A stretch of DNA of 64,000 nucleotides. Source: Rhodopirellula baltica SH 1 (GTDB taxonomy: Bacteria; Planctomycetota; Planctomycetia; Pirellulales; Pirellulaceae). The notes under the pieces are model-generated. The model worked only from the letters and a program-made list of their open reading frames with translations. It had not been told where the DNA came from and made no database searches. Below, one piece after another: positions 1 to 64,000 of the stretch. The position numbers were made by a program, and so were the translations under genes. The DNA lies in the NCBI RefSeq assembly GCF_000196115.1, contig NC_005027.1, positions 5,638,001-5,702,000 on the forward strand, given 5' to 3'. Each line of letters starts with the position of its first letter. Positions within the stretch are counted from its first letter, which is position 1.

Positions 1-1
1 C

Positions 2-1387
2 GATGATTTCTTCAACCTGCTGACGTTCCTTGACGCCCAGTCCGCTAGCGGTCGTGCCGACTACGACACGATTGGCTTTCAAGGTCATTTTCTGTCAGAG
101 CGTTTACCCGCCATCGACCGCGTTCTGGCGGAACTCGATCGTTACGAGAGCTTTGGCCGCAATTTCCAAATCACCGAATTCGACGTGGACGCATTGTTCA
201 TCGATGAGCAAACCCAAGCCGACTTCACCCGGGACTTCTATCAACTCCTGGCCAGCAATCAAGCCGCCAGCCTCTTCACACCTTGGGGGGTCTGGGAAGG
301 CGATCATTGGCGTTCCGAAGAAGAGGCCGCCCTCTTTAACCAAGACTGGACCCCCAAACCCAACGGCCAATGGTTGTTGGACCAAACATCTGACGAGCAA
401 ACGCTTGTTCGAACTGGCGCCAGCGTGGACGCCGTATTAAATCCTGGATCCCATCGCATTCGGATCGAGGCAGATCAGTTCGATGGTTTTTATCTAGTGG
501 ATGCATCCCAGACGGAAGGCGTTCTCACGTTCGTGATTGATGTGCCACCGGACTCAATGGATGACCACTTCACTGCAAACCCATTCGATGTATTGCCGGA
601 CGTCAGCCTCTCGACAGAGACCGCTTTCCAGCAACCGGATGATCAAATTCGGTTTGAATCGAGTTTGGATCTCGATTCGATCGGAGCTGAAAATGGCGAC
701 TGGACGATTGGGTTCGACCTTCGTCCTGACGCACCTCCTGATGGCCAATGGCGTTCGGTCTTGTTCAAAGGCGATGACGACTCCCAACGTGGGCCAGCTG
801 TTTTCCTTCGCCCCAATGACATGCGGTTGCACGTTCGGGTTTCAACGGATCATCGTGACGACGAAGGCTTGGTCAGTGATTCGGAATTGCCACTTGGAGT
901 CTGGTCGAATGTAACCATCGTAAAACGGGGGCAGCGCCTTGAACTCTATCTTGACGGACAGCTCGATCGTGTTCGGATCTTGGTCGGGGATACCTTGGGC
1001 AACGTCGGAGGCTTGACATTGGGCGCTGATTTCCGTCGGCCATCAGGCATTTTTTCCGTGTGTGATCTCGGCGTTCTCTCATCCGCAGTGACCCACGAAA
1101 GCCTAACGCAGTGGACTCTTTGGGGACCAATGAGTCTCCAGAGCATCAGAGGTAACCTAAGTGACAATGACAGTGCCATCTCGCCTGGCGATCTTCTCTA
1201 TGAATGGATTCAACCTGTTGAGGAATTGCTCGGTGGCTCATCGTTCACGCTATCACCAGATGGAAACTTCACATTTGCTGCTGGTTCGCTCTCGGACTCC
1301 GTTGTCACACTTGAAATCAAAGTCCGTCAGGTGACGGGGCAATTCACCATCTCAACTCTGACGATTGAATTGCCTGAGACCGCCTAA
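2..1387 (+). CDS. GH10 endo-1,4-beta-xylanase with LamG domain (5' truncated)
   Basis: The reading frame is open from the window edge, so the start and most of the catalytic barrel are missing. The first 125 or so residues look like the end of a glycoside hydrolase family 10 barrel: IGFQGHF, then ITEFDVD, whose Glu (residue 59 of the fragment) matches the family's catalytic nucleophile, then a PWGVWEGDHWR segment like the usual WG..D.SWR. Residues ~205-375 resemble a LamG/concanavalin-type domain (DWTIGFDLRPD, GVWSNVTIVKRGQRLELYLDGQ), which could bind carbohydrate. The last ~80 residues are beta-rich and unassigned. Inferred role: secreted xylan hydrolysis. The next genes on this strand also suggest an extracellular polysaccharide-handling region. 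The family call is good; exact specificity is inferred. Confidence 0.85.
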   Translation, partial: DDFFNLLTFLDAQSASGRADYDTIGFQGHFLSERLPAIDRVLAELDRYESFGRNFQITEFDVDALFIDEQTQADFTRDFYQLLASNQAASLFTPWGVWEGDHWRSEEEAALFNQDWTPKPNGQWLLDQTSDEQTLVRTGASVDAVLNPGSHRIRIEADQFDGFYLVDASQTEGVLTFVIDVPPDSMDDHFTANPFDVLPDVSLSTETAFQQPDDQIRFESSLDLDSIGAENGDWTIGFDLRPDAPPDGQWRSVLFKGDDDSQRGPAVFLRPNDMRLHVRVSTDHRDDEGLVSDSELPLGVWSNVTIVKRGQRLELYLDGQLDRVRILVGDTLGNVGGLTLGADFRRPSGIFSVCDLGVLSSAVTHESLTQWTLWGPMSLQSIRGNLSDNDSAISPGDLLYEWIQPVEELLGGSSFTLSPDGNFTFAAGSLSDSVVTLEIKVRQVTGQFTISTLTIELPETA

Positions 1388-1546
1388 GGGCCTCGATTGC
1401 GAAAAGTGAGCTTTCTGGATGTAGGGTCTAGACTACCCTCGTGGAAGGGCTTAATGTGACTGGCGGATCCCCCTGAAAGAAGGGGCTGTCGAGGGCTTTT
1501 CATCACGATCGTTGGTGCTGAGCTGAATTTTGACGACCGGACTACT

Positions 1547-2638
1547 TTGAGCGCAACCCAGTCCTCCTCTGATTGCTCGATTGAACTCCGCTATCGGTGT
1601 AGTTCTGAGTTCATACCCATTTTGCAGCATTTGCGGGCATCCATCGTGGTGTCAACTTACAAGCTGGGAAAAGTAGCTGTGATCCAGGCTTCTGGGAGTG
1701 CCCTGGATGTGCGTTTGACGTCGTTCCCAACGGCGATGGGATTGGCAATTCATCCCAGAAAAATCACGGTGGGAACTCGCCGCGGACTGTGGACGCTTGC
1801 GGCTGAGAGAGACATTCCCTGGGAGGCCTCGTCGTCCACTGGGCCATCGAGCAATTCAAAGTCGCTCACACTAGCGGCTCGTGATTATCACATCACCGGC
1901 AACATTAGCATTCACGAGCTGGCATACCACGGCGACACATTGTGGGGCGTCAATACATTGTTTTCGTGCCTCTGCACGTTTGAGACATTGCACAATTTTG
2001 TTCCGAAGTGGAAGCCGTGGTTCATTTCGGAACTCCGTCCCGAAGACCGATGCCATCTCAACGGCATGGCAATGGACGATGATGGGCCTCGCTATGTCAC
2101 TGCGTTGGGGCAAACGGATGTCGGCGGCGGATGGCGGGAAAACAAAATTGACAGTGGGTGTTTGATCGACGTTCGCAACAACCGAATCGTTGCGAGTGGA
2201 TTGTGTATGCCACACTCGCCGCGACTCCATGATTCGAAATTGTTTGTGCTCAATTCTGGCTGCGGCGAATTGTGTGTCTTTGACGAAACGGACGGGCACG
2301 TCGATCCGATCGATGCCGTTCCCGGTTACACCCGCGGGTTGTCGATTGCAGGCCAGTTCGCATTCGTGGGAATGTCCCAGATTCGCGAGTCAAACGTTTT
2401 CGGCGGATTGCCGATTGCCAAAAAGCACGACGCTCTGCGCTGCGGGGTCGCCGTTGTTGATTTGATCTCGGGCCGGAGCGTCGCTTGGTTCGAATTCGAA
2501 ACCGCCGTCGAAGAAATTTTTGCGGTGGAAGTCCTCTGCAACGCCGCTCCCACCCGCATCCACAGCCCCGACTTGGAAGAAGACGACCAAGAACTTTGGA
2601 TCGTACCGCCCTTGAAGGCGCCATCTGCGACTGACTAA
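1547..2638 (+). CDS. TIGR03032 family protein
   Basis: A 363-residue protein starting at TTG. It matches my memory of the TIGR03032 family over most of its length: STYKLGKVAVI near the N-terminus, then IHELAYHGDTLWGVNTLFS, RPEDRCHLNGMA, MPHSPRLHD, LNSGCGELCVFD and PGYTRGLSI. These are the repeated blades of a probable beta-propeller. No signal peptide or membrane segment is visible. The biochemical function of the family is not known to me; members often sit beside large repeat-rich surface proteins, as here, where the ELW-repeat giant follows 62 bases later. Confidence is high for the family and low for any role. Confidence 0.82.
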   Translation: MSATQSSSDCSIELRYRCSSEFIPILQHLRASIVVSTYKLGKVAVIQASGSALDVRLTSFPTAMGLAIHPRKITVGTRRGLWTLAAERDIPWEASSSTGPSSNSKSLTLAARDYHITGNISIHELAYHGDTLWGVNTLFSCLCTFETLHNFVPKWKPWFISELRPEDRCHLNGMAMDDDGPRYVTALGQTDVGGGWRENKIDSGCLIDVRNNRIVASGLCMPHSPRLHDSKLFVLNSGCGELCVFDETDGHVDPIDAVPGYTRGLSIAGQFAFVGMSQIRESNVFGGLPIAKKHDALRCGVAVVDLISGRSVAWFEFETAVEEIFAVEVLCNAAPTRIHSPDLEEDDQELWIVPPLKAPSATD

Positions 2639-2700
2639 CGCTACCGGCGCTAATTGATTTCCCATCACCACGACCTGATTTGACTCTCTCGGACTCAACC

Positions 2701-5700
2701 ATGATCTCTTTCAAGAAACGACGTCAACCGCGGGCTTCACGCAATCGCTCACGGCGGTCATTTGAGTGTCTGGAGCAGCGTCGGTTACTGGCAGTAGATT
2801 TGGTCACTGACATTGTGGCCGATAACATCGCCAGTTCACCCAACGAAGGAATCGCGATCGGAAACATTGCCTACTTCGGCAACACCGACTCGACGGGCGA
2901 AGAGCTGTGGCGGAGCGATGGAACGTCCTCAGGAACCTACCGACTGGCAGATCTCAATCCGGGCGAGTTTGACTCAGCACCAAGAGACTTCCTGCCGTTC
3001 AAGACGGGGTTTGTATTCGATGCTGAAAACAGTTCCGGAGACGTGGGCCTGTTCTACTACGACACGACACTGAGTGAACCTGAGTTGTTACTCGAACGAA
3101 ATTATGCGACTGCCAAAGCCGATGTTTCAGGAACGTTGTTCTTCACGAACTACGACAACATCAACTACGAATATGAATTGTGGAAATCCGACGGCACGGC
3201 TGGCGGAACGATGGTCGTTAAAGACGACTTCACGCAAGGGATTTACTCTGACTTCTCGGCGGCTGGGGGCAAGCTTTTCTTTGCTTACGATGATGGCGTG
3301 CATGGTGAAGAACTTTGGGTCAGCGATGGCACGTATGAAGGCACCGAAATTTATGATGACATCCTTCCGGGGGCTACAGGTTCCGACCCATCCAATTTCT
3401 TTGAAGCCGGCGGCAACTTGTACTTCACAGCAGTTGACGGGACACATGGTCGTGAACTGTGGTCCGCGTCACCTGGTTCAAGCAGCGTCACATTTTTGGG
3501 TGACACGAACCCTGGAATCGCCAACAGCTACCCACGTGATTTTGTTGATTCTGGAGGTCAACTTTTCTACGTTGCGGATGGTTCGTCAGGTGACGTGCTC
3601 ATGACCTCAGGCGGGACATTGGCCAACACCGTTGAGCTTGCGCAGCTTGGCCAAATCGATGATCTGACAGTGGCTGCGGGCACCGTTTTCTTCACCGCAA
3701 CCGATGCAACGACGGGCAATGAACTGTGGAAGTCCGATGGCACTCCTGGGACAACCGGAATTGTTAAAGATATTCAAAGTGGGTACCTCTGGAGTTCCCC
3801 GAGCGACCTGACCGAGTTCAACGGCAACCTGTACTTCGCTGCGGATGGCAGCGATGGGAAGGAGCTCTGGACCAGTGACGGAAGCGAGTTGGGAACAAAT
3901 CTGGTCAAGGATGTTGTTCCAGGAGCAGGTGGTTCCTATCCGAGCAAATTGGTTGAGTCGAACGGACAGTTGTTCTTCGAAGCTTACAATCCGGCGTCCT
4001 CGAGTGGAGAGCTTTGGAAGACGGACGGATCGACCACAGGAACCGTGTTGGTGGAAGATTTGTCGTTGCTCGAACCAACCCCTTATTCCTATCCGTCCGT
4101 TGTCGGTTTTTTGGCGACCAGTTCGCATTTATTCTTCCGCCCTAGCACCACGATTGATTGGTTTTCGACCGACGGAACGCCCAGCACAGCGACAAATTTG
4201 ACCAGCAATTTCGCAAGTTCTGGATCCAATCCAAGCTCCCTGCTCTCAACTTCCCAAGGACTGTTTTTTGCCGCCGACAATGGGCTGTGGAAATCCGATG
4301 GGACAGAAAGCGGTACCATCCGGCTGGACGATCCCATTGCAAATGGTTTTGGGCTCTACCCGCGTGATCTCGTCGAGGTCAACGGGGAGGTCTATTTCTC
4401 TGGCTGGTCGAACGTGGATGGTTACGAGCTGTGGAAAACCGATGGCACGCCTGGTGGTACCATGCAGGTCGCGGACATCAACTCGAGTGGCGATTCTTAT
4501 CCAACCAACCTGACCGCGGTCGGTTCAACGCTGTTCTTTACCGCCAATGATGGAGTCCATGGAAACGAACTGTGGAAACATGATTCGGTTCTCAACACGA
4601 CCTCAATGGTGAAAGACTTGTCGGTCGGTGGTTCCTATGACGGATCATACCCAGACTGGCTAACCGTCTCGGGTGGGATGCTGTACTTTTCTGCGAACGA
4701 CGGAACCGGCGAACAGTTGTACCGAAGCACCGGTGATGCGGCCGGGACGGTGCCGGTCACGCAAGCCGGAACGGGGGACCCCATCCTCTCGCCCACTTCA
4801 CTGACCGATTTCAACGGCGAATTGTTTGTCGAAAGTGATTTTGGACTCTGGACCACGACCGACCAAACCGGAAGCACAACGGTGGGTTCGCTGGGCAATT
4901 TCAGCGGCTACCCCGATTACTACGGCCCTCGATTTTTCGTCGCACATCAAAACGAACTCCACTTCATCGCACGCTCGGACGAGCTATGGAAGACCGATGG
5001 AACGCCCAGCGGCACCGTGTCACTCTTCGATGCAACCACCGACCCGTACGACTACGCTGACGTTGGATACCTCACCGAGGCAGGAGGCTTGCTGTATTTT
5101 GTTGCAGATGCGGATTCGGTTGGATACAACGACTTCGAGTTGTGGAAGTTTGATGGCACAACCGCAAGCGTTGTCAAAGACATCCGAGTGGGTGATGAAG
5201 GTTCCTATCCGCTAGGTCTGACCGAGTTCCAGGGCAAGCTCGTTTTCTCAGCCGATGACGGTGAGTCTGGCCGTGAACTTTGGATGAGTGACGGCACGCA
5301 GAGCGGAACCATCTTGATCGACGACATCCATTCGGCTGTTGGAACCGGATCGCTTGCCAACGACACCTTCTTTGAGTTTGTAGAGTTTGACAACCAATTG
5401 TTCTTCCCTGCCGACAATGGTGTTGTCGGTGAAGAATTGTGGAAATTCACGCTGCCGCAGGTCACGGTGACCAACTCGCCGGTGAGTGTCGACGAGGGGG
5501 CCACCTTCACAGCGTCAGGTACATTGCGTTTTGCCGACACGATCACATCGGTTCCTGCGGGCGTCGTTGACAACCTTGATGGAACCTGGACCTGGACCGG
5601 ATCCTTCGCTGATGGACCGGCAATGGAATCCGTTGTCCTCACGGTCACCGACTCGGATGGGCTAACAGCCTCGGTCTCTTTCGACATGGAAATTGAAGAC

Positions 5701-8700
5701 GTTTTGCCAACCTTTCCAGTAACTGCGTCAGCGGCTGCCGTGGAAGGAGAAACTTACTTTGTAACAGTACATGGCAATGACCTTGTCGATCCCGGTGCCG
5801 ATACGTTGGAAAGCATTCTGATTGAATGGGGTGACGGAACTAGCACGTTAGCACCTCCAGTGACCGCCTTCCCGACTCACGTTTACCCAGACAATGGATC
5901 CTTTGACTTTAAGGTGTTTGCCAACAACGAAGACGGATCGCACCTTGTCAAGTCGGTGACGGTAATTGTGGAAAACGTTTCTCCCGTGGTTGTTCTCGGT
6001 TCCAATACAACTCTCGATCCAATGGACGAGGGGCGGTACACCCGAACACTCATTTTTAATGATTCCGGAGCGGATGAGTGGACCGGGACGGTGAACTACG
6101 GCGATGGAACCATCGAACCTTTAATGATTGGCCCTGGAAAGACGATCCAGCTAGATCATACGTATGCAAGCGAAGGAGTTTTTCAGATCCAGGTGACTGT
6201 TACCGATGATGATGGTGGTTCTGGTTTCCGATTCATGACCGTCGACGTTGACCTCAATACGCCCCCCACTGCATCGGACAATACGGGCACGACGCTGGAG
6301 GACACGGCTCATGTCTTTACCGCGGCGAACTTCAATTTCAGTGATGTTTCGGAACCCTTCGATTCACTTGAGGCGGTTTCTCTTACGACTGTACCATTGG
6401 CCGGAACGTTGTTCTTGGATACGAATGGCAATGGCACCTTCGATGGTGCAAGCGAGGTCCTATCGGCGACTGACGTCGTCGATATCAGCGATATCACGGC
6501 GGGGCGTTTGATCTTTACACCAGCACCAAATGCCAACGGGACGAGCTACGCCAGCTTCGGTTTTGAAGTCAGCGATGGCTTTGAATTTTCGACGACCAAC
6601 AATTCGATGGTCATCGACGTCACGCCGGTGAACGATCTGCCGACGGTCGACGTCGACCAGCCCACTTACACCGTCAACGAAGGCGATGCCGCTTTCGTCA
6701 CTGGCACGTACGGCGACATCGATGGCTTATCCTCCGTGGTTTTGTCGTCGCCTGCCGGCCAAGTCACCAACAACGGCGACGGCACCTGGAGTCTCTTGCT
6801 CCCTACCAGCGATGGTCCAGGCGATTCGCAAACCATCACCGTCACCGCCGATGATGGAACTGACAGCGACGCGGCTACATTCGATTTGGTTGTGAACAAC
6901 GTCACTCCCAGATTTAGTCCGTTCGGCAATCTCAACGTACCGTCAACGGCCTTCGGCGTCTTGAACGAAACATTTTCCTTTATCGACCCAGGTGACGACA
7001 TTTGGACCGGAACGATCGACTATGGAGATGGGACTCCGGTCGAACCTTTGACCATCGATCCGTTAACGAAGACGTTTGTTCTCAATCATACCTACACCCA
7101 GGCATTGAGCTACAACGCCTTGGTCACCATCAGCGATGGTCTGGGAACCGATACTGCAGGAATTGACATCATTGTTCAACCGAGTGCCGATCTCAGTCTC
7201 AGTCTGGTGGCCCACTGGGAATTTGAAGGGGATGCTCTGGAGAGTGCTCCGGAGGGAAGCGTCGTCGATGATGGCACGTTGGTTGGTGCGACGATTGTCC
7301 CCGGAGGTTTGGGCAGCAGTTCGGTTCAGTTCTCTGGGACGGGCCAAGTGATGAGGCTTGCTACTTCATCGGACATCAACGACCGGACGACGGATCAGCG
7401 AACAATCGGTCTGTGGTTTTACCCAACTGACTTGGAGGCCAGCGGACGTCAGGTGCTTTATCAGGAAGGTGGAGCGTCTCGTGGCCTGAATCTCTACCTG
7501 GAGAATGGCAGTCTTCTTGCCGGTGGGTGGAACGTACCGGATGGTTGGGGTGGGACCTGGATATCGGACTCCAGTGTGCAGGCTGACGAGTGGAACTATG
7601 TTGCGTTGGTGTTTGACTCGATAGGAGGTGAACTCCGTCTGCAGCTTAACGGCGGCGTTTCGATCACCGGTGCGGCCCCGGTCTCGATCGCAAGTCATGC
7701 CAATGCGACGATCGGTCGGTCTGAGGGTGGGACGCTATACAGCAACGGTTCTGGTGGCAGCGTTAACATAGCTGGCACATCAGGTCACTACGTTGGCCTG
7801 ATTGATGACACTCGCATTTACAATCGTGTCTTGAATGAGTTGGAGTTGCAGCAACTCTCTTCAGCAGCACCCAGTGCGCCGGTGGACCTGGCCCTCGGCT
7901 TGGTGTCTCACTGGCAATTTGAAGGGAATGTTTTGGACAGCGCCCCCGAAGGTGGTGTAAGCGACGATGGCAACTTGATAGGAGCTGCGATTGTGCCCGG
8001 AGGTTTGGGCAGCAGTTCGGTTCAGTTCTCTGGGACGGGCCAAGTGATGAGGCTTGCTACTTCATCGGACATCAACGACCGGACGACGGATCAGCGAACA
8101 ATCGGTCTGTGGTTTTACCCAACTGACTTGGAGGCCAGCGGACGTCAGGTGCTTTATCAGGAAGGTGGAGCGTCTCGTGGCCTGAACCTCTACCTGGAGA
8201 ATGGCAGTCTTCTTGCCGGTGGGTGGAACGTACCGGATGGTTGGGGTGGGACCTGGATATCGGACTCCAGTGTGCAGGCTGACGAGTGGAACTATGTTGC
8301 GTTGGTGTTTGACTCGATAGGAGGTGAACTCCGTCTGCAGCTTAACGGCGGCGTTTCGATCACCGGTGCGGCCCCGGTCTCGATCGCAAGTCATGCCAAT
8401 GCGACGATCGGTCGGTCTGAGGGTGGGACGCTATACAGCAACGGTTCTGGTGGCAGCGTTAACATAGCTGGCACATCAGGTCACTACGCCGGCCTGATCG
8501 ATGACGCTCGCATTTACAATCGCGTCTTGAGTGAGTTGGAGTTGCAGCAGCTGGCTGCAGCAATTCTGAATTCTCAGGGTAGTTCAGCGATGCTTTCTTC
8601 TCTCACCGTCGCCGCACCCAGCCAAATGGACAGAGAAGACACAAATGCCGATGGAACGGTGACGGCATCGGATGCCCTGAGAGTCATCAACTATATGAAC

Positions 8701-8919
8701 AACGAAAGCATCGCGAAGGCTGAAGGAGAACAAATCAACACCGGATGGTCACGGTTAGATGTCAATGGCGACGGTTCGGTCACTGCGCTGGATGCTCTGC
8801 TCGTGATCAACAAACTCAACCAGTTGGAGCAAGTGCCAGCAAGCGTCATAGTCGATGAGGAAGAGTTTTGGTCAGAAGAGTCTATCGATCAAGTTCTCGC
8901 CGAGGGAAAGCTTTTTTAG
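2701..8919 (+). CDS. Giant secreted ELWxxDGT-repeat / PKD / LamG / dockerin-like protein
   Basis: About 2072 residues from the ATG at 2701; an in-frame TTG at 2680 is an alternative. The N-terminus is basic and ends in ECLEQRRLLA, the motif many planctomycete exported giants carry before the mature chain. Bases ~2880-5450 encode about 17 degenerate ELW(K/R)(S/T)DGT repeats of ~50 residues, probably a beta-propeller or solenoid. Bases ~5460-7190 encode PKD/cadherin-like beta domains (WTGTVNYGDGT, WTGTIDYGDGT). Two LamG domains follow (~7200-7860 and ~7890-8560), nearly identical at DNA level. Bases ~8636-8830 hold two calcium-binding-like repeats, DTNADGTVTASDAL and DVNGDGSVTALDAL, as in type I dockerins. 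No cohesin is seen in the window. Inferred role: cell-surface or extracellular adhesion or carbohydrate binding. Confidence 0.88.
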   Translation: MISFKKRRQPRASRNRSRRSFECLEQRRLLAVDLVTDIVADNIASSPNEGIAIGNIAYFGNTDSTGEELWRSDGTSSGTYRLADLNPGEFDSAPRDFLPFKTGFVFDAENSSGDVGLFYYDTTLSEPELLLERNYATAKADVSGTLFFTNYDNINYEYELWKSDGTAGGTMVVKDDFTQGIYSDFSAAGGKLFFAYDDGVHGEELWVSDGTYEGTEIYDDILPGATGSDPSNFFEAGGNLYFTAVDGTHGRELWSASPGSSSVTFLGDTNPGIANSYPRDFVDSGGQLFYVADGSSGDVLMTSGGTLANTVELAQLGQIDDLTVAAGTVFFTATDATTGNELWKSDGTPGTTGIVKDIQSGYLWSSPSDLTEFNGNLYFAADGSDGKELWTSDGSELGTNLVKDVVPGAGGSYPSKLVESNGQLFFEAYNPASSSGELWKTDGSTTGTVLVEDLSLLEPTPYSYPSVVGFLATSSHLFFRPSTTIDWFSTDGTPSTATNLTSNFASSGSNPSSLLSTSQGLFFAADNGLWKSDGTESGTIRLDDPIANGFGLYPRDLVEVNGEVYFSGWSNVDGYELWKTDGTPGGTMQVADINSSGDSYPTNLTAVGSTLFFTANDGVHGNELWKHDSVLNTTSMVKDLSVGGSYDGSYPDWLTVSGGMLYFSANDGTGEQLYRSTGDAAGTVPVTQAGTGDPILSPTSLTDFNGELFVESDFGLWTTTDQTGSTTVGSLGNFSGYPDYYGPRFFVAHQNELHFIARSDELWKTDGTPSGTVSLFDATTDPYDYADVGYLTEAGGLLYFVADADSVGYNDFELWKFDGTTASVVKDIRVGDEGSYPLGLTEFQGKLVFSADDGESGRELWMSDGTQSGTILIDDIHSAVGTGSLANDTFFEFVEFDNQLFFPADNGVVGEELWKFTLPQVTVTNSPVSVDEGATFTASGTLRFADTITSVPAGVVDNLDGTWTWTGSFADGPAMESVVLTVTDSDGLTASVSFDMEIEDVLPTFPVTASAAAVEGETYFVTVHGNDLVDPGADTLESILIEWGDGTSTLAPPVTAFPTHVYPDNGSFDFKVFANNEDGSHLVKSVTVIVENVSPVVVLGSNTTLDPMDEGRYTRTLIFNDSGADEWTGTVNYGDGTIEPLMIGPGKTIQLDHTYASEGVFQIQVTVTDDDGGSGFRFMTVDVDLNTPPTASDNTGTTLEDTAHVFTAANFNFSDVSEPFDSLEAVSLTTVPLAGTLFLDTNGNGTFDGASEVLSATDVVDISDITAGRLIFTPAPNANGTSYASFGFEVSDGFEFSTTNNSMVIDVTPVNDLPTVDVDQPTYTVNEGDAAFVTGTYGDIDGLSSVVLSSPAGQVTNNGDGTWSLLLPTSDGPGDSQTITVTADDGTDSDAATFDLVVNNVTPRFSPFGNLNVPSTAFGVLNETFSFIDPGDDIWTGTIDYGDGTPVEPLTIDPLTKTFVLNHTYTQALSYNALVTISDGLGTDTAGIDIIVQPSADLSLSLVAHWEFEGDALESAPEGSVVDDGTLVGATIVPGGLGSSSVQFSGTGQVMRLATSSDINDRTTDQRTIGLWFYPTDLEASGRQVLYQEGGASRGLNLYLENGSLLAGGWNVPDGWGGTWISDSSVQADEWNYVALVFDSIGGELRLQLNGGVSITGAAPVSIASHANATIGRSEGGTLYSNGSGGSVNIAGTSGHYVGLIDDTRIYNRVLNELELQQLSSAAPSAPVDLALGLVSHWQFEGNVLDSAPEGGVSDDGNLIGAAIVPGGLGSSSVQFSGTGQVMRLATSSDINDRTTDQRTIGLWFYPTDLEASGRQVLYQEGGASRGLNLYLENGSLLAGGWNVPDGWGGTWISDSSVQADEWNYVALVFDSIGGELRLQLNGGVSITGAAPVSIASHANATIGRSEGGTLYSNGSGGSVNIAGTSGHYAGLIDDARIYNRVLSELELQQLAAAILNSQGSSAMLSSLTVAAPSQMDREDTNADGTVTASDALRVINYMNNESIAKAEGEQINTGWSRLDVNGDGSVTALDALLVINKLNQLEQVPASVIVDEEEFWSEESIDQVLAEGKLF
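7300..7792 (+). repeat. Near-identical internal repeat, copy 1 (LamG coding)
   Basis: This 493-base block recurs 696 bases (232 codons) downstream in the same gene. Comparing the two copies by eye gave one difference, T at 7491 against C at 8187, which is silent. Flanking LamG sequence on both sides is clearly diverged, so identity stops sharply at the edges. Confidence 0.95.
7996..8488 (+). repeat. Near-identical internal repeat, copy 2 (LamG coding)
   Basis: Second copy of the block at 7300-7792, in the same frame, so it encodes an identical stretch of LamG domain. Before and after it the two LamG domains differ at many silent and non-silent sites, which points to recent gene conversion or duplication within an older tandem pair. 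Confidence 0.95.
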
Positions 8920-9065
8920 CTAGTGTGAAAAGGCGAAATCGATGATTACCCTTCCTGGATTTGCTGGGAGATCGATTTGGTTCGATGGTCACCTTCTGAA
9001 GTTGCAAATTAATCAGTGGATACAAAGAACGGCAATATTGTGGTTTTAGAATGGCTTGACGCTTA

Positions 9066-10352
9066 CTAAGGACTGAAAAAACTTAGTGTGTTGAATCCAA
9101 GTCTTTTTTTTACCATGTAGACGGCCAGCAAGTTTTGTGTTGCGACCGCAACCGCAGTCGCAATCGCGGCACCGACAACACCAAAGAAGTTGGTGAGGAC
9201 GAATGCAAGTCCGATAGCAAAAGGCCCAGTTAGAAGGACAATATTTCGGTAATCACGTTCATGATTTGTCATCATCAGCAGATAGCCCACTGAGCCTGTC
9301 AGGAGGTTGATGAACTGACCCAGCGTCAGGATCTGGAGTAGGGCTGATCCCCGTTCATATTCGGCGCCAAAAAAGCCCATCCACATAGAGGGAAATGCAA
9401 GAATCAGTGCAACAAAGGGCGTGGCAGCGATAAGCATCAAGCGATTTGACTGGCGAGATAGTTGCTTGATCTGGCGCATGTCGCTTTTGGTAAACGCAGC
9501 GGAAAATTTGGGTGCCACAACCAAATTGACACCAATCAAAAGAAGGCTCCCAAGCATGGCAGTTCGTTGAGCGGTCGAGAAAATCGCCATGTCCGTACTC
9601 GATAGCATAGCCGAACCCAAAAAATAGCCGGACCATTGAACAACGATGTCCATGATCACAATCGGGGACAAGTAGATGACGGAACGGTTGAAACTGACGT
9701 CAGGTTTCGCAAATGGTGTCCATCGACTTCTTGAGTCCCGCCACCAAACAATCGAAGCAATCGCAAGTGCAACTAAAAGTCCCGATACCAATAGCAGAAC
9801 GAGCGATCTCGCATCGATGGATAAACCAAGAGCAACTAAGATTCCTGTTCCGATAATGATGACTAGCGGGAAAACGGAATTGAGTACAAACGAAGAAATG
9901 CCGGCTCGGTGTCTTCCTTGTATTGCGGAAGCGAGAACTTGTAACAATGCGAGTAAGAAAACGCATAGCGAGGTGATAGGCAAAAGCGTTGCCAGCATTG
10001 GTTTGCCGAATATGTAGTTCGCGATTGACGCAGAAAGCCATGAGGCCACGCATACCACGAGAAAACCTATTGCCGCGATCCGACGATGAGCGACTCCAAT
10101 CACATTGTTAATCAGACCCCAGTCTGAATGCTCATTTGCACCAACCACTTTGAGGATTGCTGTGGGCATTCCCATGGAGGCAACCCGACTGCCCGCTGAA
10201 ACAATCGTGAATGCAATGAAGAATAATCCCGCTTCTGTGGTGTTCAATACACGAGCGACGACAAGGCTTAATGCGAAACTAGCGCCTGCCCCAAATCCAC
10301 GTACCAAGAGTGCGATGAGTACTTGGTGGGATACCCCCTTTGCTCGCGGCAC
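9066..10352 (-). CDS. Polysaccharide flippase (Wzx/MATE-like)
   Basis: 428 residues, almost entirely hydrophobic segments separated by short basic loops, consistent with the 12 or more membrane helices of the MVF/polysaccharide exporter superfamily. The N-terminal stretch ALLVRGFGAGASFALSLVVARVL is typical of the first helix of Wzx proteins. The GTG start is chosen because a strong AGGAG lies 7 bases upstream and no better in-frame start exists. It is the last gene of the minus-strand polysaccharide operon. Inferred role: moving undecaprenyl-linked repeat units across the inner membrane before Wzy polymerisation. The substrate cannot be read from sequence. Confidence 0.82.
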   Translation of the reverse strand: MPRAKGVSHQVLIALLVRGFGAGASFALSLVVARVLNTTEAGLFFIAFTIVSAGSRVASMGMPTAILKVVGANEHSDWGLINNVIGVAHRRIAAIGFLVVCVASWLSASIANYIFGKPMLATLLPITSLCVFLLALLQVLASAIQGRHRAGISSFVLNSVFPLVIIIGTGILVALGLSIDARSLVLLLVSGLLVALAIASIVWWRDSRSRWTPFAKPDVSFNRSVIYLSPIVIMDIVVQWSGYFLGSAMLSSTDMAIFSTAQRTAMLGSLLLIGVNLVVAPKFSAAFTKSDMRQIKQLSRQSNRLMLIAATPFVALILAFPSMWMGFFGAEYERGSALLQILTLGQFINLLTGSVGYLLMMTNHERDYRNIVLLTGPFAIGLAFVLTNFFGVVGAAIATAVAVATQNLLAVYMVKKRLGFNTLSFFSP

Positions 10353-10518
10353 GCATTTTCTCCTAGAGAATTGAATTACCCGAATTTGCGTTCGAATCTA
10401 GTCTTAAAGGTATTGTTGTTAAGCGACAAACTTTTCTAGCTGAATGTCCGCGGGACGCAAGCAAGATACGTTACTTTTGGCAAGACAGCGAGTCTCAATA
10501 AGAGCAGGCGGTAGTCTG

Positions 10519-11439
10519 CTACGAGATTCTGTATCCGTAACGCCTCAGTAGGGGGTATGCAAGCAGGCTTACCTTTCGACGAAGTGCCACTGGGAGTTCT
10601 TTTTGCCAACGATCATCAGTTCTAAAACTGGTCATTCCTGATTGAAATCGATCTGGGTTCCCTCCGATGCTGTGGAACGGTTGGAAATCAAGCCGGCCCT
10701 CATCATCAAATGGGATTGCCTTGCCCTTTAGCGGGTCAATTGCCGCGACGAGATCGTTCATTCGTCCAACAGGGTTCTCCATGAGTCCTTCATAGTTTTG
10801 CATGTAGTAAGGTATTTTTCTCCCAATTAGTTCCGCAATCAAATTCCTCGCAATCCAATTTGAAACGACCCGGCCCGGAGCAATCTTGGTGAACTGCTCA
10901 CCAGTAGCTGGATTGAGTCTCGTTCTTCTCCAAGCAGTTACAACTGCTCTGACGTCGCGCACGAGATGAATAGCATATACATCGAACTCAGGGATCTGCG
11001 ATAAGAGGTATAGCCTGCTCGGTACCTTTGATGAGTCAATCAAAATCTCAGATTTGGACTGCTCTGCAATCGCATTGTACAAGCGTTTTAGCCAGTCTAG
11101 ATAGGCGTTGAAATCTGCCATCCTTTGCCCCAACTTCGCGTGAAACACAGTGCTAGGCAAGGATTTCGTGTGGTCGAACCGTTCATAAAGGGAAGCTGCA
11201 TGGAGCAGTTCGTTTTCGTTCCTGTCGACACTTTCGCAGATTGATCTCCAGAATTTGCAATCGTGAAAATGATGCCCACATGTGCATTTGTCGTTGCTCT
11301 CAATGCCATCGGGAAAGAAACGATATATTTCATTCATGGAGACAACTCCATCAAGGGTGCCTAACATTCGGTCGAGCACAGTGCTGCCGGATCGCCCTGA
11401 ACCGACGATGTACACAATTTTCAGTCTATGATTTGACAC
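10519..11439 (-). CDS. Sulfotransferase family protein
   Basis: About 306 residues. GSGRSGSTVLDRML near the N-terminus is the PAPS 5'-phosphosulfate-binding loop of the sulfotransferase family; HLVRDVRAVVTAW further on fits the 3'-phosphate region (RDPR-like). CTCGHHFHDCKFW may form a small cysteine/histidine site. The GTG at 11439 is preferred, preceded by GAGAAGAGAAA; the frame is open back to 11511, but that would overlap the upstream gene by 86 bases, against 14 from the GTG. It follows another sulfotransferase gene inside a glycan operon, so the acceptor is probably a sugar of the exported polymer (inference). Confidence 0.78.
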   Translation of the reverse strand: MSNHRLKIVYIVGSGRSGSTVLDRMLGTLDGVVSMNEIYRFFPDGIESNDKCTCGHHFHDCKFWRSICESVDRNENELLHAASLYERFDHTKSLPSTVFHAKLGQRMADFNAYLDWLKRLYNAIAEQSKSEILIDSSKVPSRLYLLSQIPEFDVYAIHLVRDVRAVVTAWRRTRLNPATGEQFTKIAPGRVVSNWIARNLIAELIGRKIPYYMQNYEGLMENPVGRMNDLVAAIDPLKGKAIPFDDEGRLDFQPFHSIGGNPDRFQSGMTSFRTDDRWQKELPVALRRKVSLLAYPLLRRYGYRIS

Positions 11440-12397
11440 GACTTTCTCTTCTCGAATCAAGGAGGTCTTGGACTTTAATCCATGTGTCAGACGTGATGGA
11501 GTGAACCGCATCCAACTCAGACGAAGTGAGGAGTCCGCGACCGTATTTGTTGACTTGACTGATGTCGCGTTTCTTGACGTGCGCTTTGGTCTTGCTCGGC
11601 ACGCTAGAACGCTTTTTGGATTTGCTAGTCAACTCATGAATTGTTCGGTCAGCCTCCTCTGTCCACTCTAATCCGAGGTGCTTGTACATTAATTGGTAAT
11701 TTCGAGAGGGTGCCTCGACAACGTGCTGCAGATCGAAGAGCGAAATATGTGATTGACGATTGTCATCAAAGACCGATATTACATAGCTATATACAATGTT
11801 CCAAAGGATAGCAGCATTGGAGACCGGGCACTGATTGTGCTCTGGGACACATCCGGTCCCGGGGTAAGGTAAAGGATGCCCAGCGTGAGCTAGGTTCTCA
11901 GAAAGCTTATTCAAATCGAACGACCAATTCATTCGCTTAAAGCTGGCGGCGATTGCTTCAGGGCTACGAATAAGCACGATCGTGGGAATGTGGGCCAAGT
12001 GAGTAAGGTTAAATATCACAAAGGGGTCTTTCCAGATCAGATTGCGAAGGCCTCTAGCTCTCAATCTCGCGTTTAGGAAGCTTAGTTTTGTGCGACTGCC
12101 GATTGTTCGCTTTCGAAGCCTTCGAAGGATGTTGTCTTCTGGGAAACAGCCTGATTTCAGTTTCGGGCGGAGGCTGCTGATTTCATCGATACAACTGTCA
12201 AAACTTTCGTTCGTGAAGTCGGATTGGCCTGCAATGGCAAAATAGGAAGGGATTTGTGAAAGTCCTGTATGGAAATTGAACGGCTCGTAAACTGTTTGCG
12301 TCGCACCTGCCTTAGAAAGCAATTCCCCAACTGCCGTCGTTCCCGAGCGTGGCATACCAGTTACAACTAACAATTTGGTGTTTGTTGTTGATGACAT
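11426..12397 (-). CDS. Sulfotransferase family protein
   Basis: 323 residues. TGMPRSGTTAVGELLSKAG at the N-terminus is a clear PAPS-binding loop; IVLIRSPEAIAASFKRMNW corresponds to the second PAPS-contacting segment. It differs clearly from the next gene's product, so the pair is not a recent duplication. It lies between the Wzy-like polymerase gene (24 bases upstream) and the second sulfotransferase gene, which overlaps its end. Inferred role: O-sulfation of a polysaccharide unit in the cytoplasm before flipping. Other acceptors such as lipids cannot be excluded. Confidence 0.78.
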   Translation of the reverse strand: MSSTTNTKLLVVTGMPRSGTTAVGELLSKAGATQTVYEPFNFHTGLSQIPSYFAIAGQSDFTNESFDSCIDEISSLRPKLKSGCFPEDNILRRLRKRTIGSRTKLSFLNARLRARGLRNLIWKDPFVIFNLTHLAHIPTIVLIRSPEAIAASFKRMNWSFDLNKLSENLAHAGHPLPYPGTGCVPEHNQCPVSNAAILWNIVYSYVISVFDDNRQSHISLFDLQHVVEAPSRNYQLMYKHLGLEWTEEADRTIHELTSKSKKRSSVPSKTKAHVKKRDISQVNKYGRGLLTSSELDAVHSITSDTWIKVQDLLDSRRESRVKS

Positions 12398-12420
12398 CTT
12401 GAAATTGCAGTTAAGGTTAT

Positions 12421-13746
12421 TTACTTAGAGTATGTAAGTTTGCGGCGATTCGACATGCCTGCGATTGCCTTCACTAGGCAGATCGAAATGAAAAGCGCAT
12501 ATATAGGGTAGCAAGCAGCGATATTTGGTGTGTTAGACACTAAGTATCCAAAAAACAGAAAGATGAAAAAACCAGCGATAATCGGTCTGTCTCGATCGTG
12601 ATGAGTATACGATGGAGTGCTACAGATCTTGATCAAGTATCCAAATGCGAAAGATGACAAAACTAATCCGGGAATACTGAAGTTATAGTACCATTCTGTG
12701 AAAGGCAAAGCCCGCACTCCAGGGTGAGATTTGGGATCGAAGCCGAGGATTTCTGGACCGATATTTCCCCATGCGAATTGATCTCGCCATGGCATGACAC
12801 TGCTAGGCACAAAGCCTAAGACTGAGCTCAGTATGGTCAGTCCTCCATATTGGCTGTCGAAGTCGGACTCTAAGTTACCGAGTAGCCATGCCAGATTTCG
12901 GAAGTCAGGAAAGTTTTCGCCATAAAGGATCTTGCTGTTAATCTCCTGTATGTCCAAGCCAAGGTCTCTTTCACCTCGGAAACTTGACATCGCCACCCCG
13001 CCAATCATCGCAAGTGGCAACAACACTACCAGGAATTGTAAACCACCGAGTTTGCGTCTTTGACAGATCGCAGACAGCCCAACGATGATTGGCATTAACA
13101 CCGCGGTTCGAGTTCCGGATGAGATTGCTGCCAGGAGCATGAACGTCGTGTATGAGAACCATGCAAATCTTGAACTTGAACGTTTTGAACCTTCTAGGCG
13201 AACACACCCAATTGCGATCCCCATCGACGCCAAGGCGGTCATGGACTTCAGCAGGGGCCGTATTTCCTGGTTCTGTTGGGCAAACTTGCGAAACGTTCCA
13301 AACGGCGCCCCCTTTGATAACGCAATTGCCATGAAAAACGCTACTAAAACTATTGCGCTGATTGCAAACGCGTTTGAGCACAAGACCGAACCGATATAGT
13401 GAAACCACTGTCGCTCACTTGCCTTCCCAGTGCGGAACGTGAATTTGCTGGCGATGCAGTAACCAAAAGCGATGCACAAAACTGCTGCGGAGGAAAGTAT
13501 GCTGGCATCACCGATTGCACTTTGGACCGTTTGAATGTGTTTTGGAAGAATTTCTTGCGAGTCGCTACATGCAACAAAGCCAACTACTACCACAGGCATA
13601 AACAATGCTTTGAAGACATAGAAGTTCCCAAGCGTGATCCAGGAGCCAGTCCTTCGTTCGCTCATGAAAATATAAAAACATACGACGGCATGCAGGAAAA
13701 TAGCGAGATACAGTAATGTCGTATCGTTTGGAGAATTTGTGCCCAT
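12421..13746 (-). CDS. O-antigen/polysaccharide polymerase-like membrane protein (Wzy type)
   Basis: 441 residues with about ten or more hydrophobic segments and a large polar loop in the C-terminal half (around FRGERDLGLDIQEINSK and FDSQYGGLTILSSVLGFVPS), the layout seen in Wzy polymerases and the O-antigen ligase superfamily. Wzy proteins share little sequence, so the call rests on topology plus position between glycosyltransferase and sulfotransferase genes with a Wzx in the same operon. A WaaL-type ligase is the main alternative. AT-rich stretches are evident here; one 60-base line (12541-12600) counted by hand is 23/60 GC. Confidence 0.7.
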   Translation of the reverse strand: MGTNSPNDTTLLYLAIFLHAVVCFYIFMSERRTGSWITLGNFYVFKALFMPVVVVGFVACSDSQEILPKHIQTVQSAIGDASILSSAAVLCIAFGYCIASKFTFRTGKASERQWFHYIGSVLCSNAFAISAIVLVAFFMAIALSKGAPFGTFRKFAQQNQEIRPLLKSMTALASMGIAIGCVRLEGSKRSSSRFAWFSYTTFMLLAAISSGTRTAVLMPIIVGLSAICQRRKLGGLQFLVVLLPLAMIGGVAMSSFRGERDLGLDIQEINSKILYGENFPDFRNLAWLLGNLESDFDSQYGGLTILSSVLGFVPSSVMPWRDQFAWGNIGPEILGFDPKSHPGVRALPFTEWYYNFSIPGLVLSSFAFGYLIKICSTPSYTHHDRDRPIIAGFFIFLFFGYLVSNTPNIAACYPIYALFISICLVKAIAGMSNRRKLTYSK

Positions 13747-13762
13747 TTAATAGTGGTTGTGT

Positions 13763-14863
13763 TTAATGACTGCATTTGGGGAGAATTGCGGTAGCGATTT
13801 TATCCGCTGATGCTTCCCAGGTATACTCAATGCATCTCAGGTGCCCATTGATGGACATTCTCTCTCGAATGCTTTCGTTTCCTGCGATTTGGTCCAAGGC
13901 GTCGGACCATGCTTCACCATCCCTCGGGTCTCGATATAGAGCGGCGGAACCACAGGTTTCAGGTATAGCCGCAGTGTTGGAGGCGACAACAGGGCATCCA
14001 CAATACATCGCTTCAATAGGTGGAAGTCCGAAACCTTCGAAGATGGAGGGGAATAGTAGTGCTTTTGCGTTTTGATACAAAGCTTTCAGTTCTTGGTCGG
14101 TGACACGGCCAATAAACTTGGCATCTTTGTGCGCTCCGGTGAAGTGCTTCTGGAAAACGGCGTTGTTACCGCCGCCAGCAACTATGAGAGGGTGCTTCTT
14201 ATTTTTTCGTAGCGCAAGTGCTTCCAGCAACACGCGTATGTTCTTGTGCGGGCTCAGGCTGCCGATAGCAAGAAAATAGCCGTTTTGCTGGATCTTATGT
14301 TTCGACAAGATGTCGTCGCAAGCTTTCACTCGCAGGATATGATCACCACCATTTGGAATGACCATTGCTTTCCCTTTTGGGACCACGCCAAATGATTCTA
14401 GTTGCTGGCGTGAGTATTCTGACACGGTCGCGACGTATTTGGCCCGATGACCCAGTTGAGGCAAGATCCAACGGTACCAGTTGCGAAATGCGAGGGAGTA
14501 CGACTCAGGTGTTAGGAATACCTGAGCATCATGAATCATGACAAGTTGATTTGAGACCGTAACCGGTGCTAGGTTGCAGAGGTTCAGAAGCAGAGCATTC
14601 TTCGCTTGGAAAGGCAGTTCCACCTGCTCCCAGAATTGGCCAGATGTTCGTCCTTTGAGAATTCGTGACGACGTCTTAGGTTCGCCGCAAGCGGCATTCG
14701 GGATTGCAATCGAGCAGGCGCCCTTTAGCCGGCCCGGTTTTTGCTCAAGCCTTTGGGTCACTGAGTTCCAAAGTTCGTGTGCAACCCGCTCCACCCCGGT
14801 TGATGGACGTGTTAAAAACCTCCCGTTTAGCATTATGTCCTGGGGCCTGTCGTTGTTCGTCAT
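13763..14863 (-). CDS. Glycosyltransferase family 4 protein
   Basis: About 366 residues. The C-terminal half carries the GT4 nucleotide-sugar site: LSPHKNIRVLLEAL, a glycine loop LIVAGGGNNAV, FIGRVTDQELKALYQNAKALLFPSIFEGFGLPPIEAM (the EGFGLPxxE acidic motif) and CPVVASNTAAIPE. This is the fold of retaining mannosyl- and glucosyltransferases (GT-B). The start at 14863 is preferred because the upstream GT gene stops at 14865, leaving the pair almost abutting; the longer frame to 14902 would overlap that gene. Inferred role: adding one sugar to the lipid-linked repeat unit in the cytoplasm. Confidence 0.85.
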   Translation of the reverse strand: MTNNDRPQDIMLNGRFLTRPSTGVERVAHELWNSVTQRLEQKPGRLKGACSIAIPNAACGEPKTSSRILKGRTSGQFWEQVELPFQAKNALLLNLCNLAPVTVSNQLVMIHDAQVFLTPESYSLAFRNWYRWILPQLGHRAKYVATVSEYSRQQLESFGVVPKGKAMVIPNGGDHILRVKACDDILSKHKIQQNGYFLAIGSLSPHKNIRVLLEALALRKNKKHPLIVAGGGNNAVFQKHFTGAHKDAKFIGRVTDQELKALYQNAKALLFPSIFEGFGLPPIEAMYCGCPVVASNTAAIPETCGSAALYRDPRDGEAWSDALDQIAGNESIRERMSINGHLRCIEYTWEASADKIATAILPKCSH

Positions 14864-14864
14864 G

Positions 14865-16064
14865 CTAAACTCGCTCCGGTGTTTGCATGCGCTCAACCAC
14901 ATCGCTTACTCGAGTATGAATCCCATTCCTATTGGTGATTTGGTTCAAGAGGTCGCGGAAATTTTGTTGGAAGTTGCTGCGAGAGTACTCAGTGACTGAG
15001 TTTGAGATTTGCTTGACCTTCGATCCGAACTGGTGTGATTCGAGTTCATTGATTGCGGAGATGAGGCAATCGGAAGTTTGTTCGTGGAAGAGGATTCCAT
15101 TGACCCCGTGGCGAACAACATCAACTGCTCCGCCCCGTCCGAAGGCAATGACGGGTGTGCCACGTGCCATTGCCTCTAGTTGTACGATTCCGGCGTCTTC
15201 TTGCTGGGGAAGCAGGAAGGCTCGCGATTTTGATAGTAGTTCATTCTTTACGTCTTCATCTACTCGTCCGGCGAAACGAATGTTTGCCGAGTCTTTGGCA
15301 AGAGCACGTAGTCGAGATTCATCGGGACCTGTGCCAGCAATGACTAGCTGCTTGGTGGGCAAATTCCGGAATGCCTCAATCGCAAGATCAAATCGCTTGT
15401 AGGGTACTAACCGACCTAACGCTAGGTAATCGCCGTTGCGGTCCTGGGCTAGATCGGGAACCACATCATCGTAAGGTGGATATAGAACCGACGCCTTGAT
15501 CTGATAAAAGTCTTTGACTTTCTTGGCGGTTGCAATTGAGTTGGCTATATAAAAGTCGGGGCGACTGCGGCAGTGGAAGTCATGCTGTTTGATCTTGTCC
15601 AGCATTCTAGAGGCAAGGCTGCGCGCACCCCACGGAAGATTTGAAACTCGAGAGTCTAGGGCTGGTTCCCACGCGTAGCGTATCGGTGTGTGTATGTAGC
15701 AAACATGAGTTTGTTCCTTGCGAGTTTTTTTGACATTCTTAGCGACACATGAGGACAAACTGATGATTAAATCGAATTCGCTGAGATCGTGCTGTTCAAT
15801 TGCATGAGACAACAGGGGCAACAGAGCTTGGTGTTTGCGATTCAATATTGGGAGTTTTTGAAGGTAGCTTGTCCGCACACGGGTTTTATCGGGGAAAAGC
15901 TCTTTCACGGCATCGTGAGAGTGGACAGTGGTGAAAATTGGGGCAGTTGGAAAGATTTGAGCCAACGCAAATAGGACTCTTTCTGCGCCACCAAGGTTGG
16001 TCAGCCAGTCAGTAACGAGGCATACTTTGGCTTCGTGCGAAAGTGGTGTGTTGTTAGGAGTCAT
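14865..16064 (-). CDS. Glycosyltransferase family 4 protein (WbaZ-like)
   Basis: 399 residues. The N-terminus VCLVTDWLTNLGGAERVL and the block THVCYIHTPIRYAWEP are typical of the WbaZ/mannosyltransferase-like GT4 subgroup. The C-terminal domain has LGRLVPYKRFDLAIEAFRN, a donor-binding region around VIAGTGPDESRL, and FLLPQQEDAGIVQLEAMARGTPVIAFGRGGAVD, with the E-x7-E-like acidic motif. It starts 70 bases downstream of the wbaP-like stop and is followed directly by the second GT4 gene. Inferred role: early sugar transfer onto undecaprenyl-PP-sugar; the WbaZ resemblance suggests mannose but does not prove it. Confidence 0.86.
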   Translation of the reverse strand: MTPNNTPLSHEAKVCLVTDWLTNLGGAERVLFALAQIFPTAPIFTTVHSHDAVKELFPDKTRVRTSYLQKLPILNRKHQALLPLLSHAIEQHDLSEFDLIISLSSCVAKNVKKTRKEQTHVCYIHTPIRYAWEPALDSRVSNLPWGARSLASRMLDKIKQHDFHCRSRPDFYIANSIATAKKVKDFYQIKASVLYPPYDDVVPDLAQDRNGDYLALGRLVPYKRFDLAIEAFRNLPTKQLVIAGTGPDESRLRALAKDSANIRFAGRVDEDVKNELLSKSRAFLLPQQEDAGIVQLEAMARGTPVIAFGRGGAVDVVRHGVNGILFHEQTSDCLISAINELESHQFGSKVKQISNSVTEYSRSNFQQNFRDLLNQITNRNGIHTRVSDVVERMQTPERV

Positions 16065-16133
16065 TGTATTCTATAGACGATGATAAGCCGTTTTCTTTGC
16101 TCGACGATCAATCGCCTGCGAGACATGCAACGC

Positions 16134-17711
16134 TCAGTATGCTCCCTCTCGGAGCACAATCGTTTTGATTGTGTGGATCAAGATGTAGATGTCGAGCCAC
16201 GGTGACCAATTCGTGACGTAGTAGCTGTCGAAGCGGACGCGTTGGTCGTAGGTTGTTTTGTTTCGGCCTGAGACTTGCCACAGGCCGGTGATTCCTGGAC
16301 GAACGCGTTGGTAGAGTGGCAGCACGCTGCCGTAGAGTGAGGTTTGGGAGGTCATGCATGGTCTGGGGCCTACTAGGCTCATGTCTCCCTTCATTACATT
16401 CCACAGTTGGGGTAGTTCATCGAGGCTGGATTTGCGGAGGAACGATCCTATGCCTGATATGACGCGTGGGTCATTTTGTAATTTCTGGTATTCGATCCAT
16501 TCTTGACGCATGTCTGGGTCGTTCTCGAGATAGTCCTCCAGGACTTGGTCTGCATTGATGACCATTGTCCGGAACTTCCATGCCTTGAAGAGCTTGCCGT
16601 CTTTGCCGACACGAGTTTGGCCATAGAACGCGGGGCCGGGGTCGCGCAACTTCAAGAGAAGGACGAAGGCGAGGATGAACGGAGAAAGTATGGTTAAGGC
16701 GAAGCCTGACAAGCAAATATCGACGAACCGCTTGATGGCTCTCGCGGGATGGTTGTGCAAATGATCTTTCAGGTGGATCCCCATGGCACCAGCACATTCG
16801 CGAGATCCTGACCAGAGACTGGGCAGTTGCATTTGCGAAGGGAGGATCAGCACGTTGGAGAAGTTGCCGGCATGAGACAAAACCTCGTTCATGTCAATTG
16901 TCTGGCAACCGCCCGGAGCCACGATTGACCAGCGAGCTTGTGTCTTTCGACGCAAGCGTTCTAGCCGTTGCACAGATCCCAGGTATGGGATGCCGGTGAG
17001 TTCAAGGGAATCCTGCGATGAGGCCGTCTTGGCAAAATCGACTACACCGAGAGGGCGGAGTCCACGTTGCGGAGCACGGGAATAGTATCTGTAGATCGCC
17101 CTGCCTTGAGGGCCAGAGCCGATGATGATAGCGTTTTCGCCCCACCAGCTCGTGGTGGAGCAGAGACGTCGCGTTGTTAATCGAGCTAGTGGGACAATCA
17201 GCGACGCAAGTGCGCTTGCCATCAAGAAAATTGCCAGTTCGGTAACGCTAAGCGTTGCCAGAACGAGATTTGCGACAATAGCGAAAGCAAAAGCGGCCAT
17301 CGACGCGAGGACGCATTGGCGCAATTCCAGAACAGGGCTCATACCTGTTCCAGGATACAGGCCGTAAATAGCCGCACATGCGACGTAGAACGTCATGACG
17401 CAGATGCTATTCAGTAGTAGGCCCGGATGAAGGCCAATCAAACCCAGCAAGACAAGTGAAAGCGTAGCGGCAAGAATCGAGAACGTTAACGCAGCTATGT
17501 CGGCGATGAATAGCGGGGTCAGTGTTAAAAGCACCTGCAGGGTGCCGGTCGCCTTGTTGCGCGTGATGCGTCGGCGTTTCGAGTTGTTTCCTGTGCGTTC
17601 GGTACGACGTTGATCAGTAACCGCGCCGCTGGGGACGAACGGGTTCAGTTGTTCGATCGTGTCTGTGCAAACGACACCGACCGGGAGCGGATTTGTGTCT
17701 AGTTGCGGCAT
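16134..17711 (-). CDS. wbaP: Undecaprenyl-phosphate sugar phosphotransferase (WbaP type)
   Basis: 525 residues. Four or five hydrophobic segments lie in residues ~55-185, followed by a nucleotide-binding-like domain (NAIIIGSGPQGRAIYRYY) and the conserved C-terminal bacterial sugar transferase domain: KRFVDICLSGFAL, membrane segment, DPGPAFYGQTRVGKDGK, KAWKFRTMV, LRKSSLDELPQLWNVMKGDMSLVGPRP and RVRPGITGLWQVSGRN. This domain moves a sugar-1-phosphate to undecaprenyl phosphate and starts repeat-unit assembly. ATG at 17711 is preferred over the TTG one codon upstream. It is the first gene of the minus-strand operon, so the operon's promoter should lie in the 364 bases upstream. WbaP (Gal-1-P) versus other C6-OH specific subtypes cannot be told by eye. 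Confidence 0.88.
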   Translation of the reverse strand: MPQLDTNPLPVGVVCTDTIEQLNPFVPSGAVTDQRRTERTGNNSKRRRITRNKATGTLQVLLTLTPLFIADIAALTFSILAATLSLVLLGLIGLHPGLLLNSICVMTFYVACAAIYGLYPGTGMSPVLELRQCVLASMAAFAFAIVANLVLATLSVTELAIFLMASALASLIVPLARLTTRRLCSTTSWWGENAIIIGSGPQGRAIYRYYSRAPQRGLRPLGVVDFAKTASSQDSLELTGIPYLGSVQRLERLRRKTQARWSIVAPGGCQTIDMNEVLSHAGNFSNVLILPSQMQLPSLWSGSRECAGAMGIHLKDHLHNHPARAIKRFVDICLSGFALTILSPFILAFVLLLKLRDPGPAFYGQTRVGKDGKLFKAWKFRTMVINADQVLEDYLENDPDMRQEWIEYQKLQNDPRVISGIGSFLRKSSLDELPQLWNVMKGDMSLVGPRPCMTSQTSLYGSVLPLYQRVRPGITGLWQVSGRNKTTYDQRVRFDSYYVTNWSPWLDIYILIHTIKTIVLREGAY

Positions 17712-18075
17712 CAAACGCTAGCCAAGGTGAACAAACAAAGAAGAGTGGGCGCTCCAGTCACCTTTCATTCGGTGGCTGGACGGTTGGCATTGTAATTGCG
17801 CTAACCAGGAATAAAGGCAGCTTCGCTCGACTTTCGAGCTGATCAATGGCGAGGTGCCGCCATCTCGTTATAAAGGTGTTTTGGTTTCCGTTAGGTAAAG
17901 TGTTTCAAGGATTTGGGAGGATTATGGAGCCGGACACTTGAGTCCATTGATGGGCTGTCGCACTTCAGATCTCACGTGAATGGGGGTCGGATTTGTTCGG
18001 ATCAACGCCAACGATTTTCAGTTTGATCGCTCATCCACCAGCGCTCACAAGTCGTCCATCCTCGACGTTGCGCTG
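17712..18075. other. Intergenic region upstream of the polysaccharide operon
   Basis: No convincing ORF. It must hold the promoter of the minus-strand wbaP operon and the 3' end of the radical SAM transcript. The only structure noticed is an imperfect hairpin at 17754-17779 (CCAGTCACC with GGTGGCTGG, one mismatch, 8-base loop) without a T-run. No clear -35/-10 pair was found. Confidence 0.5.
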
Positions 18076-19839
18076 TCATGTTGATTTGCCTTCGGTTTGG
18101 GTGTCGCAGCCGCCGGCTTGGGCAAGTGGCAATGGATGCAAATTGTTGGCTGGTGCAATGGCGGGCATGTCCGCGACGCTTCTCGGATAGGTCGCGTGGT
18201 TCTTTGCAAAGTCGATGGAAACATCGAGGGCGTCGAGCATCTTCTGCGTTTGCAGATCGAAGTGCAGGAAGCTGCCCATGACGGTATGCGCGTACTCAAA
18301 CTTGGTCGGTCCCATCATTGCGGCACGAACAAAGTTGCGAATGTAAAGCGACCGAGTGCGTTTGTCGCGAAGCATTCGCCAGGCGATGGTTCGAAAGCCC
18401 TTGAACATCCGGCGGAATTCCCAGGCATTGGGAACGTGTTTGTTGACGATCTTGATTCGTGCAGCGGTGTCGATCACCCGGTCCATGAACGCTCGTGGCG
18501 AGTACACGTTTTCGATGATGTTTCGAAGTTCTTGGTAAATCTCCACCCGATCTCGAGTCGTGATGAAATTCATACCGCTGATCGTTTGGTCCTTGGACTC
18601 AGCGCTTCGGAGCTCGTAATTCACGCCCGTGTCCTGGATCCAGTTGTGTTCGGAATCGATCAGCCGGCGTTCTTTGGCGAGACGGCGAGTGAGTTGTGTA
18701 TTGGGGAGTGCTGACAGCAGGCCAACCATGGATAGTGTGATGCCGCTTTCTTGGATGAAACGAATCATCGGGCCATCGGTGCCAGGTTTGTCAGTATCGA
18801 ACCCGATGATCAAACCGGCCGCGACGGAGATGCCATGGTCGTAGATCGTTCGAACTCGATCGATGATGGGGTGAACCGTGTTGATTCGTTTTTGGGTGTG
18901 AATCAGCGTTTCTTCATCGGGTGATTCAATTCCCAAAAAGACGTATCGAAACTGAACGTCGCGCATCAATTCCAGCAGTTCCTTGTCGTCAGCGAGGTTG
19001 ATGCTGGCTTCGGTTGAAAACACAAAGGGATAGTTGTGATCTTCGTTCCATTGCTTCAGGGCCACGAGCAATGGTTTGATCAGTTTGCGATTACCGATGA
19101 AGTTGTCATCAGTGAAGTCGACCCAACCTCGATAGCCCAAGTCGTAAAGCTTTTGAAGTTCGGCGAGAAATTGATCTGGCGTTTTGACGCGTGGTCGCCG
19201 GCCAAACAGTTCAATGATGTCGCAGAACTCGCAGTTGTACGGACATCCCCGCGAGGATTGCACTCCGACGTGCAGATAATCGTTGAAGTCGACCAAGTCG
19301 AAACGCGGAGTTGGTGTCGTGGTCACGTCCGGTTTGTGTGGCGATTCAAATTGGCCCTTGGGATTTCCATCTCGCCAAGCATCCAGCCACATCGGAATGG
19401 TCAGTTCGCCTTCGCCGACAATGACAGCGTCCGCGTCCTGGTAGATTTGCGGTTGGCTGGTTGGGTCAGGTCCGCCGACGACAACAAATTTGCCTTCGGC
19501 GTTGGCACGTTCAACCCACTGCAAGATGCCAGGTTGTTGAGGCAGCATTCCTCCCGTGCAGATCACATCAGCCCATTGCCAATCCGATTCCTCGACTGGG
19601 CCAACGTTTTGGTCCGCGATGCGGAATTCCCATTGTTGAGGCAGCAAAGCTGCGACGGTCATCAATCCAAGCGGTGGGGCGGTCGCTTTTGCACCAATCG
19701 CCTTGGCACTTTCCACGAAGTTCCAATAGTTTGTTTGCTCAAAACACGGTTGGATCATCAAGCAACGAACGGGCGAGTCCGGGCTCTCGGGCAGTCTCGA
19801 AGATGCCGGCAACCGGGACGGATTGGACGTCGAATGCAT
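18076..19839 (-). CDS. B12-binding-domain radical SAM protein (DUF4070 type)
   Basis: About 587 residues from the ATG at 19839; the frame is open to an ATG at 19962, and a third ATG lies at 19758 just before the first conserved block. Near the N-terminus is a cobalamin-binding-like fold: PPLGLMTVAALLPQQWEFRIAD, then VICTGGMLPQQ, VVVGGPDPTSQPQ and VIVGEGE. The radical SAM core follows with GCPYNCEFCD, Cys spaced X3 and X2 (TGT at 19245-19243 for the first), then FTDDNFIGNRKL, VFLGIESPDEETL and GLIIGFDTDKPG. The C-terminal third fits DUF4070. Such enzymes use SAM and often B12 for methylation or rearrangement. It reads away from the polyketide/lipid operon, which suggests but does not prove a shared product. 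Confidence 0.85.
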   Translation of the reverse strand: MHSTSNPSRLPASSRLPESPDSPVRCLMIQPCFEQTNYWNFVESAKAIGAKATAPPLGLMTVAALLPQQWEFRIADQNVGPVEESDWQWADVICTGGMLPQQPGILQWVERANAEGKFVVVGGPDPTSQPQIYQDADAVIVGEGELTIPMWLDAWRDGNPKGQFESPHKPDVTTTPTPRFDLVDFNDYLHVGVQSSRGCPYNCEFCDIIELFGRRPRVKTPDQFLAELQKLYDLGYRGWVDFTDDNFIGNRKLIKPLLVALKQWNEDHNYPFVFSTEASINLADDKELLELMRDVQFRYVFLGIESPDEETLIHTQKRINTVHPIIDRVRTIYDHGISVAAGLIIGFDTDKPGTDGPMIRFIQESGITLSMVGLLSALPNTQLTRRLAKERRLIDSEHNWIQDTGVNYELRSAESKDQTISGMNFITTRDRVEIYQELRNIIENVYSPRAFMDRVIDTAARIKIVNKHVPNAWEFRRMFKGFRTIAWRMLRDKRTRSLYIRNFVRAAMMGPTKFEYAHTVMGSFLHFDLQTQKMLDALDVSIDFAKNHATYPRSVADMPAIAPANNLHPLPLAQAGGCDTQTEGKST

Positions 19840-20298
19840 GGTCGCGGGTCTGGTTGAGAGGAAGTTGCGGGAGTCCAGCAGTGCCGAATTGATCGGCCGA
19901 GATCTGATGCGGCCGCCTCCACACGGTTTAATCAACCTAGTCAGAATAGGTGGTTCCGCCAAATCAGAACTGTGGTTTTAGCGGGAAATTCACGGTGCGG
20001 CGGAGTGGACAGTTGAGGCCGTTGGGCCACGTTGACAACCCGCTGAATCAAGCTAGAGCCGATTTGGCGGGCTTTGGCAATGGAACACGCGTGCTGGAGA
20101 GACCGTGGATCCAATCGGGATGATCCGCACAGGCCGCGTGATCGATTTGATTCGGATCTTACGGTTTGGCTCCCACGGCAAGGGCGTCTTTTTATGTCAC
20201 AACATTTGCACTAGGGATTCTGTGAATAAACTTGGGCGATACGAAACATTTGTACTTCTGCCGCTTTGAGCGCCGTTCAACGAAGCCCTGCTCACATC
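19840..20298. other. Divergent intergenic region between radical SAM gene and PKS operon
   Basis: About 460 bases between the proposed starts (about 300 if the radical SAM gene starts at 19962). It should hold promoters for both directions. No pair of hexamers with good consensus and spacing was found on either strand; TTGCAC at 20206 has no well-spaced -10 partner. No RNA or repeat was recognised. Confidence 0.45.
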
Positions 20299-23200
20299 AT
20301 GTCTGACTCGCCCTATCGACGAATGCCCTTGATCACGGGAGCCAGCGGAATGCTCGGCTCCTACGTGGTTGCTGAGTTGTTGCGGGGGCGAATCGAGTGC
20401 GCGGTCCTGGTCCGAGCTAAGGGGAAGCAAACAGCGGAACAACGCATCGACCAAATCTTGGCGCGTTTCGAACAGGCGTGGCAAGTGTCGCTGCCAAGGC
20501 CAAAAGTTTTGGAAGGCGATTTGAACCAGTCTCGATTGGGATTGCCAGACGAGTCAATTCAGTGGGTGCGAGCCAATTGCGATCGAATGCTGCATAGTGC
20601 AGCGAGCTTGAGCTTCTTGCCCGCCGATCCGACGGGCGACAACGAACCCTACCGAACCAATGTCGATGGAACCCGCGAAGTCGTGGCTTTCTGCAAGGCC
20701 GTTGGGATCACGCAGCTGCATCATGTTTCCACCGCTTATGTTTGCGGTACCCGTTCGGGACGGGTGAAAGAAACCGAAGGTGATACAGGCCAGTCGTTCG
20801 CAAACGACTACGAGCGAAGCAAGCTGATCGCCGAAGGCATCGTTCGAGAAGCGTTTCGTGGTTCAAACCTGACCGTTTATCGCCCATCGATTGTGATCGA
20901 TCGGACGGGACTGTCACCTGTCTCGGGTGATCGAACGATTTATGGTGCATTCTCGATGTACCAGATGTTGGCATCACGATTTGGATTGCCGGAAGATGGT
21001 CAGTGGTTTCGCGACCTTGGCTTTTCAGGGAGCGAACGCAAGAACATCGTCGATGTGGACTGGATCGCTCGAGCGATTTGCAAGGTGATGAGCACGCCGA
21101 GATTGCACGGTCGGACTTATCATCTAACGACTCGAGAAGGCACAGCAATCAAATCGTTGGACGCCGCGTTCCATTCTGCCACCACGAAATGGCTTCAGAC
21201 GCGAAAACCGGATCGGCTGAAACGACCACGGCAACTCGATCGGCCCGATCCCACTGGCCATTCCACTCAACGCGAAGAGTTGGATCAGATGGCGGATCCG
21301 TTCGTGAAAACGTTCTTGCCATACTTTCGGGATGATCCGGTCTTTGATCGCGCCAACATCGATGATGTGATCGCGACAACGCACTTGGATGATACACCCG
21401 AGATTGGCAGCACCGAACTACTGCAGATGATCGGCAATTGGTCAGCGGTTCCGACAAGGGTGCCGAAGGCAGCGAAGCGACCGTCAGCCGAACCGCAAGC
21501 CGCACTTCAACCATCGGCAACGCACCGGAGTGGCGACCCCGACGACTGTGTGATTTGTGGTTTCGAGGTTCGTTTGCCAGGTGGAGTTGATAACGCGAAA
21601 GCGTTTGAAAGCATGCTGTTTGAGGGGCGTTCGGTGATCGCACCGATGCCTGAAGACCGATTGAATCGCGAATTGTATTTTGCGAAGCAGCATGGTGTTC
21701 CAGGAAAAACGTACACGCAGTTGGGAGGTTGTGTTTCGCCCGGCCCGTTGGACGCCAACGTCGAGAATGCGATTGAGTCTTTAGGCGATTTTGATTTGAC
21801 GCATCGCCAGTTTGCCCAGGTCGCCGTCGCGGCACTCAAGGCCGCTTCTGGCACGGGCAGCTTGTCGTCGGATTCGCCGCTGCATCGGGCGTCCAGTCGG
21901 ACGCTATCGATCAAAGCCATGCGAGCTGGCGTGTTCGTCGGCCACAGCGGTGGAACCGAACTGGGTGGCCCGCTCGCGATGGCGACGATGGCAAAAACCG
22001 CGATGGAATTGGTGGATCAGGTGCCGTCAATGCACCACATCGATTCTGATTTGCGGAACCGAGTCAAAGACACCGTTGTATCGGCCATTCGACGTGATCG
22101 GCCTCGGTATGAGTCAGGTCATTCGCCAGCGTTCAATGCGTACTCGGCAGCGTCTTTGGCGGCGAGATTGATGGGATTCGAAGGCCGTCGAGAGGTCATC
22201 GACGCGGCTTGTTCATCTTCGCTCTTGGCATTGCAGCATGCGGCTTCGGCAATTGCAGCGAATCGGTTGGACTTGGCAATCGTTGGCGGTGCAACGTTCA
22301 ACAATGTCGACAATCTAGCGTTGTTTTCTCAGTCGGGCGCGTGTAGCGAAACCGGATCGTTCCCCTTTGATAACCGTGCCAGCGGATTGATCAGCAGCGA
22401 AGGTTACGTCGCGGTTGTCGTCGCTCGGCGAAGCGTCGCGGAAGCCAACGGGCTCCCTGTTTTGGCAACGTTGCGAGGTGTGGGGGTTGCGTCCGACGGA
22501 AAAGGCAAAGGCCTCTGGGCTCCGCGAAGTGAAGGTCAGCAAACGGCGATGCGTCGCGCGGTTGATGCAGAACCTCTCAACATAGATTACTTGGAGTGCC
22601 ATGCTACAAGCACTCAAGTGGGCGATGCAACGGAATTGGAAAGTTTGACTTCGCTTTTGCGAGATGGCAAAAGCACCCGGACGGTCTTGCCCATCGGTAG
22701 TGTCAAAAGCAATTTGGGCCACTTGTTGGAAGCCGCTGGATTGGTTGGCGTGGTAAAATGTTTGCTGGCGATGCGTCGAGGAGAGATTCCGCCGTCAATC
22801 AACTTTGCTGTTCCAACGGAACGTCACGACTGGAGCGATCCAGCGGTTCGGATTGTGGATCGGGTGGAACCGTGGCAGCAGCGAACCGCGTCCAGCGGTC
22901 GCGTCGCCGCGGTCAATGCATTCGGCATTGGTGGATTGAATGCTCACGCGGTGATCGAAGAGAAGCCTTCATCCGGCGCTTCCGCATCAGAAGCCAAGTT
23001 GACTGAGGAGCCCATCGCGATCGTGGGTCGTGGAGTGGTTTTGCCGGGTGCTGGAACGTTGCAAGAGTTCCAGGCGTTGCTTCAAAGCGGGCGATCCGCA
23101 ATCAGTGATCCGCCGGAAGGACGCTGGGTGGTTGATGCGAAGAACGGATCTTGGATGGGTTTGGATCCGAATCGGTCCAGCTACACAACGCTACATTGCC

Positions 23201-26200
23201 GCGGTGGATACGTTCGGGATTTCAAGTTCGACGCGCAGTCCTACCGTATCCCGCCGAAAATGGTGGCGAATGCCAATCCCGCGCAGCTGATGTTGATTGA
23301 AGCGGTTCGCCAGGCGATGGACGAATTCGATGGTGGGAAGTGGTCGGTCGACCGCGAGCGTGTCGGTGTTGTCGTCGGTACGATTTTTGGCGGTCAGTTC
23401 AGTAACGAGCTGCAAATTGGTTTGCGATTGCCTGAGATCGCAAAGCATCTGGGTCAAGCATTGGCGGCGATGGGATGGGACACATCAGCAACCCAGTCCG
23501 CCGCCGATGAACTTAGAAAGTTGGCACTGAAAAAGTATGGTGCCCTTCTTGATGAGACCGGTGGTTTCACCGCCAGCACGCTCGCGTCTCGAATCGCCAG
23601 AACGTTCGACCTGATGGGCGGAGCGTTTGCTGTTGACGCGGACGAGGCATCTGGTGGCTTAGCGCTCATCACAGCTATGGAACAACTGCATTGCCATGCG
23701 ATCGATCTAGCTTTGTGCGGCGTGACCCAGCGAGGCATGGATCTGGTTGCTTTTGAGCAGCTCGCTCACAAGAAACAACTGTTGCCATCAGGTCGACCCG
23801 AAGACCTACCTGCCGACGGATCGCAGATTATCCCCGGCGAAGGGGTCGCAGTTCTGACGCTCCAACGTCTGTCCGACGCCAAAGCGGAAGGAAGAACGAT
23901 TCTGGGAGTTTTGTCCAAGCCAACCGAGTCTTTCGCGGGGGATGTTAAGGTGGCTCGTGCGGAATCAGCGAGTCTTTCTGAAGTGCCCGGATTTATTTCT
24001 TCACAAAAATTGGTCGGCCAAATCGGGCATATGGGCGGCGGTCAGGGTATCGTTCGAACGATAGCGGCGACATTGTCACCCAAGTTCAATCGCAAGGATG
24101 CTTCCGGCATTTCAATCCCCATCGGTGAAGTTGCCGACGACGGATATCGAGTTAATTATAGTGTCGCCCCCCAGATGAACTACGAGTCGTCCACATTGTC
24201 TTCCGGCGAGTCCACTTTGATTTCGACCTCCCTAGCATCCACGCCTCAGCCGACTTCTTCCGCGCCAACACGGTCTCGTTCCGAAGCGATCGTGACGGCG
24301 GCGGACTTGGATGCGTCAGAAACTTTAGTTGTTCGACTCCAGTGTGCATCGTTGGATGCGCTGACAGCTTCCTTGGAAAAGATCGCTGGTGGGAAGCCTT
24401 CGACCGAGACCCATGTTTCGGCATTCTCGCCTTCGTTGGCAATGACTTTCCGAGCAGTCTTGTTGGCCAAAGGCGCTAGCGAGTTATCAGCGGCGGCATT
24501 GGCGGCATTGGCTGGTCCAGTTCGCCAGCAGGTGTCTGGCGTGCTTTCAAAACATGATGGCTGGGTTTGGCTGCCAAATGCTCGTTCCAGTGAGTTCTCC
24601 GATCCACGCGTCGGTTGGTTGTTCCCTGGGCAAGGTTCGCAGTACTCGGCCGTGCCCACTTGGTTGCAAACAAAGGATGGTTCGGCCAGCCAAGCCTTCT
24701 TGGATGGATTCGATCGAAATCTGAAGTCGATGGGACTCCCTTCGGTTTCGGATCGATTGCACGACCCCGACTCTCAACTTGGTCGAGACGTATGGTGGAC
24801 CCAGGCTTGGGTTTTGGCGGTCGGTTCAATGTTTGCCGATTCACTGATGCGTCGCGGTTTGCGTCCCGATGCGGTGCTCGGTCACAGTTTTGGTGAGTGC
24901 ACAGCAGCTTGGTGTGCTGGCGTTGTGTCAACGCGACAAGCGATCGAGTTTGCCAAGTCGCGAAGTGACAGTGTGGTGATGACAACACGAGAGCGTGGTG
25001 AATTGCTCTCCGTTCGCGGTGCACCATCGGCGGTAGATGCTGCCCTGCAGGGATCTGACGTTCGCTACACGATTTCGCATCACAATTCGCCACAGCAAAC
25101 AGTGATCGCTGGATCTCCTGACCAAATGGCAGCTGCAAAGAAGCAGCTTGCTGCATCTGGAATGGCGTCAATCGTGATTCCTGTTCCAGCCGCATTCCAC
25201 ACGCCCGAGATGATGCCGGCGCAAGAGATGTTGCGAGCTCGGTTCACCGGTCAGAACGCACGACCTCCACGGTTTGCTTTCCTGTCCGCCGTTTCGAATC
25301 GCTACTTGGCCGAGCCCTCCGACATTGTCGACAATTTGGTCACCCAGTTGACCCGTCCGGTGTGCTTTAGCGGCGCGACCGAGCGTTTGGTCCACGATGG
25401 TTGCGAGTTGCTGGTGGAAGTAGGTCCCAACAATGTGCTGACTCGTTTGGCCAACGCGACGGTCGCCCCGCATGTCCTGTGTTTGTCGGCAGATGATCGT
25501 GGTCGCGATCCGAATCGGCAGCGGCAATTGATCGATTTGGCTTATGAATCCCTCGGTCGTTCGGTGGACTCGTCGAACCGGTCCACTGACAGCGCGGTTG
25601 GCGAAGTCACTTTGGCACCGCAAGCGGTCGCGACGAGCGTTGTTGAACCGAGCCAGCCCACGTTTGAAGTCGTCGATGTGACTCGTCGAAGTCGGCGACA
25701 ACAGGAGACTGTTCAGGATGAAAGTCGCAATGAAGCCAATCTAGCTTCGAAAGCGATGGCGAGTGACGCTGGCACAACGTCTGCTTCTATTCCGTCAATC
25801 AATGGCAATGGAAAGGCCCATGTAAACGGCGTGCATCACGGCAGTGTTGCGTCGGGGCATCTTCAACCGGTTGCGGTTGCCACGGAAGCAATCGACTCAG
25901 CGGTACAAGAGGACTTGCAAGACCGCGTCCGCTCGGCGCGATCGTTCTTGTTTGATCTCGTTGTCGACCTGACGGGATACGATCCTGAAGTGATTGAATT
26001 CGATGCAGACTTGGAAGCCGAGTTGGGCGTCGACAGTATCAAGAAAGCTCAGTTGATCGGCGAGATCGTTCAGTGGGGCAACTTGGAAGTCGACACGCAA
26101 TCGATGCGATTGGCTCAGTTCGCTTCGCTCAATGACATTCTGCAATTGGTCGGTGATCCTGCGAGTTGCGGCGAAGTCGAATTGATTGACGCAACATTGG

Positions 26201-29091
26201 ACGCTTGCGAAAGTGATATCGAATGCAGGCAGGTCAGCGATGAAGCTCCGACCGACATTGCTGAATCATTGCGGCGATTGATGATTGATTTGGTCGTCGA
26301 TCAAACGGGATACGATGAAGACATCATCGACATGGATGCTGATCTCGAAGGAGAACTGGGCATCGATAGCATCAAGCGAGCTCAATTGCTCGGCGAACTG
26401 GAACAACAATATGAGTTGCAGTCGCTTCGTGAGTCGAATTTGAAGCTTTCTGATTTCCCGACCCTCTCATCCATTCACGCTTTTGTGATGGATCAGATTG
26501 GTCAGCCTACGGACGAAAAAAAAAACGCCTCGCTGAATCAGAATCCCACCGCAACTGAGGAGACACCTCAAGCTCCTGCGACGGGAACACATCGTTTCGT
26601 TATGCGGATGACATCGGCACCGCGACGAAAAGGGATGCCGACGATGCCGCAGCTGAATGGGGCGGCGCTGATCGTCGGCAACAATCCTGTCGCGGATTCG
26701 GTTGAAAATCGATGTCGGATGGCTGGGGTAGCCGTTTATCGAATCGCCGCCGAACTGACACTGTCAGATTTGGATACCGAGCTCGATCGAATTTGGGCCA
26801 ATGATTCGACGCCACATTTGTTCCTGACAACGCCACATGATGATGCGGCTTGCTGGACAACGTTGGACACCGCCGGTTGGGAACGACGACATTCCGATGC
26901 ACTCGCGATTCCTTATCGAGTGTGTCAACGCTGGATGCAGCGAACGATCGATGATGATCGTATGGGCAAGGCTTCCTTGGTTACCACGCTGAAGTTGGGT
27001 GGCGGTTTCGGATTCGACGCGATGTCTGAATCGGTCCAGACTTCTGAACAGATCAAAGGTCGCTCGGCTGAGTCTGGCGGGTTGGCTGGTCTAACCAAAG
27101 CGATGTTGATCGAGGCTTGGATGCGTGGATATCGCGACACGCCGATGTTGGTTGTCGATCAAATTGAAGGTGCGAGCCCTGATGATTTGGTGGACGGTGT
27201 CTTCCGAGAATTGGCGGTTCCGTCTTATGACGAAGAAGTCGCCGTGGCGGGTGAACAACGCTTGGCCACGGAAGCCTGTTATCGTCCGCTTGGTATCGCC
27301 GCCGTGGCGAACCAAATCACTCGGGGCGGAACCTGGATTGTTGCCGGCGGCGGTCGTGGGATCACTGCGATGACGGCGATGGCGCTGGCCGAACGGCACG
27401 GGTTGAAACTGCATCTATTGGGAATGGCCCCCGTGCCGGAAATCGATCCGTCCATGCGAGAGCATGCTCAGCGAGATCGAGCGGATCTGCGTCGTGTGAT
27501 GATGGCTCGCATTCAGAAAGAAGGTGGCAACCCGGTCAAGACTTGGCGGCAACTCGAGAAGGCCATCGAGATCGATCTGACTTTGCAAGCGTGTCGAGAA
27601 CGCGGGATCGAAGCGACCTATCACAGCGTCAACGTTTCAGATTTTAAAGCCGTTGCTGATGTCGTCGAGAAGATCCGAGGCATGGAAGGGGCGATTCACG
27701 GAGTCATCCAAGGTGCTGGGTCCGGTCAAGATGCACGTTTTGATCGCAAGCGTCCCGACAAGGTCGCTCAGTGTTTCTCCGCCAAGGTGGATGGGACGAT
27801 CGCTTTGGCTGCAGCGACTCAGGAGGATCCATTGGAGTTTTTCGTCGGCTACGGTTCGATCAGTGGACGCTTTGGCGCCAACGGTCACACGGACTACTCC
27901 GCCGCGAATGACATGCTCGCGAAGTTGATTGGCCGGTTGCGTCAACAACGCCCTCAGACCCGCTGCCTGACTTTTCATTGGCACGCTTGGGGAGACATCG
28001 GAATGGCGACCAAACCGGAAGCCAAGCTGGCACTTGACATGATTGGCATGGAATTCATGCCTGCCGAAGAAGGACTGCAGCACTTCCTAAATGAAATGGA
28101 GCATGGTGGTGATGAAGCGGAAGTGCTGATCACTGACCGTCGCTACGTCCGCAAGTTCTTTCCCGCCGAGTCATCGCGAGCCGGGCATTCGTTGCCAGGC
28201 CCCTCGCCGATGATTGACCCCACAGAACGGTTGGTAGCGACCTCGCGGGATTCGTTTGCGGTAACGCTCGACCCTGAACGTGATTTGTTTTTGAAGCACC
28301 ACCTCGTGAACGGTCGTCCTACGCTGCCATTCGTTATGGCAATTGAAATGTTGGCCGAGGCGGCACGTTTTGGAACCAATCAGAAGGTTGTTCGTTGTCG
28401 AAACATTTCGGCGACCATGCCACTGAAGCTCATAGGGGATGATTCGTTAGCAGTCGAGCTATTGCAAGACCCAACCGAGCATACGCGGTGGTCTTTGGTC
28501 AGCGATCTGCGTCGACGCGACGGGCGGTTGGTCCAAGCTCAACGCCCACATTTCTCGGCAATGATCGAACTGGGAAACGACAGCGTGCCCATTGCGGCAA
28601 TCGGCGATACGAAAGTCACGGAGGCCGCAGTGCAGTACTCCGACGAGACAGCCCCGATTTACCACGGACCATCGCTGCAGTGTTTGCGGTCAATTGGATT
28701 TGCGAACGTCAACGCGGGAATGTCCGGCGATGATATGTCCAAACTTCCGATCGCGGTTGGGACCATTGTTGCCCCTAGTCCAGCTCATTTGGCGGGCGAG
28801 GCACGTCCTTTGATGGGATGGGTCTTGTCGCCGGCGACGATGGATGCGGTTTTGTACGCCGCGGGCATGCTTGCATACCATGTTGCGGATCGAGCAAGTC
28901 TGCCGGTCTCGTTTGATTCAATCGAGATTGGACGTTTGCCTGATCCCGGTGAGCCATTAAAGGTCCATGTACAATGGGAAGGTAAATCAACCACCGTCTC
29001 GGATGGTGGGATGATGTCCGCGATCTTGGTTGGGCAAAACCAGGAGTTGATCCTAAGGATCGAAGGCTACCAAATTGGTTGGCTTCGCTAA
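20299..29091 (+). CDS. Type I PKS/PUFA-synthase-like multidomain synthase: TR-KS-CLF-AT-ACP-ACP-KR-DH
   Basis: About 2930 residues from the ATG at 20299 (a TTG at 20266 is 11 codons upstream; positions below count from the TTG). Residues ~20-380: thioester-reductase-like SDR with LITGASGMLGSYV, VSTAYVCGT and YERSK. KS1 from ~428 has Cys649 (DAACSSS), His779 and His819, the full condensing triad. KS2 from ~915 has Glu1127 where the catalytic Cys should be (VDADEAS), so it resembles a chain-length factor as in PfaC. AT ~1450-1740: Ser1541 in GHSFGE, His1645. Two ACPs: Ser1924 (LGVDSIKK) and Ser2035 (LGIDSIKR). KR from ~2356 with Tyr2544. DH-like hotdog with H2679-x3-G-x4-P. No enoyl reductase domain. 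Inferred: an iterative synthase for a long acyl chain, reductively processed; the product is unknown. No phosphopantetheinyl transferase is in view. Confidence 0.88.
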   Translation: MSDSPYRRMPLITGASGMLGSYVVAELLRGRIECAVLVRAKGKQTAEQRIDQILARFEQAWQVSLPRPKVLEGDLNQSRLGLPDESIQWVRANCDRMLHSAASLSFLPADPTGDNEPYRTNVDGTREVVAFCKAVGITQLHHVSTAYVCGTRSGRVKETEGDTGQSFANDYERSKLIAEGIVREAFRGSNLTVYRPSIVIDRTGLSPVSGDRTIYGAFSMYQMLASRFGLPEDGQWFRDLGFSGSERKNIVDVDWIARAICKVMSTPRLHGRTYHLTTREGTAIKSLDAAFHSATTKWLQTRKPDRLKRPRQLDRPDPTGHSTQREELDQMADPFVKTFLPYFRDDPVFDRANIDDVIATTHLDDTPEIGSTELLQMIGNWSAVPTRVPKAAKRPSAEPQAALQPSATHRSGDPDDCVICGFEVRLPGGVDNAKAFESMLFEGRSVIAPMPEDRLNRELYFAKQHGVPGKTYTQLGGCVSPGPLDANVENAIESLGDFDLTHRQFAQVAVAALKAASGTGSLSSDSPLHRASSRTLSIKAMRAGVFVGHSGGTELGGPLAMATMAKTAMELVDQVPSMHHIDSDLRNRVKDTVVSAIRRDRPRYESGHSPAFNAYSAASLAARLMGFEGRREVIDAACSSSLLALQHAASAIAANRLDLAIVGGATFNNVDNLALFSQSGACSETGSFPFDNRASGLISSEGYVAVVVARRSVAEANGLPVLATLRGVGVASDGKGKGLWAPRSEGQQTAMRRAVDAEPLNIDYLECHATSTQVGDATELESLTSLLRDGKSTRTVLPIGSVKSNLGHLLEAAGLVGVVKCLLAMRRGEIPPSINFAVPTERHDWSDPAVRIVDRVEPWQQRTASSGRVAAVNAFGIGGLNAHAVIEEKPSSGASASEAKLTEEPIAIVGRGVVLPGAGTLQEFQALLQSGRSAISDPPEGRWVVDAKNGSWMGLDPNRSSYTTLHCRGGYVRDFKFDAQSYRIPPKMVANANPAQLMLIEAVRQAMDEFDGGKWSVDRERVGVVVGTIFGGQFSNELQIGLRLPEIAKHLGQALAAMGWDTSATQSAADELRKLALKKYGALLDETGGFTASTLASRIARTFDLMGGAFAVDADEASGGLALITAMEQLHCHAIDLALCGVTQRGMDLVAFEQLAHKKQLLPSGRPEDLPADGSQIIPGEGVAVLTLQRLSDAKAEGRTILGVLSKPTESFAGDVKVARAESASLSEVPGFISSQKLVGQIGHMGGGQGIVRTIAATLSPKFNRKDASGISIPIGEVADDGYRVNYSVAPQMNYESSTLSSGESTLISTSLASTPQPTSSAPTRSRSEAIVTAADLDASETLVVRLQCASLDALTASLEKIAGGKPSTETHVSAFSPSLAMTFRAVLLAKGASELSAAALAALAGPVRQQVSGVLSKHDGWVWLPNARSSEFSDPRVGWLFPGQGSQYSAVPTWLQTKDGSASQAFLDGFDRNLKSMGLPSVSDRLHDPDSQLGRDVWWTQAWVLAVGSMFADSLMRRGLRPDAVLGHSFGECTAAWCAGVVSTRQAIEFAKSRSDSVVMTTRERGELLSVRGAPSAVDAALQGSDVRYTISHHNSPQQTVIAGSPDQMAAAKKQLAASGMASIVIPVPAAFHTPEMMPAQEMLRARFTGQNARPPRFAFLSAVSNRYLAEPSDIVDNLVTQLTRPVCFSGATERLVHDGCELLVEVGPNNVLTRLANATVAPHVLCLSADDRGRDPNRQRQLIDLAYESLGRSVDSSNRSTDSAVGEVTLAPQAVATSVVEPSQPTFEVVDVTRRSRRQQETVQDESRNEANLASKAMASDAGTTSASIPSINGNGKAHVNGVHHGSVASGHLQPVAVATEAIDSAVQEDLQDRVRSARSFLFDLVVDLTGYDPEVIEFDADLEAELGVDSIKKAQLIGEIVQWGNLEVDTQSMRLAQFASLNDILQLVGDPASCGEVELIDATLDACESDIECRQVSDEAPTDIAESLRRLMIDLVVDQTGYDEDIIDMDADLEGELGIDSIKRAQLLGELEQQYELQSLRESNLKLSDFPTLSSIHAFVMDQIGQPTDEKKNASLNQNPTATEETPQAPATGTHRFVMRMTSAPRRKGMPTMPQLNGAALIVGNNPVADSVENRCRMAGVAVYRIAAELTLSDLDTELDRIWANDSTPHLFLTTPHDDAACWTTLDTAGWERRHSDALAIPYRVCQRWMQRTIDDDRMGKASLVTTLKLGGGFGFDAMSESVQTSEQIKGRSAESGGLAGLTKAMLIEAWMRGYRDTPMLVVDQIEGASPDDLVDGVFRELAVPSYDEEVAVAGEQRLATEACYRPLGIAAVANQITRGGTWIVAGGGRGITAMTAMALAERHGLKLHLLGMAPVPEIDPSMREHAQRDRADLRRVMMARIQKEGGNPVKTWRQLEKAIEIDLTLQACRERGIEATYHSVNVSDFKAVADVVEKIRGMEGAIHGVIQGAGSGQDARFDRKRPDKVAQCFSAKVDGTIALAAATQEDPLEFFVGYGSISGRFGANGHTDYSAANDMLAKLIGRLRQQRPQTRCLTFHWHAWGDIGMATKPEAKLALDMIGMEFMPAEEGLQHFLNEMEHGGDEAEVLITDRRYVRKFFPAESSRAGHSLPGPSPMIDPTERLVATSRDSFAVTLDPERDLFLKHHLVNGRPTLPFVMAIEMLAEAARFGTNQKVVRCRNISATMPLKLIGDDSLAVELLQDPTEHTRWSLVSDLRRRDGRLVQAQRPHFSAMIELGNDSVPIAAIGDTKVTEAAVQYSDETAPIYHGPSLQCLRSIGFANVNAGMSGDDMSKLPIAVGTIVAPSPAHLAGEARPLMGWVLSPATMDAVLYAAGMLAYHVADRASLPVSFDSIEIGRLPDPGEPLKVHVQWEGKSTTVSDGGMMSAILVGQNQELILRIEGYQIGWLR

Positions 29092-29094
29092 GCC

Positions 29095-30255
29095 ATGTAT
29101 CACGCGACGACTTCTCAACCGGCATTGCTGCCGTCGAACTGGTACACCGATCCATCGATTCATCGACGCGAAGTGTCCGTGCTGCGTCATTCCGGTTGGC
29201 AATTGGTCACCACGACAAAGGGGCTATCCAGAGTCGGCGACTATCAAGCGATGGACCGGTTGGGAGTGCCGTTGATCGTACGCAACCACGGCGGCGAATT
29301 GGTCGCACTCCGAAATGTTTGTGCTCACCGACAGTGCCAATTGGTTTCCGAAGGAGGCGGTCACGCAACAGAACTGAAGTGCCCCTATCACGGATGGCAG
29401 TACGGCGGTGACGGACGGACTCGCAAGATTCCTGCTGCAAAAAACTTCCCGCATTTTGATCGTGAACGGTATCGGCTGAGCAGCTTTCCAGTTCGCGTCG
29501 TCGGACAATTGGTCTTTGTGAATCTGGCTGGCGAATCCAATTCGCTCGGTAACGACGCTTGGTTGGATGACTTTGCGACGAAGACCAATACGGCCTCGTG
29601 GCAGCAGGTTCTTTGCGAGGAACTCGAGTACTCATGCGATTGGAAAATCCCGATCGAAGGTTCGCTGGAAAGTTATCATCTGAGTGAGGTCCACTCGCAA
29701 ACATTTGGCAACGACCCGGGCGAGAGTGAGAGCACTCATATATTGTTGGATTGGGGCACCAGATTTCGGACCGATGCGCGAGACGATTCGTTCTTGGCTC
29801 GGACGGAAGAGCGGGTGATGCGTTGGTTGGTTGGAGATTTTTCGACCCACTATCAGCATGTTCACGTGTTCCCAAATATCATGGCATCGTTCACGGACAC
29901 AATGAGTTTGGTTTATCAGATCACACCCACCGGGACATCGAAGTGCAAGCTGACCGTATTCGGGTTTACCCGCCGTCCCACCCGGTCCGGCTTGATTCGA
30001 AATCGGGTCGCGAATGGATTGGGGCGCAGTGCCGCATCGATGGCTCGAAAAGTGTTGGCCGAAGACGCGGCGATTTTCCCGCTGGTTCAGGCCGGCATGG
30101 ATTCGGCTCGTTGCGACAATCCGGATGAAGACGCCGGTCGGATCTTTGGCCGCTGTGAAGAAAGACTGCACGCCTTTCATTTGCACTGGAACACATCAAT
30201 GAAATCAGAAATCGCGGCTTCGAAAGAAGGTACGCTGGAAGATCACCATGAATGA
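29095..30255 (+). CDS. Rieske non-heme iron oxygenase, alpha-subunit-like
   Basis: 386 residues, ATG only 3 bases after the synthase stop, so it is almost surely co-translated. The Rieske [2Fe-2S] site is complete: Cys76-x-His78 (CAHRQCQL) and Cys96-x2-His99 (CPYHGW). The catalytic domain holds ESYHLSEVHSQTF, with His195 and His200 as likely mononuclear iron ligands. This fits ring-hydroxylating/choline-monooxygenase-like oxygenases, which use O2 and reductant to hydroxylate or demethylate. No dedicated reductase is adjacent; the ferredoxin-NADP reductase at 36.4 kb could serve but is not linked. Inferred: oxidative tailoring of the synthase product. Confidence 0.87.
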   Translation: MYHATTSQPALLPSNWYTDPSIHRREVSVLRHSGWQLVTTTKGLSRVGDYQAMDRLGVPLIVRNHGGELVALRNVCAHRQCQLVSEGGGHATELKCPYHGWQYGGDGRTRKIPAAKNFPHFDRERYRLSSFPVRVVGQLVFVNLAGESNSLGNDAWLDDFATKTNTASWQQVLCEELEYSCDWKIPIEGSLESYHLSEVHSQTFGNDPGESESTHILLDWGTRFRTDARDDSFLARTEERVMRWLVGDFSTHYQHVHVFPNIMASFTDTMSLVYQITPTGTSKCKLTVFGFTRRPTRSGLIRNRVANGLGRSAASMARKVLAEDAAIFPLVQAGMDSARCDNPDEDAGRIFGRCEERLHAFHLHWNTSMKSEIAASKEGTLEDHHE

Positions 30256-31045
30256 GGGATCGAGGACAGGCATGAAACCATTGGCGGACTTGCAAGGCAA
30301 ACGAGCGTTGGTGACCGGTGCGAGCCGAGGGATCGGTCGCGCGATCGCGTTGGAATTGGCTGCTCGCGGTGCGTCGGTTGCGATCAACTTTTTGAAGTCG
30401 GAAGAGCGTGCGGTCGAGGTCGCAACGGAGATTTCCAATTCCGGCGGAGCGGTGATGTTGGTGCGAGCTGACATCTCTTGCAAGGAAGACGTCGACGCGA
30501 TGGTCGAGAGCGTCGTTGAGAAGTGGGGCGGATTGGACATTGTTGTCAGCAATGCCGCGGCGGGCGGTTTTCGCGATCTGAATGATTTGACACCTGTCAA
30601 TTTCGACGCGGTTCTTCGCAGTAACTCAGCGCCGGTGGTGTGGTTGGCTCAAGCGGCTTGGAAGTATTTGGCCGAGGGCGAATCTCACGGCAAGTTGGTC
30701 GCCGTCAGTAGCCACGGTTCGAATTGGGCGGTGCCTCATTACGGAGCCATCGGTGCATCCAAGGCAGCGTTGGAAGCGTTGGTCCGTCATCTTGCGTTGG
30801 AGTTTGGTGATCGTGGGATCAACTTCAACTGTGTACTGCCAGGCATCATTGCCACAGACGCGATCGCCAGCATGCCCGGTTCGGAAGGTTTGATTGAAGC
30901 GGCGAGCGAACGAATGATGGTTGGTAAACGACGGCTATGCGAACAAGACGTTTCGTCAGTGGTAGCGTTTTTGTGTGGTGATGGAAGTGATTTGATCCAA
31001 GGGCAAACGCTCGTGATCGATGGTGGCGTCAGCATTCGCGTGTGA
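30248..31045 (+). CDS. SDR family oxidoreductase, FabL-like enoyl-ACP reductase III
   Basis: 265 residues. The start at 30248 overlaps the Rieske gene by 8 bases and has GGAAGA upstream; ATG 30272 is an equally good alternative. TGASRGIGRAIALELAARG is the NAD(P)-binding loop and NAAAG the structural Asn motif. The active site reads Tyr165-x6-Lys172 (HYGAIGASKAALEAL), the YX6K spacing that separates FabL enoyl reductases from ordinary YX3K ketoreductases. The tail LIQGQTLVIDGGVSIRV also fits FabL. The preceding synthase has KR and DH but no ER domain, so this may supply enoyl reduction in trans (inference). A housekeeping FabL or another SDR activity remains possible. Confidence 0.83.
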   Translation: MNEGSRTGMKPLADLQGKRALVTGASRGIGRAIALELAARGASVAINFLKSEERAVEVATEISNSGGAVMLVRADISCKEDVDAMVESVVEKWGGLDIVVSNAAAGGFRDLNDLTPVNFDAVLRSNSAPVVWLAQAAWKYLAEGESHGKLVAVSSHGSNWAVPHYGAIGASKAALEALVRHLALEFGDRGINFNCVLPGIIATDAIASMPGSEGLIEAASERMMVGKRRLCEQDVSSVVAFLCGDGSDLIQGQTLVIDGGVSIRV

Positions 31046-31103
31046 TGCGAAAGTCGGCCATGCAAGTATTTGTGACAGATGTTTCTAGGCGATTGGTAGT
31101 TCG

Positions 31104-32384
31104 ATGATTGATCCATTGATTCTTAGACGGGCGACGATAGCGCTGGTGGTCCTGTTGGCGGGGATGGTTGTTTGGCAGGTGATGAAGTCCACCGCGGAAC
31201 AATCGACGGCAACGAAAGAACGTGATCCGAATGAGCCTGAACTGAGCCTGGGTAGTTTTGCGCAACCGTCTTTGTCTTCCAGATCCGATGGAGAGTCGGC
31301 CGGTGAACTGACCCTTCGCGTTGGAAAGATCGGATCCGCGCCGCGACGCGACGAAATCACTGTGTTGAAATCGTTGCCAAATTCCGAACGCGAGTGGACA
31401 CGTGCTTACACGATGGCGAAGGGGAACTCGTGTCGTTTGGTTGCTCCCGGAGCATCCGTTTCTGCACCTTTGTCGATGGCTCGCAGTGGTCAGCATGGCG
31501 AGTTGGGGCGAATCTCGGCGATCACGATTGGATTGGAAATGGCGTCACAAGGTCGGCAAAAGCTGCCTTCTGTTACCCGGCAACAGGTCGATCAGTACTT
31601 TGAGGAGCATCGTTTGTCGGTCCAGCCCAAGTTGTACTACGACGAGGAAAAACGGGTTTACTTCGGCACCGATTGCACGGCAGCTTTCTATGAGATTGAA
31701 CGTCCCGGCTACACAATCGAACCGGAGCCAATGATCAATGTCGCGGTCAGTCGATTTCGTACGCTAGGGATTGTTGGCACTTCGGAGGAGTCCGGAGTTC
31801 TATTGGGGCGGACCCTAGCATTGATGTTCGCATTTGAAAAAAGCGACGACACCGTTTCGGGTGTGGCCGATGGTGGTCGTCAAGCGTTGGAGTTGATGCT
31901 GTTGCACTTGCCCCAGGACTCAACGGCGGATGACCTCAACATCGAGGTCTACATCACCAGTGATGAGCGAGCCAATTTGCACCGATTGGATTTGGGCAAC
32001 GAAGCGGTCAATTCGCCGCTTCCGACGATCTCTTCAGAGGTTCGTTTCGACAAGATGGTTTTGATGGGGATGTACCCGGCGGAACCCGTCGTGACGGAGA
32101 TTCATTTCCGTTCGGCTGGCATCCTTTCGATGGAAATGATCACTCGGCTCACTCGAGGAACCAGCGACCGTACGGGGATGAGCTTGACCGAAATCTTGGA
32201 TGAATTTGGAAAGCTCGCGATGCAGTCACCCATCGACACTGCGCCAAAATACGAAGACCCGGAAGTGGCGGAAGCCGCTCGTCGCAAGTACGAACGGTTG
32301 AAGGCGATGCGAGAAGAGGTTTCGCGTGACGACGCGATTTTGATGCCATCGAAGCGTCCGATGATGACCGGACTGGATGACTGA
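31104..32384 (+). CDS. Membrane-anchored protein of unknown function
   Basis: 426 residues, 58 bases after the FabL-like gene on the same strand, so possibly the last gene of the operon. Residues 8-26 form one hydrophobic segment (ATIALVVLLAGMVVWQVM), giving an N-in anchor with the rest outside the cytoplasm, or an uncleaved signal. The remainder is soluble and mixed; no catalytic motif was recognised. The C-terminal ~50 residues are charged and probably helical (EAARRKYERLKAMREEV). I do not recognise a family. A structural or assembly role for the operon's product is only a guess from position. Confidence 0.7.
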   Translation: MIDPLILRRATIALVVLLAGMVVWQVMKSTAEQSTATKERDPNEPELSLGSFAQPSLSSRSDGESAGELTLRVGKIGSAPRRDEITVLKSLPNSEREWTRAYTMAKGNSCRLVAPGASVSAPLSMARSGQHGELGRISAITIGLEMASQGRQKLPSVTRQQVDQYFEEHRLSVQPKLYYDEEKRVYFGTDCTAAFYEIERPGYTIEPEPMINVAVSRFRTLGIVGTSEESGVLLGRTLALMFAFEKSDDTVSGVADGGRQALELMLLHLPQDSTADDLNIEVYITSDERANLHRLDLGNEAVNSPLPTISSEVRFDKMVLMGMYPAEPVVTEIHFRSAGILSMEMITRLTRGTSDRTGMSLTEILDEFGKLAMQSPIDTAPKYEDPEVAEAARRKYERLKAMREEVSRDDAILMPSKRPMMTGLDD

Positions 32385-32436
32385 TGCAAAGCGTCACGGG
32401 ACGCTCCGATGAGGTCACCGTGACGGCAGAGTGGAC

Positions 32437-32478
32437 GTAAAAAACGGAAGCCAATCTGTTACCAAACTGGCTTCCGTT
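32437..32478 (-). terminator. Rho-independent terminator of the RRM gene
   Basis: An 11-base perfect stem (32443-32453 with 32468-32478, AACGGAAGCCA / TGGCTTCCGTT) is followed, reading the minus strand, by a run of six T. It lies 30 bases beyond the RRM stop codon. Confidence 0.9.
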
Positions 32479-32509
32479 CAATGAATCTTATTTGCGATTT
32501 GGTTCGGGA

Positions 32510-32938
32510 CTAGCGATCGCCACGGCCACCGTAGCCGCCGCCACCGCCTCCGCCGTATCCTCCACCGCCGCCACCATAGCCACCGCCGCGGTTGCCACCG
32601 CCGCCGCCGTAACCACCGCCGCCACCGCCTCGGCCGCGACCGCCGCCGCCACCACCGTAGCCTCCTCCTCCACCACCGCCGCCACTACGCGGCTCGCGTG
32701 GACGAGCTTCATTGACTGTCACGCTACGGCCATCGATTTCATGACCGTTCAGGTTTTCGATCGCGTCCTTCGCGCCTTCGGCATCCGCCATTTCGACAAA
32801 GGCAAAACCGCGACTACGTCCTGTCTCTCGGTCCATGATGATGTTCACAGCTGACACTTCGCCATACTGTTCGAACGCGCCACGGAGTTCTTCTTCGGTG
32901 GCCTTGAACGAGAGGTTCCCGACATAAATGTTCGTCAC
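32510..32938 (-). CDS. Glycine-rich RRM RNA-binding protein
   Basis: 142 residues from the GTG at 32938; the frame runs on to 33130, but the extra sequence does not look like part of the domain. The RRM fills residues 1-80, with RNP2 as IYVGNLSF and RNP1 as [10 protein letters not shown], both with the aromatic residues that stack on RNA. After [12 protein letters not shown] the last ~60 residues are nearly all Gly, Tyr and Arg (GGGGYGGGG, ending YGGRGDR), as in cold-inducible RNA-binding proteins of cyanobacteria and plants. Inferred role: single-stranded RNA binding, perhaps under cold or stress. It is monocistronic, with its own terminator. Confidence 0.9.
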
Positions 32939-33226
32939 TAATCTGATACCCTGCAAACCGTCACCAACGAGGCAAGATGCCTCTCGCATTCGGGCTCGTT
33001 TCACTGGAAAACGCTTCCAAAACAAACCAACCAACCCAAATGTGGTGCTCAACTGACTGCGCAGCGTGAACCATCCCGATACCCCAGTCAATCCCATCTT
33101 TTTGCCCCTCCCTCGGAATTCGCGAAACAATTCGAGAGTGTTCCAGGCGGTTTTACTCTGGATTTCGAGGGGTGACTCAATCGTGCCTCTTGCCCGCCAA
33201 TCCGCCTCCGAGCGGAAGTCTTGGTG

Positions 33227-34684
33227 TCACTTCAAGATGCGTTCCGCGGTCCGTTTTGAAGCTGCGATCACTGGAGCGATCCCGACGCCACCCAGTGCGT
33301 TTGTGTTCAGGTGCAGTCCTTCGAGTGATGCAAGAGCGGTGCGGATCCGTTGGACTTTGTCCAAATGGCCAACTTCGTATTGAGGCATCGCGTCGTTCCA
33401 TCGCACGACTTTCACCATCGCGGTGATGTCTTGGAGCGATTGAGTTTGGTCCAGCCCGATCAGCTCACCCAGTTCGGCACGAACAATGTCGATGATCTCA
33501 TTATCGCTGCTATCTAAGATCTCAGGTTGCATCACGCCGCCCACAAATGCCCTGACAATGACATAGTCATCGGGCGCCCGCTGGGGAAATTTTGTACTCG
33601 CGAAACTGCCTGCCAATACGCGGCGGTTTTCTTTTGGTGGCACAACAAACCCAAACGTCGTCGGCAACCGCGAGATGCACTCGCGTCGGACTGCCATCAC
33701 AACAATTGCGGTGGACGCGAATGGTATGGAGCGAAGCGTGGACGCGGCTTCTTCGCTGAGTGGTTGCAGAAGTGTTGCCGCGACGTGCGCGGGCGTTGAA
33801 ACAACGACCTGATCAAACTCTTGAGTTGATTGACCGTCGATGTCAGATTTGACGTTCAGTTGATAGCGATTGTCGGGAAGTGGGACAATCGACTGCACAG
33901 CGGTGTTGAGCCGAATGTTTTCCCGGCCTGTGAAGTCTGCAAGCGTGTCGATCCACTGCTTCATGCCATTGGGAAACGCGCGGAACTTCTCATAGCGAGC
34001 TCCACTGCTGGCTTGCTCGGTGGAGTCTTCGCCTGTCCGAATGCGTCGCAACGTCGCTTTCGCAAGTGAACCGTCGCTGGTCTCCATGTCCCAAATCGGT
34101 TTCATCGTTGCCGCCATGCTGAGGCGATCGACATCCGCGGTGTAAATGCCAGCGACCAAGGGAGCGACGATGTTGTCCAGGCACTCTTCGCCAAGTCGCC
34201 GGCGGACGAACGATCCCACGCTCTCATCGGTCACGCTTTCCACCCTTCGTGCAATGAAACGCTCTTGCAGCAAACGAAGTTTGGCCGTGAGGCTCAGCAG
34301 AGGCGTCGTCAGCATCGACCCAAGTTTGGTCGGACGCATCAGTACGAATCCTTCCGGGATTGGAATCAGACGGTTGCCTCGTGCGATCATCGCGCCGCGG
34401 CCGAGCGGACTGGGACGCAGCAATTGATCCGCGACACCAAGTTGCTCACACAAATCGATTGCTGCCGATGGGGCGGTGGCAAACATATCGGCCCCGTGAT
34501 CGATCACAAAAGTGCGGCCGTGATCGTCCGTCAGCGTTTCAGTGTGAATCACGCCTCCGAGTCGATCGGAAGCTTCGAAAAGAGTGATGTTCGGAAGAGG
34601 CTTGTTTTGCTTTTGGGCCAACAAGCGTATGTGAACGGAAGTGGACAATCCTGACAGTCCACCACCAATGATCGCAATGTTCAT
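33227..34684 (-). CDS. hemG: Protoporphyrinogen/coproporphyrinogen oxidase (HemY/HemG-type flavoprotein)
   Basis: 485 residues. The N-terminus IAIIGGGLSGLSTSVHI is the FAD-binding Rossmann motif and TLFEASDRLGGVIHTE the following GG-doublet region. FVIDHGADMFATAPSAAIDLC, a middle segment GSFVRRRLGEECLDNIVAPLVAGIY and the C-terminal LNTNALGGVGIAPVI match the amine-oxidase-like oxygen-dependent oxidases of haem synthesis. The enzyme removes electrons from protoporphyrinogen IX or coproporphyrinogen III; the two substrates cannot be told apart by eye. It ends 13 bases before the end of the next minus-strand gene's upstream neighbour, the SHD1 protein gene, so the two may be co-transcribed. No other haem genes are in the window. 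Confidence 0.86.
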   Translation of the reverse strand: MNIAIIGGGLSGLSTSVHIRLLAQKQNKPLPNITLFEASDRLGGVIHTETLTDDHGRTFVIDHGADMFATAPSAAIDLCEQLGVADQLLRPSPLGRGAMIARGNRLIPIPEGFVLMRPTKLGSMLTTPLLSLTAKLRLLQERFIARRVESVTDESVGSFVRRRLGEECLDNIVAPLVAGIYTADVDRLSMAATMKPIWDMETSDGSLAKATLRRIRTGEDSTEQASSGARYEKFRAFPNGMKQWIDTLADFTGRENIRLNTAVQSIVPLPDNRYQLNVKSDIDGQSTQEFDQVVVSTPAHVAATLLQPLSEEAASTLRSIPFASTAIVVMAVRRECISRLPTTFGFVVPPKENRRVLAGSFASTKFPQRAPDDYVIVRAFVGGVMQPEILDSSDNEIIDIVRAELGELIGLDQTQSLQDITAMVKVVRWNDAMPQYEVGHLDKVQRIRTALASLEGLHLNTNALGGVGIAPVIAASKRTAERILK

Positions 34685-34697
34685 CGATTCATTGTGC

Positions 34698-36119
34698 TCA
34701 TTGATTCATCGGTTCCATGCCATAGTTCGAACCACTTTGGTCCATGCTGCCATCTTCCATCATGGTTTCGTCATAGAGAGGGTCCATGCCCATGTCTTCG
34801 TATCCAGGATCGCCCATGCCGTAACCGGAGTCACCGTAGCCTGACATCCCATTCGCATTTCGACCACCGCCCATCTTCAACGCTGCTCCCGCCAAGCTCA
34901 GCATTGGTTGAAGTGGTGCGAGCATTTGTTCGGATGCCTCATGGAAAGCCGTGGCATCGGCAGCAGCTTCCAATGTCGCCAAATTTTGGCTCATTTGGGC
35001 AGCCATGCCCGACACCATCGCAGCGGCGGGGCCCGCCTGAGGGAGTGTCAAACCGGAGACTTCATCAGCATTCATTTCGCTGATTTGCTTCCGTTGTTCT
35101 TCAACCCACTTCGGGAATTGATCCGCGACGGACTTCGGAATCCAGTAGCCTTCGACTTGTACGAAGTCAATCGTTTCGCCGCGGCTCGGACGCCGTTGTC
35201 CCGGTTGTTGGGTGCCCGATCCAGCACGCTTGATTGTTGCGGTCTTTTCGTCAAAACGGGCGACTTCCCATCTTGGATCAGACGATGTGAATGACTGAGT
35301 GAGTTGTCGGAAGTAGGGTGCCATCGCTTCGCTACGTTCGCGAATCCAGTTCGTGACGCCCTTTTGACGAATGGTTTCTGCGTCGCCAGCACCATCGGCA
35401 AAGCCAGCACGAATCATGTTCGCGATTGGCAAAATCATTTCGTCGATGACTTCCACATAAGGGCTGTCACTGTCAGGTGAACCGGCGGCCACTCGCGGAT
35501 GTGACTTGATCCAGTTCTGACGCGTGACAATCAAATCCGCCCATCGGTGAAGCTCTCGGACGCCTTCATTCAAACTATTCGCGTCAGCCTTTTGCAAAGC
35601 CAAGTCAGTCAGTTCATCGATGTCGCTTCGATAAGAAGGTGGCAACGCGTCGATGGCAATGGCCAAATGTCCTTCGCGAAGTTGCGTGTGAATTTGTTGG
35701 ATCGCTTCGTCAATGGAAAGATTCGGTGCCAACGGTTGGTACGCGGCAGGTGCAGGAGGAGTCGGCAATGGGTCTGGAGCAGCAGCAGCTTCTGCGTCCG
35801 CGACTTGTCGAAGTTCCTCGCTCAACATTTCGCGCTGTTCTTTCAAGCGAGTCGCAATCTCTTCGGCTTGAATCCGGCTTTCTGCGATCAGCGATTTCAT
35901 TGGGACGCTGACACGTTTTCCGTTGGACATCAGCAGGATGACGTTGTCGTCCCACAGTCCAACCATCTGGGCTTGGATCGTTCGGTTGCCAACCAAGCTG
36001 GTCCAGTTCTCTGCGGACAAGTTCGACGATGTGCCCAACACGAACGAAAGAGCGATTGTGCCTGATAGGATCGAGAGACGATGCGGAAGTTGCCGAAAGA
36101 AGACTTGGCGATCAAGCAT
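34698..36119 (-). CDS. Secreted SHD1-like domain protein, function unknown
   Basis: 473 residues. A signal peptide is visible at residues ~10-38 (basic start, ILSGTIALSFVLG, then SSNLSAENW). Residues ~38-85 (WTSLVGNRTIQAQMVGLWDDNVILLMSNGKRVSVPMKSL) resemble the SLA1 homology domain 1 fold, common in planctomycete secreted proteins. A helical, charged middle follows (EEIATRLKEQREMLSEEL). The last ~50 residues are rich in Gly, Met, Tyr and Asp (MSGYGDSGYGMGDPGYEDMGMDP), low in complexity and perhaps metal-binding. No enzyme motif is seen. Inferred location: periplasm or cell surface. The gene may be co-transcribed with the downstream haem oxidase, 13 bases away. Confidence 0.75.
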   Translation of the reverse strand: MLDRQVFFRQLPHRLSILSGTIALSFVLGTSSNLSAENWTSLVGNRTIQAQMVGLWDDNVILLMSNGKRVSVPMKSLIAESRIQAEEIATRLKEQREMLSEELRQVADAEAAAAPDPLPTPPAPAAYQPLAPNLSIDEAIQQIHTQLREGHLAIAIDALPPSYRSDIDELTDLALQKADANSLNEGVRELHRWADLIVTRQNWIKSHPRVAAGSPDSDSPYVEVIDEMILPIANMIRAGFADGAGDAETIRQKGVTNWIRERSEAMAPYFRQLTQSFTSSDPRWEVARFDEKTATIKRAGSGTQQPGQRRPSRGETIDFVQVEGYWIPKSVADQFPKWVEEQRKQISEMNADEVSGLTLPQAGPAAAMVSGMAAQMSQNLATLEAAADATAFHEASEQMLAPLQPMLSLAGAALKMGGGRNANGMSGYGDSGYGMGDPGYEDMGMDPLYDETMMEDGSMDQSGSNYGMEPMNQ

Positions 36120-36393
36120 GATCGAAGGTCCGAATGAAAGGTGAGGCGGTGAGATCGCGAAGTCGAGACAAGCGAAGCGACAGTGACCACTGTGATAGCG
36201 GTCGCTGATTCACTAGGCGGAGGGCTTTCCATCTCGGCCGATTCACATCGCCTTGCAGTCAAGCCATTTGTCAAAAAATGCCGGGCTGACAAAGCGAGGT
36301 GGATACAACCACGCCGCTCGACCTCATCCACTATAGTAACTCAGGCGGACGAGGTCGCCGACGTGAAAAAGGCATCTGGGAGTTGAAAACGCG

Positions 36394-37368
36394 ATGGATG
36401 AATTGGGCTACCCGGACGATGAAGAGAAGCGACTGCTTCGCGAGCGGCACTACAACGCGACCATCATCAAACGGATGGATCTGACGGAAGACCTGGCCCG
36501 GTTCCGCATCCAATGCGATGAACCCGTGATGCCGTTTGAGCCCGGACAGTATGTCGCCATCGGGCTTGGGAACTGGGAACCGCGATTGCGTGGCACCCAG
36601 CCGGAGGACGTTCCAATCAAAAAGTCGCGAAAATTGGTGCGACGGGCGTATTCCATTTCATGTCCGATGCTTCACGATGCCGAATCGCCCAAAGCGGGTG
36701 AGTTGGCGCCCGTCGATCAAATCGACTACCTGGAGTTTTACATCACGTTGGTGCGTCAGGGCGCAACTGCCGCGAGCAAGCCTCCCGCCCTGACACCTCG
36801 TCTGTTTGGCAAAGGTGAGGGAGATCGAATTTGCGTCGAGCGCAAAATCACGGGTCGGTATTTGCTGGGTGATATTCCGGCGGACGAAAACGTCTTGATG
36901 CTCGGGACCGGCACCGGCGAAGCTCCGCACAACGCCATGGCGACCACATTGTTGTCTGGCGGGCACCGTGGAAAAGTCGTCATCGCAACCAGCGTCCGTT
37001 ATCAGTCGGACATCGCTTACCAGAGCGAGCACGATGAACTGATGCGACGTTTTCCGAACTATTGCTACTTGCCGTTGACGACTCGTGAGCCCAAGAATCT
37101 GGAACCGAACCGGCCCGACTATGTCGGCAAGCAGTATCTGCAAACCATGTTCACCACCGGCAAGCTGGCGGAGTTGGTTGGTGATCCACTCGCGCCCGGC
37201 AACACGCACGTCTTTTTGTGTGGAAATCCGGACATGATTGGTTACGTGCCGCCTGGCGGAGACGTTCCCGACCGACCTGGCATGCTGCCTCTGCTTCGCG
37301 CTGCCGGTTTCCACGATGCCACAGAAACACCCGGACCTGGCACCATTCGCTTTGAGAAGTATTGGTAA
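36394..37368 (+). CDS. fpr: Ferredoxin--NADP(+) reductase
   Basis: 324 residues. The FAD domain shows FEPGQYVAIGLG and RRAYSISCP (the RxYS flavin-binding motif), and ICVERKITGRYLLGDIP. The NADP domain shows LMLGTGTGEAPHNAM, ATSVRYQSDIAYQ and HVFLCGNPDMIG, and the protein ends in FEKYW, close to the aromatic C-terminal end typical of this family. This fits bacterial FNR of the Fpr type, passing electrons between NADPH and ferredoxin or flavodoxin. It reads divergently from the SHD1 gene, with 274 bases between. It could feed the window's Rieske oxygenase or radical SAM enzyme, but there is no linkage evidence. Confidence 0.9.
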   Translation: MDELGYPDDEEKRLLRERHYNATIIKRMDLTEDLARFRIQCDEPVMPFEPGQYVAIGLGNWEPRLRGTQPEDVPIKKSRKLVRRAYSISCPMLHDAESPKAGELAPVDQIDYLEFYITLVRQGATAASKPPALTPRLFGKGEGDRICVERKITGRYLLGDIPADENVLMLGTGTGEAPHNAMATTLLSGGHRGKVVIATSVRYQSDIAYQSEHDELMRRFPNYCYLPLTTREPKNLEPNRPDYVGKQYLQTMFTTGKLAELVGDPLAPGNTHVFLCGNPDMIGYVPPGGDVPDRPGMLPLLRAAGFHDATETPGPGTIRFEKYW

Positions 37369-37444
37369 GCTAGTCAGATCCGAAACAAGCGTTCACATTC
37401 ACCATCCTTCACACTAACTAGCACGTCATCCCACGAGAGTGATC

Positions 37445-38728
37445 ATGGACTTGAACAATACAATCGCGTTGATTCTTGGCGGTGGCCGCGGAACTCGATT
37501 GTTCCCGCTCACAAAGATCCGCGCCAAACCCGCTGTGCCCTTGGCTGCGAAGTATCGGTTGATCGACATTCCGATCAGCAACTGCATCAATAGCGGCCTG
37601 AATCGCGCTTATGTATTGACGCAATTTTTGTCAGAGAGTCTTCACCGTCACCTTCGGCAGACGTACACGTTTGACCACTTCAGCGGTGGCTTCGTTGAAC
37701 TGTTGGCCGCTCAGCAAACGGTCAATTCCGGCACCGATTGGTACCAAGGCACCGCCGACGCGGTCCGCAAAAACTTGGTCCATTTGCGTGAGAGCTGGAT
37801 CAAGCACGTGTTGATCCTTTCGGGCGATCAGCTGTACCGAATGGATTTTCGCGACATGATGAAGACTCACATTGAGTCCGGAGCCGCAGCGACCATCGCC
37901 GGCATCCCTGTGACTCGAAAAGACGCTTCGGCGTTGGGGATCATGCAAGTCGACGATACCGGACGCGTGACCGGCTTCGTCGAAAAGCCGCAAACGGAAG
38001 AAGAGATCGCGAAGGTTCGCATGGAACCCAGCTGGATCGACGCTCGCGGCATCGAAAGCCAAGGACGTGATTTGTTAGCCAGCATGGGGCTGTATATTTT
38101 CGACAAAGACCTGATGGTCGACATGCTCGAGAACAGCCTGCACAGCGACTTCGGGAAAGAGGTTTTCCCCGAAGCTATCAACACTCACAAGGTTCAGTTG
38201 CACCTGTTTGATGGGTACTGGGAAGACATCGGAACCATCCGATCGTTCTACGAAGCGAACCTATCGCTCGCTAGCAAGAACCCACCGTTTGATATTCGCA
38301 ACCGCCATTCGCCAATCTACAGTCGGCCACGCTTTTTGCCGCCGACGATCATGGGCGATGCCAAGATCACGGGCAGTTTGATCGCGGATGGCTGCCGAAT
38401 TGGCGACAATGTCACGATCGAAAACAGCGTCATTGGTCTGAGAACCGTGATCGGCGACAACGTAACGATCAAGGACAGCGTTGTGATGGGAGCTGACTTT
38501 ATCGAGATGCGCGGCGCTGAACGCGACGGCAAATTGCCGGTTGGCGTCGGTGCGGGAAGCGTGATCCAGGGTGCAATTCTGGACAAGAATTGCCGCGTTG
38601 GCGAAAACGTTCGGATCTTGAACGAAGCCAAGGTTGATCATCAAGGTGAAGACGATGACCTGCAAATTCGCGATGGTATCAGCATCGTGATCAAAGACGG
38701 TCAGATCCCTGACGGTTTCAGCTGCTAG
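37445..38728 (+). CDS. glgC: Glucose-1-phosphate adenylyltransferase
   Basis: 427 residues from the ATG at 37445 (a GTG two codons upstream is possible). The nucleotidyltransferase signature [43 protein letters not shown] is complete, with [21 protein letters not shown], a central FVEKP and [19 protein letters not shown]. The C-terminal third is a left-handed beta-helix ([26 protein letters not shown]). It makes ADP-glucose for glycogen. It closely resembles the cyanobacterial/plant type in sequence. It stands alone, with no other glg gene nearby, and ends at a hairpin terminator. Confidence 0.95.
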
Positions 38729-38748
38729 TCAGCTTTGACTAAGAGAAG

Positions 38749-38773
38749 GCTCGGCGGTTCTCCGCCGAGCTTT
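38749..38773 (+). terminator. Hairpin terminator after glgC
   Basis: A 9-base perfect GC-rich stem (GCTCGGCGG / CCGCCGAGC) with a TTCT loop starts 20 bases after the glgC stop and is followed by only a short T tract (TTT). It lies between convergent genes and may act weakly in both directions. Confidence 0.75.
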
Positions 38774-38889
38774 CAAGCTGCGAGATTCCTTTGCAAGAAA
38801 CCACGCGGCCGAGTTCAGAATGCGAGTTTCGTGGAGTGCTGGCTCGCTCGAACTTCTCGGGTTCCGTGCCTCACTATCGCAGTGAGGGC

Positions 38890-39426
38890 TCAGGAATCGG
38901 CGGATTCTTTAGAAGCGCCAAGTTGTCGGGTGACCGCTTCGATTGGGATTGGAATCCCACGCAGGCAACCTTCGAGAACCAGTTCGGTACCCACGACACC
39001 TTGGAATCGGGCAACGATCATGCGTCCACGGCGAGCTTTTTCGAGCTTGACCAGGACGATGAGATTGTCGCCGGGGGTAACGACTCCGCGGAAGCGAACT
39101 TCGTCCACTCCGCCAAAGCCGACCATGGCTGCACCCAGCAAATCGTGCTTTTGGGTGTAATAGCTGGATAGCTGAGCAACCGCTTCCAGCATAACGACGC
39201 CTGGCATGAGCGGCATGCCGGGCATGTGACCGCGAACCCAGAATTCGTTTTCGGTGATCGCTTTGTAAGCTGCGCACGCGTGCTGATCGAGATCCTCATG
39301 GAGAATCGCGGTCAGTTGTTCCATTTCGTGCCGCTGCGGGTTGTACTCGCGAATCGCTTCGATATCGGCGATTGGCTTGTCAACGTCCAGCAGAGCCGGA
39401 TCAAGGATGAATTCGCTGCGTGCCAC
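38890..39426 (-). CDS. fabZ: 3-hydroxyacyl-ACP dehydratase FabZ-like
   Basis: 178 residues from a GTG at 39426. The hotdog-fold active-site segment reads GHMPGMPLMPGVVMLEAVAQLSSY, with the catalytic His in GHMPG and the Glu in MLEAVAQ, as in FabZ. GVDEVRFRGVVTPGDNLIV follows as in the family. The 35-residue N-terminal extension (DPALLDVDKPIADIEAI) is typical of the planctomycete versions. It acts in fatty acid elongation, removing water from beta-hydroxyacyl-ACP. It is the last gene of a minus-strand set behind ribosomal protein genes, and its GTG lies 2 bases after the stop of a 32-residue ORF, suggesting translational coupling. Confidence 0.9.
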   Translation of the reverse strand: MARSEFILDPALLDVDKPIADIEAIREYNPQRHEMEQLTAILHEDLDQHACAAYKAITENEFWVRGHMPGMPLMPGVVMLEAVAQLSSYYTQKHDLLGAAMVGFGGVDEVRFRGVVTPGDNLIVLVKLEKARRGRMIVARFQGVVGTELVLEGCLRGIPIPIEAVTRQLGASKESADS

Positions 39427-39428
39427 GA

Positions 39429-39527
39429 TCAGGTCTTGATTTTTTTCCGCTTAGCTTTGCGTGCCTTCGCATTTGCGGGGCGTTTGCCGTGATTGGCTTT
39501 CTTCGTTTTCCGGTGGGGCTTGGCCAC
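39429..39527 (-). CDS. Small, very basic 32-residue protein
   Basis: A GTG-started ORF in the gap between infA and fabZ. The protein begins VAKPHRKTKK and ends KAKRKKIKT; roughly half its residues are Lys, Arg or His and none are acidic. This is the composition of small ribosomal proteins such as bTHX, bL36 or bS22, though it is not an obvious match to any of them. It lies directly upstream of fabZ (2-base gap) and in the same direction as rplM, rpsI and infA, which supports both expression and a ribosome-linked role (inference). No strong ribosome-binding site precedes the GTG, so the start is uncertain. Confidence 0.62.
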   Translation of the reverse strand: MAKPHRKTKKANHGKRPANAKARKAKRKKIKT

Positions 39528-39613
39528 TGTATCGGTCGCTGTTTCTGGAGGAAAGACGTCTGGAAATGGCAAGCAAATCGGCGATTGAAACCGTCAGCCA
39601 ACGCAATCGGATA

Positions 39614-39835
39614 TTAGCGTTCGCGGTAAACGATACGACCTTTGGTCAAATCGTATGGCGAAAGCTCCACGCGAACTTTGTCGCCTGGAACGATCCGGAT
39701 GAAGTGCTTTCGCATTCGACCAGCAACATGGGCCATGACCTCGTTGCCGGTTTCCAATTGCACACGAAAGCGAGTGTTGGCGAGGGCTTGTGTAACGGTG
39801 CCCTCGACTTCAAAAGCTTCTTCTTTCTTACCCAA
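39614..39835 (-). CDS. infA: Translation initiation factor IF-1
   Basis: 73 residues, the normal length. [66 protein letters not shown] is the full OB-fold of IF-1, which binds the A site of the 30S subunit at initiation. The start is TTG: the first codons read TTG GGT AAG AAA, and AGAAGG lies 7 bases upstream, overlapping the rpsI stop. The 12-base gap to rpsI suggests coupled translation. Placement with rplM-rpsI instead of the spc/alpha ribosomal cluster is unusual. Confidence 0.96.
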
Positions 39836-39847
39836 AATTGAACCTTC

Positions 39848-40261
39848 TTAGCGTTTGCTAAACTGAACGCCACGGCGAGCACCACGAAGGCCTGGTTTCT
39901 TACGTTCCTTCATGCGTGAATCACGCGTCAGGAAGCTGCCTTCACGCATCGGGTCGTGCAGAGCCTCATCGTGGCTGCACAGAGCACGAGCGAGGCCCAT
40001 GCGAACGGCTCCGGCTTGGCCGGTCATTCCGCCGCCCGAAACACGAATCAGCAAGTCGACCGATTCGGTCAAGCCAGCGGCTTCGAGGGTTTCAGTGATC
40101 GCGTAGCGATGTTGGTCGTTGACGAAGTACTCTTCGATCGACTTACCATTGATAGTGATTTTTCCGCTGCCTGGACGAACGCGTACTCGGGCAACGCTGC
40201 TTTTACGACGTCCTGTTCCCAGTGCGTCGCCGTTGATCTTGTCTTTTTTAACTGCAATCAT
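39848..40261 (-). CDS. rpsI: 30S ribosomal protein S9 (uS9)
   Basis: 137 residues. The family core is complete: GTGRRKSSVARVRVRPGSGKITINGK, EYFVNDQHRY, VSGGGMTGQAGAVRMGLARAL and the basic tail RDSRMKERKKPGLRGARRGVQFSKR, whose last Lys-Arg reaches the tRNA anticodon arm in the P site. It follows rplM by 42 bases, the near-universal rplM-rpsI order, and precedes infA. Confidence 0.97.
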   Translation of the reverse strand: MIAVKKDKINGDALGTGRRKSSVARVRVRPGSGKITINGKSIEEYFVNDQHRYAITETLEAAGLTESVDLLIRVSGGGMTGQAGAVRMGLARALCSHDEALHDPMREGSFLTRDSRMKERKKPGLRGARRGVQFSKR

Positions 40262-40303
40262 GGATCAGACCCGCGTGATGCGGTCGGTGAGGGCGTGTGG
40301 GAA

Positions 40304-40759
40304 CTAAGCGCTAGCTTTTTTGCTGGTGCGAACCAATTCAACGGGTTGCTGAGCGGTGTGTGGGTGCTCAGGGCCAGCGTAGATTTTCAGCTTGCTCAGC
40401 ATTTGGCGAGCAAGTTTGTTCTTTGGCAGCATCCGGCGAACGGCGTGATACAGCAAGTATTCCGGTTTGCGATCATGGCGATCTTGGTAGCTTTCCAGAC
40501 GCAAGCCTGGGTAGCCGGTGTACCAAGTGTAGTGGCGATCACGCATCTTGTTGCCCGTCATGCCGATCTTGTCGGCGTTGGTGACGATCACGAAATCACC
40601 GCAATCAACGTGAGGTGTGTACTCAGGACGATGTTTTCCCATCAGCACGACAGCGATATCGCTGGCGAGTCGACCGAGGACTTCGTCGCTGGCATCCACA
40701 ACATGCCATTGCTTTTCGATTTGGCCGGGTTTGGCCATGTAGGTTCGTTGAACAGCCAC
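40304..40759 (-). CDS. rplM: 50S ribosomal protein L13 (uL13)
   Basis: 151 residues from a GTG at 40759 (ATG at 40738 is an internal alternative). WHVVDASDEVLGRLASDIAVVLMGKHRPEYTPHVDCGDFVIVTNADKI, then the substitute TGNKMRDRHYTWYTGYPGLRLES and the conserved VRRMLPKNKLARQMLSKLKIYAGPEHPHTAQQP make the call certain. It is an early-assembling 50S protein and the first gene of the rplM-rpsI-infA-fabZ set. Confidence 0.97.
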   Translation of the reverse strand: MAVQRTYMAKPGQIEKQWHVVDASDEVLGRLASDIAVVLMGKHRPEYTPHVDCGDFVIVTNADKIGMTGNKMRDRHYTWYTGYPGLRLESYQDRHDRKPEYLLYHAVRRMLPKNKLARQMLSKLKIYAGPEHPHTAQQPVELVRTSKKASA

Positions 40760-40886
40760 TGCTCACAACTTCTGACAAAAGGGCACCGAAAATTTGAATC
40801 GCAGAACCTAATCGACTGAACCCAAATTCGGCAAGGGCTATTTGGGAAACGTTTGTAGGCTTTTTGGGCGAAATGGGATAGCCGAG

Positions 40887-41453
40887 CTAGCCAACCTTGA
40901 ACTGAAGCTCCCCCGCGTCGGCGGGTTGGGGCCGAGTCTTGGCGGTCGCCGTTGCTTTTCGCTCCGGCTTTGCCGTCAGTTGAATCGGCGGGACGGAAGA
41001 CGATCCACCATGAAACGTACGCTTGCCTTCAATGGTGTGATCGAGCACAAAAGCTCCGCCTGGCATCCCCTTTCGCGGCGAGACACGCAAGATTGACGCA
41101 TGTCCGCACTGAGGGCATCGAATCCGAAGGCTATGTGTGTCCAACATCTTTTGGATGGAATTGGCAAGTTCTCGGTTTTCGTTGAGTGACGAGAGCGATT
41201 TGCCAACCAAGCCCTGAAGTTTTGATTGTAGCGTCAATCGAACGGTTCGCTGGATTCGGTTGAGTTCCCATTGCAGCGATTTCAACATCTGCCCCGTTTC
41301 GGAATTCTCGGGTGCAGAAGGTTGGCTGCCGGATGGTTGCTCGCTTTTCCCCACGTGCATCGTGGGCTTTTCATGAGCCAAGTCGCATTCTGAAGAACCA
41401 CCGCCAGCGGATCCGCCATTGGATGTGTCGGGTTGATCGTCGGGTGCAGCCAA
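40887..41453 (-). CDS. Hypothetical protein with one CxxC motif
   Basis: 188 residues. The first ~60 are low in complexity and polar (Ser, Gly, Pro, Glu). Residues ~60-110 look helical (KSLQWELNRIQRTVRLTLQSKLQ). A single RCPQCGHASILRVSPRKGMPGGAF block near residue 115 resembles a treble-clef or zinc-ribbon half site, but a second Cys pair is missing; it might dimerise or not bind zinc. The tail is again disordered. No family was recognised. It reads away from the GAF-HlyD gene across a 363-base divergent spacer that holds a strong plus-strand promoter. Confidence 0.62.
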   Translation of the reverse strand: MAAPDDQPDTSNGGSAGGGSSECDLAHEKPTMHVGKSEQPSGSQPSAPENSETGQMLKSLQWELNRIQRTVRLTLQSKLQGLVGKSLSSLNENRELANSIQKMLDTHSLRIRCPQCGHASILRVSPRKGMPGGAFVLDHTIEGKRTFHGGSSSVPPIQLTAKPERKATATAKTRPQPADAGELQFKVG

Positions 41454-41816
41454 AGCGGGCGTCCAGGCGGAGGTGCGTGTCTGAGAAGCTCGAGAGGATT
41501 GGTCGGTGAACGCGAAAACGAGTTCCGTGAACTTTCCGACATGAGTCTGGACAAGAGGTTATACAAAATGTATAAGTTGTCCAGCGGGAATCGTTGTAAT
41601 CGATTTTCTCTGTGTTTTCAGCGTTGTCGGAGTAGTCGCGTTGGGGGGAAAGACCGGGGCAACCGGCGTTTCCCATGCCAGCGTCACAGTTCGCCAGCGA
41701 AGAATGCAAACTCCGCTTTTGAAGCGACTTCCAGTGGCGATCTGAGCGGATTTTTAAGTAGTGTCGGCCCACTGGACATTTCCGCCCCCTTCTCGCCCGA
41801 GCAGTCAGACAGGCCC
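41454..41816. other. Divergent intergenic region
   Basis: No gene is called here although the plus frame stays open upstream of the GAF-HlyD start; that upstream sequence does not resemble the protein family. It holds the promoter/palindrome at 41547-41584, which implies a 5' leader of about 230 bases for the GAF-HlyD transcript. Nothing else was recognised. Confidence 0.6.
41547..41584 (+). promoter_or_regulatory. Sigma-70-like promoter inside a 38-base palindrome
   Basis: Reading plus: TGGACA at 41548-41553, a 17-base spacer, then TATAAG at 41571-41576, each 5 of 6 to the sigma-70 consensus with ideal spacing. The same bases form nested dyads: CTGGACAA (41547-41554) with TTGTCCAG (41577-41584), and TTATACA (41559-41565) with TGTATAA (41569-41575). 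Such symmetry over both promoter boxes is what a dimeric repressor or activator site looks like. It should drive the GAF-HlyD gene. Confidence 0.7.
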
Positions 41817-43868
41817 ATGTCGGTCAATCAACAAACGGTCGAAGAAACCAAAGCGCAGATCCGCGGTTTGGTTAACGAAATTGCAGCTCTCACGAAGAGC
41901 GGTGCCACCGCTTCGGAGTTTTATCCGGAGTTGCTGAGCAAAATCATCACTGCCCTGGCTGCGGCCGGAGGTGCGGTGTGGATGCTGGACGAGGATCAAC
42001 AACTTCGGTTGCAGTATCAAATCAACGCTGAGCCGTCGATTTTGACCGAAGGCACCGAGGATGCCGATCGCCACAACCGTTTGATCCGTCGCGCTGCCGC
42101 CTCGGGCCAATCGTTGCTCGTTCCTCCGTATAGCGGAACGACCGATGGAGACGCAGAAGGCAACCCAACCCGTTACCTGTTGGTTTTGGGGGCCCTTCAA
42201 CACGACGGTCAAAAAGACGGTTTGATCGAGATCTTCCAGCGTCCCGATACCGCTCCCGATACACAGCGTGGCTACCTGCGGTTCTTGCAGCAGATGTGCG
42301 AGTTGGCTGCGGAATGGCTTCGCAGCCAAAAACTTCGCACACTCGGCGATCGTCAAACGCTGTGGCAACAAGCCGACTCGTTCGCGCGTGCCGCTCACGA
42401 ATCATTGGATTTGAAAGAGACCGCCGCGATTGTCGCCAACGAAGGCAGGCGTCTGATCGGGTGCGACCGTGTCAGTGTGGCGATCAAGAAAGGTGGCAAG
42501 TGCAAGGTCGAGGCCATCAGTGGTCAGGACACAATCGAAAACCGCTCGAACATCGTTGCAGCCCTGAATGTGCTGGCCACGCGAGTTGTCGCGGCTGGCG
42601 AACCTCTGTGGCACGATGGATCCACCGAAGACTTGCCGCCGCAAATCGAAGAGGCTCTCGAAGATTACGTCGACCTTTCCTATGGCCGTAATCTTGCAGT
42701 GCTTCCGCTACGGGAGCCACAACGCAAACTCGGCCAGGAAGCTGAGATGGGTGCGGCCGGCGAAGTCGATCGCGATGATGCCCACCGTGGCGAAGTGATC
42801 GGTGCGTTGATCGTCGAGCAAATCGAAACGGATCTCCCGCCTGAAATCTTCCGTCAACGATGCGATTTGGTTTACGAGCACGGCACTCGTGCAATTGCCA
42901 ACTCACAGGCTCACTCGAATCTGTTCTTGATGCCCGTTTGGCGAACGCTTGGACGAGCGACTTGGGTCTTGCGAGCTCGAACACTGCCAAAAACTTTGGG
43001 AGTGATCGGTGCGATCGCCGCTTTGATTTGTGGGTTGATCTTCATCCCGATGGAGTTTGACCTGGAAGCCGACGGAACACTCAAAGCCGAAGCTCGCCGG
43101 GAAGTCTTCGCGGGGATCGATGGCGAAGTCCGTGAAGTGCTGGTCGATCACAACTCCATCGTCCAAGCGGGTGATCCGTTGGTGAAGATGATCAACCCAG
43201 ACATCGGTATCGAGTTGGAAGATCTGCGTGGCCAGATTCGAACGACGATGGCGGAACTGCAACGCATTCGAACTCAGTCCCGCAGTCGGTCGCAATTGAA
43301 AGCAACCGAACGGCGTGCAATTGAATTGGAAGAAGTTGAAGTTCAAACCAAGCTCGAAGCACAACGTGCGAAGCTGAAATTGAAAGAACAGCGTGCTGAA
43401 GACTTGGTCGTGCGTTCGCCAATCGATGGCATTGTTGTTTCGTGGGAAGTCGAAAAGATGCTGCTCAACCGTCCGATCCAAACCGGGCAAGTGTTGATGG
43501 AGATCGCTGATCTATCCAAGCCGATGTATCTCGAAATTGAGATGCCCGAAAAACGCGAAGGTCATCTGGATGAGTTCATCCACGACAACAAAGTTCAGAC
43601 ATTGGACGTCGACTACATCTTGGCATCCAACCCCGACGAACCGTTGCCCGCCAAGTTGCCGGTCGAAAACATCTCGTTGCGAGCGGAAACCAACGAAGAG
43701 CATGGCTCGGTCATCAAGATGCGAGTTCTGCCTGATCTGGAGGCGCTGAAAAAGCTGTCTCCGAGTCCCGGCACCAAGCTGACTGCGGACGTCAAATGTG
43801 GCAAACGAGCTAGCGGCTTTGTGTTGCTGCACGAGGTCTTCGAGTGGGCCTACAAGTTCGCTTTCTGA
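41817..43868 (+). CDS. GAF-domain / HlyD membrane-fusion adaptor protein
   Basis: 683 residues from the ATG at 41817. Residues ~20-160 and ~190-340 look like two GAF-type sensor domains (AAGGAVWMLDEDQQLRLQYQ; IVANEGRRLIGCDRVSVAIKKGG). One membrane helix lies near 393-412 (GVIGAIAALICGLIFIP). The rest is a periplasmic HlyD/membrane-fusion module: EVREVLVDHNSIVQAGDPLVKM (lipoyl half), a coiled coil rich in Glu, Arg and Lys, then VVRSPIDGIVVSWEVEKML and a beta-barrel part. The N-terminal sensor is thus cytoplasmic and the adaptor periplasmic. First of a three-gene set. A sensor-adaptor fusion suggests that cytoplasmic signals adjust an export or envelope machine (inference). Confidence 0.8.
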   Translation: MSVNQQTVEETKAQIRGLVNEIAALTKSGATASEFYPELLSKIITALAAAGGAVWMLDEDQQLRLQYQINAEPSILTEGTEDADRHNRLIRRAAASGQSLLVPPYSGTTDGDAEGNPTRYLLVLGALQHDGQKDGLIEIFQRPDTAPDTQRGYLRFLQQMCELAAEWLRSQKLRTLGDRQTLWQQADSFARAAHESLDLKETAAIVANEGRRLIGCDRVSVAIKKGGKCKVEAISGQDTIENRSNIVAALNVLATRVVAAGEPLWHDGSTEDLPPQIEEALEDYVDLSYGRNLAVLPLREPQRKLGQEAEMGAAGEVDRDDAHRGEVIGALIVEQIETDLPPEIFRQRCDLVYEHGTRAIANSQAHSNLFLMPVWRTLGRATWVLRARTLPKTLGVIGAIAALICGLIFIPMEFDLEADGTLKAEARREVFAGIDGEVREVLVDHNSIVQAGDPLVKMINPDIGIELEDLRGQIRTTMAELQRIRTQSRSRSQLKATERRAIELEEVEVQTKLEAQRAKLKLKEQRAEDLVVRSPIDGIVVSWEVEKMLLNRPIQTGQVLMEIADLSKPMYLEIEMPEKREGHLDEFIHDNKVQTLDVDYILASNPDEPLPAKLPVENISLRAETNEEHGSVIKMRVLPDLEALKKLSPSPGTKLTADVKCGKRASGFVLLHEVFEWAYKFAF

Positions 43869-43931
43869 TTCTCTTCCATGTCTTCTCTTCCGAACCTCTT
43901 CTCCTTGTCCCTCCACCAAGAGATCCCATTG

Positions 43932-44843
43932 ATGAAATCCTGGCGATTGATCGTTGCTGCATTGGCCGGCGTTTGCGTTGCCGCAATCAGCACTGAGCCT
44001 GCCACGGCACAAACTAGCCTGAGGGGTGAGTCCCCGTTGGTCGCGGAGTATTGCCAAGTTCGATACATCCGCAAGGTTGATATTCCCGCCGAGGTGGAAG
44101 GCAAATTGGTTGAGCTGCCCATCGAAGAGGGGATGACCGTCGCCAAAGATGATCTGCTTGCATTGGTGGATGACACCTCCGCTCGATTGGCACTCGAATT
44201 CAAAAAGGCCGAAGAGAAGGAAGCTCAGCTCAATGCGGCGAACGAAGTCAACTTGAAGGACGCTCGCAACAACGAAGAGTTGGCTCGAGCCGAAGCGGAA
44301 TCGTTCCGTGAGCTCTACGAAAAGGGAGCTACGCCTTATTACGAGATGAAGAAGAAGGTGCTCGAAGCCATTCGTGCATTGCTTCGAATCGACTTGGCTG
44401 AGATGCAGAAGAAGATTGCCGAGGCACAGTACATCGCGAAGCGTAGTGAGCGAGAGATCGCCGAGTTCGAACTGGACCGTCGCCGCATCACCGCGTTGTT
44501 TGATGGATACATCGAAATGCGAATCGCACAGCTCGGCGAATGGGTGCAACCTGGTTCGCCAATCGCAACGCTGGTTCAGCTTGACCGAGTACGAGTTGGT
44601 GGCGACATCGACGCATTGGCGTCCAATGGCGCTGTCCATGCCGGTGCCCCGGTTCTGGTTCGTGTTTTCAATACCGCAGACCCCGATCAAAATTTTGAAG
44701 TGCGTGCTCCGCTGGGATTTGTCAGCAGTGAAGTCGATGGTCAAAAACGCTATCGCATTTGGGTCGACGTGGACAATCAAAAGGACAGCAACGGCAATTG
44801 GATGATCAAGCCAGGGATGGAAGCAGAAATCATTTTCCAATGA
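43932..44843 (+). CDS. HlyD-family periplasmic adaptor
   Basis: 303 residues from the ATG at 43932, which follows AAGAG and puts a normal signal peptide first (MKSWRLIVAALAGVCVAAIS, cut near ATAQ). The frame opens at 43878 but that start would bury the signal. RKVDIPAEVEGKLVELPIEEGMTVAKDDLLALVDD is the first lipoyl half, a long coiled coil follows (~residues 75-180), then RITALFDGYIEMRIAQLGEWVQPGSPIATLVQL, the second half. No membrane anchor remains after cleavage. It lies 63 bases after the GAF-HlyD gene and 77 before the M50-HlyD gene. Inferred role: partner adaptor in the same complex. Confidence 0.82.
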   Translation: MKSWRLIVAALAGVCVAAISTEPATAQTSLRGESPLVAEYCQVRYIRKVDIPAEVEGKLVELPIEEGMTVAKDDLLALVDDTSARLALEFKKAEEKEAQLNAANEVNLKDARNNEELARAEAESFRELYEKGATPYYEMKKKVLEAIRALLRIDLAEMQKKIAEAQYIAKRSEREIAEFELDRRRITALFDGYIEMRIAQLGEWVQPGSPIATLVQLDRVRVGGDIDALASNGAVHAGAPVLVRVFNTADPDQNFEVRAPLGFVSSEVDGQKRYRIWVDVDNQKDSNGNWMIKPGMEAEIIFQ

Positions 44844-44920
44844 ATTCCGACGCATTCATCCGTTTCTGATTTCACCCGCTGCTCTTCTCTTCCTTACCTT
44901 CTCATTCGACACCTGGCCCC

Positions 44921-47158
44921 ATGACCACTCTGGCTGAATCACTGGTAAGCAGTTCGTCACGTGCACTGACGGTGCGCCGGCGTCCTGACTTGACCGCCAG
45001 CCGCCACCACTACCAAGGACAAGGGTACTGGGTGGTCAAAGAGCCGGTGGGATTGCAGTACTTTCGTTTTCACGACGAAGAGTATTTCATCCTGAACATG
45101 CTGGATGGGCATGTCAGTTTGCAGCAAATCAAAGACGGTTTTGAGCAACGGTTCGCACCGCAAAAGATCACGTTTGGTGATTTGCAGCAGTTCATCGGAA
45201 TGTTGCACCGCAGCGGTTTGGTGATCAGCAATTCGCCTGGTCAAGGAAAGTCGCTGCGAGAACGCGGGCGGAAGAAAAAGAACAAAGAGTTAATGGGGAA
45301 GATGTCCAACGTCTTCGCCGTCCGTTTTCGCGGGATCGATCCCGAGAAGATTCTCAATCGGATGTTACCGATCTTTGGATGGATCTTCACCGTTCCGGCG
45401 TTGATCTTCTTCGCTGGGTTGCTGTTGGCGGCGTCTTTGCTGCTGGCGACGCAGTACCAAACGGTTTACGCGAAACTACCGACGTTCCATCAGTTCTTTG
45501 CTGCGGATCGTTGGATTATCTTGGCCGCGACGATGGCGATCGTGAAAGTCATTCACGAATTTGGTCACGGTTTGAGTTGTAAAAAATTCGGTGGTGAGTG
45601 TCACGAAATCGGCTTCATGCTGTTGGTGTTCACACCGTGCTTGTACTGCAACGTGTCCGACTCGTGGATGTTGCCCAACAAGTGGAAACGCATTTGGATT
45701 GGTGCCGGCGGGATCTACGTCGAGATGATCCTTGCGTCGATTGCGGCGTTCGTTTGGTTCTTCAGCGAGCCGGGGACGACGATCAATGACTTGTGTTTGA
45801 ACATGATGTTCTTGAACGTCGTCAGCACGATTTTGGTCAACGGGAATCCGTTGCTCCGATTCGACGGCTACTACATCATGATGGATTATTTGGAGATCCC
45901 TAACCTCCGTCAAAAGAGCACGGAAGTCCTCAAGCGTTGGTTCCAAACCACTTGCTTGGGTTTGGAATTGCAGGACGATCCATTCCTGCCCACACGCAAC
46001 CAATTCATGTTTGGAATGTTCACCGTCGCCAGTGTGATTTATCGCTGGGTGGTGGTCTTTTCGATCGTATGGTTTGTGATGCAGGTTCTCGAGCCTTACG
46101 GCTTGCAAGCACTTGGACGGATTTTGGCCGTGATCGGCTTCTCGGGTTTGGTCGCTCAACCCGTCATTCAAACGTGGAAATTCATCCGCACTCCTGGGAG
46201 ATTGTCAAAAGTGAAACGCGGGCCGTTGTTAACTTCGCTCGCCGTGTTGGGCGTGATCATCGCCGCGGTGTGCTACATCCCATTGCCTCACCACATTGAT
46301 GCGGCATTCGAAATTCGTCCCAGTCGCGCCGGGATGGTTTACGCCGGCGTCGTCGGACGAGTGGAGGAAACCGTGCCGGTTGGGACGCTTGTCAGCACCG
46401 GCGACACGATTGCATTGCTGAAGAACCCAGAACTCGAAATTCGTTTGGCTGACCTTCACGGTGAACGCAAACTCGCTCAGGTGCAGCTAGCGAACTTGAA
46501 GTCGCGTCGATTGGACGATGCGTCGGCAAAGATTCAGATCGAAACTCAGGAAGAAATGCTCGACTCGATCGAAGCGTTGCTTGCCAAGACTCAAGAGGAA
46601 CTGGACCGTTTGACCGTGCGAGCCAAACGGGATGGTTTTGTACTTCCTCCACCAGAAAAGAAGGAACAAGATCCTGGTGATGGGCGTCTACCAAGTTGGA
46701 GTGGGACACCGCTTCAAGAACGAAACCGAGGCGCGTTGCTGACAGCGGATGATTTGATCTGTGAGATTGGATCGCCCGAAGCATTCGAAGCTGTGTTGAT
46801 CATCGACCAAGGTGACCGGCAGCTGGTTCGCGAATCGCAAGAGGTGGATCTGAAGCTTGATTCGCGGCGATTGGAAACGTTCCACGGTTCAATCGAAGAG
46901 ATCTCAAAGAAGCCACTCGAAGCCGCCTCGGCTTCGATGTCGAGCCAGACCGGCGGCAGCTTGCAAACCGAGATCGATCCCAAAACCGGACAAATCAAAC
47001 CTCGTAGTGTTTCGTATCAAGCTCGCGTGCCGATCGATGGAATCGAAATGCCATTGCGACCGGGATACCGTGGCGCGGCCAAGGTTCACGTGGACCCCAT
47101 GTCGCTTGGATCACGTTTATGGCGAGTGATCATTAAAACTTTTAACTTTGACTTCTGA
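44921..47158 (+). CDS. PqqD-like / M50 metallopeptidase / HlyD fusion membrane protein
   Basis: 745 residues. Residues ~15-110 resemble a PqqD-type winged-helix (GYWVVKEPVGLQYFRFHDEEYFILNMLDGHVSLQQI). The membrane part has about seven or eight helices from ~150 to ~465 with the M50/site-2 protease motifs His212-Glu-x2-His216 (IHEFGHG) and, later, NPLLRFDGYY, whose Asp315 should be the third zinc ligand. From ~470 a HlyD/lipoyl half (AGMVYAGVVGRVEETVPVGTLVSTGDTI) and coiled coil follow. This matches proteins annotated as putative peptide zinc metalloproteases (YydH-like). Family knowledge: intramembrane cleavage; the substrate here is unknown. No ABC or RND permease is adjacent, so this protein may itself be the inner-membrane part. 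Confidence 0.82.
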   Translation: MTTLAESLVSSSSRALTVRRRPDLTASRHHYQGQGYWVVKEPVGLQYFRFHDEEYFILNMLDGHVSLQQIKDGFEQRFAPQKITFGDLQQFIGMLHRSGLVISNSPGQGKSLRERGRKKKNKELMGKMSNVFAVRFRGIDPEKILNRMLPIFGWIFTVPALIFFAGLLLAASLLLATQYQTVYAKLPTFHQFFAADRWIILAATMAIVKVIHEFGHGLSCKKFGGECHEIGFMLLVFTPCLYCNVSDSWMLPNKWKRIWIGAGGIYVEMILASIAAFVWFFSEPGTTINDLCLNMMFLNVVSTILVNGNPLLRFDGYYIMMDYLEIPNLRQKSTEVLKRWFQTTCLGLELQDDPFLPTRNQFMFGMFTVASVIYRWVVVFSIVWFVMQVLEPYGLQALGRILAVIGFSGLVAQPVIQTWKFIRTPGRLSKVKRGPLLTSLAVLGVIIAAVCYIPLPHHIDAAFEIRPSRAGMVYAGVVGRVEETVPVGTLVSTGDTIALLKNPELEIRLADLHGERKLAQVQLANLKSRRLDDASAKIQIETQEEMLDSIEALLAKTQEELDRLTVRAKRDGFVLPPPEKKEQDPGDGRLPSWSGTPLQERNRGALLTADDLICEIGSPEAFEAVLIIDQGDRQLVRESQEVDLKLDSRRLETFHGSIEEISKKPLEAASASMSSQTGGSLQTEIDPKTGQIKPRSVSYQARVPIDGIEMPLRPGYRGAAKVHVDPMSLGSRLWRVIIKTFNFDF

Positions 47159-47448
47159 GTGAACAAGGAGAAAAGAGAGTCAGGTGTTATTGCCGGAACA
47201 GTCCACCGACCGCTTTGTACAAAAGGTCCTGATACTTTTCTGCCAACCGCTCTTGAGTGAGCTAGGCTTCCACCATCCTTTCCATTTGACGTGGTTTAAC
47301 GTTTGGTTTTTGAAGACAAACCAAAAAAACGGATTCTTGATCCCCGCTAGTCGCTTTCGCGTTGCGACGTTGGGGGGGATCACTACATTGGCCCCAAACA
47401 CGCGAATCTCAACTTACCTGTTTCCCTTTTGATTTTTTGGAGAATTTG

Positions 47449-47838
47449 ATGGCAGACGAAACCAAGACGGCTGAAGCCCCCGCCGCAGAGAAGGCCGCTC
47501 CCGCTGAGAAAGCACAAACTCAAGCTCAGGCCCCAGTTCAAGTTCAGGTTAACGACGACAACGCTGTCGCAACCTACGCGAACTTCTGCCGCGTGACTGG
47601 TTCGCCCGAGGAGTTGATCATCGACTTCGGTCTGAACCCACAGCCGATCGGTGTGCCAAAGGACCCCATCCAAGTCAAGCAACGTATCATCGTGAACTTC
47701 TTCACCGCGAAACGTTTGCTCGCTGCTTTGCAAATGTCGGTTGCCCGTCACGAATCCGTCTTCGGTGTTCTGGAAACGGACATCAACAAACGCGTTCGTC
47801 CAGGCCTGCAACAACAGCAAGCACCTGCGAAGTCGTAA
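47449..47838 (+). CDS. DUF3467 family protein
   Basis: 129 residues from the ATG at 47449, with GGAG 7 bases before it. The first ~40 residues are Ala, Glu, Lys and Gln rich. The domain reads ATYANFCRVTGSPEELIIDFGLNP, then VKQRIIVNFFTAKRLLAALQMSVARHESVFG, as in DUF3467 proteins; the function is not known to me. It follows the M50-HlyD gene by 290 bases and is closed by a strong terminator. It is not clear whether it belongs to that operon. Confidence 0.85.
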   Translation: MADETKTAEAPAAEKAAPAEKAQTQAQAPVQVQVNDDNAVATYANFCRVTGSPEELIIDFGLNPQPIGVPKDPIQVKQRIIVNFFTAKRLLAALQMSVARHESVFGVLETDINKRVRPGLQQQQAPAKS

Positions 47839-47861
47839 TCGACCCGCAAGAATTGAGATTC

Positions 47862-47902
47862 AAAAAGCCATCCCGCCTGTTCTTCAGCGGGGTGGTTTTT
47901 TT
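47862..47902 (+). terminator. Rho-independent terminator after the DUF3467 gene
   Basis: Stem CCATCCCGC / GCGGGGTGG with one G-U pair and a 10-base loop, flanked by five A on the left and seven T on the right, 24 bases after the stop codon. The flanking A/T runs can extend the stem and would also permit termination in the opposite direction. Confidence 0.92.
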
Positions 47903-48044
47903 GTGCGCCAGCGCAGAAGGCGAGCTCTGAGCGTATCGAGTCGAGTCGAGGTGGCAAAAACGGGCCGCATCGCGGAAGATGGCATTGCGTCGCTGGGACG
48001 CGATTCATTCTTGCCCGCCAAATACCCACCGAACGAAAGATCGG

Positions 48045-50987
48045 ATGTCGTCTCTCGCATCCAATTCCAATCCGTCCATCGATCCTGAATCGCTGCTGCC
48101 ACGCTTTGGTCTGAAAGAGTTTCGGCCTGGCCAACGCGATGTCGTCGATGCTTTGGCCGCGGGGACGGATTGTCTTTGCGTGATGCCAACCGGCGGCGGA
48201 AAAAGTCTGTGTTATCAGCTGCCGTCGCTGGCTCGCGAAGGAACCACCATTGTCGTTTCGCCTCTGATTGCGTTGATGAAGGATCAGGTCGACACGCTCC
48301 AGCGGCGAGGCATCCAAGCTCGATTGCTCAACAGCACGCAATCGCCGGGGCAACAAGAATCCGTCATGGAGGAAATGGCCGCGGGGAAGTTGGATCTGAT
48401 TTATGTGGCTCCCGAGCGATTGAGGAACGGTCGCTTCTTGGATGTGGTTCCCAAAGCCAACGTGAGTTTGTTGGCAGTCGATGAAGCACACTGCGTGAGC
48501 GAATGGGGCCACGACTTTCGCCCCGATTATTCGCGTCTCGGACGATTCCGAGATCGCTATTTGGGCGGCGTTCAAACGATCGGATTGACCGCGACGGCAA
48601 CGCCGACGGTTCGCGACGACATTTGCGAGTTGTTGAACCTGAAACAACCTCGCGTGTTCGTGACCGGGTTTGCGAGAACCAATTTGCGGTTCACAGTCAC
48701 GCCATGCAACAACGATGTCGCCAAGCAAAACGCACTGCGTGATTATCTGTCGAAGCAGCCCGGTGCCGGCATCATCTATGGCGCGACACGCAAACGTTGC
48801 GAAGAAATCGCGGAATGGTTGCCGGAAAAGACCGGACGCAAGGTCGGCGTGTACCACGCTGGCATGCATCCGGACGAGCGACGCCGCGTGCAAGAAGCGT
48901 TCATGAAAGGAGACTTGTCCGCAATCGTTGCGACCAACGCGTTTGGGATGGGCATCGACAAATCGGATATCCGGTTTGTGGTGCACTACAACATGCCAGG
49001 TTCGTTGGAGGCGTACTATCAGGAAGCAGGCCGAGCCGGACGCGACGGGGAGATGAGCCAATGTCTTCTGTTGTTCGCTTACTCCGATCGTCAGATCCAA
49101 GAGTTCTTCATCGAGAACCGTTACCCCTCACGGGAAACGGTGAAGAAGGTTTACGAGTACCTGCTCTCGCGTGAGGAAGACCCGATTGAGCTGACATTGG
49201 ATCAGGTGCGGGAAGCGATCGGTGTTCGCGACGGCAGCGAAGCGATCGGGACTTCGGAAACGTTGCTATCCAAGGCAGGTGCTCTTCGACGTTTGGACGC
49301 GAGCGCCAACCAAGCGGTGCTGCGAATTGATAGCGACGTGCCAACACTGCTTGATTTCTTGCCGCGTGAAGCCAAGTTGAAGCGTCAGGTCATGACGGCG
49401 ATCGAGAAGATCGTTGGACCTCGCCGCGGAGAAGACGTCTTTGTTCGATTGAGCTACTTGGCAACACGGGCCGGCGTGGAACGGGTTCAATTGACGCGAA
49501 CGCTGCGGGAACTGACGAAGCTGAAGTCGTTCGATTACATCCCGCCATTTCGAGGGCGTGCCGTTCATATCATGCGGCGGGATGTTCCATTCAATCAGTT
49601 GAAGATTGACTTCGAAGAATTGGCCAGGCGAAAACAAGCCGAGTACGAGAAATTGGATTCTGTGATCCAGTTCGCTCGTTCAACTTCGTGTCGTCAGCAT
49701 GTCATCCTGACTTACTTTGGCGATCCGAATGCGGAAAATTGTGGTCGATGCGACCACTGCGATCCGGCCGGCGATTGTATGCCAAAGGTGGATCCGTCGA
49801 AGCTCGGCTCGAATTTGACGACGGCGAAGACGCTCGGAGAGAGTGGTTCGGTAGGGGCGTTGAGCGAGCAAGCCGGGATCGATATGACCGCACTGACAAC
49901 CGCCATTCGTGTCATCCTCAGCGGAGTCACCCGAACACACGGACGTTTGGGGAAGAACCTGATCGCCCAAATGCTCGCCGGGTCAAAGAACAAAAAGGTG
50001 ACGCAGTTGCGGCTGAGTCGACTGAGTACCTACGGAATGCTGACGGGATTGAAGCAAGGCGAGCTGACCGATGCAATGGATTCGTTATTGACCGTCGGGT
50101 TGTTGGACCAGAAAGAATTGAACGAGCGGCGACCAACCGTGCACATGACGGACCTCGGTCGCCAAGTGATGAATGGACAGGTGCCGTTGCCGCCATCTTT
50201 GCAATTGAAGTTTCCACTTGCGAAGAAGCTGGCCAAGGTCGCCAGCAAGATCGAATCGGGCGATGTCGCCGAGGAAGAGCCCGGTGACATCGAGCCAACC
50301 GTCTCGGCGGTTATGGATGTTCCGCCGAAGCAACCTGAGCGACCATCGCCACAACAGGAAAGTTCTAAAACCGAAGCAAGCGTGGTCGCGGCCGAGCCAT
50401 TGACCTCGGACGATGCCGAGCAGTTGCTCGACCAAGATCTTTCGGACCGGATCAAGCGTTTTCGCCGCAAACGATCGGCGGCGTTAAATGTCGCGCCGCA
50501 CCGGATTCTGTCTGAGTCAACGATCAAACGGGTGATTGAATCCAAGCCTGCCAATGCGACGCAATTGGAAGCGGTGTCAGGAATTTCCAGTGAGTTCATT
50601 GAGGCGTACGGCAGCGATCTACTGGAGTTGATCGCCAATACACTGGCAGAGCACGAGATTGACTGCCCACCAAAATCAGCCACGCCGCCTTCGAACCATT
50701 CGGTGGAACCGAGCGAGCCTGCCGAGTCACCCGCTGTCGATCCGCAACCGAGCCCTGCTGCTGATCGCCCCGATGAAAAGGTCGTTGATCCATCCGCGTG
50801 GCGAAACGAGTACTGGACCTGGAAATTATGCCGGGACGGCTACACGTTGCAGCAAATCTCCGAAATTCGCGGTGAGTCAACGGAAGCGTTGGTCGATCAC
50901 TTGATCGCTGCGGCACGGGCGGGACAGACGATCGATCCCGCTTGGGCCGACACGCCGGCCAACGCAAAGCGATTGAGGAATTTGTAG
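48045..50987 (+). CDS. recQ: ATP-dependent DNA helicase RecQ
   Basis: 980 residues from the ATG at 48045 (22 codons inside the open frame; the upstream part is unlike RecQ). Helicase core: FRPGQRDVVDAL, MPTGGGKSLCYQLP (Walker A), SPLIALMKDQV, VDEAHCVSEWGHDFRPDY (DEAH and the aromatic-rich loop), TATATPTVRDDI, and domain 2 with ATNAFGMGIDKSDIRFVVH and YYQEAGRAGRDG. The RQC zinc site is C-x16-C-x2-C-x2-C (CRQHVILTYFG...CGRCDHC). A winged helix follows. The C-terminal ~350 residues are longer than in E. coli RecQ (about 610 in all) and hold an HRDC-like segment (KRVIESKPANATQLEAVSGIS) and a helix-turn-helix-like end (WTWKLCRDGYTLQQISEIRG). It unwinds DNA 3'-5' in recombination repair. Confidence 0.94.
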   Translation: MSSLASNSNPSIDPESLLPRFGLKEFRPGQRDVVDALAAGTDCLCVMPTGGGKSLCYQLPSLAREGTTIVVSPLIALMKDQVDTLQRRGIQARLLNSTQSPGQQESVMEEMAAGKLDLIYVAPERLRNGRFLDVVPKANVSLLAVDEAHCVSEWGHDFRPDYSRLGRFRDRYLGGVQTIGLTATATPTVRDDICELLNLKQPRVFVTGFARTNLRFTVTPCNNDVAKQNALRDYLSKQPGAGIIYGATRKRCEEIAEWLPEKTGRKVGVYHAGMHPDERRRVQEAFMKGDLSAIVATNAFGMGIDKSDIRFVVHYNMPGSLEAYYQEAGRAGRDGEMSQCLLLFAYSDRQIQEFFIENRYPSRETVKKVYEYLLSREEDPIELTLDQVREAIGVRDGSEAIGTSETLLSKAGALRRLDASANQAVLRIDSDVPTLLDFLPREAKLKRQVMTAIEKIVGPRRGEDVFVRLSYLATRAGVERVQLTRTLRELTKLKSFDYIPPFRGRAVHIMRRDVPFNQLKIDFEELARRKQAEYEKLDSVIQFARSTSCRQHVILTYFGDPNAENCGRCDHCDPAGDCMPKVDPSKLGSNLTTAKTLGESGSVGALSEQAGIDMTALTTAIRVILSGVTRTHGRLGKNLIAQMLAGSKNKKVTQLRLSRLSTYGMLTGLKQGELTDAMDSLLTVGLLDQKELNERRPTVHMTDLGRQVMNGQVPLPPSLQLKFPLAKKLAKVASKIESGDVAEEEPGDIEPTVSAVMDVPPKQPERPSPQQESSKTEASVVAAEPLTSDDAEQLLDQDLSDRIKRFRRKRSAALNVAPHRILSESTIKRVIESKPANATQLEAVSGISSEFIEAYGSDLLELIANTLAEHEIDCPPKSATPPSNHSVEPSEPAESPAVDPQPSPAADRPDEKVVDPSAWRNEYWTWKLCRDGYTLQQISEIRGESTEALVDHLIAAARAGQTIDPAWADTPANAKRLRNL

Positions 50988-51098
50988 TCGTTTCGGTTCG
51001 TCATACATGCACGTGCGACGAGAATCACGGTTGGCGCAGGTGGAGGTGACCGAACGAATCGCAGGTCATCGATTTTGATGGTCGGGTGCGATCAGGGC

Positions 51099-53630
51099 TT
51101 ACTTTGGTTGATCAGCGTTGTCGGATTGGCTGAGCAGTTCGTCGATCGCTCGCAGGACGCGTTGGGCTTCGTGTTGCAAATCGGCGAGCAGTTCAGGCGA
51201 ATCTTGCACGCGATTTTCTCGGCCGGCTTCCTCAATGCGTTCGGCTGCTTCCTGAAGTTGTTTGGCGCCGAGCAATCCGCAGGCTCCTTTCAGTGTGTGT
51301 GCGTTCCGACGTGTTTCATCGTTCAGGCCCGCGGGAATTTCATTGCTGAGTTGATCCACCAACTGAGCGCACTCGGTTCGAAATACAAATGCCAGTCGCA
51401 GGACGCCAGCCGTTCCGCCTGGAATGCGTGAGCGGGCCGAATCAAGATCCAGGCAACCAATGTTTTCTGGTGAGAGCGAGATCGCATCGGAGGTGGAACC
51501 CAATGACGGGAACGCGGCGTGAGCAGCGTTGATCGTGGTCGAGTCCTGCTCGGTGGCCAGATGGGCGGCTGGCGAAAAAGCTTGCTCCAATGTTTCCTCG
51601 TGTGACCCGTCGTCGGCGGGAGGCAACTCTCGTTGGTAGGGCGCTAACGCGTCACGAAGTTTACGACTGTGGATTGGTTTGGTGAGGTAACTGTCCATGC
51701 CGGCTTCGCGACAAGCGGCAGCGTCTTCGCTCATCGCCGCGGCGGTTAGAGCAACAATCGGTGTGTGACGCTCGGTGCCCCATTCCTCTTGCCGGATGGC
51801 GCGGGTCGCTTCCAGACCATCCATCACGGGCATATGCATGTCCATCAAGACAACGTCGTACGATTCGGATCGCCACTTTGTCAACGTTTCTCGGCCGTCG
51901 CTTGCGATCGAACACTTGTGGCCGAGTGAACGCAGCAAACCGGCGATGACGTGTTGGTTGGTCACGCCGTCTTCGGCGACCAACACATGGAGTGGCGCAA
52001 GTCGTTGGCGAGCGGGACCACCAAGGTCTTCCTCTTCGTCGTCGACTTCATTCGGCATCGACGCCGGGCAAACCGGCATTTTAAGTTGAAACGAAAATGT
52101 AGTGCCCACGCCAACTTCGCTTTGCAAATGCAGTTCACCGCCCATCAGTTCCACTAGTTGACGACTGATGCTCAGGCCCAGTCCGGTGCCACCAAAACGT
52201 CGCGTTGTCGAAGCATCCGCTTGAGTGAAGGGATTGAGAACTGCGTCTTGTTGTGCGGGAGGAATCCCGATACCCGAATCGCAAACGCTCAGTCGAAGTT
52301 CGACCATGTCATCGCGTTCAGGCGATTCGCGACCACTGTGTGTCGCAGCGAGATCACGATCGGCGCGTTCTTCGCGGCGAAGCACTTCGACTCGTACGCG
52401 GACGCCACCGTGGTCGGTGAATTTGATTGCGTTGCCGATCAGATTGGTCAGCACTTGGCGGACTCGTCCCGGGTCACCAATCAATCGATCAGGCAACTCC
52501 GGCGAGATGTCGCGTTGCAGTTCCAAGCCTTTTTCGGACGCTTTGAAAGAGAACGATCGCAGAGTCGATTCGATTGTTTTGCCGAGCGAGAACGGTACCG
52601 ATTCCAGTTCGAGGCGTCGGGCCTCGATCTTGGAAAAATCAAGAATGTCGTTGATCAGTCGAAGCAAACCATTGGATGATTCTTGAATGATTTGAACGTA
52701 GTCCTGTTGGTCCGGATCGAGCTTCGTTTGTGACAGTAGATCCGCCATTCCGATCAAAGCGTTCATCGGCGTGCGAATTTCGTGGCTCATGTTCGCCAGA
52801 AATTCGCTTTTGGAACGGTTCGCGGCGTCGGCCATTCGGACCGCTTCATGCAGTGCAGCTTCGGAACGTTTGAGGTCCGTGATGTCGCGGGAAATTCCAA
52901 ACGTGCCGATGATTTCGCCGGTGTCATTCCGCAGCGGCATTTTGGTCGTCATGCACCACGTGTCTTCTCGATCCGGCCACGTTTCGCGTTCGACTCGGTC
53001 AACGAGTGCCTCGCCCGTTTCGATCACACGCAGTTCGTCCAGCCGTGCACCTTCGGCGTGCTCGGGAGTGAAAATGTCCGCGTCGGTTCGGCCGTGAACT
53101 TCGTCGACACTGGCCCGGCCAAACTTCATCGCCATCGCGTGACTGACACGAATGAAACGGCTGTCGATGTCTTTGAAGTAGATCGAATCGGGAATGTTGG
53201 CGAGGAGCGTTTTCAGCAACGATTGCTCGAACTGCGTCGCCTTTTCTTCTTCGACTTTCGCGGTCACGTCCCAAAACAAGACCTGCACGCCGAGCAAGTT
53301 GCCATGATGATCATGCACTGCAGTTTTGACGCGTTCGATCCATCCGATCGAGTCGTCCGCCAATTTTGCCGACTCGACGCTGTGCAGCGACTCGCCCGTC
53401 TGCATGACCTTCTGGTCGTCTTCGCGATACTTTCGAGCGATCTCCGGCGGAAACAGATCTTCGTCGTGTTTGCCGGCGAGTTCTTGCCAAGTGACGCCCC
53501 GCCATTTCAGGTACGAATCATTGGCGAAGACACGCCGTCCATCCGCAGCCTTGATCAGCAGGTTCAGCGGCAACGCATTGGCGAGCGCGCGATAGGTTGA
53601 GGATGTTTGGAACTCGGAGACGCTACTCAT
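51099..53630 (-). CDS. Hybrid sensor histidine kinase (PAS-PAS-HisKA-HATPase-REC-HPt)
   Basis: 843 residues from the ATG at 53630; the longer frame to 53714 would overlap the upstream gene. Two PAS domains come first (ALPLNLLIKAADGRRVFANDSY; NIPDSIYFKDIDSRFIRVS, ending GTFGISRDITDLKRSE). His283 in MSHEIRTPMN is the phosphorylated His. The ATPase has NLIGNAIKF, DSGIGIP and FGGTGLGLSIS. Asp597 (VLMDMHMPVMDG) is the receiver site. A C-terminal HPt domain carries His778 (NAHTLKGACG). No membrane segment, so it is cytoplasmic. It forms a complete internal phosphorelay; its start is 4 bases beyond the stop of the REC-ATPase gene, so the two are very likely partners. Confidence 0.92.
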   Translation of the reverse strand: MSSVSEFQTSSTYRALANALPLNLLIKAADGRRVFANDSYLKWRGVTWQELAGKHDEDLFPPEIARKYREDDQKVMQTGESLHSVESAKLADDSIGWIERVKTAVHDHHGNLLGVQVLFWDVTAKVEEEKATQFEQSLLKTLLANIPDSIYFKDIDSRFIRVSHAMAMKFGRASVDEVHGRTDADIFTPEHAEGARLDELRVIETGEALVDRVERETWPDREDTWCMTTKMPLRNDTGEIIGTFGISRDITDLKRSEAALHEAVRMADAANRSKSEFLANMSHEIRTPMNALIGMADLLSQTKLDPDQQDYVQIIQESSNGLLRLINDILDFSKIEARRLELESVPFSLGKTIESTLRSFSFKASEKGLELQRDISPELPDRLIGDPGRVRQVLTNLIGNAIKFTDHGGVRVRVEVLRREERADRDLAATHSGRESPERDDMVELRLSVCDSGIGIPPAQQDAVLNPFTQADASTTRRFGGTGLGLSISRQLVELMGGELHLQSEVGVGTTFSFQLKMPVCPASMPNEVDDEEEDLGGPARQRLAPLHVLVAEDGVTNQHVIAGLLRSLGHKCSIASDGRETLTKWRSESYDVVLMDMHMPVMDGLEATRAIRQEEWGTERHTPIVALTAAAMSEDAAACREAGMDSYLTKPIHSRKLRDALAPYQRELPPADDGSHEETLEQAFSPAAHLATEQDSTTINAAHAAFPSLGSTSDAISLSPENIGCLDLDSARSRIPGGTAGVLRLAFVFRTECAQLVDQLSNEIPAGLNDETRRNAHTLKGACGLLGAKQLQEAAERIEEAGRENRVQDSPELLADLQHEAQRVLRAIDELLSQSDNADQPK

Positions 53631-53634
53631 CGGT

Positions 53635-54564
53635 TCACTCGGCACCGCAACGTTTGACCAACGTGATCTGATTCCCCTCGTCGTTGAACCACATCTGATC
53701 AACAAAGCTGGCAATCAGCAGCAATCCCTGTTTGTCCGCTTGTCCGACTCCGTCGGCACTGGCGGCGAGTGAGCTTGCATCGAGTTCACCGGCTTGTGGC
53801 ACATTGGACGTGTCGAAGCCGGGGCCTTGATCGGTGATGACAATGCGAATGGCGTGTTCAGAAGCGGTGGCTTCCACATGTGTCACTCGGCTTTTGTAGG
53901 GTTCTTGCGACAACCGTTCCTTCATCGCGTCGTTGATCATGCCTTCGCGGGCGAGTTGTCCATGGCTCGGTTGCTTGTCCCGGGGAATTTCTAAGTTGCC
54001 ATGCAGCATCGCATTGGTCAGTGAATGCTCAACGGCGACACCCAGTCGCACCATTTCAATGCTGGGCAAAAGTTCCATCCCGGCACTGACCTGCATCAAC
54101 AATCCCACCAACGGCGAGATCAATTCGGGGTCCGATGGCAAATCAAAAACGAAGACGTTTTTCTTCAGCGTCGAAATCAATTTCGCGTAGGAGGCATCGC
54201 TGCGGATGACGCCGAGCACATCGACAATGGTGTCGTTAAGCAAATCCGACATACGGGTTTTGGGCACGTAACCCGCGGCACCGCGACGAAGGGCTTCGGC
54301 GGCGAGTTCCTCGCTGCCGTGGCTGGTGACCAAGATGCTGGGGATGTGCGAGAAGTTGGCTCGCATGCTCTCCACCAACTGAAGTCCATTGATTTCGGGC
54401 ATCTCCAAGTCGGTGATCACGAGATCGGGAGCCTGTTCTTTCAGGTGCGAAAGACCGAGCTGTCCGTTGGCGACATGGACGACTTCGTGGTTTGCCGCCT
54501 GGAGCAGCATCGTCATTTCTACCGCCTGGGTTGCACTGTCCTCGACGAGTAAGATCTTGGCCAT
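53635..54564 (-). CDS. Response regulator with C-terminal RsbW-type ATPase domain
   Basis: 309 residues. The ATG at 54564 is set by AAAGAGGT about 8 bases upstream; the open frame beyond it only mirrors larA. The receiver domain (residues 1-120) has the acidic pocket VEDS and phosphoacceptor Asp52 (DLVITDLEMPEING), the Thr/Ser SILVTSHG and Lys in VPKTRM. Residues ~170-309 form an HATPase of the anti-sigma kinase type: GVAVEHSLTNAMLHGNLE (N-box) and IVITDQGPGFD (G1), then GLLLIASFVDQMWFNDEGNQITLVK. This pairing suggests phosphorylation-controlled partner switching, but that is inference. Output targets are not in the window. Confidence 0.88.
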   Translation of the reverse strand: MAKILLVEDSATQAVEMTMLLQAANHEVVHVANGQLGLSHLKEQAPDLVITDLEMPEINGLQLVESMRANFSHIPSILVTSHGSEELAAEALRRGAAGYVPKTRMSDLLNDTIVDVLGVIRSDASYAKLISTLKKNVFVFDLPSDPELISPLVGLLMQVSAGMELLPSIEMVRLGVAVEHSLTNAMLHGNLEIPRDKQPSHGQLAREGMINDAMKERLSQEPYKSRVTHVEATASEHAIRIVITDQGPGFDTSNVPQAGELDASSLAASADGVGQADKQGLLLIASFVDQMWFNDEGNQITLVKRCGAE

Positions 54565-54693
54565 CGCATCTACCTCTTTCATGTTGAGCAAGCAGGACAG
54601 GCTTGGTTCCGGTGAAGGAACCACCCCTAATCTTAGGGTTAATGGGGCAGAGTGTGTGCAGTACCCTTCAAAATTGTCGCTGGAGCGAGCCGA

Positions 54694-55962
54694 ATGACTC
54701 TTTATTTTTCTGTTGGATCGGAAACCACATCGCTGACGACAGACGACCTGCGCGACGCTCTGAAGCAGACGTTTGACGCGATCAAACGGCCCGAACGTGT
54801 GTTGTTGTTGCCTCCGGACGCGACGCGATTGTTCAGCCGCGCAGGCGAACTCACGGTGCTGTGCCACGAATTGTTGGGCGATCGAGTCAAGGACATCATG
54901 CCGGCGCTTGGCACTCACACGCCGATGAAGCCCGCCCAGCTGGACCACATGTTCCCCGGTGTGCCACACGATTTGTTCCGTCCGCACCGTTGGCGAGAGG
55001 ACGTGGTGGAATTGGGGCAGGTTCCGGCGGACTTTGTCAGCGAAGTTACCGGTGGCATCTACACCAAAAGTTGGCCCGCGCAGGTCAACAAGATGCTGCG
55101 AGATGGCGGTCACGATTTGATTTTCTCGTTGGGCCAAGTTGTGCCCCACGAAGTGATCGGAATGGCGAACTACAACAAAAATGTGTTCGTCGGCACCGGC
55201 GGCGTGTCAGGGATCAACGAGAGTCACTACCTCAGCGCGATGGTTGGAATCGATGACACGCTTGGTATCGCTGACACGCCGCTGAGAAAGATCCTGAATT
55301 ACGCCTCGGATCACTTCTGCGACAACATGCCTTTGCTCTACGCGTTGACCGTGATTCAGCAGATGAAGGATGGAACGAAGCACACGCGAGGTCTTTTCAT
55401 CGGCGACGATCACGAAACGTTCTTTCGCGCCGCTGAACTGGCTCGCAAAGTCAACATCACGCACTTGCCAAAGGCTCCCCAGCACGTGGTCGCTTACCTG
55501 GACCCTGATGAGTTCAAAAGCACGTGGCTGGGCAACAAAGCGATCTACCGAACCCGCAAAGCGATCGCGACCGGCGGTCGATTGACCGTCATTGGTCCTG
55601 CCGTGGAAGAGTTCGGCGAAGATCCACGCATCGACCAATTGATTCGCAAGTATGGCTATCGAACCAAAGCCGAAGTGATGCAATTGGTCGCCGAAAACGA
55701 AGACCTGGCGGGCGATCCGTCGGCGGCCGCTCACCTGGTCCATGGTTCTCCGGAGAACCGATTCGAGGTCGTTTACGCAGCTGGGAAACTAACCGATGAA
55801 GAGATCGCTTCGGTTGGATTCACGCCGGGTGACTTGGATGCATTGATGAAACGTTACGACGTTCATTCACTCGAGGATGGCTTCCACACCGATGTCGACG
55901 GGTCGGAGTTTTACTTCGTACAGAATCCCGCGTTGGGATTGTGGGAAGCACCCCTGAACTGA
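54694..55962 (+). CDS. larA: LarA-like nickel-pincer racemase/epimerase (DUF2088)
   Basis: 422 residues from the ATG at 54694, with GGAG 9 bases upstream. The N-terminal domain has RVLLLPPDATRLFSRAGELT and MPALGTHTPMKPAQLDHMFPG, the conserved His-containing region of LarA; FSLGQVVPHEVIGMANYNKNVFVGTGGVSGI follows, like the LarA block that contacts the cofactor. GRLTVIGPAVEEFGED begins the second domain. LarA-type enzymes use a nickel-pincer nucleotide to racemise or epimerise 2-hydroxy acids. The cofactor makers larB, larC and larE are not in the window. The true substrate may not be lactate. Divergent from the REC-ATPase gene. Confidence 0.83.
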   Translation: MTLYFSVGSETTSLTTDDLRDALKQTFDAIKRPERVLLLPPDATRLFSRAGELTVLCHELLGDRVKDIMPALGTHTPMKPAQLDHMFPGVPHDLFRPHRWREDVVELGQVPADFVSEVTGGIYTKSWPAQVNKMLRDGGHDLIFSLGQVVPHEVIGMANYNKNVFVGTGGVSGINESHYLSAMVGIDDTLGIADTPLRKILNYASDHFCDNMPLLYALTVIQQMKDGTKHTRGLFIGDDHETFFRAAELARKVNITHLPKAPQHVVAYLDPDEFKSTWLGNKAIYRTRKAIATGGRLTVIGPAVEEFGEDPRIDQLIRKYGYRTKAEVMQLVAENEDLAGDPSAAAHLVHGSPENRFEVVYAAGKLTDEEIASVGFTPGDLDALMKRYDVHSLEDGFHTDVDGSEFYFVQNPALGLWEAPLN

Positions 55963-56008
55963 ATCAGTGTTTGTCGCGAATCAGCGTTCTAGCTCGAATC
56001 ACTGATTC
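55961..56008. terminator. Inverted repeat between convergent genes
   Basis: GAATCAGTG at 55961-55969 and CACTGATTC at 56000-56008 are perfect reverse complements, 30 bases apart. Each arm overlaps the stop codon of one of two convergent genes. No T-run follows either arm, so its action as a bidirectional terminator is only possible. Confidence 0.35.
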
Positions 56009-56874
56009 GAATTTTCGCGGGCGCGGGCGCGGGCGGCGACTTGTTGCCCACGGCTCGCGACGGCCAAAATCGTTTTCGAAAACTCGTCCCGAGTCGCTTG
56101 GTTGACCTGTGGCAAACGAGCCGCGATGTCCAGCATCGCAGACGGGTTTCGCTCGCTCGCTTCACTGACCTGAGCGATGAACTGTGCCGTCTGCTCGAAG
56201 TTGCTGTCCGCGGAACGTCCGATGATGGGGCTCATCGTCCGAGCGATCAAGTCAATGCCCAGACTGTCGAGTTGCACGAAGCAGTCGAGTGTGCCTGAAA
56301 CTCGGGTGCGTCCGTCCTCGCCTGCCGTGTAAGTCGATTCCAGAACAAAGACACCTTTGCCACGGATTTCGGTCGGCGTCATTTTGCCGTCGTAAGACCC
56401 ATCCACCACAAAGATGTGTTTGTTGGCATCGCCGTAGACGAGGTCGACTCGGCACAGCGTGCCGACACCATCGCTGGCGTCGAGCTGGTAGGGACCCGTC
56501 CGAGTGGATTGAACTTGGGTGATCCCCATCAGATCCCACAGCCCGACCAAGACGTCGGGGTTGCGAGTCAGGAACAGGAACATGTCTCGGTCGCAAGGAA
56601 CGATCTGCGATGGAAGCCGGCGGAACAGTGTCGGCTTTTCCGCGATGCCCAAAATGCGTTGTTTGGCTTCATCGGTTAGTCGATCCATCGGCAACGCCGC
56701 GAGGATCTGTTCTCGATGTGCCATCGATCCCACCCGAGGCGGTCCGGAACCGGGCAGCAACGAAAATCGACGTGTCGACGATTCCGTTGGCGATTGAGCC
56801 GATGCGACGCTGCACACCATCACAAGCATCAATGCACTTACAAATTGCAATCGCACCGATCGGCGCGGCAGCAA
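55999..56874 (-). CDS. Secreted hypothetical protein
   Basis: 291 residues if translation begins at the TTG at 56874, which puts a clean signal peptide first (LPRRSVRLQFVSALMLVMVCSVASAQ). The frame is open to 57177, with an ATG at 57126, but those starts would leave the signal ~85-100 residues in. The mature part has conserved-looking segments CDRDMFLFLTRNPDVLVGLWDLMGITQV and VDLVYGDANKHIFVVDGSYDG. The C-terminus ends in an Arg/Ala-rich helix (QQVAARARARENSNQ). No known family was recognised; similar proteins in planctomycetes are possible. Expected location: periplasm or outside. Confidence 0.62.
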   Translation of the reverse strand: MLPRRSVRLQFVSALMLVMVCSVASAQSPTESSTRRFSLLPGSGPPRVGSMAHREQILAALPMDRLTDEAKQRILGIAEKPTLFRRLPSQIVPCDRDMFLFLTRNPDVLVGLWDLMGITQVQSTRTGPYQLDASDGVGTLCRVDLVYGDANKHIFVVDGSYDGKMTPTEIRGKGVFVLESTYTAGEDGRTRVSGTLDCFVQLDSLGIDLIARTMSPIIGRSADSNFEQTAQFIAQVSEASERNPSAMLDIAARLPQVNQATRDEFSKTILAVASRGQQVAARARARENSNQ

Positions 56875-57421
56875 CGTCGTGGTGACACGGTCTTTCGAGA
56901 ACGAATTGGTTGTCACGCGGGCTCCGACGAGAGAACCATCGGCGGCATTGGCGACCGCGAAGTCTCGAACCAGGGTGTCTCGCGATGATGTGACCGTTTG
57001 GCCATGGCGCATTGCAATCCCGGCGCGAGCTCTCACCCGCACCACCCCCGCTGGTATCGGCTGCGATCGAAAACGGCCCGGAGCTTTTGGCTCGAGGCAT
57101 ATTTCGTCGCGAAAAAGATCACTCATGGCGAATGACCATCCAAATTGACCCGGTCGACGTGTGGTCAGTTCCACCAAAACTCACGGCGGACCGGTGCTGT
57201 TGACGAGCCGCACGCGAATCGTCACCGCTCCCTTTGTTTCGGTTGTGACGGTGGCGCGACGTGAGAAAAAGACGCCTGGGAGTGACGTTCCCGCCGGGGG
57301 GACCGCACCAAGTCGCGAAAAAAGCGGGGTTCGGCCGGTCCCCTTCGCGAAATTGGGTCGCTGCCCGATACTTGGTGCTGAAATCGACCCCACTCAACAC
57401 AACCTCGGAGTTTCCCGGCAG

Positions 57422-58615
57422 ATGGCCAAGAAAACCATTGATCAAATCGACGTTCAAGACAAAACCGTTCTCATGCGAGTCGACTTCAACGTGCCGTTGG
57501 ACGAATCGCTCGCCATCACCGATGACCGCCGTATTCGCATGGCGTTGCCCAGCATCAAGAGCGTCATCGACCGCGGTGGCAAAGTGATCCTGATGAGCCA
57601 CCTGGGACGACCGACTGGTGGTGAAGGCGACGAGAAGTATTCCTTGGCTCCGGCCGCGAAACGTTTGGGTGAATTGCTCGGCAGCACCGTTCACTTCGCG
57701 ACCGACACTGTCGGAGACGACGCATCGAGCAAAGCAAGCTCGTTGGCCGCTGGCGAAGTTTTGGTGCTGGAAAACTTGCGTTTCAATCCAGGCGAGAAGA
57801 AAGGCGACTCAGAGTTCGCTGGCAAGTTGGCCGCGATGGCCGACGCCTACTGCAACGACGCATTCGGCACCTGTCACCGCAAAGACGCATCGATGGTCGC
57901 CGTCCCCGAAGCGATGGCTGGCAAGCCTCGCGTGGTTGGGCATTTGGTCGCCAAAGAAATCCAGTACCTCACCGATGCGATCAGCAAACCCGAGCGACCT
58001 TTCGTTGCGATCCTGGGTGGAGCCAAGGTCAGCGACAAGATCAACGTGATCAACAACTTGCTCGGCATCTGTGATGCGGTCTTGATCGGTGGTGCGATGG
58101 CTTACACGTTTTCGTTAGCCAGTGGCGGTAAAGTCGGCAAGTCATTGGTCGAGAAAGACAAGGTCGAGTTGGCAAAGGAGTTGATGGCAAAGGGTGGCGA
58201 CAAGCTACAGCTTCCCGTCGACACGCACTGCGGTGACGACTTCGGAAACATCGCTGGTTGCAACAAAAAGGTTGTTGCTGCAGGTGAAATTCCTGACGAC
58301 ATGGAAGGTTTGGACATCGGTCCTGAAACGGCGAAGAAGTACGCAGAGGTCATCAAGTCGGCCAAGACCATCGTCTGGAACGGACCGATGGGCGTGTTTG
58401 AAAAACCACCAATGGATGAAGGCACCAAAGCCGTCGCTCAAGCAATCGCCGATGGCGATGCCGTCAGCATCATCGGTGGTGGTGACAGCGCTGCTGCTGT
58501 TGATCAACTCGGGTTCGCCGACGATGTCAGCCACGTCAGCACCGGTGGCGGAGCCAGCTTGGCAATGTTGGAAGGCCAAGCCTTCGCAGCCGTCGATTTG
58601 CTCGACGAAGCTTGA
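57422..58615 (+). CDS. pgk: Phosphoglycerate kinase
   Basis: 397 residues from the ATG at 57422, the usual bacterial length; the frame runs open upstream to 57161 but that part is unlike the family. [93 protein letters not shown] and the C-terminal [34 protein letters not shown] cover both nucleotide and 3-phosphoglycerate sites. It makes ATP from 1,3-bisphosphoglycerate in glycolysis. No other glycolytic gene adjoins it. The open frame before the ATG is the reason a longer start may appear in automatic annotation. Confidence 0.96.
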
Positions 58616-58900
58616 ATAGAAACAAGCTTTCGGGACTGAGTTTCGAGAGTTGGGACGAGCAGGCGGTTGGTTCATCGGCCCGCGACGTAGGTCACGGATT
58701 CCGACGATCTCCTCGCCTGCGTCGGGCTGGTGCGGTTGCCGTCAGCCGGATTGGGATCAATCGGCAACCGTGCGAGATCCGAACGGCGGATGTCAGGCCG
58801 TCTTACAACGATTTCTGATTTGGCGGCGGGATTGCATTAAACTGGGAAGGACATTCGAGTTCTTCCCTCCCGTGCATTCTCCTTCAGGAGCCCGCCGACC

Positions 58901-60274
58901 ATGCCGAAAACCACTCGCCCAAACAACACCACGTCGCCAGCCAACGGCGACCTCGCCACTGGCGGCGAGGCAACCACCCGCCGCCGTTTCATGAGCACCG
59001 GTGCAGCTCTGACCGCGGGAGTCGCTGCTACTTCGGCGGCACGTCCGATTCGCGGGGCGGAGCCCGCTGAGTCGGTGAGCCATTCGCCCAACTCGCACAT
59101 TCGATTGGCATTGATCGGAGCCGGCGGTCGTGGTTCCGGAGCGATCAATGATTCGCTCAGCATCAACGAAAATGTTTCGCTGGCGGCAATCGCGGACTTG
59201 GAAGGTGACAAGCTCGGCAAAATCTGCGAGTCACTTGCCAAGCGACACGGTGACAAGGTCTCCGTCGCTTCCGACAAAATGTATGGCGGCATCGACGCCT
59301 ACAAACGGATTCTCGATGACCCCGAAATCGATGTGGTGTTGTTCGCCACACCTCCTGGTTTTCGACCACAGTACGTCACCGAAGCGGTGGACGCGGGGAA
59401 GCACGTCTTCGCGGAAAAACCAACCTGCGTCGATCCCGCTGGCTACCGCGTTTGTGTGGAAGCGCACGAGAAAGCCGTGGCGAACAAAACCTCGATCGTG
59501 ACAGGCACCCAGTATCGTCGGCAGACCAATTACGTCGAAGCGATCAAGCGACTGCATGATGGCGCGATCGGCGACATTATCTCTGCAACAGCTCGCTATT
59601 GCAGCAATGGGATTTGGAACAAGACTCGCAAAGAAGGCATGAGCGATACCGAGTACCAAATCTACAACTGGATGCACTTCATTTGGTTGTCGGGTGACCA
59701 GATCGCTGAGCAAGCGGTTCACAACATCGATGCGATCAACTGGATCATGGGCGGACCGCCTGAATCCGCTTATGGCAGCGGTGGCCGGTTCACTCGTCCC
59801 GAAGGCAGCGAGATGTGGGACAGCATGAGCATCGACTACCTCTATCCCGGCAATCGAACCGTTTCATTCAAGTGCCGTCAGATTCCAAATGCCCAAAGTG
59901 ACAATTCCAATGTCATCTATGGCAGCAAAGGTATCTGCACGATCTACGGACTCAACCGTGGTGCTGAGATCCGAGACAAAGATGGCAACGAAGTGTGGTC
60001 AATGAAGGGCGACATTGGTGCGGCCTACAAACAAGAGCACAAGGATTTGGTCGACAGCGTTCGCAATGGCAAGCCAATCGTCGAATTCAAAGAGACAGCG
60101 GACAGTTCGTTGACCGCAGTGCTGGGGCGGATGGCCGCTTACACCGGCAAGTTGGTGACGTGGGATTTCGCGGTGAACGAGTCGAAATTGGATCTGTTCC
60201 CAGAGAACCTGGACATGAAAGCGTCCCTGCCCGAACCCGCTTACGCGATCCCCGGCAAGACCAAATTGGTCTGA
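58901..60274 (+). CDS. Tat-exported Gfo/Idh/MocA family oxidoreductase
   Basis: 457 residues. A twin-arginine signal lies at residues ~26-52 (TTRRRFMSTGAALTAGVAATSA). The NAD(P) domain starts RLALIGAGGRGSGAI; DVVLFATPPGFRPQYVTEAVDAGKHVFAEKPTCVDPAGYR holds the conserved EKP motif with its catalytic-region Lys. GTQYRRQTNYVEAIKRLHDGAIGDI and HFIWLSGDQIAEQAVHNIDAINWIMGGPPESAYGSGG complete the family pattern. Such exported members, which carry NAD(P) through the Tat route prefolded, are abundant in planctomycetes and oxidise sugars or sugar acids. The GH97 gene 305 bases downstream, same strand, suggests carbohydrate breakdown. Confidence 0.92.
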   Translation: MPKTTRPNNTTSPANGDLATGGEATTRRRFMSTGAALTAGVAATSAARPIRGAEPAESVSHSPNSHIRLALIGAGGRGSGAINDSLSINENVSLAAIADLEGDKLGKICESLAKRHGDKVSVASDKMYGGIDAYKRILDDPEIDVVLFATPPGFRPQYVTEAVDAGKHVFAEKPTCVDPAGYRVCVEAHEKAVANKTSIVTGTQYRRQTNYVEAIKRLHDGAIGDIISATARYCSNGIWNKTRKEGMSDTEYQIYNWMHFIWLSGDQIAEQAVHNIDAINWIMGGPPESAYGSGGRFTRPEGSEMWDSMSIDYLYPGNRTVSFKCRQIPNAQSDNSNVIYGSKGICTIYGLNRGAEIRDKDGNEVWSMKGDIGAAYKQEHKDLVDSVRNGKPIVEFKETADSSLTAVLGRMAAYTGKLVTWDFAVNESKLDLFPENLDMKASLPEPAYAIPGKTKLV

Positions 60275-60579
60275 CCCAAAGTGGCATAGGCTTCCAGCCT
60301 GTGATCCAAACGCTGTGCCCCAAAACTCCGGATTCACGAACGAATCTGGGGTCTTGGGGAGTCACACCATATTCAGCCAACGCAGGCCGGTTTTTGGAGT
60401 CAACGGAGTTTGGCTTGCGAAATCGTTCGCCAAACCCATCTTGTTGAGCGGCTGAATCACCTCGTGTCGCCGCGTCGCTCCGAGGCAAGGTAAATTTGCC
60501 TGTTTCTAAATGGCCTCCGCCTCGCTCGCCGCTATCAGGCAAGTGCTCAACGGTCGTGCAAACCAGTGTCTATCCCCAA
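60275..60579. other. Intergenic region with a possible planctomycete dispersed repeat
   Basis: No gene is called. Just after the oxidoreductase stop is GTGGCATAGGCTTCCAGCCT (from 60281), a word I remember recurring between genes in planctomycete genomes and translating on the other strand as GWKPMP. It is not seen again in this window, so its repeat status is not shown by this sequence. No promoter or terminator was recognised. Confidence 0.4.
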
Positions 60580-62433
60580 ATGATGATCTCAATGCCAAAG
60601 CTGGCTTCTTTCTCAATCGCGTGTTGGTTGCTTCTTTCCACATCGAACTGCAGTTGGGCTGCAGAAGAGACGACGATCGTGTCTCCCTCGGGAGATCAGT
60701 CGATCCGGTTTTCGCTTCATGATGGGGTGCCGCACTACAGTGTCTCCTTTCGGGACGTCACCATTCTTGACAATTCCAAGCTTTCGCTGGTTCTCGATGG
60801 GAGCGGACTCGAGGAACAGTTCGTTGTCGAGAGCAAGCAGACCGAATCTGTAAACGGAAGTTGGGTTCCTGTGGTCGGTTCCAGAGCTTCCTACCCTGAT
60901 TCTTACAATGCGTGTGTCATTCAACTTCGTGGGGCAACTCAGAAGGCACAACGGCTTGAACTGGCATTCCGGGCATACGACGAAGGGGTCGCGTTCCGCT
61001 ACACGATTCCTCCGCAAGAAGGGATCGATGAGTTAAAGCTGAAATCGGAAGCGACTCACTTTCAGTTCACGGACGATCACTTTGTTTACTGGGACGATTA
61101 TCCGCAAGCACGGTATTCCAAGCTGCGACTTTCTGAGATGCCGGAACGCTCGATTCGCCCGCTGCTCGTCGAAGCAGGATCGCATTTTGTGGCAATCGCC
61201 GAAGCAGGAAGCCTCGGGCATTACGCCCCCATGATGTTGAATCGATCCGGTAAGAATCAACTGGTCACGCGGTTTCGAAGTGGGACCGTGTCGGCAAGCA
61301 AGTCACTGACGACTCCTTGGCGAGTGATCATGGTGGCGGAACAACCTGGGACGTTGGTTGAAAATCATTACCTGCTTCAGAATCTTTCGCCGCCGTCCAA
61401 GTTGAGTGACACATCATGGATCAAACCGGGAAAGGTCTGGCGAAGTAGTCTGACGACGGAGGGTGCAAAAGCGATTGTCGACTACGCTGCCGCGAACAAT
61501 TACCAATACGTGCACTATGACGCTGGTTGGTATGGCCCTGAACGCGACGCGAATTCGGACCCACTGACGGTCATCGATCCGATCGACATGCAGGAAACGA
61601 TTCGCTATGCGGACCAACACGGTATCGGGTTGATCTGCTACATCAACAAAATTGCCATGTCAGGGTACGACCTCGACAAAACATTTCGGACGTTTCAAAA
61701 ATGGGGCATTCGCGGGGTCAAGATGGGGTTTGTTGACTGGAAGAGCCAGTCTGACATGGAGTTCTTGTACGCTGCGATCGAGAAAGCTGCGGAATACGAA
61801 TTGATCGTTGATATCCATGACAACTTTCGGTTGACCGGGATCGAACGCACGTACCCTCATCTTCTGACGGTCGAAGGAATTCTTGGGAATGAGGAGCGTC
61901 CGGACAACGGGAATCCGCCGAAGAATGTTCTGACCACATCGTTTGCTCGCATGATCGCAGGGGCTGGCGACTACACACCGTGCTATCTGAATGGTCGAGT
62001 TGTCAGTCGTTCATTCCAGCTTGCTTTGGGAGTCGTGTTCTACAGTCCGCTGCAATATCTGCATTGGTACGACCAAGCTCATCAGTATCCTGAGAACCGC
62101 TATCCTGAACTTGAATTTTGGAAGGAGATGCCGACGACTTGGGATGACTCGAAGGTCGTTCATGGATCCATCGGGAGCTACATGACGGTCGCCAGGCGGA
62201 AAGGTGATCGGTGGTTCGTTGGAACGATTGTCAACGAAGCCCGAAGCCTGGACATCGCGCTCAATTTCTTGGGCCCAGGAGAGTTCGACGCCAAGATCTA
62301 CGCGGAAGATCCAGACGACAAAAAGCAGGTGGTCATCCAGTCATGCCAGGTCACCTCAGACAGCAAATTGACCGCGACCATGAGCTCTGGAAGCGGATGC
62401 GCGATCATGATTTCGCCGATGCTGAACGAGTAA
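60580..62433 (+). CDS. Glycoside hydrolase family 97 protein
   Basis: 617 residues from the ATG at 60580 (ATGs at 60583 and 60592 are near-equal; the frame is open from 60496). A signal peptide follows (LASFSIACWLLLSTSNCSWA). The N-terminal beta-sandwich has SPSGDQSIRFSLHDG and DEGVAFRYTIP; the barrel has WRSSLTTEGAKAIVDYAAANNYQYVHYDAGWYG, KWGIRGVKMGFVDWKSQ, LIVDIHDNFRLTGIERTYPHLLTVEGILGNE and DYTPCYLNGRVVS. These fit GH97, which has both inverting alpha-glucosidases (SusB type, Glu base) and retaining alpha-galactosidases (Asp nucleophile). Which applies is not settled: Asp in GFVDW favours the retaining group. Exported enzyme. Confidence 0.88.
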   Translation: MMISMPKLASFSIACWLLLSTSNCSWAAEETTIVSPSGDQSIRFSLHDGVPHYSVSFRDVTILDNSKLSLVLDGSGLEEQFVVESKQTESVNGSWVPVVGSRASYPDSYNACVIQLRGATQKAQRLELAFRAYDEGVAFRYTIPPQEGIDELKLKSEATHFQFTDDHFVYWDDYPQARYSKLRLSEMPERSIRPLLVEAGSHFVAIAEAGSLGHYAPMMLNRSGKNQLVTRFRSGTVSASKSLTTPWRVIMVAEQPGTLVENHYLLQNLSPPSKLSDTSWIKPGKVWRSSLTTEGAKAIVDYAAANNYQYVHYDAGWYGPERDANSDPLTVIDPIDMQETIRYADQHGIGLICYINKIAMSGYDLDKTFRTFQKWGIRGVKMGFVDWKSQSDMEFLYAAIEKAAEYELIVDIHDNFRLTGIERTYPHLLTVEGILGNEERPDNGNPPKNVLTTSFARMIAGAGDYTPCYLNGRVVSRSFQLALGVVFYSPLQYLHWYDQAHQYPENRYPELEFWKEMPTTWDDSKVVHGSIGSYMTVARRKGDRWFVGTIVNEARSLDIALNFLGPGEFDAKIYAEDPDDKKQVVIQSCQVTSDSKLTATMSSGSGCAIMISPMLNE

Positions 62434-62448
62434 TGTCCCGTTTGTTGC

Positions 62449-62982
62449 TCATTCGGTCGTCTGGCCAGAAGCGATCAAGCTTTGTTGGATCGCGGTGAGA
62501 AGGCCGGCGGTGGCTTCGGTTTGGCGGGCCTGGCGGGTGGAACTGCGAAGGACGACTCGTTGAGTTTCAAGTTCGCGGCCGCGTTGTTGCACGGCGACAA
62601 AAATCACTCCGTCCAAAGCTGGTGGCGCGTCGGGGCCAAAGTGTCCAGTGATGGCAGCGGCGATCGTGGCGTCGGGGGTGTTTTGCAAGATCGCTGCGGC
62701 CATCTGATTGGTTATCTCCTCACTCTCTGCAGTGAACTGCGCCAGATCGATTGTGGTGATTCCCAGCCAAGCTTGCTTGGTGGTTTCGCGATACGTCACG
62801 GCACTGCCGCAAAAAACGTTGGACGCACCAGGGACGCTTCCGATCGCCGCGGCGGCTGCGCCACAGGTGCAGCTTTCGGCCAAGATCAATCGGTGCTGCG
62901 ATTGTTTCAACTGCGAAACCAAATCGGTTGCGACCACTCGCGGGTCAGTCGTCTCGTTCGCCGAGGCACCCGTGGTGGTCAT
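62449..62982 (-). CDS. CinA C-terminal domain amidase (PncC-like)
   Basis: 177 residues, the length of a stand-alone CinA C-domain. ILAESCTCGAAAAAIGSVPGASNVFCGSAVTYRETTKQAWLGI carries the AESCTxG active-site segment with the catalytic Ser, and AAAITGHFGPD the second conserved loop (usually TGxAGPxG; here HFGPD replaces the usual AGPGG). Known role of the family: deamidation of nicotinamide mononucleotide in NAD recycling. The start overlaps the cmk stop by 4 bases, so translation is coupled. It converges with the GH97 gene, 15 bases away. Confidence 0.88.
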   Translation of the reverse strand: MTTTGASANETTDPRVVATDLVSQLKQSQHRLILAESCTCGAAAAAIGSVPGASNVFCGSAVTYRETTKQAWLGITTIDLAQFTAESEEITNQMAAAILQNTPDATIAAAITGHFGPDAPPALDGVIFVAVQQRGRELETQRVVLRSSTRQARQTEATAGLLTAIQQSLIASGQTTE

Positions 62983-63668
62983 CTCGTCACGTCACTCGAT
63001 GCAGAGTTTGCCGCCGACGCTTGCACACATTCGCGAACCAAACGCAAAACCTCTTCGCGAACTTCGTCAGGTGACATGCCATCGGTTTGAACCACAATTG
63101 CGTCGCTGGCGGCTCGCAATCGTCCAACCGGACGCATCCGGTCTTCCAGATCGCGTTGATTTTGCGCTGCCAAGATTTCTTCCACCGACATTACCCGGCC
63201 ATTTTCGGCGAGTTGTCGCTGTCGACGTCTGGCGCGCTCTTCTGGCGATGCGGTCAAGAAGATTTTGCAGTGCGCATCGGGGAAGACCTCGGTGCCCTGA
63301 TCGCGGCCTTCCGTCACGATGTCACGACCCGTCGCGATGCGCCGTTGTTGGGCGGTGATTCGTTCGCGAATTCTGGGAGGGTCGGCCAGGTATCGGATGT
63401 GGCTGGTAACCTGCGGCGTTCGGATTTCTTCTGAGATGTCCTGGTTGTCGAGATAGATGCGATCGTCTTGCCAAATCAATTGAGCCGCGTCCGCGAATTC
63501 GACCAGCGACTCTACGTCATCCCATGCAATTCCCTGCTGCATCACACCCCATGTCACGGCGCGGTACATCGCACCCGTGTCCAGGAACTCAAATCCGAGT
63601 TCACTGGCGACGCGCCGTGCGATGCTGCTCTTGCCTGCTCCGGCTGGGCCATCGATGGTGATGATCAT
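62979..63668 (-). CDS. cmk: Cytidylate kinase
   Basis: 229 residues. IITIDGPAGAGKSSIARRVASELGFEFLDTGAMYRAVTWG has the P-loop and the CMP-contacting DTGAMYRA motif. ISEEIRTPQVTSHIRYLADPPRIRE, GRDIVTEGRDQGTEVFPDAHCKIFLTASPEERARRRQ and ENGRVMSVEEILAAQNQRDLEDRMRPVGRLRAASDAIVVQTDGMS follow the family throughout; GRDQGT stands in place of the usual GRDIGT. It makes CDP from CMP for nucleotide and lipid synthesis. Its start overlaps the upstream ORF by 4 bases and its stop overlaps the CinA-C gene by 4. Confidence 0.95.
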   Translation of the reverse strand: MIITIDGPAGAGKSSIARRVASELGFEFLDTGAMYRAVTWGVMQQGIAWDDVESLVEFADAAQLIWQDDRIYLDNQDISEEIRTPQVTSHIRYLADPPRIRERITAQQRRIATGRDIVTEGRDQGTEVFPDAHCKIFLTASPEERARRRQRQLAENGRVMSVEEILAAQNQRDLEDRMRPVGRLRAASDAIVVQTDGMSPDEVREEVLRLVRECVQASAANSASSDVTR

Positions 63669-64000
63669 GAGGGGGAACGCTTTGTGATTTGGCGAAGAGA
63701 GTTCAATGCGTCTTCGATGTCAGGGCTCGAAGAGACCGCCGAATTCGATTTGATGGATGCGTCAGACGTTTCGGCATTCGGAGGTGCTTTTGAAGATCCG
63801 CCGCCGGAGTCCTGGCGAGTTGCGTGAGGCATCGCCGACGCTTGGCCATACCGTAATGAGTAAAACGCATCGGTTAAACGACGCATTGGTCCGAGAGCTT
63901 GTGTCCACTCTGGATGGTGATCCGATGTTGCCTGGGTTCGCCCCTCCGAATCGCGAGCGGACGTTGAGCCAGGAGAAGCACTCGCAATCGCGAGTTGCCG
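63665..64000 (-). CDS. C-terminal fragment of an unrecognised protein (possible DUF4129/transglutaminase-type tail)
   Basis: The frame is open to the window edge, so only the last ~111 residues are present. PEWTQALGPMRRLTDAFYSLRYGQ resembles the end of DUF4129-type tails of planctomycete transglutaminase-like proteins, where a Trp, an Arg/Leu helix and a final (Y/F)xxxRYG recur; this is from memory and tentative. The remaining ~70 residues are Ser, Ala and Pro rich and probably disordered. Its stop overlaps the cmk start by 4 bases (ATGA), so it heads the cmk/CinA-C set. Confidence 0.55.
   Translation of the reverse strand, partial: RQLAIASASPGSTSARDSEGRTQATSDHHPEWTQALGPMRRLTDAFYSLRYGQASAMPHATRQDSGGGSSKAPPNAETSDASIKSNSAVSSSPDIEDALNSLRQITKRSPS

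Follow-up and report, generated by a model that had tools for sequence, protein, structure and literature searches.

Pfa synthases and the "secondary lipid synthases" of Shulse and Allen are iterative-type megasynthases that combine a KS-CLF pair, an acyltransferase (AT), tandem acyl carrier domains (ACPs) with DSIK motifs, a ketoreductase (KR) and a dehydratase (DH). Canonical Pfa systems rely on PfaD as the enoyl reductase (ER) and make cis double bonds with a FabA-type DH. Pfa-like clusters have been listed in two planctomycetes other than the one considered here, and the main text of the same study does not mention Rhodopirellula (PMC3098273). A comparable set of parts is found in the Hgl islands, for which a figure legend lists KS, CLF, AT, ACP, KR, DH, ER, thioester reductase (TR) and PPTase, distributed over several genes together with a glycosyltransferase and an ABC transporter; radical SAM and Rieske proteins do not appear in that legend (PMC11804610). 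The PUFA-like synthases of zeamine and fabclavine biosynthesis also recruited a TR (PMC13291983) and form part of an amino-chain/NRPS hybrid with an aminotransferase. Finally, the "HpnP-like" proteins have B12-binding, radical SAM and DUF4070 domains in common with the hopanoid C-2 methylase HpnP, a proven lipid C-methylase; those beyond the HpnP clade are reported to be without known function (PMC10697835).

Here we describe a gene cluster that shares features with these systems. It lies in a window of 64,000 nucleotides from Rhodopirellula baltica SH1, a planctomycete model studied for a long time. Our preferred reading, held with moderate confidence, is that it encodes an iterative secondary-lipid synthase of Pirellulaceae with FabL-type enoyl reduction in trans and reductive release, predicted to yield a tailored long-chain alcohol.

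Organization of the locus

Five open reading frames (ORFs) fill positions 18076-32384. The gene for the B12-binding/radical SAM/DUF4070 protein P0002 (18076..19962) is on the reverse strand, divergent to the synthase gene P0001 (20266..29091), which is followed on the same forward strand by a Rieske non-haem iron oxygenase (P0003, 29095..30255), a FabL-like SDR (P0004, 30248..31045) and a conserved membrane-anchored protein without known relatives (P0005, 31104..32384). The Rieske ORF begins three bases past the synthase stop and is overlapped by the SDR gene over 8 bases. ORF positions, Pfam matches and motifs agree with the five-gene layout and domain order given in a preliminary description of this DNA. 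Two starts are ambiguous: that of the synthase (TTG 20266, ATG 20299 or ATG 20323) and that of the radical SAM gene (earliest TTG at 19962, ATG at 19839), whose alignment with other genera begins at about residue 55-60. Promoter and terminator scans gave counts at chance level (5 vs 5.7 expected; 19 vs 17.9).

The synthase (2941 aa, 8.8 kb) has the order TR-KS-CLF-AT-ACP-ACP-KR-DH, and its catalytic motifs are intact across 15 aligned synthases, that of the window included. The N-terminal TR (20311..21475) contains a NAD_binding_4 match (residues 23-271) at 166 bits, against a Pfam cut-off of 20.1; its Rossmann and YxxxK motifs are present in all 14 synthases that hold the region, the sequence from genome G139 being truncated at a contig end. 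The best solved match of this domain is MxaA (4u7w, E 1e-21), and its 124 bits fall below the 213-bit cut-off of TIGR01746. The two ketoacyl-synt matches, accompanied by one Ketoacyl-synt_C match, correspond to KS1 (21535..22980), with an intact Cys-His-His triad, and to the CLF-like KS2 (23002..24165). The preliminary description had reported the latter to lack the active-site Cys, and the alignment bears this out: the position is occupied by Glu in 12/15 synthases, among them that of the window, and by Asp in 3/15. KS1-KS2 aligns in a single run of about 505 residues with 6riw (which we take to be a PfaC-type KS-CLF), the second-best solved match after 7zma. The AT (24616..25464; Acyl_transf_1, residues 1451-1733) carries GHSFGE and AFH motifs and is presumably malonyl-type by motif rules. 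Two PP-binding domains, each with DSIK (26002..26442), precede the KR (27328..27993; residues 2355-2576) and a PKS-type DH with the expected His and Asp (28225..29073; PKS_DH_N/PS-DH, residues 2654-2936).

Lineage of the synthase

The top NCBIfam match of the whole synthase is the PfaA model TIGR02813 at 545 bits, far below its cut-off of 1010 and closely followed by NF045894 at 541. For KS1 alone, NF045894 (245 bits) ranks above Pks13 (194) and PfaA (166). In the KS tree, the 17 planctomycete rows form a single branch (support 100/100) that excludes the PfaA-like and PfaC-like rows, and the nearest neighbours of this branch are modular-type rows (87/80). The Pfa references in this tree are few and come from plasmid records, with PfaD annotated alongside only in the S. 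globosus cluster; the tree is without an hgl reference and contains a Gloeothece plasmid KS of unassigned role. The tree label "TRseparate" was checked for the clusters of G108, G129, G097, G054 and G045, and assumed for G148, G087, G019, G114 and L178. Given the KS1 profile scores and the modular-type rows next to the planctomycete branch, a lipid-type ancestry is not established.

The genome has no match to the PfaD model TIGR02814 at E<=0.001, so another ER would be required for saturated chains. Likewise, Pfam at the same threshold finds PKS_DH_N and PS-DH alone, and no FabA-type dehydratase. The term "PUFA-like", used in the preliminary description, can be retained in part: as judged from sequence, it fits the synthase layout, with its KS1-KS2 pair aligned with 6riw and its DSIK ACPs, and does not fit the lineage, since KS1 groups with neither PfaA-like nor PfaC-like ketosynthases and neither PfaD nor a FabA-type DH is matched. 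Further differences from the Pfa synthases are the N-terminal fusion of a TR, the union of KS-CLF and AT-ACP-KR-DH on one chain, and a FabL-like SDR in place of PfaD.

Associated enzymes

P0004 matches adh_short_C2. The Yx6K motif, ascribed to it earlier, was recovered in all 23 aligned reductases. Its best solved match is FabL (3oic, E 5e-47; runner-up 1e-37), with which it shares Yx6K, although its score of 228 bits is under the 328-bit cut-off of the FabL equivalog model PRK08063. P0004 could be a second ketoreductase or an alcohol dehydrogenase instead of an enoyl reductase. Unlike FabL, it adjoins this synthase family in every cluster where it was aligned, and we regard it as a candidate trans-acting ER. 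P0003 has Rieske and Ring_hydroxyl_A domains and a Glu at the bridging position.

P0002 has the HpnP-like domain set (B12-binding, Radical_SAM and DUF4070, all above their cut-offs), is 60-80% identical to eight orthologues, and retains C240, C244 and C247 in all of them. In contrast with HpnP, it lies outside any curated equivalog and is associated with a lipid-type synthase: at E<=0.001 it matches 16 NCBIfam models, none near its own cut-off (e.g., HpnR, 53 vs 650 bits), and no HpnP model is among the 16. It occurs in 11/149 genomes of the family, and all 11 have a synthase match; the hypergeometric probability is 6e-9 (against 31 synthase genomes) or 2e-5 by genus, with shared ancestry ignored in both values. 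Moreover, a synthase is present in all four draft genomes that carry the radical SAM gene on a separate contig; one of the four (L091) is identical to sample genome G108. Where the radical SAM homologues are more distant (ten genomes), the synthase is missing from nine and weakly matched in one. The radical SAM tree comprises 32 of 80 loci; L087, L089, L098 and L099 were dropped because of a stop in the translated stretch, and the partial L100 was left out. Among the neighbours of 16 radical SAM loci without an adjoining synthase, no shared lipid theme was seen in a bare ORF listing. Neighbourhood and off-contig co-occurrence link one HpnP-like clade to a lipid-type synthase, which provides a concrete candidate substrate for this clade.

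Distribution and conservation of the cluster

At E<=1e-100, the synthase is present in 31/149 family genomes, and it occurs in 10/13 genomes of the genus; a search of 72,556 plasmid records at that threshold gave no match. The phylum-wide search used a KR-DH query against 246 genomes. Five genera of the family have the cluster, and its core is kept while the flanks differ, which argues that the grouping is more than chance; a chance neighbourhood was considered and rejected on this ground. Conservation beyond the synthase, on which the preliminary description had staked its proposal, is thus observed. The five-gene set recurs in other genera, but it is not fixed: tailoring genes vary, and relatives have an added acyltransferase. 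Rieske is absent beside the synthase in 4/11 fused-type clusters (G127, G142, G045 and G091), and in two of these (G045 and G091) the radical SAM protein is absent as well. Both tailoring genes are dispensable.

Proposed pathway and alternatives

We infer every reaction and the product of the cluster from its domains, intact motifs, conservation and co-occurrence. The AT would load malonyl units onto both ACPs, KS1 and its CLF-like partner would extend the chain repeatedly, and KR and DH would act on every beta-keto group. The FabL-like SDR, acting in trans, would take the ER role that PfaD holds in canonical Pfa systems. The N-terminal TR may then free the long chain in aldehyde form or, via a second reduction, as a primary alcohol. 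The HpnP-like protein is predicted to put one or more methyl groups on the chain and the Rieske oxygenase to hydroxylate it; such additions, proposed earlier for the gene set, are plausible. In most relatives, esterification of the alcohol, or else of a hydroxyl group, may be carried out by a PapA5-like acyltransferase. As the most likely product we envisage a fatty alcohol with a long (branched, hydroxylated) chain, or one of its derivatives, located in the cell envelope. The general proposal, a lipid or polyketide pathway whose product is released reductively and tailored, agrees with the domain content, the motifs and the conserved neighbourhood. No published product or study of the cluster was found in the literature searched, most subscription journals lying outside it. 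If the pathway is right, some Rhodopirellula-related planctomycetes would hold the source of a new lipid, and secondary-lipid synthases would gain another lineage, one marked by trans reduction of the FabL type and by reductive release. The presence of the cluster in a long-studied model makes this directly testable.

Products of hgl systems are long-chain alcohols, and the combination of a TR with a CLF-containing synthase that marks these systems is found here; the likeness considered here is one of parts list. A heterocyst-glycolipid-like fate, in which the long-chain alcohol aglycone would acquire sugars or be deposited along with exopolysaccharide, has chemistry in common with our preferred reading and differs in what becomes of the product; we consider it unlikely, if still worth keeping in view. 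In its favour, the window cluster adjoins flippase, glycosyltransferase, sugar transferase and sulfotransferase genes, and polysaccharide genes adjoin the cluster in G142, Wza-/Wzz-type genes those in G141 (by Pfam) and in G045, G091 and G153 (by similarity), and sugar transferase and flippase homologues that in G128. Such loci are common among planctomycetes, however, and the adjacency may be due to chance. Furthermore, the conserved core has no glycosyltransferase, and five flank genes scanned in each of G138 and G075 are housekeeping or unknown, apart from one glycosyltransferase in G075.

The patchy presence of the synthase, the variable tailoring genes and the proximity of the KS branch to modular-type rows would also suit a reduced polyketide that the cell secretes as a bioactive small molecule rather than a structural lipid. 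We judge this rather improbable, because no exporter, regulator or resistance gene was recognised among the core genes and an iterative set with a CLF partner and a reductase in trans looks like a lipid synthase. It is a long shot that the product belongs to an undescribed lipid class, in which the radical SAM protein would act at an unactivated carbon of a very-long-chain alcohol, either methylating chains or, like the lipid-coupling enzymes Tes/Mss/GrsA, joining or cyclising them, to give an envelope lipid that spans the membrane or anchors polysaccharide and is specific to Pirellulaceae. A true Pfa-type synthase of polyunsaturated fatty acids or hydrocarbon precursors, whose reductase would give an aldehyde for alkane/alkene formation, is very unlikely: the top PfaA match, the DSIK ACPs with the KS-CLF layout and the pfa-like clusters of two other planctomycetes speak for it, and the score far under the PfaA cut-off, the missing PfaD and FabA-type matches and the separate KS1 branch speak against it. 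As for the zeamine and fabclavine systems, the planctomycete cluster differs from them in having no aminotransferase domain by Pfam.

Other conserved genes

P0005, which has an N-terminal hydrophobic stretch, gave no Pfam match in the window; among its members, one of 11 has a single Pfam match (E 0.029), and no solved relative was found up to E 1. It occurs in 11/149 family genomes, the same 11 in which the TR was seen fused to the KS, and within the family sample it is confined to genomes with a fused-TR synthase.

The acyltransferase gene of the relatives is a further feature, missed in the preliminary description. It is present in 10/11 fused-type clusters of the family sample, the exception being that of the window, in whose species group the gene was not found at the locus; outside this group, all 11 fused-type clusters examined have an HHxxxDG acyltransferase. 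Rubripirellula and Stieleria include species with this gene, and S. tagensis is one Stieleria that has the fused cluster. Its best solved match is PapA5 (1q9j) of the mycobacterial PDIM pathway; the similarity is weak (E 1.9e-9), and both proteins have HHxxxDG and are encoded beside a polyketide-type synthase.

Synthase architecture and affinities

The cluster at window positions 18076–32384 is a real, conserved multi-gene lipid-type pathway and a variant of the iterative secondary-lipid synthases; its parts, motifs, conservation and co-occurrence are directly observed. The genome carrying the window is one contig of 7,145,576 bases, of which the window comprises bases 5638001–5702000. ORF calls bear out the genes placed there by the preliminary description, and Pfam confirms the domain set claimed for the synthase, i.e., thioester reductase (TR), ketosynthase (KS1), Cys-less KS (KS2), AT, two ACPs, KR and DH, in 2941 residues. 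All 15 aligned synthases, the window's among them, keep the catalytic Cys, His and His of KS1, GHSFGE in the AT, DSIK in both ACPs, Ser, Tyr and Asn in the KR, and His and Asp in the DH. In the same alignment the Cys position of KS2 holds Glu in 12 and Asp in 3, and the AFH motif of the AT becomes TFH in genome G142 and AYH in G139. The TR motifs are present in each of the 14 synthases holding the region (that of G139 is truncated by a contig end), and among solved structures MxaA is closest to the TR (E 1e-21). In G128 the synthase is divided over two ORFs (L056 8626–17335), the second covering AT to KR-DH.

The synthase had been called PUFA-like, which holds in part. In favor, KS1-KS2 aligns in a single run with the solved chain 6riw “ORF10” (E 4.8e-61; 7zma ranks above it), which we take to be the KS-CLF didomain of Moritella PfaC, and the ACPs carry DSIK; against it, KS1 is nearest the modular branch, and the PfaD model has no match anywhere in the window's own genome. 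In a tree of 35 KS rows, 17 planctomycete KS form one branch (100/100), within which the rows from synthases with a fused TR form their own (100/100). All PfaA-like, PfaC-like and modular rows fall outside, and the neighboring branch is of the modular type (87/80), not Pfa; this tree contains no rows from heterocyst glycolipid (hgl) islands, and its unannotated Persicobacter and Azospirillum rows are named by similarity. KS1 alone gives 245 with the profile model NF045894, 194 with Pks13 and 166 with PfaA.

Distribution of the cluster

In a sample of 149 family genomes, counting the window's own, 31 give a match to the synthase query at E ≤ 1e-100 (two candidates were scored per genome, and misses are possible). 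The TR is visibly fused to the KS in 11 of the 31, and exactly these 11 of the 149 possess P0005, the membrane-anchored protein. The radical SAM protein is likewise present in 11 of 149 at E ≤ 1e-100, every one with a synthase match: nine fused-TR genomes (G045 and G091 give no match at this threshold) plus G098 and G108. The hypergeometric probability of this co-occurrence is 6e-9 when genomes are counted and 2e-5 when genera are, shared ancestry being ignored. The neighborhood proposed for a search in other planctomycetes does recur, its fused form being spread over five genus codes (g1, g12, g37, g39 and g46); within the window's genus the synthase is present in 10 of the 13 genomes.

A radical SAM profile scan of a different genome collection gave 252 relatives, of which the best 80 were analyzed. 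Thirteen loci among these best 80 of 252 have at least 58% identity, all from planctomycetes by record title, and synthase parts adjoin the radical SAM gene in nine of them (at L083 a TR piece only, at a contig end). In the draft genomes of L089, L090, L091 (the same genome as G108) and L100, the synthase match (E 1e-167 to 1e-190) is on another contig, and linkage past contig ends is possible. At E ≤ 1e-6 no TR, KS or KR-DH match adjoins any of the other 67 of the best 80; an AT match lies beside L130 and L153, and a match to the FabL-like reductase (SDR) beside L130 too. Ten genomes of these 67 loci were searched for the synthase: nine gave no match, and the tenth (Calditrichota) a weak one (6.5e-31). 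In a 29-row radical SAM tree, eight synthase-linked rows form a single branch (100/99), and synthase-linked L088 groups with two planctomycete rows lacking an adjacent synthase.

In a looser form, seen in G129, G097, G054 and a second cluster of G045, the TR is encoded by a gene of its own, with a KS-KS-AT..KR-DH synthase and an SDR (43–47% identity) nearby; the G129 cluster includes a Rieske protein (30%). G148 has synthase and SDR, with no TR seen in the stretch examined, and G108 and G402 are intermediate (Rieske 39%, SDR 47–49%). A KR-DH query matches 5 of 246 genomes of a phylum sample (E ≤ 1e-50, three candidates scored per genome): the window's, two of the same family and two of another family in the class, one of the latter with an adjoining 45% SDR. 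G045 holds both forms (L066, G045:C1:1010000–1029900; L043/L044), a fused-TR synthase and a separate-TR cluster with two large KS proteins and an SDR. The window's genome also has a stand-alone TR homologue (G000:C1:5169144–5169962; L167 7124–8629; 43% over 273 residues), which has no Ketoacyl-synt_C match nearby; a distant match to the acyltransferase profile lies roughly 15 kb away.

Partner proteins and predicted steps

We infer every reaction of the pathway, and its product. The Yx6K motif of the SDR is kept in 23 of 23 aligned copies, including those of distant clusters; a frame search revealed two further copies masked by an antisense ORF. FabL is the best solved match (5e-47; runner-up 1e-37), though the SDR scores below the FabL model cut-off. 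In 16 of 16 copies of the Rieske protein, the cluster ligands and the iron-site residues (E.YH....H and ED) are conserved. The radical SAM protein, 97% identical to that of Rhodopirellula europaea 6C (the nearest named locus), shows the domain set (B12-binding, radical SAM, DUF4070) that PMC10697835 assigns to HpnP and HpnP-like proteins; according to that source, activity is confirmed for the HpnP clade only. Tes, GrsA and Mss are radical SAM lipid enzymes (part of PMC11868695).

Rieske genes were not found beside the synthase in G127, G142, G045, G091 and Roseiconus nitratireducens L087. Within the fused type the Rieske protein was seen only in company of the radical SAM protein, a pattern based on few losses that would fit hydroxylation following the radical SAM step. 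The Rieske protein might receive its electrons from the product of an oxidoreductase NAD-binding gene located some kb downstream (window 36394–37368, plus strand), which is linked to the cluster also in the near relative G151.

P0005 has a hydrophobic N-terminal stretch and no usable relatives in Pfam, NCBIfam and solved-structure searches. Second copies far from the synthase in G011 (L079 7459–9303) and G075 (G075:C4:341172–342263) are 44% identical to the window's P0005, versus 33–34% for their cluster copies. The five window genes include no phosphopantetheinyl transferase; one lies within the clusters of G098 (L060 2680–3372; Pfam) and G097 (L064 2514–3272; similarity).

Each of the 11 fused-type clusters inspected beyond the window's species group (G141, G045, G091, G153, G127, G138, G142, G075, G011, G139 and G128) has an HHxxxDG protein of 450–663 residues, whose best solved match is PapA5 (E 1.9e-9). 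Among the six genomes closest to the window (G000, G149, G150, G151, G152 and G155) no close copy occurs, and best matches are 1.8e-48 or weaker, versus 1e-103 to 2e-202 in genus members possessing the gene; for G150, whose cluster reaches a contig end, this is a genome-wide search result only. Among the family genomes with a synthase match, 20 show no fused TR; in 13 of these an acyltransferase-profile match lies on the contig of the synthase, no more than about 20 kb away.

Published systems and genomic surroundings

Judged by titles and abstract beginnings, with most subscription journals outside the search, none of the papers found points to the cluster or its product. PMC3098273 places two planctomycetes, Gemmata obscuriglobus in type I and Planctomyces limnophilus in type J, and “Rhodopirellula” is absent from its main text. 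Parts of other sources describe an antiSMASH “hglE-KS” cluster of a Pirellulaceae strain, with no product given (PMC13190842), and a type III synthase (PMC10896814); a term search of PMC12078418 gave none of six lipid terms. Comparisons with hgl and zeamine draw on parts of PMC11804610 and PMC13291983, respectively.

A polysaccharide locus (flippase, two sulfotransferases, glycosyltransferase, sugar transferase; window 9066–17714, minus strand) directly adjoins the radical SAM gene, and several, not all, of the relatives examined have a comparable locus next to the cluster. Neighbors in G142 are glycosyltransferases, a Wzy-type protein and a flippase, and Wza- and Wzz-type genes surround the cluster in G141 (Pfam) and in G045, G091 and G153 (similarity); five flank genes scanned in each of G138 and G075 revealed one glycosyltransferase and no polysaccharide locus. 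This adjacency, which may be chance, hints at an envelope role for the pathway. Just downstream of the cluster (window 32510–33130, minus strand) lies a gene for an RNA-recognition-motif protein, which is 91–98% identical, where aligned, to its counterparts in four near relatives.
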